From Fibrobacter sp. (GTDB lineage: Bacteria > Fibrobacterota > Fibrobacteria > Fibrobacterales > Fibrobacteraceae), in the NCBI GenBank assembly GCA_012523035.1, contig JAAYJH010000101.1:1-38174 (forward strand): DNA of 38,174 nt, written 5' to 3'. The position numbers and the translations under genes were made by a program. The notes below the pieces were generated by a model, which was not told where the DNA came from, ran no database searches, and saw nothing but the letters and a program-made list of their open reading frames with translations. Below are positions 1 to 38,174 of this stretch, piece after piece. The stretch's first letter is position 1. Each line of letters begins with the position of its first letter.

Positions 1-390
1 AAGCAAAAGTCCACGCACATCTTTGGCATTTAAAGTTTCAGGAAAAACTTTAGCATCTTCACGCACCCACAAAGGCAGACCTTGCGACTTAAAAAACGAC
101 ATCGTATCTATATTATTGTGTGCATATAAAACGCTTCTAATTTTAGAACCATTTTCACCATAGCAAGGCACAAAGTCTCGAATATTCTTGGAATTCGTCA
201 AATTACACTGTCCAGAACCTGTAAGCAAGAGTTTTTTACCTGTTTCTTTCTTTTGTTCCACTAGCAAAACCCGTTTCTTGGATTCCAAACCAGACAAAGA
301 AAGGGCTAAATGTGCGGCCGCATACAAACCAGCAGCTCCGGCTCCCACTATGACCAAATCATAATTTATAGATTCTTGCACATTGCTCAT
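1..390 (-). CDS. HI0933/BaiN-family FAD-dependent flavoprotein, N-terminal part (runs off window)
   Basis: The first 130 codons of a minus-strand gene are present; the rest lies beyond base 1. The ATG at 390-388 is preceded by a GGA-type ribosome site. The N-terminus carries the dinucleotide-binding glycine motif VGAGAAGLYAA, then GKKLLLTGSGQCNLTN. The second motif matches the G-(R/K)-K-(L/V)-L-x-(S/T)-G-x-G-(R/Q)-C-N-x-T-N signature of the HI0933/YhiN/BaiN aminoacetone-oxidase-like family. These are soluble FAD proteins, and most members have no settled substrate. The gene lies 45 bp downstream of hemN on the same strand and is probably co-transcribed with it. Family assignment is firm; function is not. 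Confidence 0.88.
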   Translation of the reverse strand, partial: MSNVQESINYDLVIVGAGAAGLYAAAHLALSLSGLESKKRVLLVEQKKETGKKLLLTGSGQCNLTNSKNIRDFVPCYGENGSKIRSVLYAHNNIDTMSFFKSQGLPLWVREDAKVFPETLNAKDVRGLLL

Positions 391-435
391 AAAAATTCCG
401 ATTTCAATTCAAGTCTCACTCCATATAACACAAAA

Positions 436-1800
436 TCAAATCGTTTTACTAAAAACACCCTCATTATTCGCACCCGAATCCAACAAAGGGTCCATTTTTG
501 AAGCCACAAAACGAATCACCAAACGACCAAGCTCTGTCGCCACAATTTCATGATCAGAAAGCACTTCCACCAATTCATCTTTGGCCAAAGCACACAAAAC
601 ACCCCATTTATTCCCAAGCAATTCTTTCTCTTTTGCACTCACCTTCAAAGAGTGATTGCACATCAATCTCTCAATCATATCTCGATACATTTTTTCTGTC
701 ACACTCAACTCATGCACTTTGATCTCGGTTTTAAGCCCTAGCCTTACAGTTCGAATATACTCAGAAGTGTTTTTTGTGTTTTGCAAATAAGCATTGTCTA
801 ACTGCGAGATAGCACTAGAACCAAAAGCATAAACTTGCCCCGTGGTTTCTCTAGTACAATAACCTTGAAAATTTCGGTGCAAAGAACCTGTTTTTGCCGC
901 TATCCCCAAAGAATCGCTAGGCTTCACAAAATGATCCATTCCCACTTCTAAATAACCAGCCTCCATAAAAATCGCTCTAGCATTCAGAAAAAACCTCATT
1001 TTATCTCTGGCCGATGGGATCACATAAGAATCCAGCACCTTTTGCTCTGGCCTCACCCAAGGCACATGGGCATAACTAAAAAGAGCCACTCGCTCTGGAT
1101 TTGCCTCTATAGTTTTATGAACACTATCCAAAAACACCTCTTGATTTTGTCCAGGAAGTCCATAAATCAAGTCTAAATTCACACTTTTAAAACCAATCTT
1201 TTTAGAAAAATCCACCAAATAGGGCACGGGCAACAAAGAAGGCTCTCTACCGATTTTTTTTAGTACCTTCAAATTAAAATCTTGAATCCCATAGCTCACC
1301 CGATTAAAACCCGCCTCTCTAAGCTCCAACAGCAGCTCTTCTGTGACCGTTGCCGGGTTGCACTCTATGGCCACCTCCACAAAATCCGTAAACTCAAACA
1401 GCTCTTTCAATCGATCTATCACACTTTTCAAATAAACGGTGGGCACACTAGTAGGGGTACCGCCGCCGAAATGAATTTGGTGCACTTTTCTTTCTTTAGA
1501 AATCCACTCCAGTTTCTTGTCCATTTCGCTGTACAAAGCTGCAAAATAAGCCTCTACATAAGATTCTTCTTTTAAATTTTCAGAAGTACACCCACAAAAA
1601 TAGCACCTCTTATTACAAAAAGGCACATGAAAATAAAAGCTCAAGGCCTCTGGAAAAAGCGCATTAGAATCCCTCCAAATAGACTCTATTGGCGTGTCTT
1701 CTTTCACCTCATCAAAAAAATTAGCAGGTGGATAACTTGTATAGCGAGGAGCATTTACATTATAGCGAAGCAAAACTTCAATGATGGATTCCATAGACAT
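436..1800 (-). CDS. hemN: Oxygen-independent coproporphyrinogen III oxidase (radical SAM)
   Basis: Converts coproporphyrinogen III to protoporphyrinogen IX in haem synthesis without oxygen, using S-adenosylmethionine and a 4Fe-4S cluster. The N-terminus has the HemN motif RYTSYPP. The cluster motif CNKRCYFC follows (Cys62, Cys66, Cys69, with a further Cys71, numbered from the ATG at 1800). Then come the SAM-binding GGGTPTSVP, the ECNPATVT motif and the DLIYGLPGQ segment typical of the family. The length (454 aa) matches true HemN rather than the shorter HemW. An upstream in-frame TTG at 1809 would add three residues; the ATG is preferred. No clear Shine-Dalgarno is visible. First gene of a probable two-gene transcript with the flavoprotein; an anaerobic or facultative lifestyle is implied. 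Confidence 0.93.
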   Translation of the reverse strand: MSMESIIEVLLRYNVNAPRYTSYPPANFFDEVKEDTPIESIWRDSNALFPEALSFYFHVPFCNKRCYFCGCTSENLKEESYVEAYFAALYSEMDKKLEWISKERKVHQIHFGGGTPTSVPTVYLKSVIDRLKELFEFTDFVEVAIECNPATVTEELLLELREAGFNRVSYGIQDFNLKVLKKIGREPSLLPVPYLVDFSKKIGFKSVNLDLIYGLPGQNQEVFLDSVHKTIEANPERVALFSYAHVPWVRPEQKVLDSYVIPSARDKMRFFLNARAIFMEAGYLEVGMDHFVKPSDSLGIAAKTGSLHRNFQGYCTRETTGQVYAFGSSAISQLDNAYLQNTKNTSEYIRTVRLGLKTEIKVHELSVTEKMYRDMIERLMCNHSLKVSAKEKELLGNKWGVLCALAKDELVEVLSDHEIVATELGRLVIRFVASKMDPLLDSGANNEGVFSKTI

Positions 1801-1874
1801 AAAAATCAATATAGAAAAACAAAAAGTCTAAAAAGACATTCTATTTTTATTTTAAAACTTGTAAAACTTTTTAT

Positions 1875-1899
1875 TGAAGTTTCAGAAGCGCCTGGCTTT
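1875..1899 (+). repeat. 25-nt dispersed repeat, copy A
   Basis: A 25-nt stretch starting TGAAGTTTCA and ending GCCTGGCTTT occurs here. It recurs exactly, in inverted orientation, at 18309-18333. The unit contains two small self-complementary parts: TGAA-GT-TTCA and AAGC-GCCTG-GCTT. It lies between the divergent hemN and NlpC genes, outside any gene. Function unknown. Confidence 0.75.
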
Positions 1900-1976
1900 A
1901 AAAACACCCCTTTCTTTCTCCACCCACCATAGAAAGCAGCACAAAAAAGACTTTTTCACCATGAAGCCCAGACTCG

Positions 1977-2007
1977 TTTACAAAAAGACTCCTAAAAAAC
2001 TTATAAT
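1977..2007 (+). promoter_or_regulatory. Probable sigma70-type promoter of the NlpC/P60-pheA-rph operon
   Basis: A perfect TATAAT (2002-2007) is preceded by TTTACA (1977-1982) with a 19-nt spacer. A transcription start near 2013 would leave only about a 10-nt leader before the ATG at 2024. That fits the absence of a Shine-Dalgarno there. The long spacer is the weak point. Confidence 0.5.
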
Positions 2008-2023
2008 TTATTAATTTTAATCT

Positions 2024-2680
2024 ATGCCTTGTTTTTGGTCTTTTAAAAAATCACTATACCTATTATTTATACTCCTTAGCATTTATTTGCAAGCTTGTTC
2101 ATTCCCCATACGAACAGGTTATGACCGAAACACCGGCGATTACAAAAAACTCCACACCAGCAGCTCCAACACCAAAAAAAAACAAGTAAACACACAAGAC
2201 ACCCAAGGATCGAATACAAATCCAGGAAACTTGACAAAAGAAGAAATCCTTCGTGAAGATCCATCAAAAACTCAAACACTCGTAAAAAACTCCCCAAAAA
2301 CACCCCCGCCGCCCTCCAAAAAATCTTTTGAAAGCATCACCAAATCTTGGATAGGGACTCGCTACAAATTAGGTGGAAGCACTAAAAATGGAGCCGATTG
2401 CTCTGGATTTGTGATGCAAATTTACAAAGAAAAGCTCCAAATATCCCTACCACACAATGCCGCCGCCATGTTTAAAATGGGTCAAAGCATCTCAGTAAAG
2501 CAACTCCAAGAAGGCGATTTAGTGTTTTTTGGCAACGCTTGGGGCATCAATCATGTAGGAATTTACCTTTCTAATTCCAGATTCATTCACGCAAGCTCTT
2601 CCAAAGGAGTTATTATTACTCCAATGAATGATTCTTATTGGAAACCAAAATACAAAGGGGCCAGAAGGTACACAAAATGA
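2024..2680 (+). CDS. NlpC/P60-family lipoprotein, cell-wall endopeptidase
   Basis: Predicted outer-envelope lipoprotein of 218 aa. An N-terminal hydrophobic signal ends in the lipobox LQAC, with Cys25 as the lipidated residue. A low-complexity Ser/Thr/Pro/Lys linker (about 40-100) follows, then an NlpC/P60 domain (about 101-216). The triad is visible: Cys126 in ADCSGFV, His177 in NHVGIYL and His189 in FIHASS. The family hydrolyses gamma-D-glutamyl-diaminopimelate or related bonds in peptidoglycan stem peptides; the architecture resembles Spr/MepS. It heads an operon, and its TGA overlaps the pheA ATG. No ribosome site precedes the ATG, consistent with a very short leader. Confidence 0.9.
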   Translation: MPCFWSFKKSLYLLFILLSIYLQACSFPIRTGYDRNTGDYKKLHTSSSNTKKKQVNTQDTQGSNTNPGNLTKEEILREDPSKTQTLVKNSPKTPPPPSKKSFESITKSWIGTRYKLGGSTKNGADCSGFVMQIYKEKLQISLPHNAAAMFKMGQSISVKQLQEGDLVFFGNAWGINHVGIYLSNSRFIHASSSKGVIITPMNDSYWKPKYKGARRYTK

Positions 2681-3543
2681 AACACATCCCAAAAATAGCT
2701 TTTCAAGGCAGACACGGAGCCTACAGCGAAAGTGCAGCTTATCACTTATTCGGAAAAGACATTATAGTCATCCCCATGAGAAGCTTCGAAGATATATATC
2801 AAAACATAGAAACTGGTTATATCGACGGAGGAGTTATCCCTATCGAAAACTCTACCGCAGGCTCTGTTTACGAAAACTTCGATTTGCTATACAAGTGGAG
2901 ACACCCCATTGTGGCCGAAGTGACTCTTCAAATAGAACACGCTTTGTGTGCCATTCCTGGAAGCAAAATCCAAGATCTAAAACGAGTGCTCAGCCACCCT
3001 CAAGGTCTTGCCCAGTGCAGTCGATTTTTCAATCAACACCCCGCCATAGAAAAAGAAGCTTTTTTTGACACCGCCGGGAGTGCCGAAGAAGTCGCCAAAA
3101 GAAATGTCAATACCGATGGAGCCATTGCGAGTGCTTTTGCTGCAAAATACTATGGTTTAGAAATTTTAGCCAATGGCATTGAAAACATGAAAGGCGTGAA
3201 CTTCACCAGATTTTATGCCATACAAAAAAACCAAAAAGAATCCACTTCCACCGAAAACTTAAAAACTGTACTCTTATTTGAACTTAAAAAAGCAAATGCT
3301 TCGGGTTCACTTTACCACGCTCTTGGGTGTTTTGCAAGCCGAGACATCAACCTCACTCGAATCGAAAGCCGCCCTCATCCAGATAGACCATGGGAATATA
3401 TTTTTCACCTTTCTTTCGATGGCTCCTTAAACCAAAAACCTGTTTCAGAAGCTCTCCAAGAACTACAAAACTACACTGATTTTATTTATCGATTAGGCTC
3501 ATTTGAAAAAGGGTCCACACAAGCTTTAAAATTTGAGATTTAA
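2677..3543 (+). CDS. pheA: Prephenate dehydratase with C-terminal ACT domain
   Basis: Converts prephenate to phenylpyruvate in phenylalanine synthesis. The ATG at 2677 overlaps the upstream stop as ATGA and has AGAAGG 8 nt upstream; this decides against a longer frame from 2638. The protein is 288 aa, the usual size of monofunctional PheA. The catalytic domain begins KIAFQGRHGAYSE and includes PIENSTAGSV and the TRF motif (Thr177-Phe179). The ACT domain (about 195-280) carries ESRP (230-233), the phenylalanine-binding element used in feedback inhibition. No chorismate mutase domain is attached. Followed one base later by rph. Confidence 0.95.
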   Translation: MKHIPKIAFQGRHGAYSESAAYHLFGKDIIVIPMRSFEDIYQNIETGYIDGGVIPIENSTAGSVYENFDLLYKWRHPIVAEVTLQIEHALCAIPGSKIQDLKRVLSHPQGLAQCSRFFNQHPAIEKEAFFDTAGSAEEVAKRNVNTDGAIASAFAAKYYGLEILANGIENMKGVNFTRFYAIQKNQKESTSTENLKTVLLFELKKANASGSLYHALGCFASRDINLTRIESRPHPDRPWEYIFHLSFDGSLNQKPVSEALQELQNYTDFIYRLGSFEKGSTQALKFEI

Positions 3544-3544
3544 T

Positions 3545-4267
3545 ATGAAACGCATAGACAATAGACTTTCCAATGAGATTCGCCCCATACAAATCACCCC
3601 CCACTTTATCAAAAATGCAGATGGTTCTGTGCTTATCGAAATGGGAAACACACGCATCATCTGCAATGCCACCCTCCTTCCCAATGTACCTCAATGGCTT
3701 CAAGGGCAGGGCACAGGCTGGGTGACCGCCGAATATGCACTCATGCCTCAGAGCACCTCCACACGAGTCGCCAGAGAAAGGACTTCTTTGAGTGGCAGAA
3801 CACAAGAAATCCAAAGGCTTATTGGTCGATCTTTACGAGCTGCAGTCGATTTGCAGGCCCTTGGAGAACGGGCTATCATCGTGGACGCCGATGTCATAGA
3901 AGCCGACGGAGGGACCAGAACTGCGAGCATTATTGGTGGTTTTGTGGCATTAGCCCTTTGCTTACAAAAACTTAAAATCAAAGAAAATATAAAGGAAAAC
4001 TTACTCAAACACAAGATTTCTGCTATTTCTATTGGGGTGCTTCATGGAGAGCCTTTACTAGACTTGTGCTACCAAGAAGACTCCAATGCCGAAGTAGATA
4101 TGAACATAGTGATGCAAGACGCAAGTTCTTTTATAGAAATTCAAGGCACTGGCGAAAAAACTTCTTTTGATAGAAAAACTTTAGATTTACTGTTGGACTG
4201 GAGTCAAGAAGCTTGCACCAAAATCCAAGAAATTCAAGTGAAACACATTGGTCCCGTACTTCCTTAG
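3545..4267 (+). CDS. rph: Ribonuclease PH
   Basis: Phosphorolytic 3'-5' exoribonuclease that trims the 3' ends of tRNA precursors and other structured RNAs. The 240-aa product has the family hallmarks: an N-terminal R-x-DNR (RIDNR), the segment GWVTAEYALMPQST, the TSLSGRTQEIQRLIGRSLRA segment, and the VDADVIEADGGTRTASI stretch carrying active-site residues. The ATG at 3545 is one base after the pheA stop; a frame from 3533 would overlap pheA and add residues foreign to the family. Its 3' end overlaps the convergent GH3-type gene by 4 bp, so there is no intergenic terminator. Confidence 0.96.
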   Translation: MKRIDNRLSNEIRPIQITPHFIKNADGSVLIEMGNTRIICNATLLPNVPQWLQGQGTGWVTAEYALMPQSTSTRVARERTSLSGRTQEIQRLIGRSLRAAVDLQALGERAIIVDADVIEADGGTRTASIIGGFVALALCLQKLKIKENIKENLLKHKISAISIGVLHGEPLLDLCYQEDSNAEVDMNIVMQDASSFIEIQGTGEKTSFDRKTLDLLLDWSQEACTKIQEIQVKHIGPVLP

Positions 4268-5976
4268 TAGTGTTTTTTCTTGATTAACTTTTGAATCATA
4301 GCGTGCCGCAGATCATCTTGCAAAAGTAAATTGAGTCTAAACTCATCCTTATACATTTTTTGTTCTATAATACGAGACTTAAAAACCTCATAAGAATAGG
4401 GTTGCAACAAATATGCCTTTGGCTTAGACAAAGAACCAGAATTTCTTTTGATAGCGTATTTTAAGTTTTTACTTTTTAATATAAAGTCCACACGAGAAAC
4501 AAAGCGTTCAACAAAAGCCTTGGTCAATTTTTGATCAAAAAACTCAAAATAAAAATGATAGCATTGATTTTTTAAATCAGCAAAACCAATAAAAAAAGAA
4601 GTCTTCTTGGCAAGCTCTATTTCTACTTGACAAACAGCCTGGATAAATTGAGTTTCTCTAAGCTCTTCATCCATAATAGAAACAAAACCATTTTGCTTGC
4701 GAACAAACTCTATGGTAGGCACATTATTATAAAAACCCTTCACTCGAATTAAATCATGAAGTGCATATCGATACAAGCCCGAATGAGTCGTTACAAATAC
4801 ACTGTAAACCTCTTCTTCTTTCACTTCATGCAATAAAAAATACCTTGGAAACTCTTTATTCAAATCTTTTTCTCTCACAAACTCAAAAAAATTCTTATGG
4901 GGGAACAAAACGGTAGAATCTAGTTTTGGGTCTAACACCACCCCCATTTCACACTCTGCCACATTATAACCTTGCTCAATAAACACACAAGAGCTAGGAT
5001 AATCAGATTTTATTTGCTCATAAAAATACTTGGCATTCCCGGTTTTCCATAAGGTGACTATTTGTAAATTAGGCCAACACATTTTTGGAAGCAGACGACT
5101 GTGTTCTTTTTTAAGATTTTCTAAAAGCATTGCTCTTTTGGGGTTTGCTTTTAAACGAAGCTCTAGACTCTTCCTTAAACTCTCTTGAATCGATATTTTA
5201 TCACTCAAAGAACCTTTTTGAATATCTATAATCAAATCTTCTAGATAAGTATCCAGACACAATTGCATTTCTTGTAGGTAAATAGGATTTTGAGCCACCA
5301 ACAAATGGATGTCTTTTTCTAAAGAAAATCGAAGGATAGTATAATAGCGAGCTATAGGATCTTCGATAGAAAACACCTCTGGAGGAAAAGCAAAAAGTGA
5401 TTGTAAAAAAAACGGGGCTTCTTTTTGAGTGTACGCAGGTGCCGAAGTATAAACAGTTCCATTTAAAGTGGTGCCGCTCACACAGCCAGACAATGCTGGA
5501 ATCATAGGGCCATTAAAAGTTTTTGAGTTTATTTTTAATAAATTATAAAACCAAACAGCATTGATGCGATAAAAAACTTCTTGATAATATTTATTAGAGA
5601 TAGGAATCCATTTAGGTTTATTTAAAACACTATAAGCGGTGACAAAAAACTTAGGCTTAGCTGGAAACAATACATCTACATGCCCAGATTTGCATCTTTC
5701 TATATAAAACTCAAAGTTTGAATGTTCAGAAACAGGCACTATTTTTTGAAAATTATTCAAAAGATCCTCTTGAAGCTTTTCGTCTAAAATTGCTCCAAAA
5801 TGGTATTTCTTTCCAAATTCAGTGTCTTTGCTGGTGTTTAATATATCTTGGAGCACCGCTTTTTGCGTAGAAGCTATACCTCTGGCTTTTAGTTTAAACT
5901 CTATTAAACTAAACCATCCTATTAATTTAAGTCCAAATTTGATTTTCAACATCAAACGAATGCCAAAACCAAACAT
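4264..5976 (-). CDS. GH3 auxin-responsive-promoter-family acyl-adenylating enzyme
   Basis: A 570-aa member of the GH3 family of ANL-type adenylate-forming enzymes. In plants these conjugate amino acids to hormones; bacterial members are mostly uncharacterised. This is not glycoside hydrolase family 3. Visible family features are the N-terminal DTEFGKKYHFGAI segment, the mid-protein SGTTLNGTVYTSAPAY stretch corresponding to the ATP-binding SGT motif, and GYNVAECEMGV, the counterpart of the acyl/nucleotide-pocket segment. Then come FVTTHSGLYRYALHDLIRV and a smaller C-terminal domain ending in lysines. The start is set by GAGG five bases before the ATG at 5976; a TTG at 5994 lacks such a site. 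Monocistronic. Substrate unknown. Confidence 0.82.
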   Translation of the reverse strand: MFGFGIRLMLKIKFGLKLIGWFSLIEFKLKARGIASTQKAVLQDILNTSKDTEFGKKYHFGAILDEKLQEDLLNNFQKIVPVSEHSNFEFYIERCKSGHVDVLFPAKPKFFVTAYSVLNKPKWIPISNKYYQEVFYRINAVWFYNLLKINSKTFNGPMIPALSGCVSGTTLNGTVYTSAPAYTQKEAPFFLQSLFAFPPEVFSIEDPIARYYTILRFSLEKDIHLLVAQNPIYLQEMQLCLDTYLEDLIIDIQKGSLSDKISIQESLRKSLELRLKANPKRAMLLENLKKEHSRLLPKMCWPNLQIVTLWKTGNAKYFYEQIKSDYPSSCVFIEQGYNVAECEMGVVLDPKLDSTVLFPHKNFFEFVREKDLNKEFPRYFLLHEVKEEEVYSVFVTTHSGLYRYALHDLIRVKGFYNNVPTIEFVRKQNGFVSIMDEELRETQFIQAVCQVEIELAKKTSFFIGFADLKNQCYHFYFEFFDQKLTKAFVERFVSRVDFILKSKNLKYAIKRNSGSLSKPKAYLLQPYSYEVFKSRIIEQKMYKDEFRLNLLLQDDLRHAMIQKLIKKKHY

Positions 5977-6111
5977 AAATGCCTCGAAGTTCAAAATATA
6001 TGTATAAGTTACTTTTTTTTACTCAAAAAATAACTCCATAACAAAAAAAATAGTTTACAAATGTAACAAAAAGAAGATTTAATTATTTAAGTAAAAAAAT
6101 CAAAAATTCTC

Positions 6112-6139
6112 TTGACGATATTTTCCTATTTACTATATT
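6112..6139 (+). promoter_or_regulatory. Sigma70-type promoter for tRNA-Asn
   Basis: TTGACG (6112-6117) and TATATT (6134-6139) are separated by 16 nt, placing initiation a few bases before the tRNA 5' end at 6152. The surrounding 5977-6111 sequence is very AT-rich and shows nothing else I can support. Confidence 0.6.
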
Positions 6140-6151
6140 TGTACACAACAA

Positions 6152-6224
6152 TGCTTCATAGCTCAGTCGGTAGAGCATTCGGCTGTTAACCGAATTGTCC
6201 CTGGTTCGAGCCCAGGTGAAGCAG
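6152..6224 (+). tRNA. tRNA-Asn (anticodon GUU)
   Basis: A complete 73-nt cloverleaf. The acceptor stem is TGCTTCA (6152-6158) with TGAAGCA (6217-6223). The D-arm is GCTCAGTCGGTAGAGC. The anticodon stem is TTCGG/CCGAA with loop CTGTTAA, anticodon GTT at 6185-6187. The T-arm is CTGGTTCGAGCCCAG. The discriminator base is G (6224), as expected for bacterial tRNA-Asn. CCA is not encoded. The A-rich 3' trailer runs directly into a terminator hairpin. Confidence 0.97.
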
Positions 6225-6227
6225 TGA

Positions 6228-6260
6228 AAAGCCTCTTATTTTTATAAGAGGCTTTTTTTT
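6228..6260. terminator. Rho-independent terminator, probably bidirectional
   Basis: The stem GCCTCTTAT (6231-6239) / ATAAGAGGC (6244-6252) has a four-T loop and is flanked by AAAA on the left and a run of nine T on the right. On the plus strand it ends the tRNA-Asn transcript. On the minus strand the same hairpin, followed by TTTT, can end the antiporter-xylanase-yciH transcript. Confidence 0.9.
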
Positions 6261-6580
6261 TAGGATCCAGAAAGTTTCACCTTATAACCTTTTTTTTCTA
6301 GCTCTGCTTGAATAGTCGATCTTTTATCGCCTTGAATTTCTATATCAAAAGCTTTCACAGTCCCCCCTGCCCCACATTTTTGCTTTAATTCTCGACACAT
6401 TTGCTTGAGTTCATTGGATTCTAAGCCCAGTCCATTGACCACACTCACCGATTTATTGCCCCCTAAGCGTCTCAAAGAAATACGAACTATGGAGTCCCCT
6501 TTAGGAGCCTTGGAAACTTCTTTTGGAACCTCAATTCGCCCTTTCTCTGTAGTAAAAACTAAATTAGACCTTTCTTTCAA
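6260..6580 (-). CDS. yciH: SUI1/YciH-family translation factor
   Basis: A 106-aa protein of the eIF1/SUI1 family. Its core shows the family pattern: RISLRRLGGNKSVSVVNGL, then ELKQMCRELKQKCGAGGTVK, then IEIQGDKRSTIQAELEKKGY. The central KQKCGAGGTVK and IQGD elements are diagnostic. Bacterial YciH has been linked to start-site fidelity and stress translation, but its role is not settled. Initiation is at a TTG (6580-6578), supported by AAAGGAG seven bases upstream; no ATG is placed as well. It sits 12 bp after the xylanase gene, as last gene of a three-gene transcript. Confidence 0.9.
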   Translation of the reverse strand: MKERSNLVFTTEKGRIEVPKEVSKAPKGDSIVRISLRRLGGNKSVSVVNGLGLESNELKQMCRELKQKCGAGGTVKAFDIEIQGDKRSTIQAELEKKGYKVKLSGS

Positions 6581-6592
6581 TGCAATACTCCT

Positions 6593-8236
6593 TTAATTTT
6601 GAGACCGAATCCACACTGTGTCTATTTTATTTTCAAAACGAAGCTCATATTTTCCTGGGAACCCTCTAAAATGAGCCTTTCCAGAAGCGTCGGCTCTGGC
6701 ACTTGTGTCTGTTGTCCAATTTTTATGCCATAATTGGTACACACTATCTGCAGCTGGCTTAGCTCTACCATCCGAAGCAATAATCCCACCATTTTTAATC
6801 CAGTGTCGTTGATCCCAAAAGCCCCAAATCAAAATACCACTAATAGCAGGGTGGCTATAAGCGGTTCTTATAAATTTAGCGTATTCTTCGGCTTGTTTTA
6901 ACTCCGAAACATGGAGCCCTTGTTCAAAAGTACCGATATCAAACTCTGTGATCTTAATAGGCAGTCCCAAACGAGCTAGTTTATCTACCCTTTCTTTAAA
7001 AAGAGACGGAGACACCAAACGACCTTGATAATGACACTGCACCCCAATCCCTTGAACGGGTATCTTCTTGTCTAACATTCTTTTAATCAATTGATAGTAA
7101 TAATCGGTTTCACCAGCAGCCACTACATTATATTCATTAATATAAAGCACTGCTGTGGGGTCTGCTCTGTGTGCCCACACAAAAGCACTGTCCATAAGCT
7201 CCCAACCACACTTGTCAAATAAAAACTTTTCATGAAAAGGCTCATTCCAAACATCGTAATCTATAAAACGACCTTTGTACTCTTTTAGGTCTCTCTCTAT
7301 TCTTTTTTTTATGTTAGAAGCTATGTCTTTACAAGAACCTTTGTTAGAAAAATGCTTGTCATAGTTATAGCCTTGTATGGCCCATACCAAAGCATGCCCC
7401 CTCAGATCCCAATCATTTTGCTTGGCAAATTGAAAGTATTCCTCTAACTCTTTCTTTTTTAGCTTTGATCTTTTGGGTTCGTATTCGGGCCATTTGAATT
7501 GATTTTCGGTAACTCCATGCCAAAAATAATGAGCAGCAGTTTGCCTATACCACTGTTCCACACTGTCTTTAGACCTATACAAAGCAAGGGCGGTTCCAAA
7601 AGGGAACTCGTGTTGCAAGAGTTTTACAGAAATTTTTTCATCTGCTTTTGCTTGGATATAAAAATCCACTTTTCGAAGACTATCAATTCTAGCCTCTGCT
7701 TGAGAGTACCAAAGAGTGTCGTGGTTTGCTTTGGCTAGAGACACCTTGACATCGTCTAGCCACAAACTCCCTTTTTGATGCCCAATTTGAAAACTCACAT
7801 TATTAAGTCCATAGCCTTTTTCATCTGCTAAAAAAGTCATTTCATAAGTTTTCCACTCGGGTGTCAATTGAAACACCGCACTTTCTTTTTGCCGATAATG
7901 AGGGGCACCCCCTTGCACAATAGAAGTGACTAACATATCTCCCTTGGCTTTAAAACTCAAGGTATAATATGCAGAGTCGGCCAAGAACTGCGGAGGTTGA
8001 AGCTGCAAGCCCCACCAAATATGCGGCGGTTCAAGCACTTCTACAAATGCTCCTTGAGACCCTTTGAAACCTATTTTTTCTTCTGCAATTTTATATTTCA
8101 CTTTTGCTGGTCCTTCCGGTTTATTCCATAAATACCAGCCACCATCTCCATACTCCATATCTCCATTACTCATAATGTTTTTTGCTGATAATGGGACCAA
8201 GAGGAGCAACACAAAAACCAAAAACTTCTTAAACAT
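6593..8236 (-). CDS. Secreted GH10 endo-1,4-beta-xylanase with N-terminal carbohydrate-binding-like module
   Basis: Hydrolyses internal beta-1,4 linkages of xylan outside the cytoplasm. The start is the ATG at 8236, because GAGG lies six bases upstream; an ATG at 8248 overlapping the antiporter stop would add four residues. A signal peptide (about 1-18, ending LSA) is followed by a beta-rich module (about 22-168, NGDMEYGDGGWYLWN to WLDDVKVSLA) resembling CBM4/9/22-type jelly rolls. The GH10 barrel spans about 205-500: acid/base Glu332 in VWNEPF and nucleophile Glu431 in ITEFDIG, plus HALVWA and the ILIWGFWD strand. A short tail (about 505-547, FRGFPGKYELRF) is typical of some GH10 enzymes. 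Its position between an antiporter and yciH is unexpected. Confidence 0.93.
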   Translation of the reverse strand: MFKKFLVFVLLLLVPLSAKNIMSNGDMEYGDGGWYLWNKPEGPAKVKYKIAEEKIGFKGSQGAFVEVLEPPHIWWGLQLQPPQFLADSAYYTLSFKAKGDMLVTSIVQGGAPHYRQKESAVFQLTPEWKTYEMTFLADEKGYGLNNVSFQIGHQKGSLWLDDVKVSLAKANHDTLWYSQAEARIDSLRKVDFYIQAKADEKISVKLLQHEFPFGTALALYRSKDSVEQWYRQTAAHYFWHGVTENQFKWPEYEPKRSKLKKKELEEYFQFAKQNDWDLRGHALVWAIQGYNYDKHFSNKGSCKDIASNIKKRIERDLKEYKGRFIDYDVWNEPFHEKFLFDKCGWELMDSAFVWAHRADPTAVLYINEYNVVAAGETDYYYQLIKRMLDKKIPVQGIGVQCHYQGRLVSPSLFKERVDKLARLGLPIKITEFDIGTFEQGLHVSELKQAEEYAKFIRTAYSHPAISGILIWGFWDQRHWIKNGGIIASDGRAKPAADSVYQLWHKNWTTDTSARADASGKAHFRGFPGKYELRFENKIDTVWIRSQN

Positions 8237-8244
8237 AAAATACC

Positions 8245-9441
8245 TCATGAATTTATAGAATTACCCTTAAACTTCCAAGTCCCAAAAGCCATAGTCAAGG
8301 CCGTTATCACCACCACTAAAAACAATGTTCCCAAATGCACTGGGACTATTTGCATCTCAGTGGGTATAGAGTAAAATAACAACACTGTAATCAAACCTCT
8401 TGGGGCAATGAGGCTCTCTGGAAACAAATGCTTAGGAGCAAAAAACTTAAAGTAAAAATAACGAAAACCAAATATAAAAACCACAATAGCCAGACTCACC
8501 AAAAAGACTTGTAATTTAAGAATCAAGCTCCACTGCAACGAATAACCAAAAATCACAAAGAAAAAGGTACGCACTAAAAAAGTAGATTCTGTAGCCGAAA
8601 CCTGCATGTACTTTAAGTCTTCTTGCACTTTCATTAGATCAATTTTAGAAGCGACCCACTTCCATTTTTTTAACAAAAGAGTGTTGTTCAAGGCAAGTCC
8701 AAATAAAAACACCAATAGCAAAGCCGGTAAATGGAACAACTTTGCCAAACTATAAACCAAAAGTAATAAAAATAAAATCAAGAAAAACTTCACATGATTT
8801 CTAAGTTTTGTCACCAACCAAACCAAACCCACAGTGAACACAAAAGAGAAAAACACAGTCACTATTACGCTTTCGGTAATCCCTATCACCCAGTCATTCA
8901 CACCTCCCAAATTATTCGCAGCCAAGGTAAAGAATAAAATACCTAAAATATCCGAAAAAGTGGACTCATATATAATAAACTCTCGTTTTTCTTCACTTAA
9001 ATTCTGCGTGCTCGGGATAGCCATCGCACTAGAAATCACAGAAAAAGGAATCGCATTGACCAGACAATGATGGAACGAGTCTCCACTCACCAACTGCAAA
9101 AATAAAGCGATTAAAAAGCTAGAACTCAACAACAAAATCAAAGCCGACAAAGCCGCTTTGGACATCACCTCGATAGCATCTTTGGTTAAATGCAAGTGCA
9201 TAGAAGCCTCTAGCACAATCAATATCAAACCTATGGTTCCTAAAAATGGGAGTATTTTTGTAAAATTTGGTGCTTCTAGGCCAGTCACCGACACCAATAT
9301 ATTTAATAAAATTCCAAAACCCATCAAAAGTAAAACCGAAGGCAATTTAATTCTATGAGAAAAAATATCTAATAGGTATGAAAATATCACAATGACGGAT
9401 GCGGCAAGCATCCCTATAGCCAAAGAACTATCCGCACTCAT
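8245..9441 (-). CDS. Na+/H+ (cation:proton) antiporter, CPA family
   Basis: A 398-aa integral inner-membrane protein with about 11-12 hydrophobic segments and no large soluble C-terminal domain. The Nhx/CPA-like pattern is visible: LPSVLLLMGFGILLN near the N-terminus, then LILIVLEASMHL, then a central ESTFSDILGILFF containing the acidic residues expected in the transport core. The C-terminal APRGLITVLLFYSIP stretch also fits the family. It likely exchanges monovalent cations for protons in pH or Na+ homeostasis; ion specificity cannot be read from sequence. The ATG at 9441 has GAGG upstream. First gene of the operon with the xylanase and yciH. Confidence 0.88.
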   Translation of the reverse strand: MSADSSLAIGMLAASVIVIFSYLLDIFSHRIKLPSVLLLMGFGILLNILVSVTGLEAPNFTKILPFLGTIGLILIVLEASMHLHLTKDAIEVMSKAALSALILLLSSSFLIALFLQLVSGDSFHHCLVNAIPFSVISSAMAIPSTQNLSEEKREFIIYESTFSDILGILFFTLAANNLGGVNDWVIGITESVIVTVFFSFVFTVGLVWLVTKLRNHVKFFLILFLLLLVYSLAKLFHLPALLLVFLFGLALNNTLLLKKWKWVASKIDLMKVQEDLKYMQVSATESTFLVRTFFFVIFGYSLQWSLILKLQVFLVSLAIVVFIFGFRYFYFKFFAPKHLFPESLIAPRGLITVLLFYSIPTEMQIVPVHLGTLFLVVVITALTMAFGTWKFKGNSINS

Positions 9442-9540
9442 AAGACCTCAAAAATAAAGAATAGACATTAAAAATAAACTAATTTCCATAAAAAAGACAA
9501 AATAAAAGGCTATGACCCCTTTTTTACCTTATTTTTACTC

Positions 9541-9586
9541 ATTTTAGTAAGAATCTATTCTTTTAGTATGTGGATTTTACTAAAAT
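9541..9586. promoter_or_regulatory. Inverted repeat in divergent antiporter / radical-SAM promoter region
   Basis: ATTTTAGTAA (9541-9550) and TTACTAAAAT (9577-9586) form a perfect 10-bp inverted repeat, with a third half-site TTTAGTA at 9562-9568 between them. The right arm ends eight bases before the ATG at 9594, so it overlaps any promoter for that gene. A regulator-binding region is possible; I do not recognise the motif. Confidence 0.35.
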
Positions 9587-9593
9587 ATAAAAC

Positions 9594-10484
9594 ATGTTAT
9601 ACACGCCTTATAGAGATTTTTTAAAACAACTGTTTCCTACTTACCCAAAAATTCGTAAACTCCCCCTCAATGGAGGCATGACTTGCCCCAATTTAGATGG
9701 CTCCAAAGGAAATCTAGGCTGCACTTATTGTAGTAACAAGGCTTTTAGCCCTGTATGGGATTTAGATAAAACTGATATACTTTGCCAATTAGAACAATTT
9801 TTACCTCCTCTTAAAAAGAAATACCCCGACGCTGGCGTGCTGGCTTACTTTCAACCTTACACCAACACTTATGCACCCATAAACAAGTTAAAAGAAGTGT
9901 TTTTACCCATATTGGAACACCCCGAAGTAGTGGGTATAGCCATAGGGACACGCCCAGACTGCTTGCCTGTGGAGACCATCGATTTTTTAGCGGAGATGAA
10001 TAGAGAAAAACCCATTATTGTAGAAGTGGGGCTACAAACTTCTAACGACGAAACACTTAAAGCTGTGAATCGAAAACACTCATTTGCTGAATTTAAAGAT
10101 GCAGTCGAAAGGCTCCATATTGCCAAGCTGATTGTCACAACACACTTAATAGTGGGGCTTCCTCATGAAAACTTAGAGGACTTCAAAGCCACAGCGCATG
10201 CAGTGAAAACGCTGAATGTCGGTGCTGTAAAAATCCACCCTCTACACCTTATCAAGGGCACTACTATGGCTCAACAATACGCCAATGGTGACTTTGAACT
10301 CCTTAGTTTCGATGCTTATTGCGAGGCTGTAGCTCAAATGATTCGGATTTTGGGTAAAGGAGTGGCTATTGAACGCTTTAGTGGAGAAAACCCCAGTGAT
10401 TTATTGCTAGGGCCTTCTTGGATAGCAGAGAGAGATCGTATTGTAAAAGAAGTAGAAAAATTACTATCTTTAAAAAAAGCTTAG
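9594..10484 (+). CDS. TIGR01212/YhcC-family radical SAM protein
   Basis: A 296-aa radical SAM protein. The cluster-binding cysteines lie in the extended motif CPNLDGSKGNLGCTYC, where the first Cys is widely spaced from the CxxC; this spacing defines the YhcC/TIGR01212 group within Elp3-like radical SAM proteins. Other family segments are VLAYFQPYTNTYAP, AIGTRPDCLP, EVGLQTSNDETLKAVNRKH, THLIVGLPHE and VKIHPLHLIKGT. Substrate unknown; an RNA-modification role is sometimes suggested for relatives. It precedes argH by 23 bp and probably shares its transcript. No clear ribosome site precedes the ATG. Confidence 0.9.
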   Translation: MLYTPYRDFLKQLFPTYPKIRKLPLNGGMTCPNLDGSKGNLGCTYCSNKAFSPVWDLDKTDILCQLEQFLPPLKKKYPDAGVLAYFQPYTNTYAPINKLKEVFLPILEHPEVVGIAIGTRPDCLPVETIDFLAEMNREKPIIVEVGLQTSNDETLKAVNRKHSFAEFKDAVERLHIAKLIVTTHLIVGLPHENLEDFKATAHAVKTLNVGAVKIHPLHLIKGTTMAQQYANGDFELLSFDAYCEAVAQMIRILGKGVAIERFSGENPSDLLLGPSWIAERDRIVKEVEKLLSLKKA

Positions 10485-10507
10485 TCTAATTTTATTCAAA
10501 GGTATTT

Positions 10508-11914
10508 ATGTCTTCTAAAATCCAGAACAAAAAAATGTGGGGTGGTCGTTTTGATAGTAATATGGCTCAAAGTATGGTAGATCTTAGCTTTAGCCTTCAT
10601 TTTGATGCCGAGCTTATAGAAGAAGACATCCAAGGCTCTATAGCCCATTGCAAAGGTTTAGTAGAATCCAAAATTTTAAGCCCTAGTGAACTAAACACCA
10701 TTCAAAACGCTTTAAAAGCTATTTTAAAAGATTATCAATCGGGTGTTTCTTTATGGAACTCTTCTGACGAAGATATTCATATGGCTGTGGAACGAGTGCT
10801 TACCGAGAGGATCGGAGATTTAGGTAAAAAAATTCATACGGGAAGGAGTCGCAACGATCAAGTCGCTACCGATTTTAAATTGTATATGAGAAATCGTAGC
10901 TATGAAATTTTAAAAGCCTTAAATGCACTCAAAAGCACTCTATTGGATCTGGCCAAAAATCACCGTTCTAAGCTAATGCCTGGTTATACTCATGTGCAGC
11001 AAGCACAACCTATTTATTTTAGCCATTATCTTCTGGCGTTTTTCTTTGTTTTAGATAGAGACACCCATCGATTCTTCAATTTTTTAGATTTACACCACGA
11101 ATTACCTCTAGGGAGTGGCGCCATGGCTGGCTCCGCTTTTCCATACCAAAGAGATTTGGTCGCCAAAGAATTAGGGTTTAAAGCCCCGAGTCACAACAGC
11201 ATTGACGCTATTAGTCATAGAGATATGGCTTTAGAGTTTAGCTCTTCCATTGCAATTGTTGGCTCCACCTTGAGTCGATACGCCGAAGATTTTGTCAACT
11301 GGAGCACCACAGAATTTGGATTTTTAACTCTCCACGATGCTTTTAGTAGCGGTTCTTCGATGATGCCTCAAAAGAAAAACCCCGACAGTATGGAGCTTAT
11401 TCGTGGCAAAGCAGGTCGATTGCTTGGCAACTACACTAGTCTTTTCACCGCAGTGAAGGGTGCACCACTATCTTATAGTCGTGACTTGCAAGAAGACAAA
11501 GAGCCTGTTTTTGATAGCGTGAAAACCATCTTGGTTTTGCTGAATGTCATGAACGAAGCCTTATCCAGTGCGACTTGGAATTTTGAAACTATGCATCAAA
11601 AAATGCTCCCTGCTTTGCTAGCCACCGATTTAGCCGATTTATTGGTAGAATCCGGTCTTCCTTTTCGAGATGCTCACCATATTGTGGGGCACTTGGTCGG
11701 AGAAGCTGCAAAACAAAGGGTGGAGTTTACAGAACTCCCAGATTCTGTATGGGAAGAGGCAGGCATTCAAAATGCAAAGGCCATTAAAAACACTTTGAGT
11801 TTTGAGTTTTCTGTAGAAAAAAGAAATATACAAGGCGGTACAGGCTCTAAATCTATAGAGCAACAAATCAAAAAAGCCGAATCTATTTTAGAAATCGAAG
11901 CCAGGCGTGTGTGA
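10508..11914 (+). CDS. argH: Argininosuccinate lyase
   Basis: Last step of arginine synthesis: splits argininosuccinate into arginine and fumarate in the cytoplasm. The 468-aa length is standard. Conserved parts of the aspartase/fumarase superfamily are visible: WGGRF near the N-terminus, HTGRSRND (110-117), YTHVQQAQP with His161, and the signature GSSMMPQKKNPD (282-293), whose Ser283 is the expected catalytic serine in the mobile loop. No other arginine gene is adjacent. The 3' end (codons for EARRV and the stop) coincides with a degenerate copy of the dispersed repeat. Confidence 0.97.
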   Translation: MSSKIQNKKMWGGRFDSNMAQSMVDLSFSLHFDAELIEEDIQGSIAHCKGLVESKILSPSELNTIQNALKAILKDYQSGVSLWNSSDEDIHMAVERVLTERIGDLGKKIHTGRSRNDQVATDFKLYMRNRSYEILKALNALKSTLLDLAKNHRSKLMPGYTHVQQAQPIYFSHYLLAFFFVLDRDTHRFFNFLDLHHELPLGSGAMAGSAFPYQRDLVAKELGFKAPSHNSIDAISHRDMALEFSSSIAIVGSTLSRYAEDFVNWSTTEFGFLTLHDAFSSGSSMMPQKKNPDSMELIRGKAGRLLGNYTSLFTAVKGAPLSYSRDLQEDKEPVFDSVKTILVLLNVMNEALSSATWNFETMHQKMLPALLATDLADLLVESGLPFRDAHHIVGHLVGEAAKQRVEFTELPDSVWEEAGIQNAKAIKNTLSFEFSVEKRNIQGGTGSKSIEQQIKKAESILEIEARRV

Positions 11915-11921
11915 GACTTCA
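11897..11921 (+). repeat. Degenerate copy of the 25-nt dispersed repeat (copy C)
   Basis: This stretch matches 20 of 25 positions of the repeat in the orientation of 18309-18333, including GCCAGGCG and ACTTCA. It spans the argH stop codon, so its left part also encodes the lyase C-terminus. With only one diverged copy, coincidence is not excluded. Confidence 0.35.
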
Positions 11922-12321
11922 TTTCAATAAAATCAATGCGACTTCGATAGACCCAAATATTGTGTTTCTAGAAATTTAGCTTTCATATTTTAACTTCCAT
12001 GAATTGTCTAAATTTGCTTTATTTTTGACTTCTATTTTTAAATGTTCTTCTGTTTTTATAGATGCTGATGGAGTGTCCTCTCCAAGCTATAATTTACAAA
12101 ATGACTGAGAAAAAAGTAACCCTAGGTTTAATTTGTGCTTAGAATTTCAATAAATTCAGTTTTTAAATGCTGTTCAGATATCCTTAGCTTGTCATTATTT
12201 TAAATGCGATTTTGAGGCAGCATAGCTTCTCAAAATTCACTTTTTTGGGTTAAAAACTTAGGATTGAATGTGTTTTGAAGTCACTTTACTTAAAAACTCT
12301 CTTTTATATGGCGTTCAAAAA
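11915..12321. other. 407-bp gene-poor convergent intergenic region (argH / hisB)
   Basis: No open frame with a ribosome site, no RNA gene and no mobile element is recognised. The sequence is AT-rich without obvious coding periodicity. The only structure I can support is a weak hairpin at 12209-12236 followed by six T. The length is unusual for a convergent junction in this otherwise compact window. Confidence 0.5.
12209..12246 (+). terminator. Candidate terminator downstream of argH
   Basis: ATTTTGAG (12209-12216) pairs with CTCAAAAT (12229-12236) around a 12-nt loop, and TTTTTT follows at 12241-12246. The stem is AU-rich and the T run is four bases away, so it is weak. It lies about 300 bp past the argH stop. 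Confidence 0.3.
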
Positions 12322-12906
12322 CTAAAGTAGTCCTTTGGTGCTAGGGATTCCTTTGATGTTTTGAGATGGACTTTTGGCCATGGCTAGAGCCCTTGCAAAG
12401 GCTTTAAAAATTGCTTCTAAAGCATGGTGATTGTCAGAAGAATAAAAAAGCTCTATGTGCAAATTCATGCGGGCATTTTCTGCCACACTCTTAAAAAAGT
12501 GCTCAAACAAACTGGCGTCAATTCCACCTACATAGGGAGAATTGAGCTTCACATTCCATACAAATCCAATGCGGTTGCTGAAATCTAAACAAACACGAGC
12601 CAAAGCCTCGTCCATAGGAACATAATAAAAACCATATCGTTCTATGCCTTTTTTGTCTCCAAGAGCCTCTTTTAAAGCCTCGCCAAGCACAATTCCAATA
12701 TCTTCAATGCTGTGGTGCATGTCTATTTCGACATCACCATCACAGTTTAAGTCTAAAGAGTTGCCTCCGTGCACTTGAAACAAGTGAAGCATATGGTCTA
12801 AAAATGCAGAACCAGAACGAATGCTTCCGGGTTTTGCATCATCTAAATTCAATTGCAATTGAATTTTAGTTTCGTTAGTGTTCCTTGAAATGCTTGCTTT
12901 TCTCAT
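12322..12906 (-). CDS. hisB: Imidazoleglycerol-phosphate dehydratase
   Basis: Sixth step of histidine synthesis: dehydrates imidazole glycerol phosphate to imidazole acetol phosphate with Mn2+. The 194-aa monofunctional form is present, without the N-terminal phosphatase domain of enterobacterial HisB. The metal-binding histidine motifs are all visible: DHMLHLFQVHGG, DMHHSIED and DNHHALEAIFKAFARAL. The C-terminal PSTKG is also conserved. It is the last gene of the lptD-maf-rodZ-hisB series, nine bases after the rodZ-like stop. No other his gene is nearby, so its co-transcription with envelope genes is incidental or lineage-specific. Confidence 0.96.
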   Translation of the reverse strand: MRKASISRNTNETKIQLQLNLDDAKPGSIRSGSAFLDHMLHLFQVHGGNSLDLNCDGDVEIDMHHSIEDIGIVLGEALKEALGDKKGIERYGFYYVPMDEALARVCLDFSNRIGFVWNVKLNSPYVGGIDASLFEHFFKSVAENARMNLHIELFYSSDNHHALEAIFKAFARALAMAKSPSQNIKGIPSTKGLL

Positions 12907-12915
12907 AAATATTCC

Positions 12916-13911
12916 TTAAAAAACTTTACCGTTATAAACTCTAAAATGAAGAGGAAAATTTGCCCTAGAAGCAGGGATTGGAGTGTTTTGCTTGTTTAAT
13001 AATATCTTGCTCAAACCTTCAACATTGCCTACCGTGACAAACACAGTATCTGTGGCTTCGTATCGAAGTATGGCTCCATTTTTTAAATTGGCTTCTTTTA
13101 AAAACACGGAGTCCTTTTTGTGACGACGAATACCCACCCAAGAATTCACCTGATCAGAACCTATTAGTTCTATAATAGTGCTGCTGTTTTGCTGTTTTTC
13201 TTGACCTTCTATTGAAGAAGAAGAAATAAAAGTAGTCGCTGAATTTGGTTTTTCTGCTGAAGATAAAGAAGAGTCTGCGTTGAGCGTGATTGAATCTACT
13301 TTAGCTGTGTTTTGTGTGCTATCTTCGAGAGTTTCTGGTGTTTTTTTTGCAGAAGAATCTTGGATGAAAAGATCGGCTGCATCGTGAATCATGGTGGGAC
13401 TTTCCACTTGTTCTTCTAATACAGAATCCAAAAAACTGTCTTTATGGGAATCGTCTTCAATCAAAGAAGGAGTCTTGTAATCTGTGTCTGACTTTTCAAA
13501 TTGATTGACAAAGTTCATCAAAACAAAAAAACCTATCCCTAAAATGATAATGAGTATCGGGAATAAAAAACTCTTTTTCTTTTTTTCTTCTTCTACAGAG
13601 TATTCTTCGATAGTCGTTGTAGTTTTGTATTCGTAATCATTTTTACCTGATTTTTCTGAAAGATACCAGTCTATTACTTTTTTGGAGTCCACATCTAAAA
13701 GTTTGGAGAGCGAATTTAAATAACTACGCAAATAAGCTTCTACTGGAAATAAGTTCCATGCACCTGCTTCTATGTTTTTTATGATCTCTTGTGAAATTTT
13801 TGTTTTTTCTTCGACGGTCTCTATAGTCCAGTTTTTAGACAATCGAGCTTGAGTCAAAAATTCCCCTAAAGAATTAGTCGATTCTACTTTTGTTTCTTTA
13901 TTTGAAGTCAT
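12916..13911 (-). CDS. RodZ-like helix-turn-helix membrane protein
   Basis: A 331-aa single-pass membrane protein. A cytoplasmic helix-turn-helix of the RodZ type (about 14-75: LGEFLTQARLSKNWTIETV, then ISQEIIKNIEAGAWNLFP) precedes a charged linker. One transmembrane helix follows (about 114-135, FLFPILIIILGIGFFVLMNF), then a Ser/Thr/Glu-rich periplasmic stretch. A C-terminal beta domain (about 245-331) resembles the RodZ DUF4115 module. RodZ links MreB to the cell-wall elongation machinery. The start overlaps the 3' end of maf by 14 bp. The symbol is left blank because the family includes other HTH membrane proteins, but RodZ is the best match. Confidence 0.8.
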   Translation of the reverse strand: MTSNKETKVESTNSLGEFLTQARLSKNWTIETVEEKTKISQEIIKNIEAGAWNLFPVEAYLRSYLNSLSKLLDVDSKKVIDWYLSEKSGKNDYEYKTTTTIEEYSVEEEKKKKSFLFPILIIILGIGFFVLMNFVNQFEKSDTDYKTPSLIEDDSHKDSFLDSVLEEQVESPTMIHDAADLFIQDSSAKKTPETLEDSTQNTAKVDSITLNADSSLSSAEKPNSATTFISSSSIEGQEKQQNSSTIIELIGSDQVNSWVGIRRHKKDSVFLKEANLKNGAILRYEATDTVFVTVGNVEGLSKILLNKQNTPIPASRANFPLHFRVYNGKVF

Positions 13912-14482
13912 AAGAATGATTCACCTCTTTAAGCATGTCCAACACTAATGCAACAGGAAGTCCAACCACATTGTAGTAACACCCACAAATAGATTGAATT
14001 AAACGAGCACCCAAACCCTGAATGCCATAAGCACCTGCTTTATCCATTGGCTCTAATGAATTTACATAATCTAATAGCTCTTGCGGACTATTGTTTCTAA
14101 AAAAGACCCTTGTTTCTGCTATTTTTGCACTCAATAAGACTCCTTTTTGGGCAAATGCAACTCCTGTTCGCACCAAATGCTCTTTATTGTTCAGTTTTTG
14201 AAGGATTTCCATTGCATGATCCTTAGTCTTAGGCTTTCCTAAAACTTGATTTTCTAAGTAAACCAAAGTATCACACCCTAAAACCAAACGATTGTCTCTT
14301 TGAGAAACTTCTAAAGCTTTGTTTTTGGCATTGGTCTTTGCTAAATCTATATCATTTGAAAATTCTTCTTCATGAGTAGAGACCATGACTTCGAAATTAA
14401 AACCGATTTGTTTTAAAATACTAGAACGCCTTGGAGATGCACTCGCCAAAACAATGGATGGTGTTAGATTAATAAGAGCCAA
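13898..14482 (-). CDS. maf: Maf-family nucleoside-triphosphate pyrophosphatase
   Basis: Hydrolyses non-canonical or modified nucleoside triphosphates to monophosphates; Maf is also linked to septum formation. The motif LASASPRRSSIL near the N-terminus, GCDTLVYLENQVLGKP with the catalytic Asp, and DKAGAYGIQGLGA are diagnostic. The start is chosen as TTG 14482-14480, because AGGGAG lies eight bases upstream and the product (194 aa) then has the usual Maf length. A longer frame to 14530 would add 16 residues unlike the family. It overlaps lptD by 14 bp and the rodZ-like gene by 14 bp. Confidence 0.9.
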   Translation of the reverse strand: MALINLTPSIVLASASPRRSSILKQIGFNFEVMVSTHEEEFSNDIDLAKTNAKNKALEVSQRDNRLVLGCDTLVYLENQVLGKPKTKDHAMEILQKLNNKEHLVRTGVAFAQKGVLLSAKIAETRVFFRNNSPQELLDYVNSLEPMDKAGAYGIQGLGARLIQSICGCYYNVVGLPVALVLDMLKEVNHSYDFK

Positions 14483-16892
14483 GTTCTGTACTCCCTGCGT
14501 TGAGTTTAATGTCTGGAATATCACGAACATAAATGCTAAAACTCCAACCCGCAGCTGGCCCTTTAGGTGTCCAAGAAAAATCCAATTGCCAACAGTGCAA
14601 CCTACGATTAAAGGTAAATTGGTGTGTCACAAAAGAACCTTCTGAATAGTCATAACGAGTGCTATAACTGAGCTCCCAGTTGATTGTGGGCTGAAAACTC
14701 GCAGAAACCGAAGAAGAATGGGTGATACGATCTTGAAATAAAGTTTTGCCCACCCTTTCACTAGAAAAGCCGTAATTATAGCTAAAACCAGCGTTCCATC
14801 GTCTGAGTTCGTATTTACCAAGCTGTGAGGGCAATCCAGCGTTAAAATCTCCATTCCAATTAAAAGACCTAGAAAATTCATAACCCCAATAAGTGAGTTC
14901 TGGTGTCTGTACTTTGTGGGGCTCGTCACTGAATCGATGATATACATTGTGTGTGGTGCGAACTGTAAAAATATAATTGGCCAACAACTGCAATCCAAAG
15001 GATGAAGATAAATTAGACCAATGCAGTGAATCAGCGGCAAAATTATAAGAAGTGGAGTGTCTTGTGGTGAATAATCGGCGAGTACCATGCTCTTCTTTTG
15101 CTTTGGAGTCACTGAGTGTGTCTGTTTTAAGGATTTTTTTTAAATATTTAATATCAAAGTCATTGGATAAAGAAAGCCCTATAGTTTGCTGTTCTTGCTG
15201 GTAAACAGATTGAGCTAAAAGAGGGTGTGGTACAAAATATCGATTGGAGTCTATTGAAGGAGCATATGTATAAGACACAGAGGGCGACAACACATGCCTA
15301 AGTCCAGTAAAACGCCCCCATTCTGGAACCCAAATTCCATAGAGTTTTGTGTCTGTGTTTAAGCTATAACTGTGATTGTAAGCAAAGTGTCCATACTCAT
15401 TATTTTGAGGGTCAAAACTAGTCCTTGCCCTTCTATATATAATAGAATCTTCAGGATTTTCCCAAGATCTTCCCGTCCAATGCCCTCCAAAAGAGGCTCT
15501 AGGAGTGATATTGATCACATCTAAAAATGAGCCTGAATAATCCACCACTAAATTCCCTGTATAGCCCGAATACCAAGCGGTAGTGTCTTTGTTTTCTAAA
15601 GAATCTAAAGCTCGATTAGAGTATAAATTGAAACGATTATTCAAAGAGTAATTGAACTTGGCTAAAGTAGAAACTTCTGTAGTGGGCTTTTCTTCGTCTT
15701 CTAAAAAAGAAAATAAGGGGCCACTCACTCTGTGTTGTATGTCTGGAATTTGCCTTTCCATATTATTGGTCACCAAGTTGTGCTGTTGTTGCATTTTAAC
15801 GGTTAGGCTTTGGTTGTTGCCTATGCGAGCTGCATAAGTCATTTGAGCGTTTGCCTGTTGATTGAGCACAGTTTCTGCATCTAGAGCGTAGTCTTGTCGA
15901 ATAGATTGACTAGACACAAAAGATCCCATTCCTGTCAGCGTGTGTCTGGCATCGGGAGTTAAATTTTGCTTGTGTGAAAACGAAATATCGTAACCACTAT
16001 TTCCAAAGTCAAACTCATCCAAATAACTAGTCACCGCCACATTTCCATCTAATACATAGCGTTTTTTGTATCGAGTCAAAGCACTAAAAGTGGTCCGTTC
16101 AAAACGAGCTTGAGAACCTTCGACTATATCTGCTTTTAGCGTGGCATCCCAATAATCACTAGTGGCAATATAAACTCCAAGGTCTCTCATATAAAAACCC
16201 TGTAATTGATCTCCTCCAAATTTTGGAGTCAATAAGCCTGATTTCCGTCCGCTTTTCAAAGGAGCTACTATCATAGGGAGTACTGCCACTGGCACATCGG
16301 CTATATTCAAAACGACCGGTCTAGCTGTCACACTTTCTTTGGGTTTGATCACCATGCGTCTTCCGTAAAAGTAAAAATGTTGGTGAGTAGAATCATCACA
16401 AGTACTAAAGTCTCCCCTATCGATATGCAAGCGACCATCTGGAAGCCGTCTCACTTCCATGCCGTTTAATTTTTGGTTGTCTTGATAAGTAGTTGCATAG
16501 TAAATTTCACCCACTTTCGACCGAAGATTATACTTCATGCGAAAGCCCGCCAGAGAAGGGTTTTTAGCTTCTCTTAAAATTGGGTCTCCCGAAGCCACTA
16601 GCACACTATTTTTTTGATCGAACCAAATGGTATCGCCATCTAAAGTGGCACTTCGATAGACTAATTGAGCATTTTGATTTAAGTTGAAAATGGAATTTTG
16701 AACATCGTAGCTCAAATCCACAGCACTATAATGTAAAGTATCCTCATCTGAATCACTGCTCAACCAATCCACTTCTACGCTATCTTCTTCTACTGGATTT
16801 TCTCTTTCTTCTAATTCAAAATAAGTCAACTCTTGTGCATACAAGCAGAGAGTACTCCAAAATAAAAAGAATAGAAAAAAAGAAAAACGCAA
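14469..16892 (-). CDS. lptD: LPS-assembly protein LptD (OstA)
   Basis: Outer-membrane beta-barrel that inserts lipopolysaccharide into the outer leaflet, normally with lipoprotein LptE. The 807-aa product has a signal peptide (about 1-19, ending LYA), an acidic linker, then an OstA/LptA-like jelly-roll (about 55-150, GDTIWFDQKNSVLVASGDP). A long barrel domain (about 190-807) follows, starting VAVLPMIVAPLKSGRKSGLLTPKFG, with alternating aromatic strands. Initiation is at TTG, preceded by a GGCGGG-type site; an ATG four bases earlier is out of frame. The N-terminal half lacks the CxC pair known in E. coli LptD, as is common outside proteobacteria. It heads the lptD-maf-rodZ-hisB operon. Confidence 0.9.
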   Translation of the reverse strand: MRFSFFLFFLFWSTLCLYAQELTYFELEERENPVEEDSVEVDWLSSDSDEDTLHYSAVDLSYDVQNSIFNLNQNAQLVYRSATLDGDTIWFDQKNSVLVASGDPILREAKNPSLAGFRMKYNLRSKVGEIYYATTYQDNQKLNGMEVRRLPDGRLHIDRGDFSTCDDSTHQHFYFYGRRMVIKPKESVTARPVVLNIADVPVAVLPMIVAPLKSGRKSGLLTPKFGGDQLQGFYMRDLGVYIATSDYWDATLKADIVEGSQARFERTTFSALTRYKKRYVLDGNVAVTSYLDEFDFGNSGYDISFSHKQNLTPDARHTLTGMGSFVSSQSIRQDYALDAETVLNQQANAQMTYAARIGNNQSLTVKMQQQHNLVTNNMERQIPDIQHRVSGPLFSFLEDEEKPTTEVSTLAKFNYSLNNRFNLYSNRALDSLENKDTTAWYSGYTGNLVVDYSGSFLDVINITPRASFGGHWTGRSWENPEDSIIYRRARTSFDPQNNEYGHFAYNHSYSLNTDTKLYGIWVPEWGRFTGLRHVLSPSVSYTYAPSIDSNRYFVPHPLLAQSVYQQEQQTIGLSLSNDFDIKYLKKILKTDTLSDSKAKEEHGTRRLFTTRHSTSYNFAADSLHWSNLSSSFGLQLLANYIFTVRTTHNVYHRFSDEPHKVQTPELTYWGYEFSRSFNWNGDFNAGLPSQLGKYELRRWNAGFSYNYGFSSERVGKTLFQDRITHSSSVSASFQPTINWELSYSTRYDYSEGSFVTHQFTFNRRLHCWQLDFSWTPKGPAAGWSFSIYVRDIPDIKLNAGSTELGSY

Positions 16893-17069
16893 ATCATACC
16901 CGCCTTTTACAAAGCTTAACAGGTTTTAATTTTTGTTTAAAACAATTAAAAATCATTTGTACACTTGTCATAAGTTCAAAAGCATGATAAAGGATTTGCT
17001 TTACAAAAAAAGAAAAAATGGCTTATCAAAACACACATAAAGAAAATCCCTACAAATAAACTTAAATAA

Positions 17070-17098
17070 TAGAAAAAGCCTCTCCAATGAGAGGCCTT
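17070..17098 (-). terminator. Rho-independent terminator of the PDZ-protein gene
   Basis: GCCTCTC (17078-17084) and GAGAGGC (17089-17095) form a perfect 7-bp stem with a CAAT loop. Reading leftwards on the minus strand it is followed by a T run (TTTTTCT). It separates the PDZ gene from lptD, so lptD needs its own promoter within 16893-17070. Confidence 0.85.
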
Positions 17099-17117
17099 CG
17101 ATACAAAAAAAACGAGA

Positions 17118-17927
17118 TTATCGGAGCGTGGCAAAGTGCCCAGAAATGGCATTGTTTTGATGAATTTTAACTAAATAACGACCACTAGGGAGTTTGGAGG
17201 CGTCCCAAGCCACTTGATTGAGACCTTTTAGAGCATTGAAAGCATCTAAGCCAAACACAAATTCTCCATTGGCATCAAAAATTTGAATGGTGGTCACCCC
17301 TTCTGCTACTAATTCAAAAACAACATTTGTCCTTGTCAATGCTTTAAGTGCAGAGCCCTTTTGAACTGGCTTGGCAAGCACAGGAGCATCAAAGACATTT
17401 TCTTTTTCCACAAACACACCTTTTAAGTCTCCCGACTGGAGTTTAGCTTCTCCACTCAAAAGACGGCCTTCATTCACCAATCCTAATAGGTTTTTATTTC
17501 CTGACAAAGCAGACTCGGCATAAACTTGAATTTCTGTAGCATCTAAATTGTGATCTCGCTCACTTCCATACCAAGCTCGAAGTGCTTCTTTATCGATGTT
17601 TTCTACATGAAGACTCACACGACGCATTGCCATAAAAAGTTTTTCACCATCTCTAAGCACTGTCAGTTCTAAAGGGCGACCAGCAATACCACGAAGTTTA
17701 GAGACACATTCATCTTGGCTCAATCCTTTTAATGAATGGCGATCCATCTCAACGATTTTATCTCCTGCAAGCAGTCCAGCTTCGAAAGCAGGAGAATTTG
17801 GAATCACTTCTGCGACACGAAGTCCTTCTGGATTTCCATAGACAGTCACTCCTATTCCTCCAAAACTCTCGGACGCAAAAACAGAAGTACTAAATAAAAA
17901 GAGCAAAAACAAATAAATATGACGCAT
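17118..17927 (-). CDS. Secreted PDZ-domain protein with FlgD/T9SS-like C-terminal module
   Basis: A 269-aa exported protein without protease residues. The ATG at 17927 has a strong GGAGG. A signal peptide (about 1-18, ending VFA) is followed by a PDZ domain (about 22-105: GIGVTVYGNPEGLRVAEVIP, SPAFEAGLLAGDKIVEMD). The middle region is unassigned. The C-terminal module (about 205-269) has the pattern IQIFDANGEFV...WDASKLPSGRYLVKIHQ, like FlgD-type Ig or type IX secretion C-terminal domains. PDZ modules bind exposed C-termini or peptides. Whether it is a chaperone-like factor or a sorted surface protein cannot be told. Monocistronic, with its own terminator. Confidence 0.8.
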   Translation of the reverse strand: MRHIYLFLLFLFSTSVFASESFGGIGVTVYGNPEGLRVAEVIPNSPAFEAGLLAGDKIVEMDRHSLKGLSQDECVSKLRGIAGRPLELTVLRDGEKLFMAMRRVSLHVENIDKEALRAWYGSERDHNLDATEIQVYAESALSGNKNLLGLVNEGRLLSGEAKLQSGDLKGVFVEKENVFDAPVLAKPVQKGSALKALTRTNVVFELVAEGVTTIQIFDANGEFVFGLDAFNALKGLNQVAWDASKLPSGRYLVKIHQNNAISGHFATLR

Positions 17928-18073
17928 AAAGCCTCCGTACTTTAACTTTAAACATTCTATAATTAAAATATAACATTTTTTCTATAAAAACATTAATATA
18001 TCAAAAACTTATTTCAATAAGAGCTTAATCTAAAGCTTTTTAGCTATAAATTTAAATTCAAGAGGATCATGAA

Positions 18074-18169
18074 GTGATTTCTTGTAAAAAACAGGCAGTC
18101 AAAGAGCTTATTCACTGTGAAACAAAGCTTCTAAAAAAAATCAGTTGCAGTGAGCTAAGGCCTTTTTAG
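18074..18169 (+). CDS. Possible small ORF, 31 aa (speculative)
   Basis: GTG at 18074 has AGAGG eight bases upstream (18061-18065) and opens a 31-codon frame ending in TAG. The peptide is basic with three Cys and resembles nothing I know. The frame's end overlaps a small hairpin, AGCTAA (18153-18158) / TTAGCT (18166-18171), followed by a short T run. That gives it the outline of a tiny transcription unit. A chance arrangement in AT-rich DNA is at least as likely. Confidence 0.15.
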   Translation: MISCKKQAVKELIHCETKLLKKISCSELRPF

Positions 18170-18308
18170 CTTTTTAAGTTGTATCCTTCGTTTGAATCCA
18201 TCCTATATAAAAAAACTTTTTGATGAAAATTCTGGAAGTGGTTTCAGCTTTAGTATTCGAGCGGCTTATAATTTTTAACTAAAAAAACTCCATTTGATTT
18301 GCACTTAA

Positions 18309-18333
18309 AAAGCCAGGCGCTTCTGAAACTTCA
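18309..18333 (-). repeat. 25-nt dispersed repeat, copy B
   Basis: Exact inverted copy of 1875-1899, over 16 kb away. Outside the 25 nt the flanks diverge at once, so this is a discrete short unit and not the edge of a longer duplication. It is intergenic, about 85 bp upstream of the serS promoter. Confidence 0.75.
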
Positions 18334-18416
18334 TTATCATAAGATCAAAAGTTTTGTTTTGGCATTTTTAATTTTCCCTTTAATTTTTACTTGTATCTTT
18401 CACTTTATGCTATATT

Positions 18417-18444
18417 TTGCTAAATTGTAAAATCATTCTATACA
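18417..18444 (+). promoter_or_regulatory. Probable sigma70-type promoter of serS-purC
   Basis: TTGCTA (18417-18422) and TATACA (18439-18444) are 16 nt apart, which would give a leader of about 25 nt to the serS ATG at 18476. AAAGG lies eight bases before that ATG as ribosome site. TTTTAGT directly follows the -10 box (see findings). Confidence 0.5.
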
Positions 18445-18475
18445 CTTTTAGTGATCCCATGCAAAGGCTATAAAA

Positions 18476-19747
18476 ATGCTCGATATCCGTAAAATTCGTG
18501 AAAACCCAGAATTCTATCAAATTGAAACTCAAAAAAAAGGCTCTGCGATTCAAATAGAAGAGCTTCTTAAAATCGATGAAAAAAGACGCGATTTGCTAAC
18601 ACAAGTGGAGCAATTAAAGAGAGAAAGAAACAGCTCTTCAAAAATGATTGGTGAAGCCAAAAAAAGAGGCGAAGATGCAGAAGAAGCGGTGCTTTCAATG
18701 AGAAAATTGGGAGATGAAATCGCCGAAATTGACAATCAAATGAAAGCTCTGGATGCCGAGCAAACCGAGCTTTTGATGATGATTCCCAATGTGGCACACC
18801 CTTCTACCCCCGAAGGCAAAACGAGTGAAGACAATGTGACCGTTTCTACTTGGGGAAGCCCCAAAAAACACGACTTTAATGCTTTGGACCACAAATCTTT
18901 GGGAGAAAAGCTTGGAATTTTTGACTTCGAAAGAGGAGCGAAAATCTCGGGGAGTGGTTTTCCCGTTTATAGAGGGCTTGGAGCTAAATTAGAAAGGGCT
19001 TTAATCCAATGGTTTTTAGATATGCACCTAGAAGCTGGTTTTGAAGAGGTCATTCCCCCTTACCTGGTCCACCGAGACTCCATGCGCGGTACTGGCCAAC
19101 TGCCTAAATTCGAAGAAGATATGTACCATTGTGCAAAAGACGATTTGTTTTTGATCCCTACAGCAGAAGTCCCTGTGACTAATTTATATTCCAACGAAGT
19201 GATCCCCGAGTCAGAACTTCCTATGCGATTGTGTGCATACTCCGCTTGTTTTAGAAGAGAAGCGGGGAGTTATGGTAAAGATACCCGAGGTTTGCTCCGT
19301 TTGCATCAATTCAATAAAGTGGAAATGGTTTATTTTTCTCACCCTACTAAAAGCTATGAAGACCACGAGACTTTAACTCGCTTTGCAGAAGTTTTACTAG
19401 AAAAGCTTGGTTTATCGTATCGTCGATTGGCCCTTTGTAAAGGAGACCTTGGCTTTGGTGCTGCTAAGTGTTATGATTTAGAAGTCTATGCTCCCGTAGA
19501 AGACAAATGGTTAGAAGTCAGTTCTTGTTCTAATTTTGAGGATTTTCAAGCTCGTCGCAGCAATATTAAAACTAAAATCAACGGGAAAAATACTTTTTTA
19601 CACACTTTAAATGGCTCAGGTTTAGCTACTCCTCGTGTGATGGTCGCTATTTGTGATCAATACCAAACAGCAGATGGCTCCCTTATGATTCCCGAAGTGC
19701 TTCGCCCTTATATGGGAGGCCTTCAACAAATTAGCCCTTCTAAATAG
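18476..19747 (+). CDS. serS: Seryl-tRNA synthetase
   Basis: Charges tRNA-Ser, and tRNA-Sec where present, with serine; class II synthetase. The 423-aa length is usual. The N-terminal long coiled-coil arm that contacts the tRNA variable arm occupies about 25-105 (charged Lys/Glu-rich). The catalytic core shows the motif 2 region FRREAGSYGKDTRGLLRLHQ followed by FNKVEMV, then LEVSSCSNFEDFQARR and the C-terminal motif 3 region LNGSGLATPRVMVAI. The first gene after a likely promoter, followed seven bases later by purC. Confidence 0.97.
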   Translation: MLDIRKIRENPEFYQIETQKKGSAIQIEELLKIDEKRRDLLTQVEQLKRERNSSSKMIGEAKKRGEDAEEAVLSMRKLGDEIAEIDNQMKALDAEQTELLMMIPNVAHPSTPEGKTSEDNVTVSTWGSPKKHDFNALDHKSLGEKLGIFDFERGAKISGSGFPVYRGLGAKLERALIQWFLDMHLEAGFEEVIPPYLVHRDSMRGTGQLPKFEEDMYHCAKDDLFLIPTAEVPVTNLYSNEVIPESELPMRLCAYSACFRREAGSYGKDTRGLLRLHQFNKVEMVYFSHPTKSYEDHETLTRFAEVLLEKLGLSYRRLALCKGDLGFGAAKCYDLEVYAPVEDKWLEVSSCSNFEDFQARRSNIKTKINGKNTFLHTLNGSGLATPRVMVAICDQYQTADGSLMIPEVLRPYMGGLQQISPSK

Positions 19748-19754
19748 GTTTTTT

Positions 19755-20639
19755 ATGTCTTTAAAATTTCACACTCCCATCACCGAAATCCCTCTTGTCC
19801 ATCAAGGAAAAGTTCGAGACATGTTTGATCTTGGCGATTCTTTTTTAATGGTGGCAAGCGATAGACTCTCTGCCTTTGATGTGGTGCTCCCCACTCCTAT
19901 TCCTAATAAAGGGAAGATTTTAACCCAGCTTTCTGTGTTTTGGTTCAATACTCTCGGAGTCCCTAATCATCTGATTACAGCCAATGTAGAAGAATATCCT
20001 GCTATTTTACAAAAACACAAAGATTACCTTCGGGGCCGATCAATGATTGTCAAAAAAGCAAAACGACATGATATAGAGTGCATCGCTCGAGGGTATATTG
20101 TAGGTTCTGGTTGGAAAGATTACCAAAAAACAGGCACGATTTGTGGCTTTGAGCTCCCTCCTAATTTAAAACTCTCCAGTATTTTAGAGCCCCCTCTATT
20201 CACTCCTAGTGCAAAAATGGATGAAGGCCATGATATTAATATAAGCTACCAAGAAATGATTCGAATGACAGGCCAAAGCGTCGGTGAAAAACTACGAGAT
20301 ATGACTTTGGACATTTACGGAAAAGCCCGCCAAATTGCAGAAAAACAAGGCATTATTTTGGCTGACACCAAGTTTGAATTTGGAGAGGTCGATGGCGAAA
20401 TCATCCTGATTGACGAGGTTTTGACCCCTGATAGTAGCAGGTATTGGGCCAAAGACACTTATAAAGAAGGTGAAAATCAAGATTCTTTTGATAAACAATA
20501 TATCCGTGATTGGTTAGAAACTTTGGACTGGGACAAAACAGAACCTGGTCCAGAAATCCCTGTAGATATTGTGCAAAAAACACAAGATAAATACATTGAA
20601 ATTTTTGAAAGGCTTACCGGAAAAAGTCCCGAACTTTAA
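19755..20639 (+). CDS. purC: Phosphoribosylaminoimidazole-succinocarboxamide (SAICAR) synthase
   Basis: ATP-dependent ligation of aspartate to CAIR in purine synthesis. The 294-aa product belongs to the longer PurC form (like yeast Ade1) rather than the roughly 240-aa E. coli form. Motifs visible are GKVRDMFDLGDSFLMVASDRLSAFDVVLP at the N-terminus (given here by its start at residue 17), IECIARGYIVGSGWKDYQKTG, and DTKFEFGEVDGEIILIDEVLTPDSSRYW near the C-terminus. Seven bases separate it from serS; a strong hairpin follows it. Confidence 0.96.
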   Translation: MSLKFHTPITEIPLVHQGKVRDMFDLGDSFLMVASDRLSAFDVVLPTPIPNKGKILTQLSVFWFNTLGVPNHLITANVEEYPAILQKHKDYLRGRSMIVKKAKRHDIECIARGYIVGSGWKDYQKTGTICGFELPPNLKLSSILEPPLFTPSAKMDEGHDINISYQEMIRMTGQSVGEKLRDMTLDIYGKARQIAEKQGIILADTKFEFGEVDGEIILIDEVLTPDSSRYWAKDTYKEGENQDSFDKQYIRDWLETLDWDKTEPGPEIPVDIVQKTQDKYIEIFERLTGKSPEL

Positions 20640-20690
20640 AATAAATCAAAGCGAGTCCAAAGTAGATTGCGTTTGGCATGTTTAAACAAA

Positions 20691-20725
20691 AAAAGAGTCT
20701 CTTCCATTGAGACTCCTTTTATTTT
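20691..20725. terminator. Bidirectional rho-independent terminator (purC / fumarase)
   Basis: GAGTCTC (20695-20701) and GAGACTC (20709-20715) form a 7-bp stem with a 7-nt loop. On the plus strand it is followed by CTTTTATTTT, and on the minus strand by seven T, so it can end both convergent transcripts. Confidence 0.88.
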
Positions 20726-20740
20726 ATAGAGTTTTATTTA

Positions 20741-22351
20741 TTAGAGCAGAGTTTCAAAAAAATCATTCCCTTTATCATCTACTATAATAAAAGCAGGAAA
20801 ATCTTTCACAGTGATTTTTCGAATCGCTTCCATTCCAAGTTCTGGGAAGGCCACAATATCATTAGATAAAATGTTTTGTTCCGCTAAAATAGCTGCAGGA
20901 CCACCAATGGAACCCAAATAGAAACCTCCGTGCTTTTTACAGGCATCGGTCACTGCTTGAGATCGATTCCCCTTGGCCACCATGATCATGCTCCCCCCTT
21001 TGGCTTGAAAACTATCTACATAAGAATCCATTCTACCGGCGGTGGTCGGACCAAAACTTCCTGTAGGCATCCCTTCTGGAGTTTTAGCCGGCCCAGCATA
21101 ATATACGGGGTGGTTTTTAAAGTAATCCGGAAGTTCTTCTCCATTTTCTAGCATTTCTGCTAATTTAGCATGGGCAATGTCTCTGGCTACAATCATAGTT
21201 CCAGACAAGGACAATCTAGTTTTGACAGGGTATTTAGAAAGTTCTTTTAAAACATTAGGCATGCCCTTGTCTAAGTCGATTTCTATGGCTGGGTCTAAGT
21301 CTACAGCTTTTGCATCTTTTGGAAGGTATTGTTCTGGATTGTGCTCCATTTTTTCTAACCAAAGGCCATTTTCATCTATTTTTGCTTTGATATTTCTATC
21401 GGCTGAACAAGAGACTCCCATAGAAACAGGGCAGCTCGCTGCATGCCTAGGAGCTCGAATCACTCGAACATCGTGAACAAAATATTTGCCTCCAAACTGT
21501 GCTCCAAGTCCTGTTTTTTGACAAATGCGAAGCACCTTTTCTTCCATTTCTATATCTCTAAATATACGCCCACACGAAGAGCCCGAATTGGGTAGCTCAT
21601 CTAAGTAACCACAACTAGCTAGTTTTACCAGTTTTAGGTTGGATTCTGCACTCAAGCCTCCAATCACTATGGCTAAATGATAGGGCGGACAAGCTGCTGT
21701 TCCCAAAGATTTTACATTTTCTAATATAAAAGCTTCTAGTGACTTTGGGTTTAAAAGGGCTTTTGTCATGGGCCAGTAATAGGTTTTATTCGCAGATCCT
21801 CCGCCTTTGGCCACAAATAAAAACTTAAATTCATCGCCTGTTTCTGCCAAAATATCCACTTGTGCAGGGAGATTGCATGCAGTGTTGGTTTCATCGTACA
21901 TTGAAAGAGGTGCCACTTGACTATAACGCAAGTTCAAATTGGTATAAGCATTATAAACACCTTCTGAAATGGCTTTAGTATCATCAAAATCGGTCCAAAC
22001 CCTTTGCCCTTTTTTTACAAAGGCAATGGCAGTTCCTGTATCTTGACAAAAAGGGAGGACTCCCTTATTTGAAACCACTGCATTCTGTAACATAGTGAGT
22101 GCTACAAACTTGTCATTATCACTCGCTTCGGGATCGTCTAAAATAGCGGCTACTTGTTTAGTATGTTTGGGTCTTAATCGAAAGCTAACTTCACTAAACG
22201 CCGCTTCAGTCAATTGAAGCACGGCCTCTCGAGTGACCTTGAGTACTTTTTTGCCTTCAAACTCAGAAGTAGAAACACCTTTTTTAGAAATGTTTACATA
22301 TTCTGTTTTATCTTCGCCGTATTGAATTAATGTTTCATATTGAAATTCCAT
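20741..22351 (-). CDS. Class I (iron-sulfur) fumarate hydratase
   Basis: Interconverts fumarate and malate using an oxygen-sensitive 4Fe-4S cluster. The start is the ATG at 22351, with GAGG five bases upstream; an ATG at 22366 would add five residues. The 536-aa single-chain form joins the alpha and beta regions as in E. coli FumA/FumB. The three expected cluster ligands are visible as Cys102 (FCQDTGTA), Cys221 ([13 protein letters not shown]) and Cys315 (SCSADRN), with spacing equal to characterised class I enzymes. The C-terminal beta domain has [13 protein letters not shown]. In a fermentative bacterium it would serve the reductive branch towards succinate, which is inference. Monocistronic. 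Confidence 0.95.
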
Positions 22352-22555
22352 AAATACCTCATCCATATGTTTGTGAGTAAAATGTCTTACTAAAATGCAA
22401 ATATATGCTTTTATTCGCTTCTTTTTAAATAAATAGAGTAAATTTGATGTTTTTAACTAAAAAAAAATTATTTTATGCATTTTTTTCCTCTTTTTATTAA
22501 AATATCATAAATTTTAAGTGCACCTTCATAAAATAAAAATTATCTTTCTAATGAT

Positions 22556-22568
22556 AAGTGAATCACTT
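22556..22568. promoter_or_regulatory. Palindrome upstream of the repeat-protein gene
   Basis: AAGTGA-A-TCACTT is a perfect 13-bp palindrome located 22 bp before the ATG at 22591, inside the promoter/leader of the Lys/Glu/Ala repeat protein. It could be an operator. The rest of 22352-22590 is AT-rich and includes TTACTAAAAT at 22387-22396, close to the fumarase start. Confidence 0.35.
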
Positions 22569-22590
22569 TTATAAAATAAACGAGGAAACT

Positions 22591-23256
22591 ATGACTTTTA
22601 AGAAAATTACTGTTTTAGCTTTATTGCTTTCTGTACTTAGTTTTGCTGCTGAGGCAAAAACGGACACAAAAGCTCCCGTAGCTACTAAAACCGAAGCTGC
22701 CAAAGAAGCAAAGGCCGAACCTGCTAAAAAAGAAGAGGTAAAAGCAGAAGCCGCCAAAGAAGCAAAGGCCGAACCTGCTAAAAAAGAAGAAGTAAAAGCA
22801 GAAGCCGCCAAAGAAGCAAAGGCCGAACCAGCTAAAAAAGAAGAAGTAAAAGCAGAAGCCGCCAAAGAAACAAAGGCCGAACCTGCTAAAAAAGAAGAAG
22901 TAAAAGCAGAAGCGACTGAAGAAAAGGAAGAGCCTGCAAAAGAAGAAGCCAAAGAGGAAGTGACTGAAGAAAAAGCAGAAGCAAAAGAAGAAGCCACAGC
23001 AGAAGCCACCGAAGAAAAGGAAGAGCCTGCAAAAGAAGAAACTGAAGTTTTAGAAGCTAAAACCGAAACTGCAGAAAGTGTAGAGTCCACTGAAACAAAA
23101 GTTGCCCAAGAAGAAGCCAAAGAGGAAGCGACTCGAGAAGATGCTCCTGCCAAACCATCAAAATCAGTTTTAGAAAATCCTTGGGAGTTTTTAATTGTGT
23201 CGGCTGCTTTTGTTGCTACTGTTTTAGCCATTATTTTCACTGGTGGTAAAGACTAA
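22591..23256 (+). CDS. Exported Lys/Glu/Ala-rich tandem-repeat protein with C-terminal membrane anchor
   Basis: A 221-aa protein of no recognised family. The ATG at 22591 is fixed by GAGG just upstream (CGAGGAAACT); the frame opens earlier at 22558 without support. A signal peptide (about 1-22, ending SFAAEA) leads into a highly charged low-complexity region (about 25-185). This contains four 18-residue repeats (EAAKEAKAEP, then AKKEEVKA) and then more irregular TEEKEEPAKEE units. A short Pro/Lys stretch precedes one hydrophobic segment (about 197-215, FLIVSAAFVATVLAIIF) and a tail GGKD. The layout suggests an extended or helical periplasmic rod tethered at its C-terminus, comparable in style to TolA/TonB linkers, but no functional domain is present. 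It has its own terminator. Confidence 0.75.
   Translation: MTFKKITVLALLLSVLSFAAEAKTDTKAPVATKTEAAKEAKAEPAKKEEVKAEAAKEAKAEPAKKEEVKAEAAKEAKAEPAKKEEVKAEAAKETKAEPAKKEEVKAEATEEKEEPAKEEAKEEVTEEKAEAKEEATAEATEEKEEPAKEETEVLEAKTETAESVESTETKVAQEEAKEEATREDAPAKPSKSVLENPWEFLIVSAAFVATVLAIIFTGGKD
22693..22908 (+). repeat. Four 54-bp in-frame tandem repeats
   Basis: Units at 22693-22746, 22747-22800, 22801-22854 and 22855-22908 each encode 18 residues. Compared with unit 2, unit 1 differs at two bases and units 3 and 4 at one each. Such near-identity implies recent expansion or ongoing homogenisation, and the copy number probably varies between strains. Confidence 0.95.
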
Positions 23257-23280
23257 AACTTTATCTAATAATTGAAATTG

Positions 23281-23310
23281 AAGCTCTAGTGTTTACTAGG
23301 GCTTTTTTTA
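23281..23310 (+). terminator. Rho-independent terminator after the repeat protein
   Basis: AGCTCTAGT (23282-23290) and ACTAGGGCT (23295-23303) form a 9-bp stem with one G-U pair and a GTTT loop, followed by a run of T. It insulates the GH9 genes from upstream transcription. Confidence 0.9.
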
Positions 23311-23465
23311 TCTTCTCGGTCATTTTTACATGATTTTTATCACAAAATTACCCTTAGTTGGGGTTTTAAAATTTTTAATTCATTTTTTTTTATGAATTTT
23401 ACTTTTGAATCATTGCTTTATTAAAGAATAAACCTATTTTATACACGATGGATTTGGGTTGATGT

Positions 23466-23488
23466 ACTAAAACTTTTTGAGTTTTAGT
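23466..23488. promoter_or_regulatory. Inverted repeat in the leader of the first GH9 gene
   Basis: ACTAAAACT (23466-23474) and AGTTTTAGT (23480-23488) form a perfect 9-bp inverted repeat around TTTTG, 33 bp before the GTG start. A possible -10 box TATACA lies at 23440-23445. The element could be a protein-binding site or an mRNA 5' hairpin; no T run follows, so it is not a terminator. Confidence 0.4.
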
Positions 23489-23521
23489 CTGTTGTTTTAA
23501 TGGAATTTTAAAGGAGAACTT

Positions 23522-26500
23522 GTGCCTGCTTATTTATTATTACTGTTATTTGTTTTTTCTGTAACTAATGCACAACAAAATTTACCGACTCCATACGATT
23601 TAATTCGACCTGTATATCCACTCACATGGGATAGTACTGTTTTCGATAATTATGATACAACAGTCACAACTAAAAAAGGCATGGTGCCTAAAAATAGGAC
23701 TCCAGCAAGTTTTGCTCCAACAGCACTAATTCCAGACACATTAAATCAAGCTTATTTAGATGCCATTAATCTAAAAATTTCTCCTATTCGAGTCAATCAA
23801 GCTGGATATTTAGAAAAAGACGCAGAAAGGCTCTTTTATTATGTGGGTTCTGAAAGCTCTTTTGAAGTGGTAGATTCTATGGGAAATTCTTTTACTCCAA
23901 AATACACTGGAACATTCCAATCTAGTGGTACTACAACCGCTTCTGACTGGACTATTATTGCTGGCACTAACGCTGCTACAAATGATCAATTACGCTATCA
24001 AGTTTCTACTGTAGGCCCCTCTGGAACAATTCAAATTGGAAATCTTCCATTAGACCTCCCCACCAATCAACGACTACGTGTCAAAGTGGGTAGTGATATT
24101 TCTGCTACGTTTATCATTAGCAATGATGTTTATTCCATGGTGCGTTCCGCCACCCTAAAATTTTATGGAATCAATAGAAGTGGTGATTCTGAATCTTGGT
24201 TTCACCCAGCAAGCCATACAAAAGATGGTGGCGGTCCCGTCGTCACAGATGCCGCCGATGTGCGCGGTCCTTTTAACCCAGCTTTAGCGGGAACTTTACA
24301 AGGTGGTTACTACGATTGTGGAGACCACCTCAAAGAATCTCAAACTCAAATGTATGCCTTTATGGTGGCAGCAGTGTTAGCCGCCACCAACCCAATGGCA
24401 GATGACGATAAATACGAGTATAACCATGGTAATACAGCCATAGATGGTATTCCAGATATGTTACGTGAAGCGAAACACGGTGCAGATTTTGTACTTAGAG
24501 CCTATAATCGTGCTGGAGGCATCATTGATGACATGGCTCTTTCTGTCGGGAATTTTGGATCGGATCACGGTTGGTGGGGTCGTCCTGAACACCAAGATAA
24601 TTTACCTACTGGAAATACCGCCACGGCGACTGACCGAGGTGGTCCTGCTTCTAGAACGGTTCGTCTCGGTGAAATTGGTGCAAATATTGGTGGTGAAACA
24701 GCCGCTGGTCTTGCGATTCTTGCAAAAGACTATGCACAGTTTGACAAACCCTTTGCAGACAGTTGCTTAATGGTAGCTAAAAAGATGTATGACTTTGCAA
24801 AAAGCCTTGCTACAGGAAAAAGCACCTACGATGGCGGAAAACCTTTTGTGAATAACACAATACCCGCTGGATGGTCTTCCCCAGCTTATAATGGGAACAA
24901 CGAATTTTTTGACGACCTAGCTCTAGCTTCTATTTCCCTTTTTTATGCCACAGCAGATCCAGCTTATCTTGATGACGCTGCAGAAAGCCGTACATTAAAT
25001 CCAGTCATAACACAAGAATTTGCAGATGGTGCAGGGTTCTTTAACGGTGGTTGGTTTGTCACTGAAAATAAAGGTTTTTTGAAAAACGTAAAAAACACCT
25101 CTTGGGCTAATGCATATTCCTATGCTCTTTACGCCTTTTATAAGCTAATACTTAAAACACCAGAACAAGCCGCACTATACGGTATTAATGAAACCAAACG
25201 TTTAGAGTATATTGAAGATGTCGTCGCCAATATGATTTATAATCTTGGCGATATGAGTAATTACGGATCTACTTCTATCGTTTTGCCAACAGGTTCTATT
25301 GGCTGGAAAAATACTACTGTATCTTATGATCCCATTTGGTTTAGTATGAATACAGATCAAGATTGGATTTATAATCGTTATCAAGCAGGTAATATTTTTG
25401 AAGTACTCGCTTATGCCGATGTCGCCAAAGATTTAACCAATCTGAGCTTGCCTACAATGGGGAGTCCTGATTGGAAAGCAGATGAAATGTACCAATTAGG
25501 AATTAATCAATTAAACTACATGCTTGGTGTAAACCCATGGGATGTTTCTTTTATTTTAGGTGTTGGAGATAAAAATGATGCTCATCCGCATCACCGTGCC
25601 GCTAACCCAGAAGGGAAAAACTTTCCAGGAGCTGGATACAAATACCGCCCTCCTACGGGAGCCTTATTTGGAGGAGTAAAGCCAGGAGCAACAAACTCTT
25701 GGGTTCCATCAAACAAAAGCTGGGAAGACTACCATCTTTCTGAAACTTGTATTGATGCCACAGCCACATTCATAAGTGCTAGTATGCTTGCCGCACAAGA
25801 AGTTGATTACACTAGAGCACCAAAAATCAATGTGGAAATTCTTCACGTGAGTATGGATTCAGCCATTGTCAAATTAAAGTTAGATGTACGTGGTACAGGA
25901 GCTCTTTTTTATGGTACTAGTGAAAATGATTTGAACACGATTGCTTCTCCAGACAATAATGTAGCCGCCATCGAACATGAAATCATTTTGAGGGGCTTAA
26001 AAAATGGAACAACATACTACTTCTATGCTGGTGCATTTAACGCATTGAATGAAAATAATATGACGGCAAAATACTTAGTGGATAGTACTCAAACGCCATT
26101 TTCTTTTACGACTTTGAATACTGTAGAAAATGCCATAATTGAAAATGTCACTGTATGTAATTTGAGTGCCGATAGTGCCGAAATCATGTGGTACACTCCT
26201 AATGGAGAATATGAATCTAAAATCTATTGGGATACCATTCCTCACTCTGAAGCAAGTGAATTTGCTTGGAATTCTGGAACAAAAAATGCAGATATCTCTG
26301 GAATCCCCACCAAATTCCATTATGTAAAGATTGGTGGACTAAAAGAAAAGACCACGTATTATTACATGGTAGAAAGTAATGGCCAGTTCCAATCGGTAGA
26401 TGATAAAGGAGATCTTCTCAAATTCACGACTCCTGTGGCTTGGTATGATTTTTCTGTAAGAACTTATCAATATGAATTTGGTGGATTAGATTTTCTGGAT

Positions 26501-29500
26501 TTGAACATATACAACAACGAATCCTATGCGTTTGATAGCTTAACTTTACGTTTATATGTAACCGCTAAACCAGAAGAAATTGAAAAATGCGCTTTCCTTG
26601 TTGATCTAGATATATGCCAAGCTTATGATGAAGGTGGATTTAATAAACCATGTGAAACCGATAGAGAAATTAGAGATTTATTACGAAATGCAAAAGCAGT
26701 AAAATTAGAAGACACCTATAATGCCGCCACTGGAACCTATTCATGGTATTTCCCTGTCCCATTAGGTTCTACAACGATCAAAGCGTCCTCTCGACTTCGT
26801 ATGGATTTAGGCTTCTCTCAGGGCCTTTCTAATGATGGCTACTTGACATGTGAAACACTACGTCAGCCGTCTAATAAGAGAATGACGAAAGAAACAGGAG
26901 ACTGGTCATGGTCCCCTCATCTTAAAGAAGTGGACGGCGCCTTTTACGATGGCATGCCTTTTGAAGACAAAGACTATGGAGATATAGATGACAATATTCC
27001 TGTCAATCCGTACATTGTCGTTTACAGAAAAGATGAATTTATTTGGGGTTATAGTCCTTCTTACCAAGAAATGACAACCAAACGCGCTAACTATGAAATC
27101 AGTCTCACCCTTGAACCTCCATTTAACGTATCCAACGGTTCTCACGTTGAACTAGATCAAAATAGCAGTACAGTCTATTTTAAAGGGACAGCGAGTGTAA
27201 CAGAAGGTGGTTTTATTACTCGTATTTGGGCTAATGGTACTGAAGTTAAAGATCTTGCCTCTGCTGCAAAATATAATGTGCTTACTGATATGTATGATCT
27301 CAACATCCCTGTAAAAATGACGATTGGTTCTAATAAAGTCGATGTTACTGTTTTTGCTGGCCCAGATCCTACTTGCCAAAGTTGTACAGAAAATGGCGGG
27401 TGTGATTTTGAAAACAGAAACTTCTTCGTTCAATTTACTAAAGGGAATGCTTCTGCAAGTAACTTGCGTATTACAGACGCTTCTGGAAACGCTATTTCAA
27501 GCCCAACAGAACCGGGCAATACTTCTTTTTATATTTACTTGAATGATAAAGACAAAGCCAAATATAGCGGTATTTTATATGCTCTTGTGATTAACAATAG
27601 ACAAGGTGATACCTTACGAGTCAAGCTAGATCCAGAAGGCAAAGAGACTGGGAACTTTAGAAGCAACACTTTAGTTTCTGCTGTTTCCAAATCACCTGCA
27701 GATAGAAACGACACCAAAGAAATATCCTTTTTCGGTGGAGACACCATTCAAGTGATATATATAGACCCAGAAGACGACGAAGACCAGTCTCGTCAAAGTT
27801 TCTATGCAGAGTCCACCTATCCCCTTCCTCAAAGTGTTATAGCTTTAGACACAGACTGTGATGATATGGCAGACTATTTGCAAATCAACTTTAGCACAAA
27901 CTTCACAGAAAATATTCGTATCGATAGTATTTTAGTGAAATTCATAGATCCAAAAAATGAAAAAGAGAACTCCGGAAACATGCTTCATATTCAGTCTAAT
28001 TTTATAGGCGAAAACATAGTCCACATTCCACTCACTGGTGTTTCTGTGCCCCCAACCGCTTCTCCTAGAGGCAATGTTACAATATATCTTTCTGAAGACA
28101 ATGTGGTCACCAAAGAAAGTGTAGAAATTAGTGATGGAATTGCCCCGACTTTGATTAGTGTGACTCTACTAGAAAACCCAGAACCTAGAGGAGATGAAGA
28201 CACTCTTAAAATCGCATTTTCTGAAAAGGTCACACTGGCCTCTAACTCTACTTGGCCCTTAGTGATCCACGATTCTGATGGAAATTTAGTGGAGCAATCG
28301 ACCATCACTATCATAGGCAATGCACAGTCCGATGACGATGGAAAAAGCTACTTGTACTCCATCAAAGGAAACACAGCTGGGTCTCTTATAAAAAAAGGCT
28401 ATAAAGCTTCTATTGCCCCTAGCTTTATGGTTACAGATTCTAAAACCAATCGACTAGACCCTGTGAATGGTTGCAACCCATCTGTGATCATTGCAGAAAC
28501 TCCAAAACCTGTGGCCATCAAGTTTGCAGAAATGAGAGACTTCACGGGAGACGGAGAATTAGACGAGATATACTTGCTGTTTGAAAAGAAGTTAAGAGAA
28601 AAAGACATGCTAGACAGCTTTGAAATAGATTGGGGCTCTCCCTCTACCATCAAGAATTTTTCACCCAAAGACTGGGTCCATGATTTTGTAGTTTCTGATC
28701 CTTATATGAAATACGAAGGCCACCTCGATACTATTGACGGTAAAATTACGAATGTAATCACTGACTCTACCGAAGTTCGAGACTCTTTATCCAAAATAAT
28801 TATCACCATTCCTTCTGATAAAAGTTATCCCTTAGGGACAAGTTCTGGTGATTACAATGGCTACGGAAAGGTAAAACCTCGATTGGGTCCAGAAGGCGGT
28901 TTCTTTGACAAAAGCTACCCATTAGTTGACAAAGCTCCTCCTATTCTATTGAGTGCCCAAAAAAGTAGCACTAATTCTTTGGAAGTTCTGGATTTAAGAG
29001 TTTCAGAATCTATAAAAGAAGCAGAAGATGGCCAAGAAATAATCCAAAGGAAACGCGGTTCCGAAATCACTTCCTTTTCTCCAACAAAACATAGCCTTTC
29101 TCAAAGTAGAATTTCTTTAATTTACGATGCGGAGGCTCCGGATGCTATTCGTATTGGTGATTGGATTCGTTTGGTCCCAGAAAATATGCTTTCAAAAATT
29201 CATGATGTCGCTGGAAACTACCCAGGAGAAGAAAATCCTTGGATTCAAGTCAAAGGGGCTACAGCAGAGAAGACTTCTTTTAAAGTAAACATCCTCAACA
29301 ACCTTAGTTCTTCTGGATCAAAAGAAAATATTTATAATGGAGTCTTGCCCAGTAAAGAGGAGCACTTTAGACTCACAGTCTTAAATAAAGACAAAGAACA
29401 CCCCTTGGCCAAAGGAAAAAAACAGTTGTATTCTACTTTTGGTGAAGCTAGCTACGATACCTCCACTTATAAACACGGAGGACCTGTCTTTAATATCGAG

Positions 29501-29896
29501 ATCACCATGCCCTCTGCTTTGGTAGAAGTTGCTGGTGAAAAATCTTGGGACTTCCTAATTTCTTTTGAATTGTCGCTCTATGACAATCTGGGACAATTTG
29601 TAAATGCCACTGAATATAAATTTATACTCTCTCAAATTGGATACGAACACATTACAATAGATGGAGTACTATCTCTAAATCTAGAATGGATCAGTCAAGA
29701 TTTTCAAGCTCCCGTATCCATCGATGGTAAAAAAATTGCCACTGGCCCTTATATAGCTCGTTTTAATTTCTCATCTATAGCGACCTATTTAATAGACGCT
29801 ACAGGCGAAGAAGACTCTTATAAAAAAGGAGACCGTATAAAAACAAAAGAAGAAAAGACATCTTCCTTTGGGTTTAGACGACAAGAAAAAAGGTGA
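23522..29896 (+). CDS. Giant secreted multidomain GH9 beta-glucanase (probable cellulase), 2124 aa
   Basis: GTG start with AAGGAG six bases upstream; signal peptide about 1-17. An N-terminal Ig-like CelD_N domain (about 85-200, SPIRVNQAGYL) precedes the GH9 barrel (about 205-760). Catalytic Asp265/Asp268 lie in YYDCGDH, the histidine motif is HPHHRAANP (688-696), and acid Glu741 lies in SETCIDATA. Then come two FN3-like modules (about 766-865 and 870-972). A module at about 973-1180 resembles CBM3 (LTLRLYVTA, GDWSWSPH, NPYIVVYRKDEFIWGYSP). Ig-like modules (about 1195-1900) include DTDCDDMAD and DFTGDGELDE loops. A C-terminal domain (about 1915-2090) has FlgD-like DGKKIATGPYIARF, then a basic tail ending FGFRRQEKR. 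The enzyme should cleave beta-1,4-glucan outside the cell. Its stop overlaps the next gene. Confidence 0.9.
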   Translation: MPAYLLLLLFVFSVTNAQQNLPTPYDLIRPVYPLTWDSTVFDNYDTTVTTKKGMVPKNRTPASFAPTALIPDTLNQAYLDAINLKISPIRVNQAGYLEKDAERLFYYVGSESSFEVVDSMGNSFTPKYTGTFQSSGTTTASDWTIIAGTNAATNDQLRYQVSTVGPSGTIQIGNLPLDLPTNQRLRVKVGSDISATFIISNDVYSMVRSATLKFYGINRSGDSESWFHPASHTKDGGGPVVTDAADVRGPFNPALAGTLQGGYYDCGDHLKESQTQMYAFMVAAVLAATNPMADDDKYEYNHGNTAIDGIPDMLREAKHGADFVLRAYNRAGGIIDDMALSVGNFGSDHGWWGRPEHQDNLPTGNTATATDRGGPASRTVRLGEIGANIGGETAAGLAILAKDYAQFDKPFADSCLMVAKKMYDFAKSLATGKSTYDGGKPFVNNTIPAGWSSPAYNGNNEFFDDLALASISLFYATADPAYLDDAAESRTLNPVITQEFADGAGFFNGGWFVTENKGFLKNVKNTSWANAYSYALYAFYKLILKTPEQAALYGINETKRLEYIEDVVANMIYNLGDMSNYGSTSIVLPTGSIGWKNTTVSYDPIWFSMNTDQDWIYNRYQAGNIFEVLAYADVAKDLTNLSLPTMGSPDWKADEMYQLGINQLNYMLGVNPWDVSFILGVGDKNDAHPHHRAANPEGKNFPGAGYKYRPPTGALFGGVKPGATNSWVPSNKSWEDYHLSETCIDATATFISASMLAAQEVDYTRAPKINVEILHVSMDSAIVKLKLDVRGTGALFYGTSENDLNTIASPDNNVAAIEHEIILRGLKNGTTYYFYAGAFNALNENNMTAKYLVDSTQTPFSFTTLNTVENAIIENVTVCNLSADSAEIMWYTPNGEYESKIYWDTIPHSEASEFAWNSGTKNADISGIPTKFHYVKIGGLKEKTTYYYMVESNGQFQSVDDKGDLLKFTTPVAWYDFSVRTYQYEFGGLDFLDLNIYNNESYAFDSLTLRLYVTAKPEEIEKCAFLVDLDICQAYDEGGFNKPCETDREIRDLLRNAKAVKLEDTYNAATGTYSWYFPVPLGSTTIKASSRLRMDLGFSQGLSNDGYLTCETLRQPSNKRMTKETGDWSWSPHLKEVDGAFYDGMPFEDKDYGDIDDNIPVNPYIVVYRKDEFIWGYSPSYQEMTTKRANYEISLTLEPPFNVSNGSHVELDQNSSTVYFKGTASVTEGGFITRIWANGTEVKDLASAAKYNVLTDMYDLNIPVKMTIGSNKVDVTVFAGPDPTCQSCTENGGCDFENRNFFVQFTKGNASASNLRITDASGNAISSPTEPGNTSFYIYLNDKDKAKYSGILYALVINNRQGDTLRVKLDPEGKETGNFRSNTLVSAVSKSPADRNDTKEISFFGGDTIQVIYIDPEDDEDQSRQSFYAESTYPLPQSVIALDTDCDDMADYLQINFSTNFTENIRIDSILVKFIDPKNEKENSGNMLHIQSNFIGENIVHIPLTGVSVPPTASPRGNVTIYLSEDNVVTKESVEISDGIAPTLISVTLLENPEPRGDEDTLKIAFSEKVTLASNSTWPLVIHDSDGNLVEQSTITIIGNAQSDDDGKSYLYSIKGNTAGSLIKKGYKASIAPSFMVTDSKTNRLDPVNGCNPSVIIAETPKPVAIKFAEMRDFTGDGELDEIYLLFEKKLREKDMLDSFEIDWGSPSTIKNFSPKDWVHDFVVSDPYMKYEGHLDTIDGKITNVITDSTEVRDSLSKIIITIPSDKSYPLGTSSGDYNGYGKVKPRLGPEGGFFDKSYPLVDKAPPILLSAQKSSTNSLEVLDLRVSESIKEAEDGQEIIQRKRGSEITSFSPTKHSLSQSRISLIYDAEAPDAIRIGDWIRLVPENMLSKIHDVAGNYPGEENPWIQVKGATAEKTSFKVNILNNLSSSGSKENIYNGVLPSKEEHFRLTVLNKDKEHPLAKGKKQLYSTFGEASYDTSTYKHGGPVFNIEITMPSALVEVAGEKSWDFLISFELSLYDNLGQFVNATEYKFILSQIGYEHITIDGVLSLNLEWISQDFQAPVSIDGKKIATGPYIARFNFSSIATYLIDATGEEDSYKKGDRIKTKEEKTSSFGFRRQEKR

Positions 29897-29901
29897 AAAG
29901 A

Positions 29902-32900
29902 ATGAGATATTTAAACCACATTCTCCTGTTACTGATTTTATTCATAGAGTTTAACTATGCTTTGCCAGAAATAGACAACACTTGTATGGATTGTGACAGG
30001 AGGTACTTGGACTCTTTAAATGTTTATAATCGACGATCCATAAGGGTAAACCAAGTCGGCTTTAGACCTCAAGACTTACATAAATATGCTTTTGTGGCCG
30101 ACCCCACGGCAACTTCATTTAAGGTGATCGACGCCTCTAACAATGAAGAAGCTTGGAGTGGTAACTTAAGCTCCTTAGGAGTATTTAACAAACCCAATAT
30201 CTGGGTCAACGGTGCATTTAACTCTATCAGTCAAGTCTATGACTTTGGCTCTAATAGCCCTAGTTCTAATACAGAGACTTTGTATAGAGCAGATTTTTCA
30301 AGTTTAACTAAACCAGGTCGTTACTATTTAGTTGTTGGTACAGACACTTCGGCTACTTTTTGGTTGCACGATGCCATTTTTAATGCAATTTTTGAAAACT
30401 CTCTTAAATTTTTTGGGGTGAATCGCTGTGGAGACACTCACTCTCAACTACACGGGCCCTGCCATCTTCAAGATGGTTCCGAAATTGGCCACGATTTAAC
30501 AGGTGGCTGGCACGACTGTGGAGACCACTTTAAGGTATCGCAAACTCTTGGTTATGCGGCTTATGTACTTGCCATGACTTACAATGTTTACCAAGACAAA
30601 GCCGAGGATCGCTACGGCAAATCTTATGATGATACCGTTTTCACAGATGGTATTCCCGATGTTTTGTACGAAGCAAAAATAGGGGTTGATTATATTTATA
30701 AACTATACAAAGCCTCTAAAAAAGACGGCCTGATAGATCAAGGAGATATGTACCATTCTGTAGGTGTAGCCATGCCCGACCATTTGTTTTGGGATGTTCC
30801 CGAAAAGCAAGACGCTCAATCTCCCGACAAGGGGGGCCCTGATCGTGTGGTAGGTAAAGGGATAGGCTCCAATGTCGCAGGAGTTTACATTGCTGCTATG
30901 ACTCACTTTGCTATGGGTTGGGAGGTCTTTGACGCCGACTATTCTCAAGAACTCATCGAAGCTGCCAAAGAAATTTACGCCAAAGTTTTAAAGCCCAACT
31001 ACCCCAAAAACACCGATGACTTGAATGGTTTTTATACTGGTGGTGGAGAAAAATATGACGATGCGGCTGCAGCTGCTTTGGGACTCTGGTACGCGACCAA
31101 AGACACCATTTATGCTTTTGACTTGTACAAAAACACAGCCATCAATGACAATGCCACCAACTACCTATACAATTTGCCATATTTTAGAGGTGGATTTATG
31201 GGTCACCAGAGTGGATTTTATCCTGGTGGATGGATGACGGACTACGAAAATGTCCACGCTTATGTGCTTTTTTCTTTTGCTAAACTCATTTTACCTACTG
31301 AAGAAATAGCACAGAGTTATGGTATTAGTGAAAGTGAAAGAGACACCCTCATGACTCGAATTATAGCCACCTTCACACGCCTCACCGATGATGGCTCTCA
31401 AGGAGACTCTATTGTAAGCACCAATGCCTATGGAAACTTCACGGTGGAAGCCCCTTATAACTTGGTGTGGACCTCTTCGGATTGGGGTTTTAATCGCTAC
31501 AATATGGGAGCCACTAATGCCGTCTTTATGCTCTACGATATTACCAAAGATGAACAATACCTAAAAGTAGCCCTTGACAACATTTATTATAATCTTGGGG
31601 CCAATCCATGGGACATTTCTTTTTTAATGGGAGCAGGAGATAAAAACTTAAACCACCCTCACAACCGTGCTGCAAACCCAGATGGCTACAACGCAGGAGG
31701 GCTCCCCTATGCATACAAATGCCCAAGAGGGGCATTAATGGGAGGAGCACACCCAGAAGCAGTGCTTTTGGATGATTGGGAAGACTATACAGCCACAGAA
31801 ACTTGTATTGACTTTTCGGCACAACTTATTATTCCAGCTCAATCTTTGGCCAAAAATTTACCCCCCGACAACGAAGGGCCTCTTTTTAGTAATATACATG
31901 CTGTGCCCATCTCTGACACTTCGGCTATTATTAGTTGGGATACCGATGAAATCGCCAAAGTCACTGTTTTTTATGGGACCACCACAGATCCAAGCAAAGC
32001 TCTAAATAAAAGCACCCCCAGTGCAAGCAAAGGAGGTTCACTGCAAATCGACGGGCTCCAAAGCGGTGTGACTTATTACTTCTTTTTAGAAGGGATCGAT
32101 GTGCGTCGAAATATTTCTACCGATGATAATCATGGATACTGGTATTCTTTTACTATGGACCCCGTGCTTGCAAGTATCGAAGGGCTCACTATATGCCAAG
32201 TAGACAACCGAAGTGCAAAAATTTACTGGTGGACTCCAGATGCTATGACTAATGGTTTAGTTCGATACGGGACTAGCCCCAACAATTTAGATAAAGAACA
32301 AATAGGCAACAATGGTCAAGCCGTTTTGTTTCACGAGGTGAGTCTTCAAAATTTATCTCCTAATACCACTTATCACTTTGTAGCCTCTTCTGGAGCTAGC
32401 ACTTCTGCTCCTTTAAGCTTTAAAACCACAGAACACGCCACTCTAGTGGACTTAGAAATAGTCATAAAACCCACCACCAAAAACACAAACTGTACAGATT
32501 ACAAAGACTGCAACACATTTTTCTTTATTGTAACCAACCAAGATACAGTACACTACACCGACTTAGAACTTCGCTTGTATTTGAGTGCACCTGCTGTAGG
32601 GACTAGCTATAACAGCTCTATATGGGATGGCACGGGTCAAATGAAAGGAGCAGGCAACTTAAATATTGGCTCTGCAGTACCTGATGCAGTTTCTGGAGGC
32701 TACTATTTGCCTATCACTTTAAAAGGAAACTTAGCTGTTTCTGGTAGCTACATGTTTGAACTGATGCTGAGTACCACTTATAGCTCTTTAGAAAACTCTT
32801 GGTCATTAAGACCCCATTTGAATCCAGACGATCCAGTTCCTTTTGTAGGCATTGACCTCACTAAAGGTCCGCTCTACACAGGTACAGAAACTACTTATTT

Positions 32901-35616
32901 AGAAAAAGTCAATGGAAAAAACGAATTTGCTTACACCCAAAGTCCTTATGTGGCGGCTTACTATCATGGAAAACACATCTACGGATACACTCCAGACTAC
33001 ACTCCCGAAAGTGGCCCTGCAACTCCCAAAAATATCGACTTGACCTTTAATTCTCCATTCGTTAGCCCTCGATATTCACTCGAAAAAACCACTTATGAAA
33101 CTAATTACGCTGGAGAAAGTTCGGTTTCTCCTACAGGGAATTTAGATGCTTTTGAATACAATGGAAGCTTATTAAATGTGCTTTACGATCCCCCCAGTCG
33201 CAAAGATCATTTTTTCTTTGGCTTAGACACTGTTTTAAGCTATGGAAACAATTACATCGAGTGGGTTTCTTGGGACAATCGCTATGCCAACCTATCGAAT
33301 AGCTATGACTGTGCTTGTACAGTGGTACGCACCAATGTAGAAATAGACACCATTACCACCCCACTCATTCCTCGCTTTTTCTATTTCAGTCCCGATAGCA
33401 TTTTAGTTTATGAAAACAAAAGGATTGAATTACAGGTAGTGATGACCGATAGCATTGGAGACTTTATAAGTGACGAAGAGATGACTATTTCTTTGTTTTC
33501 AGATGATTCCAAAGTACAATTTTGGAGTTCCCCTACTTCTACACAGCCAATCACGAATATTCCCTTAAAAAACGGTATGGTCACCATCTATGTGAGTGCA
33601 CCAGAAGCCAATAAAACTCATATTTATGCAGACGCATACACCAGCTCTTCTGTCTATAAATACCACCAAGCAGTTGCTTTTTTGAATATAGAAGAGCTCC
33701 CTCCTTGGCCTATCATAGATGTAGCTAAAATCATAGATACAGACTGTGATGGACTTGGAGACGCCATAGAAATCACACTCTCTAATGAATATCAAGACGG
33801 ACAAAAATTTGAAAAAATCCTTTTCACTTATCAAGGGCATCCTTATGAGACAAGTGATGCGGTGATTCAAGGAAAAGTTTTAACAGCCAAAATATCTATT
33901 CAAGACTCTTCTTCGCTTACCAACCCTAGTGGTTCTTTGGTTTTAATCAGTAAAATAGATGGAAAATCAATAGAACACGCCGATTTTTATACCGATGGTA
34001 TTAGTCCTCATGTTTTATCAGTATCTGTTTTAGAAAGACTGCCCGAAGCCATATTCGATCGAGTATTCATCGAGTTTAGTGAGCCTATTTTATCTCCAGA
34101 TGCTATTTTTCCTTTAAATCTCTATTCTAGCGATAAAGCCTTAACCGATGCAAATCCACAAGTGCTTTCTGCTTCTTTGTATAATGACTCCTTGAATGTA
34201 TGGGTTTTTGACATTTCATTTTCTGACGATGAATCTTCTGTAGTACAAGAAGGCATGTATGGACAACTCCAATCAGAATCTTCCATTAAAGATTTGGCTC
34301 AAAATGGAGTTTCTGACTGTCCTCAAGCAAAGCTCCCTATTTCATTAAAAATCCTTCCAGTGCCTCTCACTTATGCAAGCATCTCAGATGCAAACGAAGA
34401 CGGCTTAGCGGAACACATTCGACTTGTATTTAGCCGCCCTGTAGATGAAAGACATAAACCTGACCATGTTTCTATTATTTTTGGAGTGGCTCCAGCCGAA
34501 ACCTTATCTACCAATCAATATAACTTTATTAATGATTCTATTGCTACCATCAACCTGAACCCTGCATTTTCCCATGGAAATACCCACGGGCCTTATCAAG
34601 GTTCATATCAAGGTCGTCCTTTGTTAGGTGCAGGAAAAGTCATTCAACACAAAGGTAGCGGTGCCACTTATGAAAGCAATTCTATATTAGCCGAAGACCT
34701 CGCTGGCCCTGTTCTAGTTTCTTCTACTATTCAAGAAGCCTCTTTTTATAACCTCAGTGTGATTGCCAGTGAACCCTTGAATACCATAGACTCTTCTTTA
34801 GAAATACTTCAAAGAGAAAGGTCTGGTCCTTTACCTATTCTAGAAAAGGATTTTTCTTCTTTCAACTTAATCAATAACAACTCACAAATGTCTATTTTTT
34901 ACCCCCTTGAAGTCGATGCTATCATCAAAGAAGGAGATCGAATTCGTCTGTCGTCCTTTGGTGCTAGTGCTTTTACTGACAAAAGTGGAAATTTTCCTGT
35001 CACAGATAATCCTTGGGTGAGCGTGATTGGAGCAGGAAATCCAAAAATAAAATTCTCAGTGAAATTAAAAGACTTTGTTTCTCAAATCAAAGCCAATGAA
35101 AGTAGCCCTTACTCTTCACCATCTAGAACTTGTATGTATAACTACTCTAGCTCCAAATTAGATTGTTTTATTAATAATAGCTTAGTAGAATCTATAGACA
35201 CCACACAAAACCCCTTAAATGGAGTGGTTTGGGAAATCAAACTAGATGTGCCTCGAGGGTCAGCTAATAGTGAAGACCCTGCTTGGGACTCTTTACTTCT
35301 ACAATATGACATCCCTGTTTACACCAATTTGGGGGCTTTTGTGCAACGATTCTCAGAAGATTTGGTCATTCCATCTCATTCTTATTTTTCGAGTACAGGG
35401 GCTTTGTCTCTCTTTGTAGAATGGGCACCACGCCGTAGCAACTCTTTATTGTCTGTGGACAAAAAAAATGTGGGTACAGGAGCGTATATTACCAAAATAG
35501 ACCTAAAGACAAAATTCTTCCCTAATCCCAATAAAGATAAAGAAACCATAGAGAGATTTTCCAATAAATCCACTTACGATAAAACTTTGCGTTTTGGAAT
35601 TCAAAGAAAAAAATAA
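29902..35616 (+). CDS. Second giant secreted GH9 beta-glucanase, paralogous and co-transcribed
   Basis: The ATG at 29902 is preferred because AAAAGG lies eight bases upstream; a GTG at 29893 overlapping the previous stop as GTGA would add three residues. Numbering below is from that GTG. Signal peptide about 1-23; CelD_N-like domain about 48-160; GH9 about 165-655. Catalytic Asp208/Asp211 lie in WHDCGDH, the histidine motif is HPHNRAANP (588-596), and acid Glu636 lies in TETCIDFSA. FN3-like modules (about 660-755 and 762-847) are followed by a CBM3-like module (about 850-1038, LELRLYLSA, NSWSLRPH, SPYVAAYYHGKHIYGYTP). Ig-like modules carry DTDCDGLGD (1282-1290) and DANEDGLAE. The C-terminus has VGTGAYITKID and the basic tail FGIQRKK. 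Module order matches the upstream protein throughout, indicating tandem duplication. Confidence 0.9.
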   Translation: MRYLNHILLLLILFIEFNYALPEIDNTCMDCDRRYLDSLNVYNRRSIRVNQVGFRPQDLHKYAFVADPTATSFKVIDASNNEEAWSGNLSSLGVFNKPNIWVNGAFNSISQVYDFGSNSPSSNTETLYRADFSSLTKPGRYYLVVGTDTSATFWLHDAIFNAIFENSLKFFGVNRCGDTHSQLHGPCHLQDGSEIGHDLTGGWHDCGDHFKVSQTLGYAAYVLAMTYNVYQDKAEDRYGKSYDDTVFTDGIPDVLYEAKIGVDYIYKLYKASKKDGLIDQGDMYHSVGVAMPDHLFWDVPEKQDAQSPDKGGPDRVVGKGIGSNVAGVYIAAMTHFAMGWEVFDADYSQELIEAAKEIYAKVLKPNYPKNTDDLNGFYTGGGEKYDDAAAAALGLWYATKDTIYAFDLYKNTAINDNATNYLYNLPYFRGGFMGHQSGFYPGGWMTDYENVHAYVLFSFAKLILPTEEIAQSYGISESERDTLMTRIIATFTRLTDDGSQGDSIVSTNAYGNFTVEAPYNLVWTSSDWGFNRYNMGATNAVFMLYDITKDEQYLKVALDNIYYNLGANPWDISFLMGAGDKNLNHPHNRAANPDGYNAGGLPYAYKCPRGALMGGAHPEAVLLDDWEDYTATETCIDFSAQLIIPAQSLAKNLPPDNEGPLFSNIHAVPISDTSAIISWDTDEIAKVTVFYGTTTDPSKALNKSTPSASKGGSLQIDGLQSGVTYYFFLEGIDVRRNISTDDNHGYWYSFTMDPVLASIEGLTICQVDNRSAKIYWWTPDAMTNGLVRYGTSPNNLDKEQIGNNGQAVLFHEVSLQNLSPNTTYHFVASSGASTSAPLSFKTTEHATLVDLEIVIKPTTKNTNCTDYKDCNTFFFIVTNQDTVHYTDLELRLYLSAPAVGTSYNSSIWDGTGQMKGAGNLNIGSAVPDAVSGGYYLPITLKGNLAVSGSYMFELMLSTTYSSLENSWSLRPHLNPDDPVPFVGIDLTKGPLYTGTETTYLEKVNGKNEFAYTQSPYVAAYYHGKHIYGYTPDYTPESGPATPKNIDLTFNSPFVSPRYSLEKTTYETNYAGESSVSPTGNLDAFEYNGSLLNVLYDPPSRKDHFFFGLDTVLSYGNNYIEWVSWDNRYANLSNSYDCACTVVRTNVEIDTITTPLIPRFFYFSPDSILVYENKRIELQVVMTDSIGDFISDEEMTISLFSDDSKVQFWSSPTSTQPITNIPLKNGMVTIYVSAPEANKTHIYADAYTSSSVYKYHQAVAFLNIEELPPWPIIDVAKIIDTDCDGLGDAIEITLSNEYQDGQKFEKILFTYQGHPYETSDAVIQGKVLTAKISIQDSSSLTNPSGSLVLISKIDGKSIEHADFYTDGISPHVLSVSVLERLPEAIFDRVFIEFSEPILSPDAIFPLNLYSSDKALTDANPQVLSASLYNDSLNVWVFDISFSDDESSVVQEGMYGQLQSESSIKDLAQNGVSDCPQAKLPISLKILPVPLTYASISDANEDGLAEHIRLVFSRPVDERHKPDHVSIIFGVAPAETLSTNQYNFINDSIATINLNPAFSHGNTHGPYQGSYQGRPLLGAGKVIQHKGSGATYESNSILAEDLAGPVLVSSTIQEASFYNLSVIASEPLNTIDSSLEILQRERSGPLPILEKDFSSFNLINNNSQMSIFYPLEVDAIIKEGDRIRLSSFGASAFTDKSGNFPVTDNPWVSVIGAGNPKIKFSVKLKDFVSQIKANESSPYSSPSRTCMYNYSSSKLDCFINNSLVESIDTTQNPLNGVVWEIKLDVPRGSANSEDPAWDSLLLQYDIPVYTNLGAFVQRFSEDLVIPSHSYFSSTGALSLFVEWAPRRSNSLLSVDKKNVGTGAYITKIDLKTKFFPNPNKDKETIERFSNKSTYDKTLRFGIQRKK

Positions 35617-35651
35617 AGCTTCTATATTTTTAAGGAAAGAATTTTAGCATT

Positions 35652-35680
35652 TAACATGTTATTTAACAAATAACATGTTA
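35652..35680. promoter_or_regulatory. 29-bp near-perfect inverted repeat at the kinase gene start
   Basis: TAACATGTTATTT (35652-35664) and AAATAACATGTTA (35668-35680) are exact reverse complements around AAC. Each arm also contains the 10-bp palindrome TAACATGTTA, so two identical palindromes sit 19 bp apart centre to centre. The candidate ATG at 35675 lies inside the right arm. It could be a dimer-dimer operator or an mRNA hairpin controlling translation. No T run directly follows. Confidence 0.6.
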
Positions 35681-37900
35681 TTGATGGTGTTTTTTTTTAT
35701 AAATTCAGAGTGTATGGAAGTTTTACTCTTCAAGCAAAATCTTTTACTAATCTATGCTTATGCCATTGAGTTTTTAATTTTAGTGGCTGTTTTATTCCAT
35801 TTGCGGCTCAAAAGAAAAAAAACGGTGGCTTCACAGGAATTAAAAAATCTAACAAAAGTAAGCATTGCATGGGTAAAACTAGCCCTACTCACCCAAATTT
35901 TTGTAAGCCCTTCCAATCAAATTTTTTGGTTTTATTTACAAGCTTTTTTTTGGGTTCAAATTGGCTATTATATGATTCAAGTTGTTTTTCAGTTTTTTGA
36001 AGAAACTTCAATCAATTTTTGGAAACATTGGAAAAACACAGGGATGGCAACCAGTGTATTGCTCTTTTTAGCACACTTTTTATATCCCGATAAAATTCTT
36101 TATTTATTGGGCCCCTTTTCTATTATCATCACCGCTCATATCCTTCTTTATTTGTATTTTTTACTTCCAATTGCATATTTGTTTTTATTCATACTACTTA
36201 AAAAATATGAGATCAAGAGAAAAGATGAAGCCCTTGCATTCCATCGAATCATTCCCATTTATTTCCTTAGTTTTTTTATTGGTTTTTTATTCGACATCAT
36301 TATCCCCAAAATCCACCACAACACCTCCACTAATTTCCTATCCTTTACTTTAATTTCTATCGGTTTTTTAATTGTATTTTTACATTTCAGCTTTAGATCT
36401 CTTTTTATTTGGAGTGGGGATTTAAAATATGTGTTTCACCATTTGGTTGAAAACTTAAGCGATGGGATCTTGTTTATAAACAAAAAAGGCACTATTTTAT
36501 TTGCCAACAAAAGTGTGCATCAAATTTTAAAAGTAGAAAACAATTCATTACTCAACAAACGGATTCAATCTTTCTTAAATAATATCGATCCCTATACAGA
36601 AAAAAAAGACTTTCCCATTCTATTAAAAAATGACATTTCTTTTAAATTATCCATTATAAAAAACAATCTCCAAGAAAACTCTTACGATTATATCCTCATT
36701 TTAACCAGCAATGATATAGAAGTACAATACAGAAAAAAAATTGAAAAGATTAAAAAAGTCGCCAAGCTCGAAGAAATAAAACAACAAAATATGATTAAAG
36801 AAATCAAAAAAGTCATATTAGAAAAAGAAATTTATTTGCACACTCTTATCAATCACCTACCTTTTAGATTATGGTCCAAAAATAATCGAGGCGTTTATAC
36901 CATACAAAACAAAAACGACGAAGCCTTTTCTGGTAATAAAATTGGACAAAGTGTATTGGCCGAAAATGATTTTGAAAAACAAGCAGAAGAGGGCAAGTTT
37001 ATTGAATTTGACTCTAAAATAATAGATGAAAATCATGAAGAACGCTATTATCACAACACTTACATACCTATTTTCAACCAAGAAGAACAAAATGGAATTA
37101 TTGGACTCTCAGAAGACATTACAGAAAAAGTTCTATTACAAAAAGAGCAAAATGCTCTTAAAGAGCGTCTCTTTAATGCCTCTCGAGTCGAAGATTTAGG
37201 AAGTCTAGCTGGAGGAATTGCTCATGATTTCAACAATATTTTGGGCTCTCAAATTGGATTTTGTGAACTGGCACTAGAAAGTCTAAAAGACGACGAACCT
37301 GCAAAATCTTATATTTATGAAGTCTTAAAAGCTTCTTTAAGGGGCAAAAAAACCGTAAAAAAACTACTAGGGACCATCAATAGCAAAGAAAACGAAGATC
37401 CTATGGAGTTTATTGCCAATCTAATTTTAGACGAAGTGGTCCGTCTTTTAAAAAGTTCTTGCCCACCCAATATCCAAATAAAAACAGAGGTCGAAAATGA
37501 CAAAGTGAAAATATTAGGTTATGCGGAAGCTTTTCACAGAATACTTTTTAATTTATCTTCAAATGCCATTGCAGCTATGAAACAAAAAGGTGGTGTTTTA
37601 CTCATAAAATCAAGCACCGTTGCTTTGACTACCGAAAAGAAAATCCCTTATGGAGAACCTATTCCTGTTGGCACTTACCTTAAAATTGAAGTGATAGATT
37701 CTGGTGAGGGAATTTCTCCAAACGCACTACAACGAATTTTTAGCCCATTTTTCACCACAAAAGCACCAAAAGAGGGCTTAGGTTTAGGTTTATCTACTAC
37801 TATGTTACTTTTAAAAGAAGCAAATTCTTATATTACAGTAAAGACAATTATTGGAAAAGGTTCTACATTTACTGTGTATTGGCCCAACCCCACAATTTAA
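35675..37900 (+). CDS. Multi-TM PAS sensor histidine kinase
   Basis: Numbered from the ATG at 35675; ATGs at 35684 and 35714 are alternatives, and none has a well-spaced ribosome site. The N-terminal half (about 15-245) holds about seven hydrophobic helices, like 7TM sensor kinases. A PAS domain (about 253-350, LVENLSDGILFINKKGTILF) and a charged coiled coil (about 352-390) follow. A second PAS with its terminal motif is at about 390-485 (GLSEDITEK). HisKA is at about 495-565, with His517 in GGIAHDFNNIL. HATPase_c (about 585-738) shows an N box NLSSNAIAAM, G1 DSGEGIS, F box FSPFFTTK and G2 GLGLGLS. The kinase should autophosphorylate and pass phosphate to the regulator encoded 17 bp downstream. 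It lies 58 bp after the GH9 pair, with no clear terminator between. Confidence 0.88.
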   Translation: MLLMVFFFINSECMEVLLFKQNLLLIYAYAIEFLILVAVLFHLRLKRKKTVASQELKNLTKVSIAWVKLALLTQIFVSPSNQIFWFYLQAFFWVQIGYYMIQVVFQFFEETSINFWKHWKNTGMATSVLLFLAHFLYPDKILYLLGPFSIIITAHILLYLYFLLPIAYLFLFILLKKYEIKRKDEALAFHRIIPIYFLSFFIGFLFDIIIPKIHHNTSTNFLSFTLISIGFLIVFLHFSFRSLFIWSGDLKYVFHHLVENLSDGILFINKKGTILFANKSVHQILKVENNSLLNKRIQSFLNNIDPYTEKKDFPILLKNDISFKLSIIKNNLQENSYDYILILTSNDIEVQYRKKIEKIKKVAKLEEIKQQNMIKEIKKVILEKEIYLHTLINHLPFRLWSKNNRGVYTIQNKNDEAFSGNKIGQSVLAENDFEKQAEEGKFIEFDSKIIDENHEERYYHNTYIPIFNQEEQNGIIGLSEDITEKVLLQKEQNALKERLFNASRVEDLGSLAGGIAHDFNNILGSQIGFCELALESLKDDEPAKSYIYEVLKASLRGKKTVKKLLGTINSKENEDPMEFIANLILDEVVRLLKSSCPPNIQIKTEVENDKVKILGYAEAFHRILFNLSSNAIAAMKQKGGVLLIKSSTVALTTEKKIPYGEPIPVGTYLKIEVIDSGEGISPNALQRIFSPFFTTKAPKEGLGLGLSTTMLLLKEANSYITVKTIIGKGSTFTVYWPNPTI

Positions 37901-37917
37901 CTTAAAGAGGAGCATTT

Positions 37918-38174
37918 ATGCCTAAAATACTAGTTATCGATGACGATGAATCTTTTAACTTGATGTTAAAAACAACTCTTGGCTTGGCAGGCTACGATGT
38001 AGATACTGCCAAAAACGGCTTAGAAGCAAAAAAACTATACTCTGTTCAAAAATATGATGTAGTGATCACAGACATCATTATGCCTGAACAAGATGGTTTT
38101 GAAGTGATACTCGAGCTCCGTCGTCTCAATCAAGCCCAAAATGTGATAGCCATTAGCGGTGGTGGTCGTACCAG
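37918..38174 (+). CDS. Response regulator receiver protein, N-terminal part (runs off window)
   Basis: The ATG at 37918 has a strong AAAGAGGAG. The visible 85 residues form a CheY-like receiver: the acidic pocket in MPKILVIDDDES, the phosphoacceptor Asp52 in VVITDIIMPEQDG, and the Ser of IAISGGG at the switch position. The gene is cut by the window end, so an output domain cannot be judged. Together with the kinase 17 bp upstream it forms a two-component pair. Confidence 0.93.
   Translation, partial: MPKILVIDDDESFNLMLKTTLGLAGYDVDTAKNGLEAKKLYSVQKYDVVITDIIMPEQDGFEVILELRRLNQAQNVIAISGGGRT

Follow-up and report, generated by a model that had tools for sequence, protein, structure and literature searches.

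Two giant cellulase genes directly followed by genes for a histidine kinase and a response regulator raise the question of what these regulators sense and which genes they control. The original prediction answered it with a dedicated cellulose-sensing and degradation locus, whose sensor may be induced together with its enzymes.

Organisation of the locus

The window analyzed is the whole of one contig (C62; 38,174 bp) of a 2.2 Mb assembly in 125 contigs. The genes GH9A (23522-29896; 2,124 aa) and GH9B (29893-35616; 1,907 aa), both with a GTG start, overlap by 4 bp and are followed on the same (+) strand by HK, encoding a histidine kinase (35675-37900; 741 aa), and REC, encoding a receiver-only response regulator (37918-38174) that is cut by the contig end. 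This confirmed the co-oriented GH9 genes with an overlap of a few bases; their size, initially regarded as unusual, is normal for Fibrobacteraceae. The window's final 26 bp recur at the end of contig C73, which supplies the rest of REC. The next gene, both on C73 and in relatives, encodes an NtrC-type sigma54 activator, the fifth gene of the cluster. A response regulator follows the kinase, as had been noted, but it is a lone receiver, and the real output protein is encoded by the fifth gene. On the other side, an intrinsic terminator (23280..23305, + strand; an 11-pair stem followed by a T run in the terminator scan) sets the upstream gene (22558-23256) apart from GH9A.

By domain and catalytic motifs, both giant proteins are members of glycoside hydrolase family 9. 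The Pfam GH9 model (PF00759) matched them with E=4e-53 and 1e-62 (182 and 213 bits; cut-off 27.7), and the motifs of the catalytic base (D-x-G-D-H) and acid (Glu in xExxID) were found as DCGDH at aa 265 and SETCID at aa 740 of GH9A (catalytic domain 24131-25780), and as DCGDH at aa 208 and TETCID at aa 635 of GH9B (30382-31830). GH9A also has a signal peptide-like N-terminus, a fibronectin-III/purple-acid-phosphatase-N-like domain and a long unassigned tail. GH9B, which is matched in sequence by solved GH9 cellulases, carries a CelD_N Ig-like domain, a fibronectin-III-like domain and a tail of ~1,050 aa. The tail is predicted to be a chain of beta-sandwich (Ig-like) domains, its model of modest confidence (mean pLDDT 69) giving Foldseek matches mostly to Ig-repeat proteins. 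Conserved gene order and protein size suggest that GH9A is the orthologue of Fisuc_0393 (FSU_0809) of Fibrobacter succinogenes S85, and GH9B is probably that of Fisuc_0394 (FSU_0810).

Sequence comparison singled out CTATTTTA (23434..23441, + strand) as a candidate -10-like element in the GH9A promoter; CTATTTTA or CTATTTTC was repeatedly found upstream of GH9A in many relatives. Just 5' of the GH9A ribosome-binding site lies a leader inverted repeat, ACTAAAACT-TTTTG-AGTTTTAGT (23466..23488, + strand), and relatives have hairpins of different sequence in a similar position. A scan for a sigma54 promoter directly upstream of GH9A gave no consistent candidate.

The GH9B-HK junction and conservation of the gene order

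Since its closest orthologue begins MEAVLFRKELFLIYAYVIEL, HK probably starts at the ATG at 35714 (MEVLLFKQNLLLIYAYAIEF). The kinase and regulator genes do follow GH9B in the order and on the strand described before, but with this start the gap is 97 bp, not 58 bp. It contains a perfect, AT-rich inverted repeat with 12-bp arms, AACATGTTATTT-AAC-AAATAACATGTT (35653-35679, + strand; 0 expected in shuffled sequences), followed by a run of nine T (35690-35698), with an RNA fold of -14.3 kcal/mol. Being AT-rich, and with its T run beginning 10 nt past the stem, the repeat was left unscored by the terminator scan. Together with the T run, it may act as a weak terminator or as a regulatory palindrome between the two genes, and the earlier statement that the gap has no evident terminator was too strong. 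Among 34 loci, the gaps between GH9B and HK were short and without strict terminators in 30, and terminator-like hairpins were found between GH9 and HK in approximately eight, from several genera.

The suggested comparison of related genomes showed that the gene order is kept: HK lies downstream of the second GH9 gene in 72 of the 76 Fibrobacteraceae genomes having such a gene. The order of REC and the activator gene is also conserved, usually with gaps of 0-24 bp. The block is intact across six genera, its genes typically overlapping or separated by very short gaps; its flanks vary in order and strand, and the flanking genes (families c4, c5 and c6) are partly conserved too. Given the conserved linkage and the short gaps, the genes may be transcribed together in part of the family. 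The HK-REC-activator module was also found without adjacent GH9 genes, in seven genomes checked. In genomes G005 and G010, HK-REC stands apart from the activator gene, 5' of ABC/FtsX/LolA-like envelope genes.

The kinase, the lone receiver and the sigma54 activator

Behind a multi-TM N-terminus, HK has the Pfam domains HATPase_c, PAS and HisKA, and its H-box (AHDFNNIL), N, G1 and G2 motifs are present in the window. No sugar-binding sensor domain was recognised in HK by Pfam, nor any periplasmic carbohydrate-sensing domain by Pfam or NCBIfam; the NCBIfam matches of HK and the activator were generic and far below the cut-off. The 85-aa fragment of REC matched Response_reg (Pfam) and has an intact phospho-Asp (VITDIIMP). 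With an H-box and ATPase in the kinase and a phospho-Asp in the receiver, the locus has the parts of a classical two-component system; it departs from one in that the DNA-binding output regulator lacks its own receiver Asp in most lineages.

An orthologue of the activator was matched by Sigma54_activat (E=2e-71), a Fis HTH and a receiver-like domain in Pfam. An alignment of 30 orthologues showed intact Walker A/B motifs, GAFTGA-type loop (varying as G-A/S-F/Y-T-G-A/S) and HTH; a receiver-like domain, an AAA+ domain with this loop and a Fis-type HTH place the protein in the NtrC family. The phospho-Asp of its receiver is replaced by S, G, N, E, H or C in every genus but one (S in this genome), only genus g10 keeping the Asp. 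Direct phosphorylation of the activator by HK is therefore improbable.

Of 41 genomes from across the phylum, 39 encode an orthologue of the activator, among them genomes of lineages that lack GH9 or HK; sigma54 is encoded in all genomes examined. Outside this cluster, the gene lies just downstream of dnaK(-dnaJ) in all nine genomes with both genes on one contig (G005, G010, G025, G027, G028, G031, G032, G039 and G040). Other sigma54 activators occur, with three strong ones in this genome and more in relatives; telling the activators apart by phyletic absence was rejected, as the one studied here is nearly ubiquitous.

Sigma54 promoters of chaperone genes

In all 11 genomes compared, from genera g1, g2, g3, g4, g7 and g10, -24/-12 sites scoring at least 11/12 are located 51-92 bp 5' of dnaK. 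Exact sites were found at groES, clpB, htpG, grpE, hsp20 and the gene of a sigma70-family factor. Promoters of this type at chaperone genes across species are the mark of a sigma54 heat-shock regulon. This genome contains 44 exact sigma54 sites, versus 0 in the reversed control. Many of the sigma54 arrays proved to be intergenic repeats with no gene clearly downstream, and were not counted as promoters.

A palindrome, GTTTC-N5-GAAAC, precedes sigma54 promoters upstream of chaperone genes and recurs in lineages outside the discovery set (g5, g8 and f4); in g5 and g8, -24/-12 sites of 9-11/12 lie 50-82 bp downstream of it. Three of the six exact palindromes of the closed genome G016 are located at groES, grpE and htpG. 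Genome-wide, the palindrome is not over-represented relative to the reversed control, and therefore only its position was counted as support. The pair of palindrome and sigma54 site was absent upstream of GH9A (n=27), GH9B (n=26) and HK (n=34). Genera g5, g7 and g8 retain the activator and the chaperone sites and have no HK, so HK-REC is dispensable for the regulon and may have its role elsewhere.

Sigma54 sites also precede the glutamine synthetase III gene and amtB, and in G000, G074 and G087 the spoVG-comM pair is preceded by an exact -24/-12 site, so the sigma54 regulon is wider than the chaperones. The spoVG promoters have no GTTTC-N5-GAAAC palindrome and carry another dyad, of the GTGATT/AATCAC type; the exact spoVG site was not found in G016. 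In G087, roughly 13 kb separates spoVG-comM from the GH9 cluster downstream of it.

The gene order and its conservation, the degenerate receiver, the dnaK-dnaJ linkage, and the paired chaperone sites with their absence at the GH9 and HK promoters can all be read from the genomes. From the linkage and the conserved palindrome, we infer that the activator controls the chaperone genes; it may bind at their promoters, and their heat induction may depend on it. The activator would be the protein that recognises the palindrome, and HK-REC would feed into it.

Is the locus a cellulose sensor?

An autoregulated locus, in which HK detects cellulose or products of its breakdown and switches on the GH9 pair by way of REC and the activator, is very improbable. 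The conserved adjacency (72/76), the short gaps (30/34 loci) and one small study, in which Fisuc_0393 peptides were limited to cellulose-grown cells (PMC4619616), are in its favour; against it, expression of Fisuc_0393 in S85 is high and stable on glucose, cellobiose and cellulose (PMC6204037), and in the cell-envelope proteome on cellulose FSU_0809 was slightly decreased and FSU_0810 unchanged (PMC6851124). Moreover, GH9A, GH9B and HK lack the sigma54-enhancer pair, no extracellular sugar-binding sensor was recognised in HK, hairpins separate GH9 from HK at some loci, the module persists without adjacent GH9 genes, and the activator is phylum-wide. The locus also differs from hybrid two-component/SusCD loci: the enzymes have no shared promoter signal, and no SusC/D was found in the window. 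It is conceivable, though in our view unlikely, that the module answers a cellulose-linked signal with other sigma54 genes as targets, notably spoVG-comM. The adjacent S85 homologues, Fisuc_0384/0385, are extremely induced on cellulose (log2 change >5.5 versus both sugars), gene clusters enriched in chaperones are responsive to both substrate and growth rate (PMC6204037), and the exact sites in three genomes and the proximity in G087 agree with this; the different dyad at the spoVG promoters suggests another activator, and G016 lacks the exact site.

The cellulases and regulators might also be functionally untied, their order being a product of vertical inheritance in a neighbourhood that rearranges slowly. 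This passive linkage is a serious possibility, short of being likely: the partly conserved flanks, the hairpins dividing GH9 from HK in several genera and the survival of the module without GH9 genes are consistent with it, whereas the integrity of the block in six genera whose flanks change order and strand, and the tight spacing inside it, are not. We somewhat favour the explanation that a stress or chaperone sigma54 control module is docked behind a constitutive cellulase pair. The secreted GH9 pair would be driven by an ordinary, largely constitutive promoter. The activator would be the ancestral Fibrobacterota sigma54 activator of chaperone genes, most likely binding GTTTC-N5-GAAAC 40-80 bp upstream of the -24/-12 promoters of grpE, dnaK, groES and clpB, from where it would drive these genes with sigma54 RNA polymerase. 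The likely signal route leads from HK to REC, the lone receiver that is intact, and on to the activator, whose activity REC would alter by protein contact; the signal itself may, at a guess, be membrane or secretion stress. In Fibrobacter lineages, the activator gene would have been relocated from behind dnaK-dnaJ to behind HK-REC and the GH9 genes. More tentatively, and with considerable doubt, we propose a phylum-wide sigma54 heat-shock system built on a pseudo-receiver activator and the GTTTC-N5-GAAAC enhancer. In Fibrobacter its activator would have left the dnaK operon for a place behind a membrane kinase and REC, beside giant cellulases that are secreted constitutively; the supply of chaperones would thereby track the envelope or secretion load during growth on cellulose.

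Comparison with known systems

The genome paper of F. succinogenes left cellulase regulation as an unanswered question (PMC3079729). The Fisuc_0393-0397 genes of S85 were known, with the GH9 genes Fisuc_0393 and 0394 and, downstream, a sigma54-like two-component response regulator, Fisuc_0397, which Suen et al. (2011) flagged among the candidates as a possible cellulase regulator (PMC3079729); by gene order, HK and REC would correspond to Fisuc_0395 and 0396. The family-wide conservation, the degenerate receiver, the dnaK-dnaJ linkage and the chaperone promoters are unreported there. The present evidence shifts the Fisuc_0397-type regulator from a likely cellulase regulator to a likely chaperone regulator, and supplies a concrete enhancer-plus-promoter signature. 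If true, sigma54 would govern the heat-shock genes of a whole phylum, and major secreted cellulases would have gained a relocated stress regulator as a neighbour.

In Bacteroidota and Planctomycetota, GroEL/ES, GrpE, DnaK, DnaJ and IbpA have been predicted downstream of sigma54 promoters; that report does not mention Fibrobacterota and, in the passages considered, gives no activator or enhancer for the chaperone group (PMC12316311). The VemR-FleQ-RpoN2 system of Xanthomonas citri similarly places a receiver-only regulator beside the sigma54 machinery, with protein contact at sigma54 promoters; VemR, however, serves flagellar genes, binds sigma54 itself and is encoded in an operon without a kinase gene, and chaperone targets are not described (PMC6637908). 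Myxococcus xanthus activates its heat-shock gene lonD through the HsfBA phosphorelay, which also pairs an NtrC-like regulator with a histidine kinase; there, the hybrid kinase HsfB directly phosphorylates HsfA (PMC9109919). In contrast, the activator described here has a mostly degenerate receiver, is accompanied by a separate REC, and adjoins cellulase genes.

Gene content of the GH9 locus

The cluster occupies positions 23522-38174 of the window, which is the entire contig C62 of a 2.2-Mb assembly and whose locus-based relatives are Fibrobacteraceae. It comprises GH9A (2,124 aa), GH9B (1,907 aa), the histidine kinase gene HK and the start of REC, encoding a receiver-only regulator. The two GH9 genes overlap by 4 bp, in agreement with the original prediction of two co-oriented proteins of ~2,000 residues with minimal overlap. 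The catalytic motifs DxGDH and xExxID are retained in both GH9 domains. The tails (~1,000 residues each) gave no significant Pfam match; that of GH9B is predicted, with modest confidence, to be an all-beta chain like those of Ig-repeat proteins. HK combines multiple TM segments with PAS domains, an ATPase domain and an intact H-box, and probably starts at 35714, a more plausible position than 35675. The window holds only the first 85 codons of REC. One end of contig C73 repeats the last 26 bases of the window; that contig supplies the rest of REC, followed by a fifth gene, encoding an NtrC-type sigma54 activator of 462 aa.

Upstream of the cluster (22558-23256) lies a gene with 54-bp tandem repeats for a Lys/Glu/Ala-rich repeat protein with a hydrophobic C-terminal stretch and no Pfam match; a similar gene occurs near the cluster in genomes G016 and G008. 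A second plant-polysaccharide enzyme of the contig, a GH10 xylanase with a CBM4_9 domain (6593-8248, minus strand), is unlinked to the GH9 cluster.

Conservation of the gene order

Among 111 Fibrobacteraceae genomes, HK orthologues were found in 95 and GH9B in 76. Comparison of neighborhoods bore out the expected linkage, with HK located downstream of GH9B on the same strand in 72 of these 76 genomes; the comparison used mechanical gene calls and included many MAGs, and some neighborhoods are hidden by contig breaks. In 13 of the 72 there is an apparent 1.5-kb gap before HK, where matches begin near HK residue 457, which we attribute to an HK N-terminus that has diverged past recognition. The block is conserved more tightly than the regions around it, some genes of which also recur in relatives. 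The GH9-HK-REC-activator order is present in MAGs named F. succinogenes. HK and REC are fused in genus g4 (G003, G013), genus g3 has GH9A-HK without GH9B at the locus, and HK-REC-activator without an adjoining GH9 gene was found in seven genomes, those checked among the ones lacking GH9B. In G005 and G010, neither GH9 nor the activator adjoins HK, and ABC, FtsX and LolA-like genes lie downstream of it.

At these two loci (L080, G005:C6:2688-11544; L087, G010:C111), HK-REC lies beside an ABC ATPase, FtsX permeases, and LolA-like and outer-membrane-like proteins, a hint of an envelope role. Several F. succinogenes-type genomes carry a third giant GH9 gene upstream of the pair (L111, L112, L115, L116, L118, L119, L122), and a tandem of three giant GH9 matches likewise occurs in G030, which belongs to another family.

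Transcription units

Strict hairpin plus T-run signals were detected in 4 of 34 GH9-HK gaps and 3 of 26 REC-activator stretches, and in none of 29 HK-REC gaps. By eye or in a looser scan, GH9-HK hairpins were also seen in G002, G018 and G015, and more weakly in G016. The claim that no evident terminator precedes HK is too strong for the window, where an AT-rich perfect palindrome (35653-35679) plus T9 lies in the GH9B-HK gap. In the F. succinogenes clade the gaps measure 18-26 bp and carry no terminator signal. Since the signals differ between species, transcription probably continues from GH9 into HK in some of them, and in others this is doubtful.

A CTATTTTA/C element is conserved upstream of GH9A (within 23434-23521 of the window; L112, L114, L116, L118, L119, L122, L123, L125). 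Genomes of the F. succinogenes clade also have, ahead of the GH9A start, a leader hairpin resembling a terminator (GGGCAAGAC..TGTTTTGCCCGCTTTTTT type), suggestive of an attenuator or of leader processing.

The activator and sigma54 sites

Activator orthologues were identified in 39 of 41 genomes across the phylum. The AAA+ and HTH motifs are intact, but the receiver Asp is kept only in genus g10 and is otherwise S, G, N, E, H or C. Where the activator lies outside the cluster and on one contig with dnaK, it is located just downstream of dnaK (9/9 genomes: G005, G010, G025, G027, G028, G031, G032, G039, G040), with dnaJ in between wherever the ORF call resolves it. An HrcA-like gene precedes grpE in families f3, f5 and f6 (Pfam-confirmed in the f3 example).

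In this genome, exact -24/-12 sites lie upstream of dnaK, groES and clpB. The closed genome of G016 has them before dnaK, grpE, groES, htpG, hsp20, glutamine synthetase III and amtB, and both genomes have one before the gene for a sigma70-family factor. The gene names were assigned by recognizing the sequences, apart from those checked with Pfam. In g1, g2, g3, g4, g7 and g10, a site matching at least 11 of 12 positions lies 51-92 bp upstream of dnaK (11/11 genomes); the remaining 15 genomes tested had no such site at dnaK (10/12 in G040).

The palindrome GTTTC-N5-GAAAC lies upstream of many of these sites. It also occurs at dnaK/grpE loci of g5, g8 and f4, lineages outside its defining set, followed in g5 and g8 by a 9-11/12 sigma54 site 50-82 bp downstream. 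It is not enriched in number genome-wide; three of the six exact copies in G016 are at groES, grpE and htpG. The palindrome-sigma54 pair was absent upstream of GH9A (0/27), GH9B (0/26) and HK (0/34).

Intergenic tandem arrays of ~50-100-bp units, each with an exact sigma54-like box (CTGGCACGATTTTTGCA), were observed in this genome at C11:8090-8319 (L202), C113:5709-5917 (L211), C41:8-310 (L205) and C107:18335-18421 (L210). The genome contains 44 exact boxes versus none for the reversed pattern, and the arrays may be a repeat family, not promoters.

Relation to cellulose

The GH9 pair corresponds to Fisuc_0393 and Fisuc_0394 in F. succinogenes S85, where a downstream sigma54-like response regulator, Fisuc_0397, was noted by Suen et al. 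2011 (PMC3079729); from gene order, we infer that Fisuc_0395/0396 are HK/REC. Transcript levels of Fisuc_0393 stay high and stable whether the substrate is glucose, cellobiose or cellulose (PMC6204037). In the envelope proteome on cellulose, FSU_0809 (GH9A) was 1.2-fold down and FSU_0810 (GH9B) unchanged (PMC6851124), and both proteins are present in the extracellular medium (PMC4668043); one study found Fisuc_0393 peptides in cellulose-grown cells only (PMC4619616).

The spoVG-comM homologues Fisuc_0384/0385 of S85 are reported to be extremely cellulose-induced. An exact sigma54 site precedes the spoVG-comM pair in our genome (L210:6630-8548, contig C107) and in G074 and G087 (L310, L315), accompanied by a dyad different from GTTTC-N5-GAAAC. 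A cellulose-responsive sigma54 branch, via this or another activator, is therefore possible.

Proposed mechanism and comparison with known systems

On the simplest reading, the activator is the phylum's chaperone activator and, in Fibrobacter lineages, would have come to sit together with HK and REC downstream of two giant, constitutively expressed cellulases. HK would probably signal to the intact REC, which in turn probably modulates the activator by contact. For the REC step, VemR, a lone receiver working with sigma54 machinery (PMC6637908), offers a precedent, as does the NtrC-like heat-shock regulator of HsfBA (PMC9109919) for the role of the activator. Control of chaperones through sigma54 is of a known kind, having been predicted in Bacteroidota and Planctomycetota (PMC12316311). 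What appears to be new for Fibrobacterota, within the literature searched, is the regulator, together with the enhancer and the linkage to cellulases.
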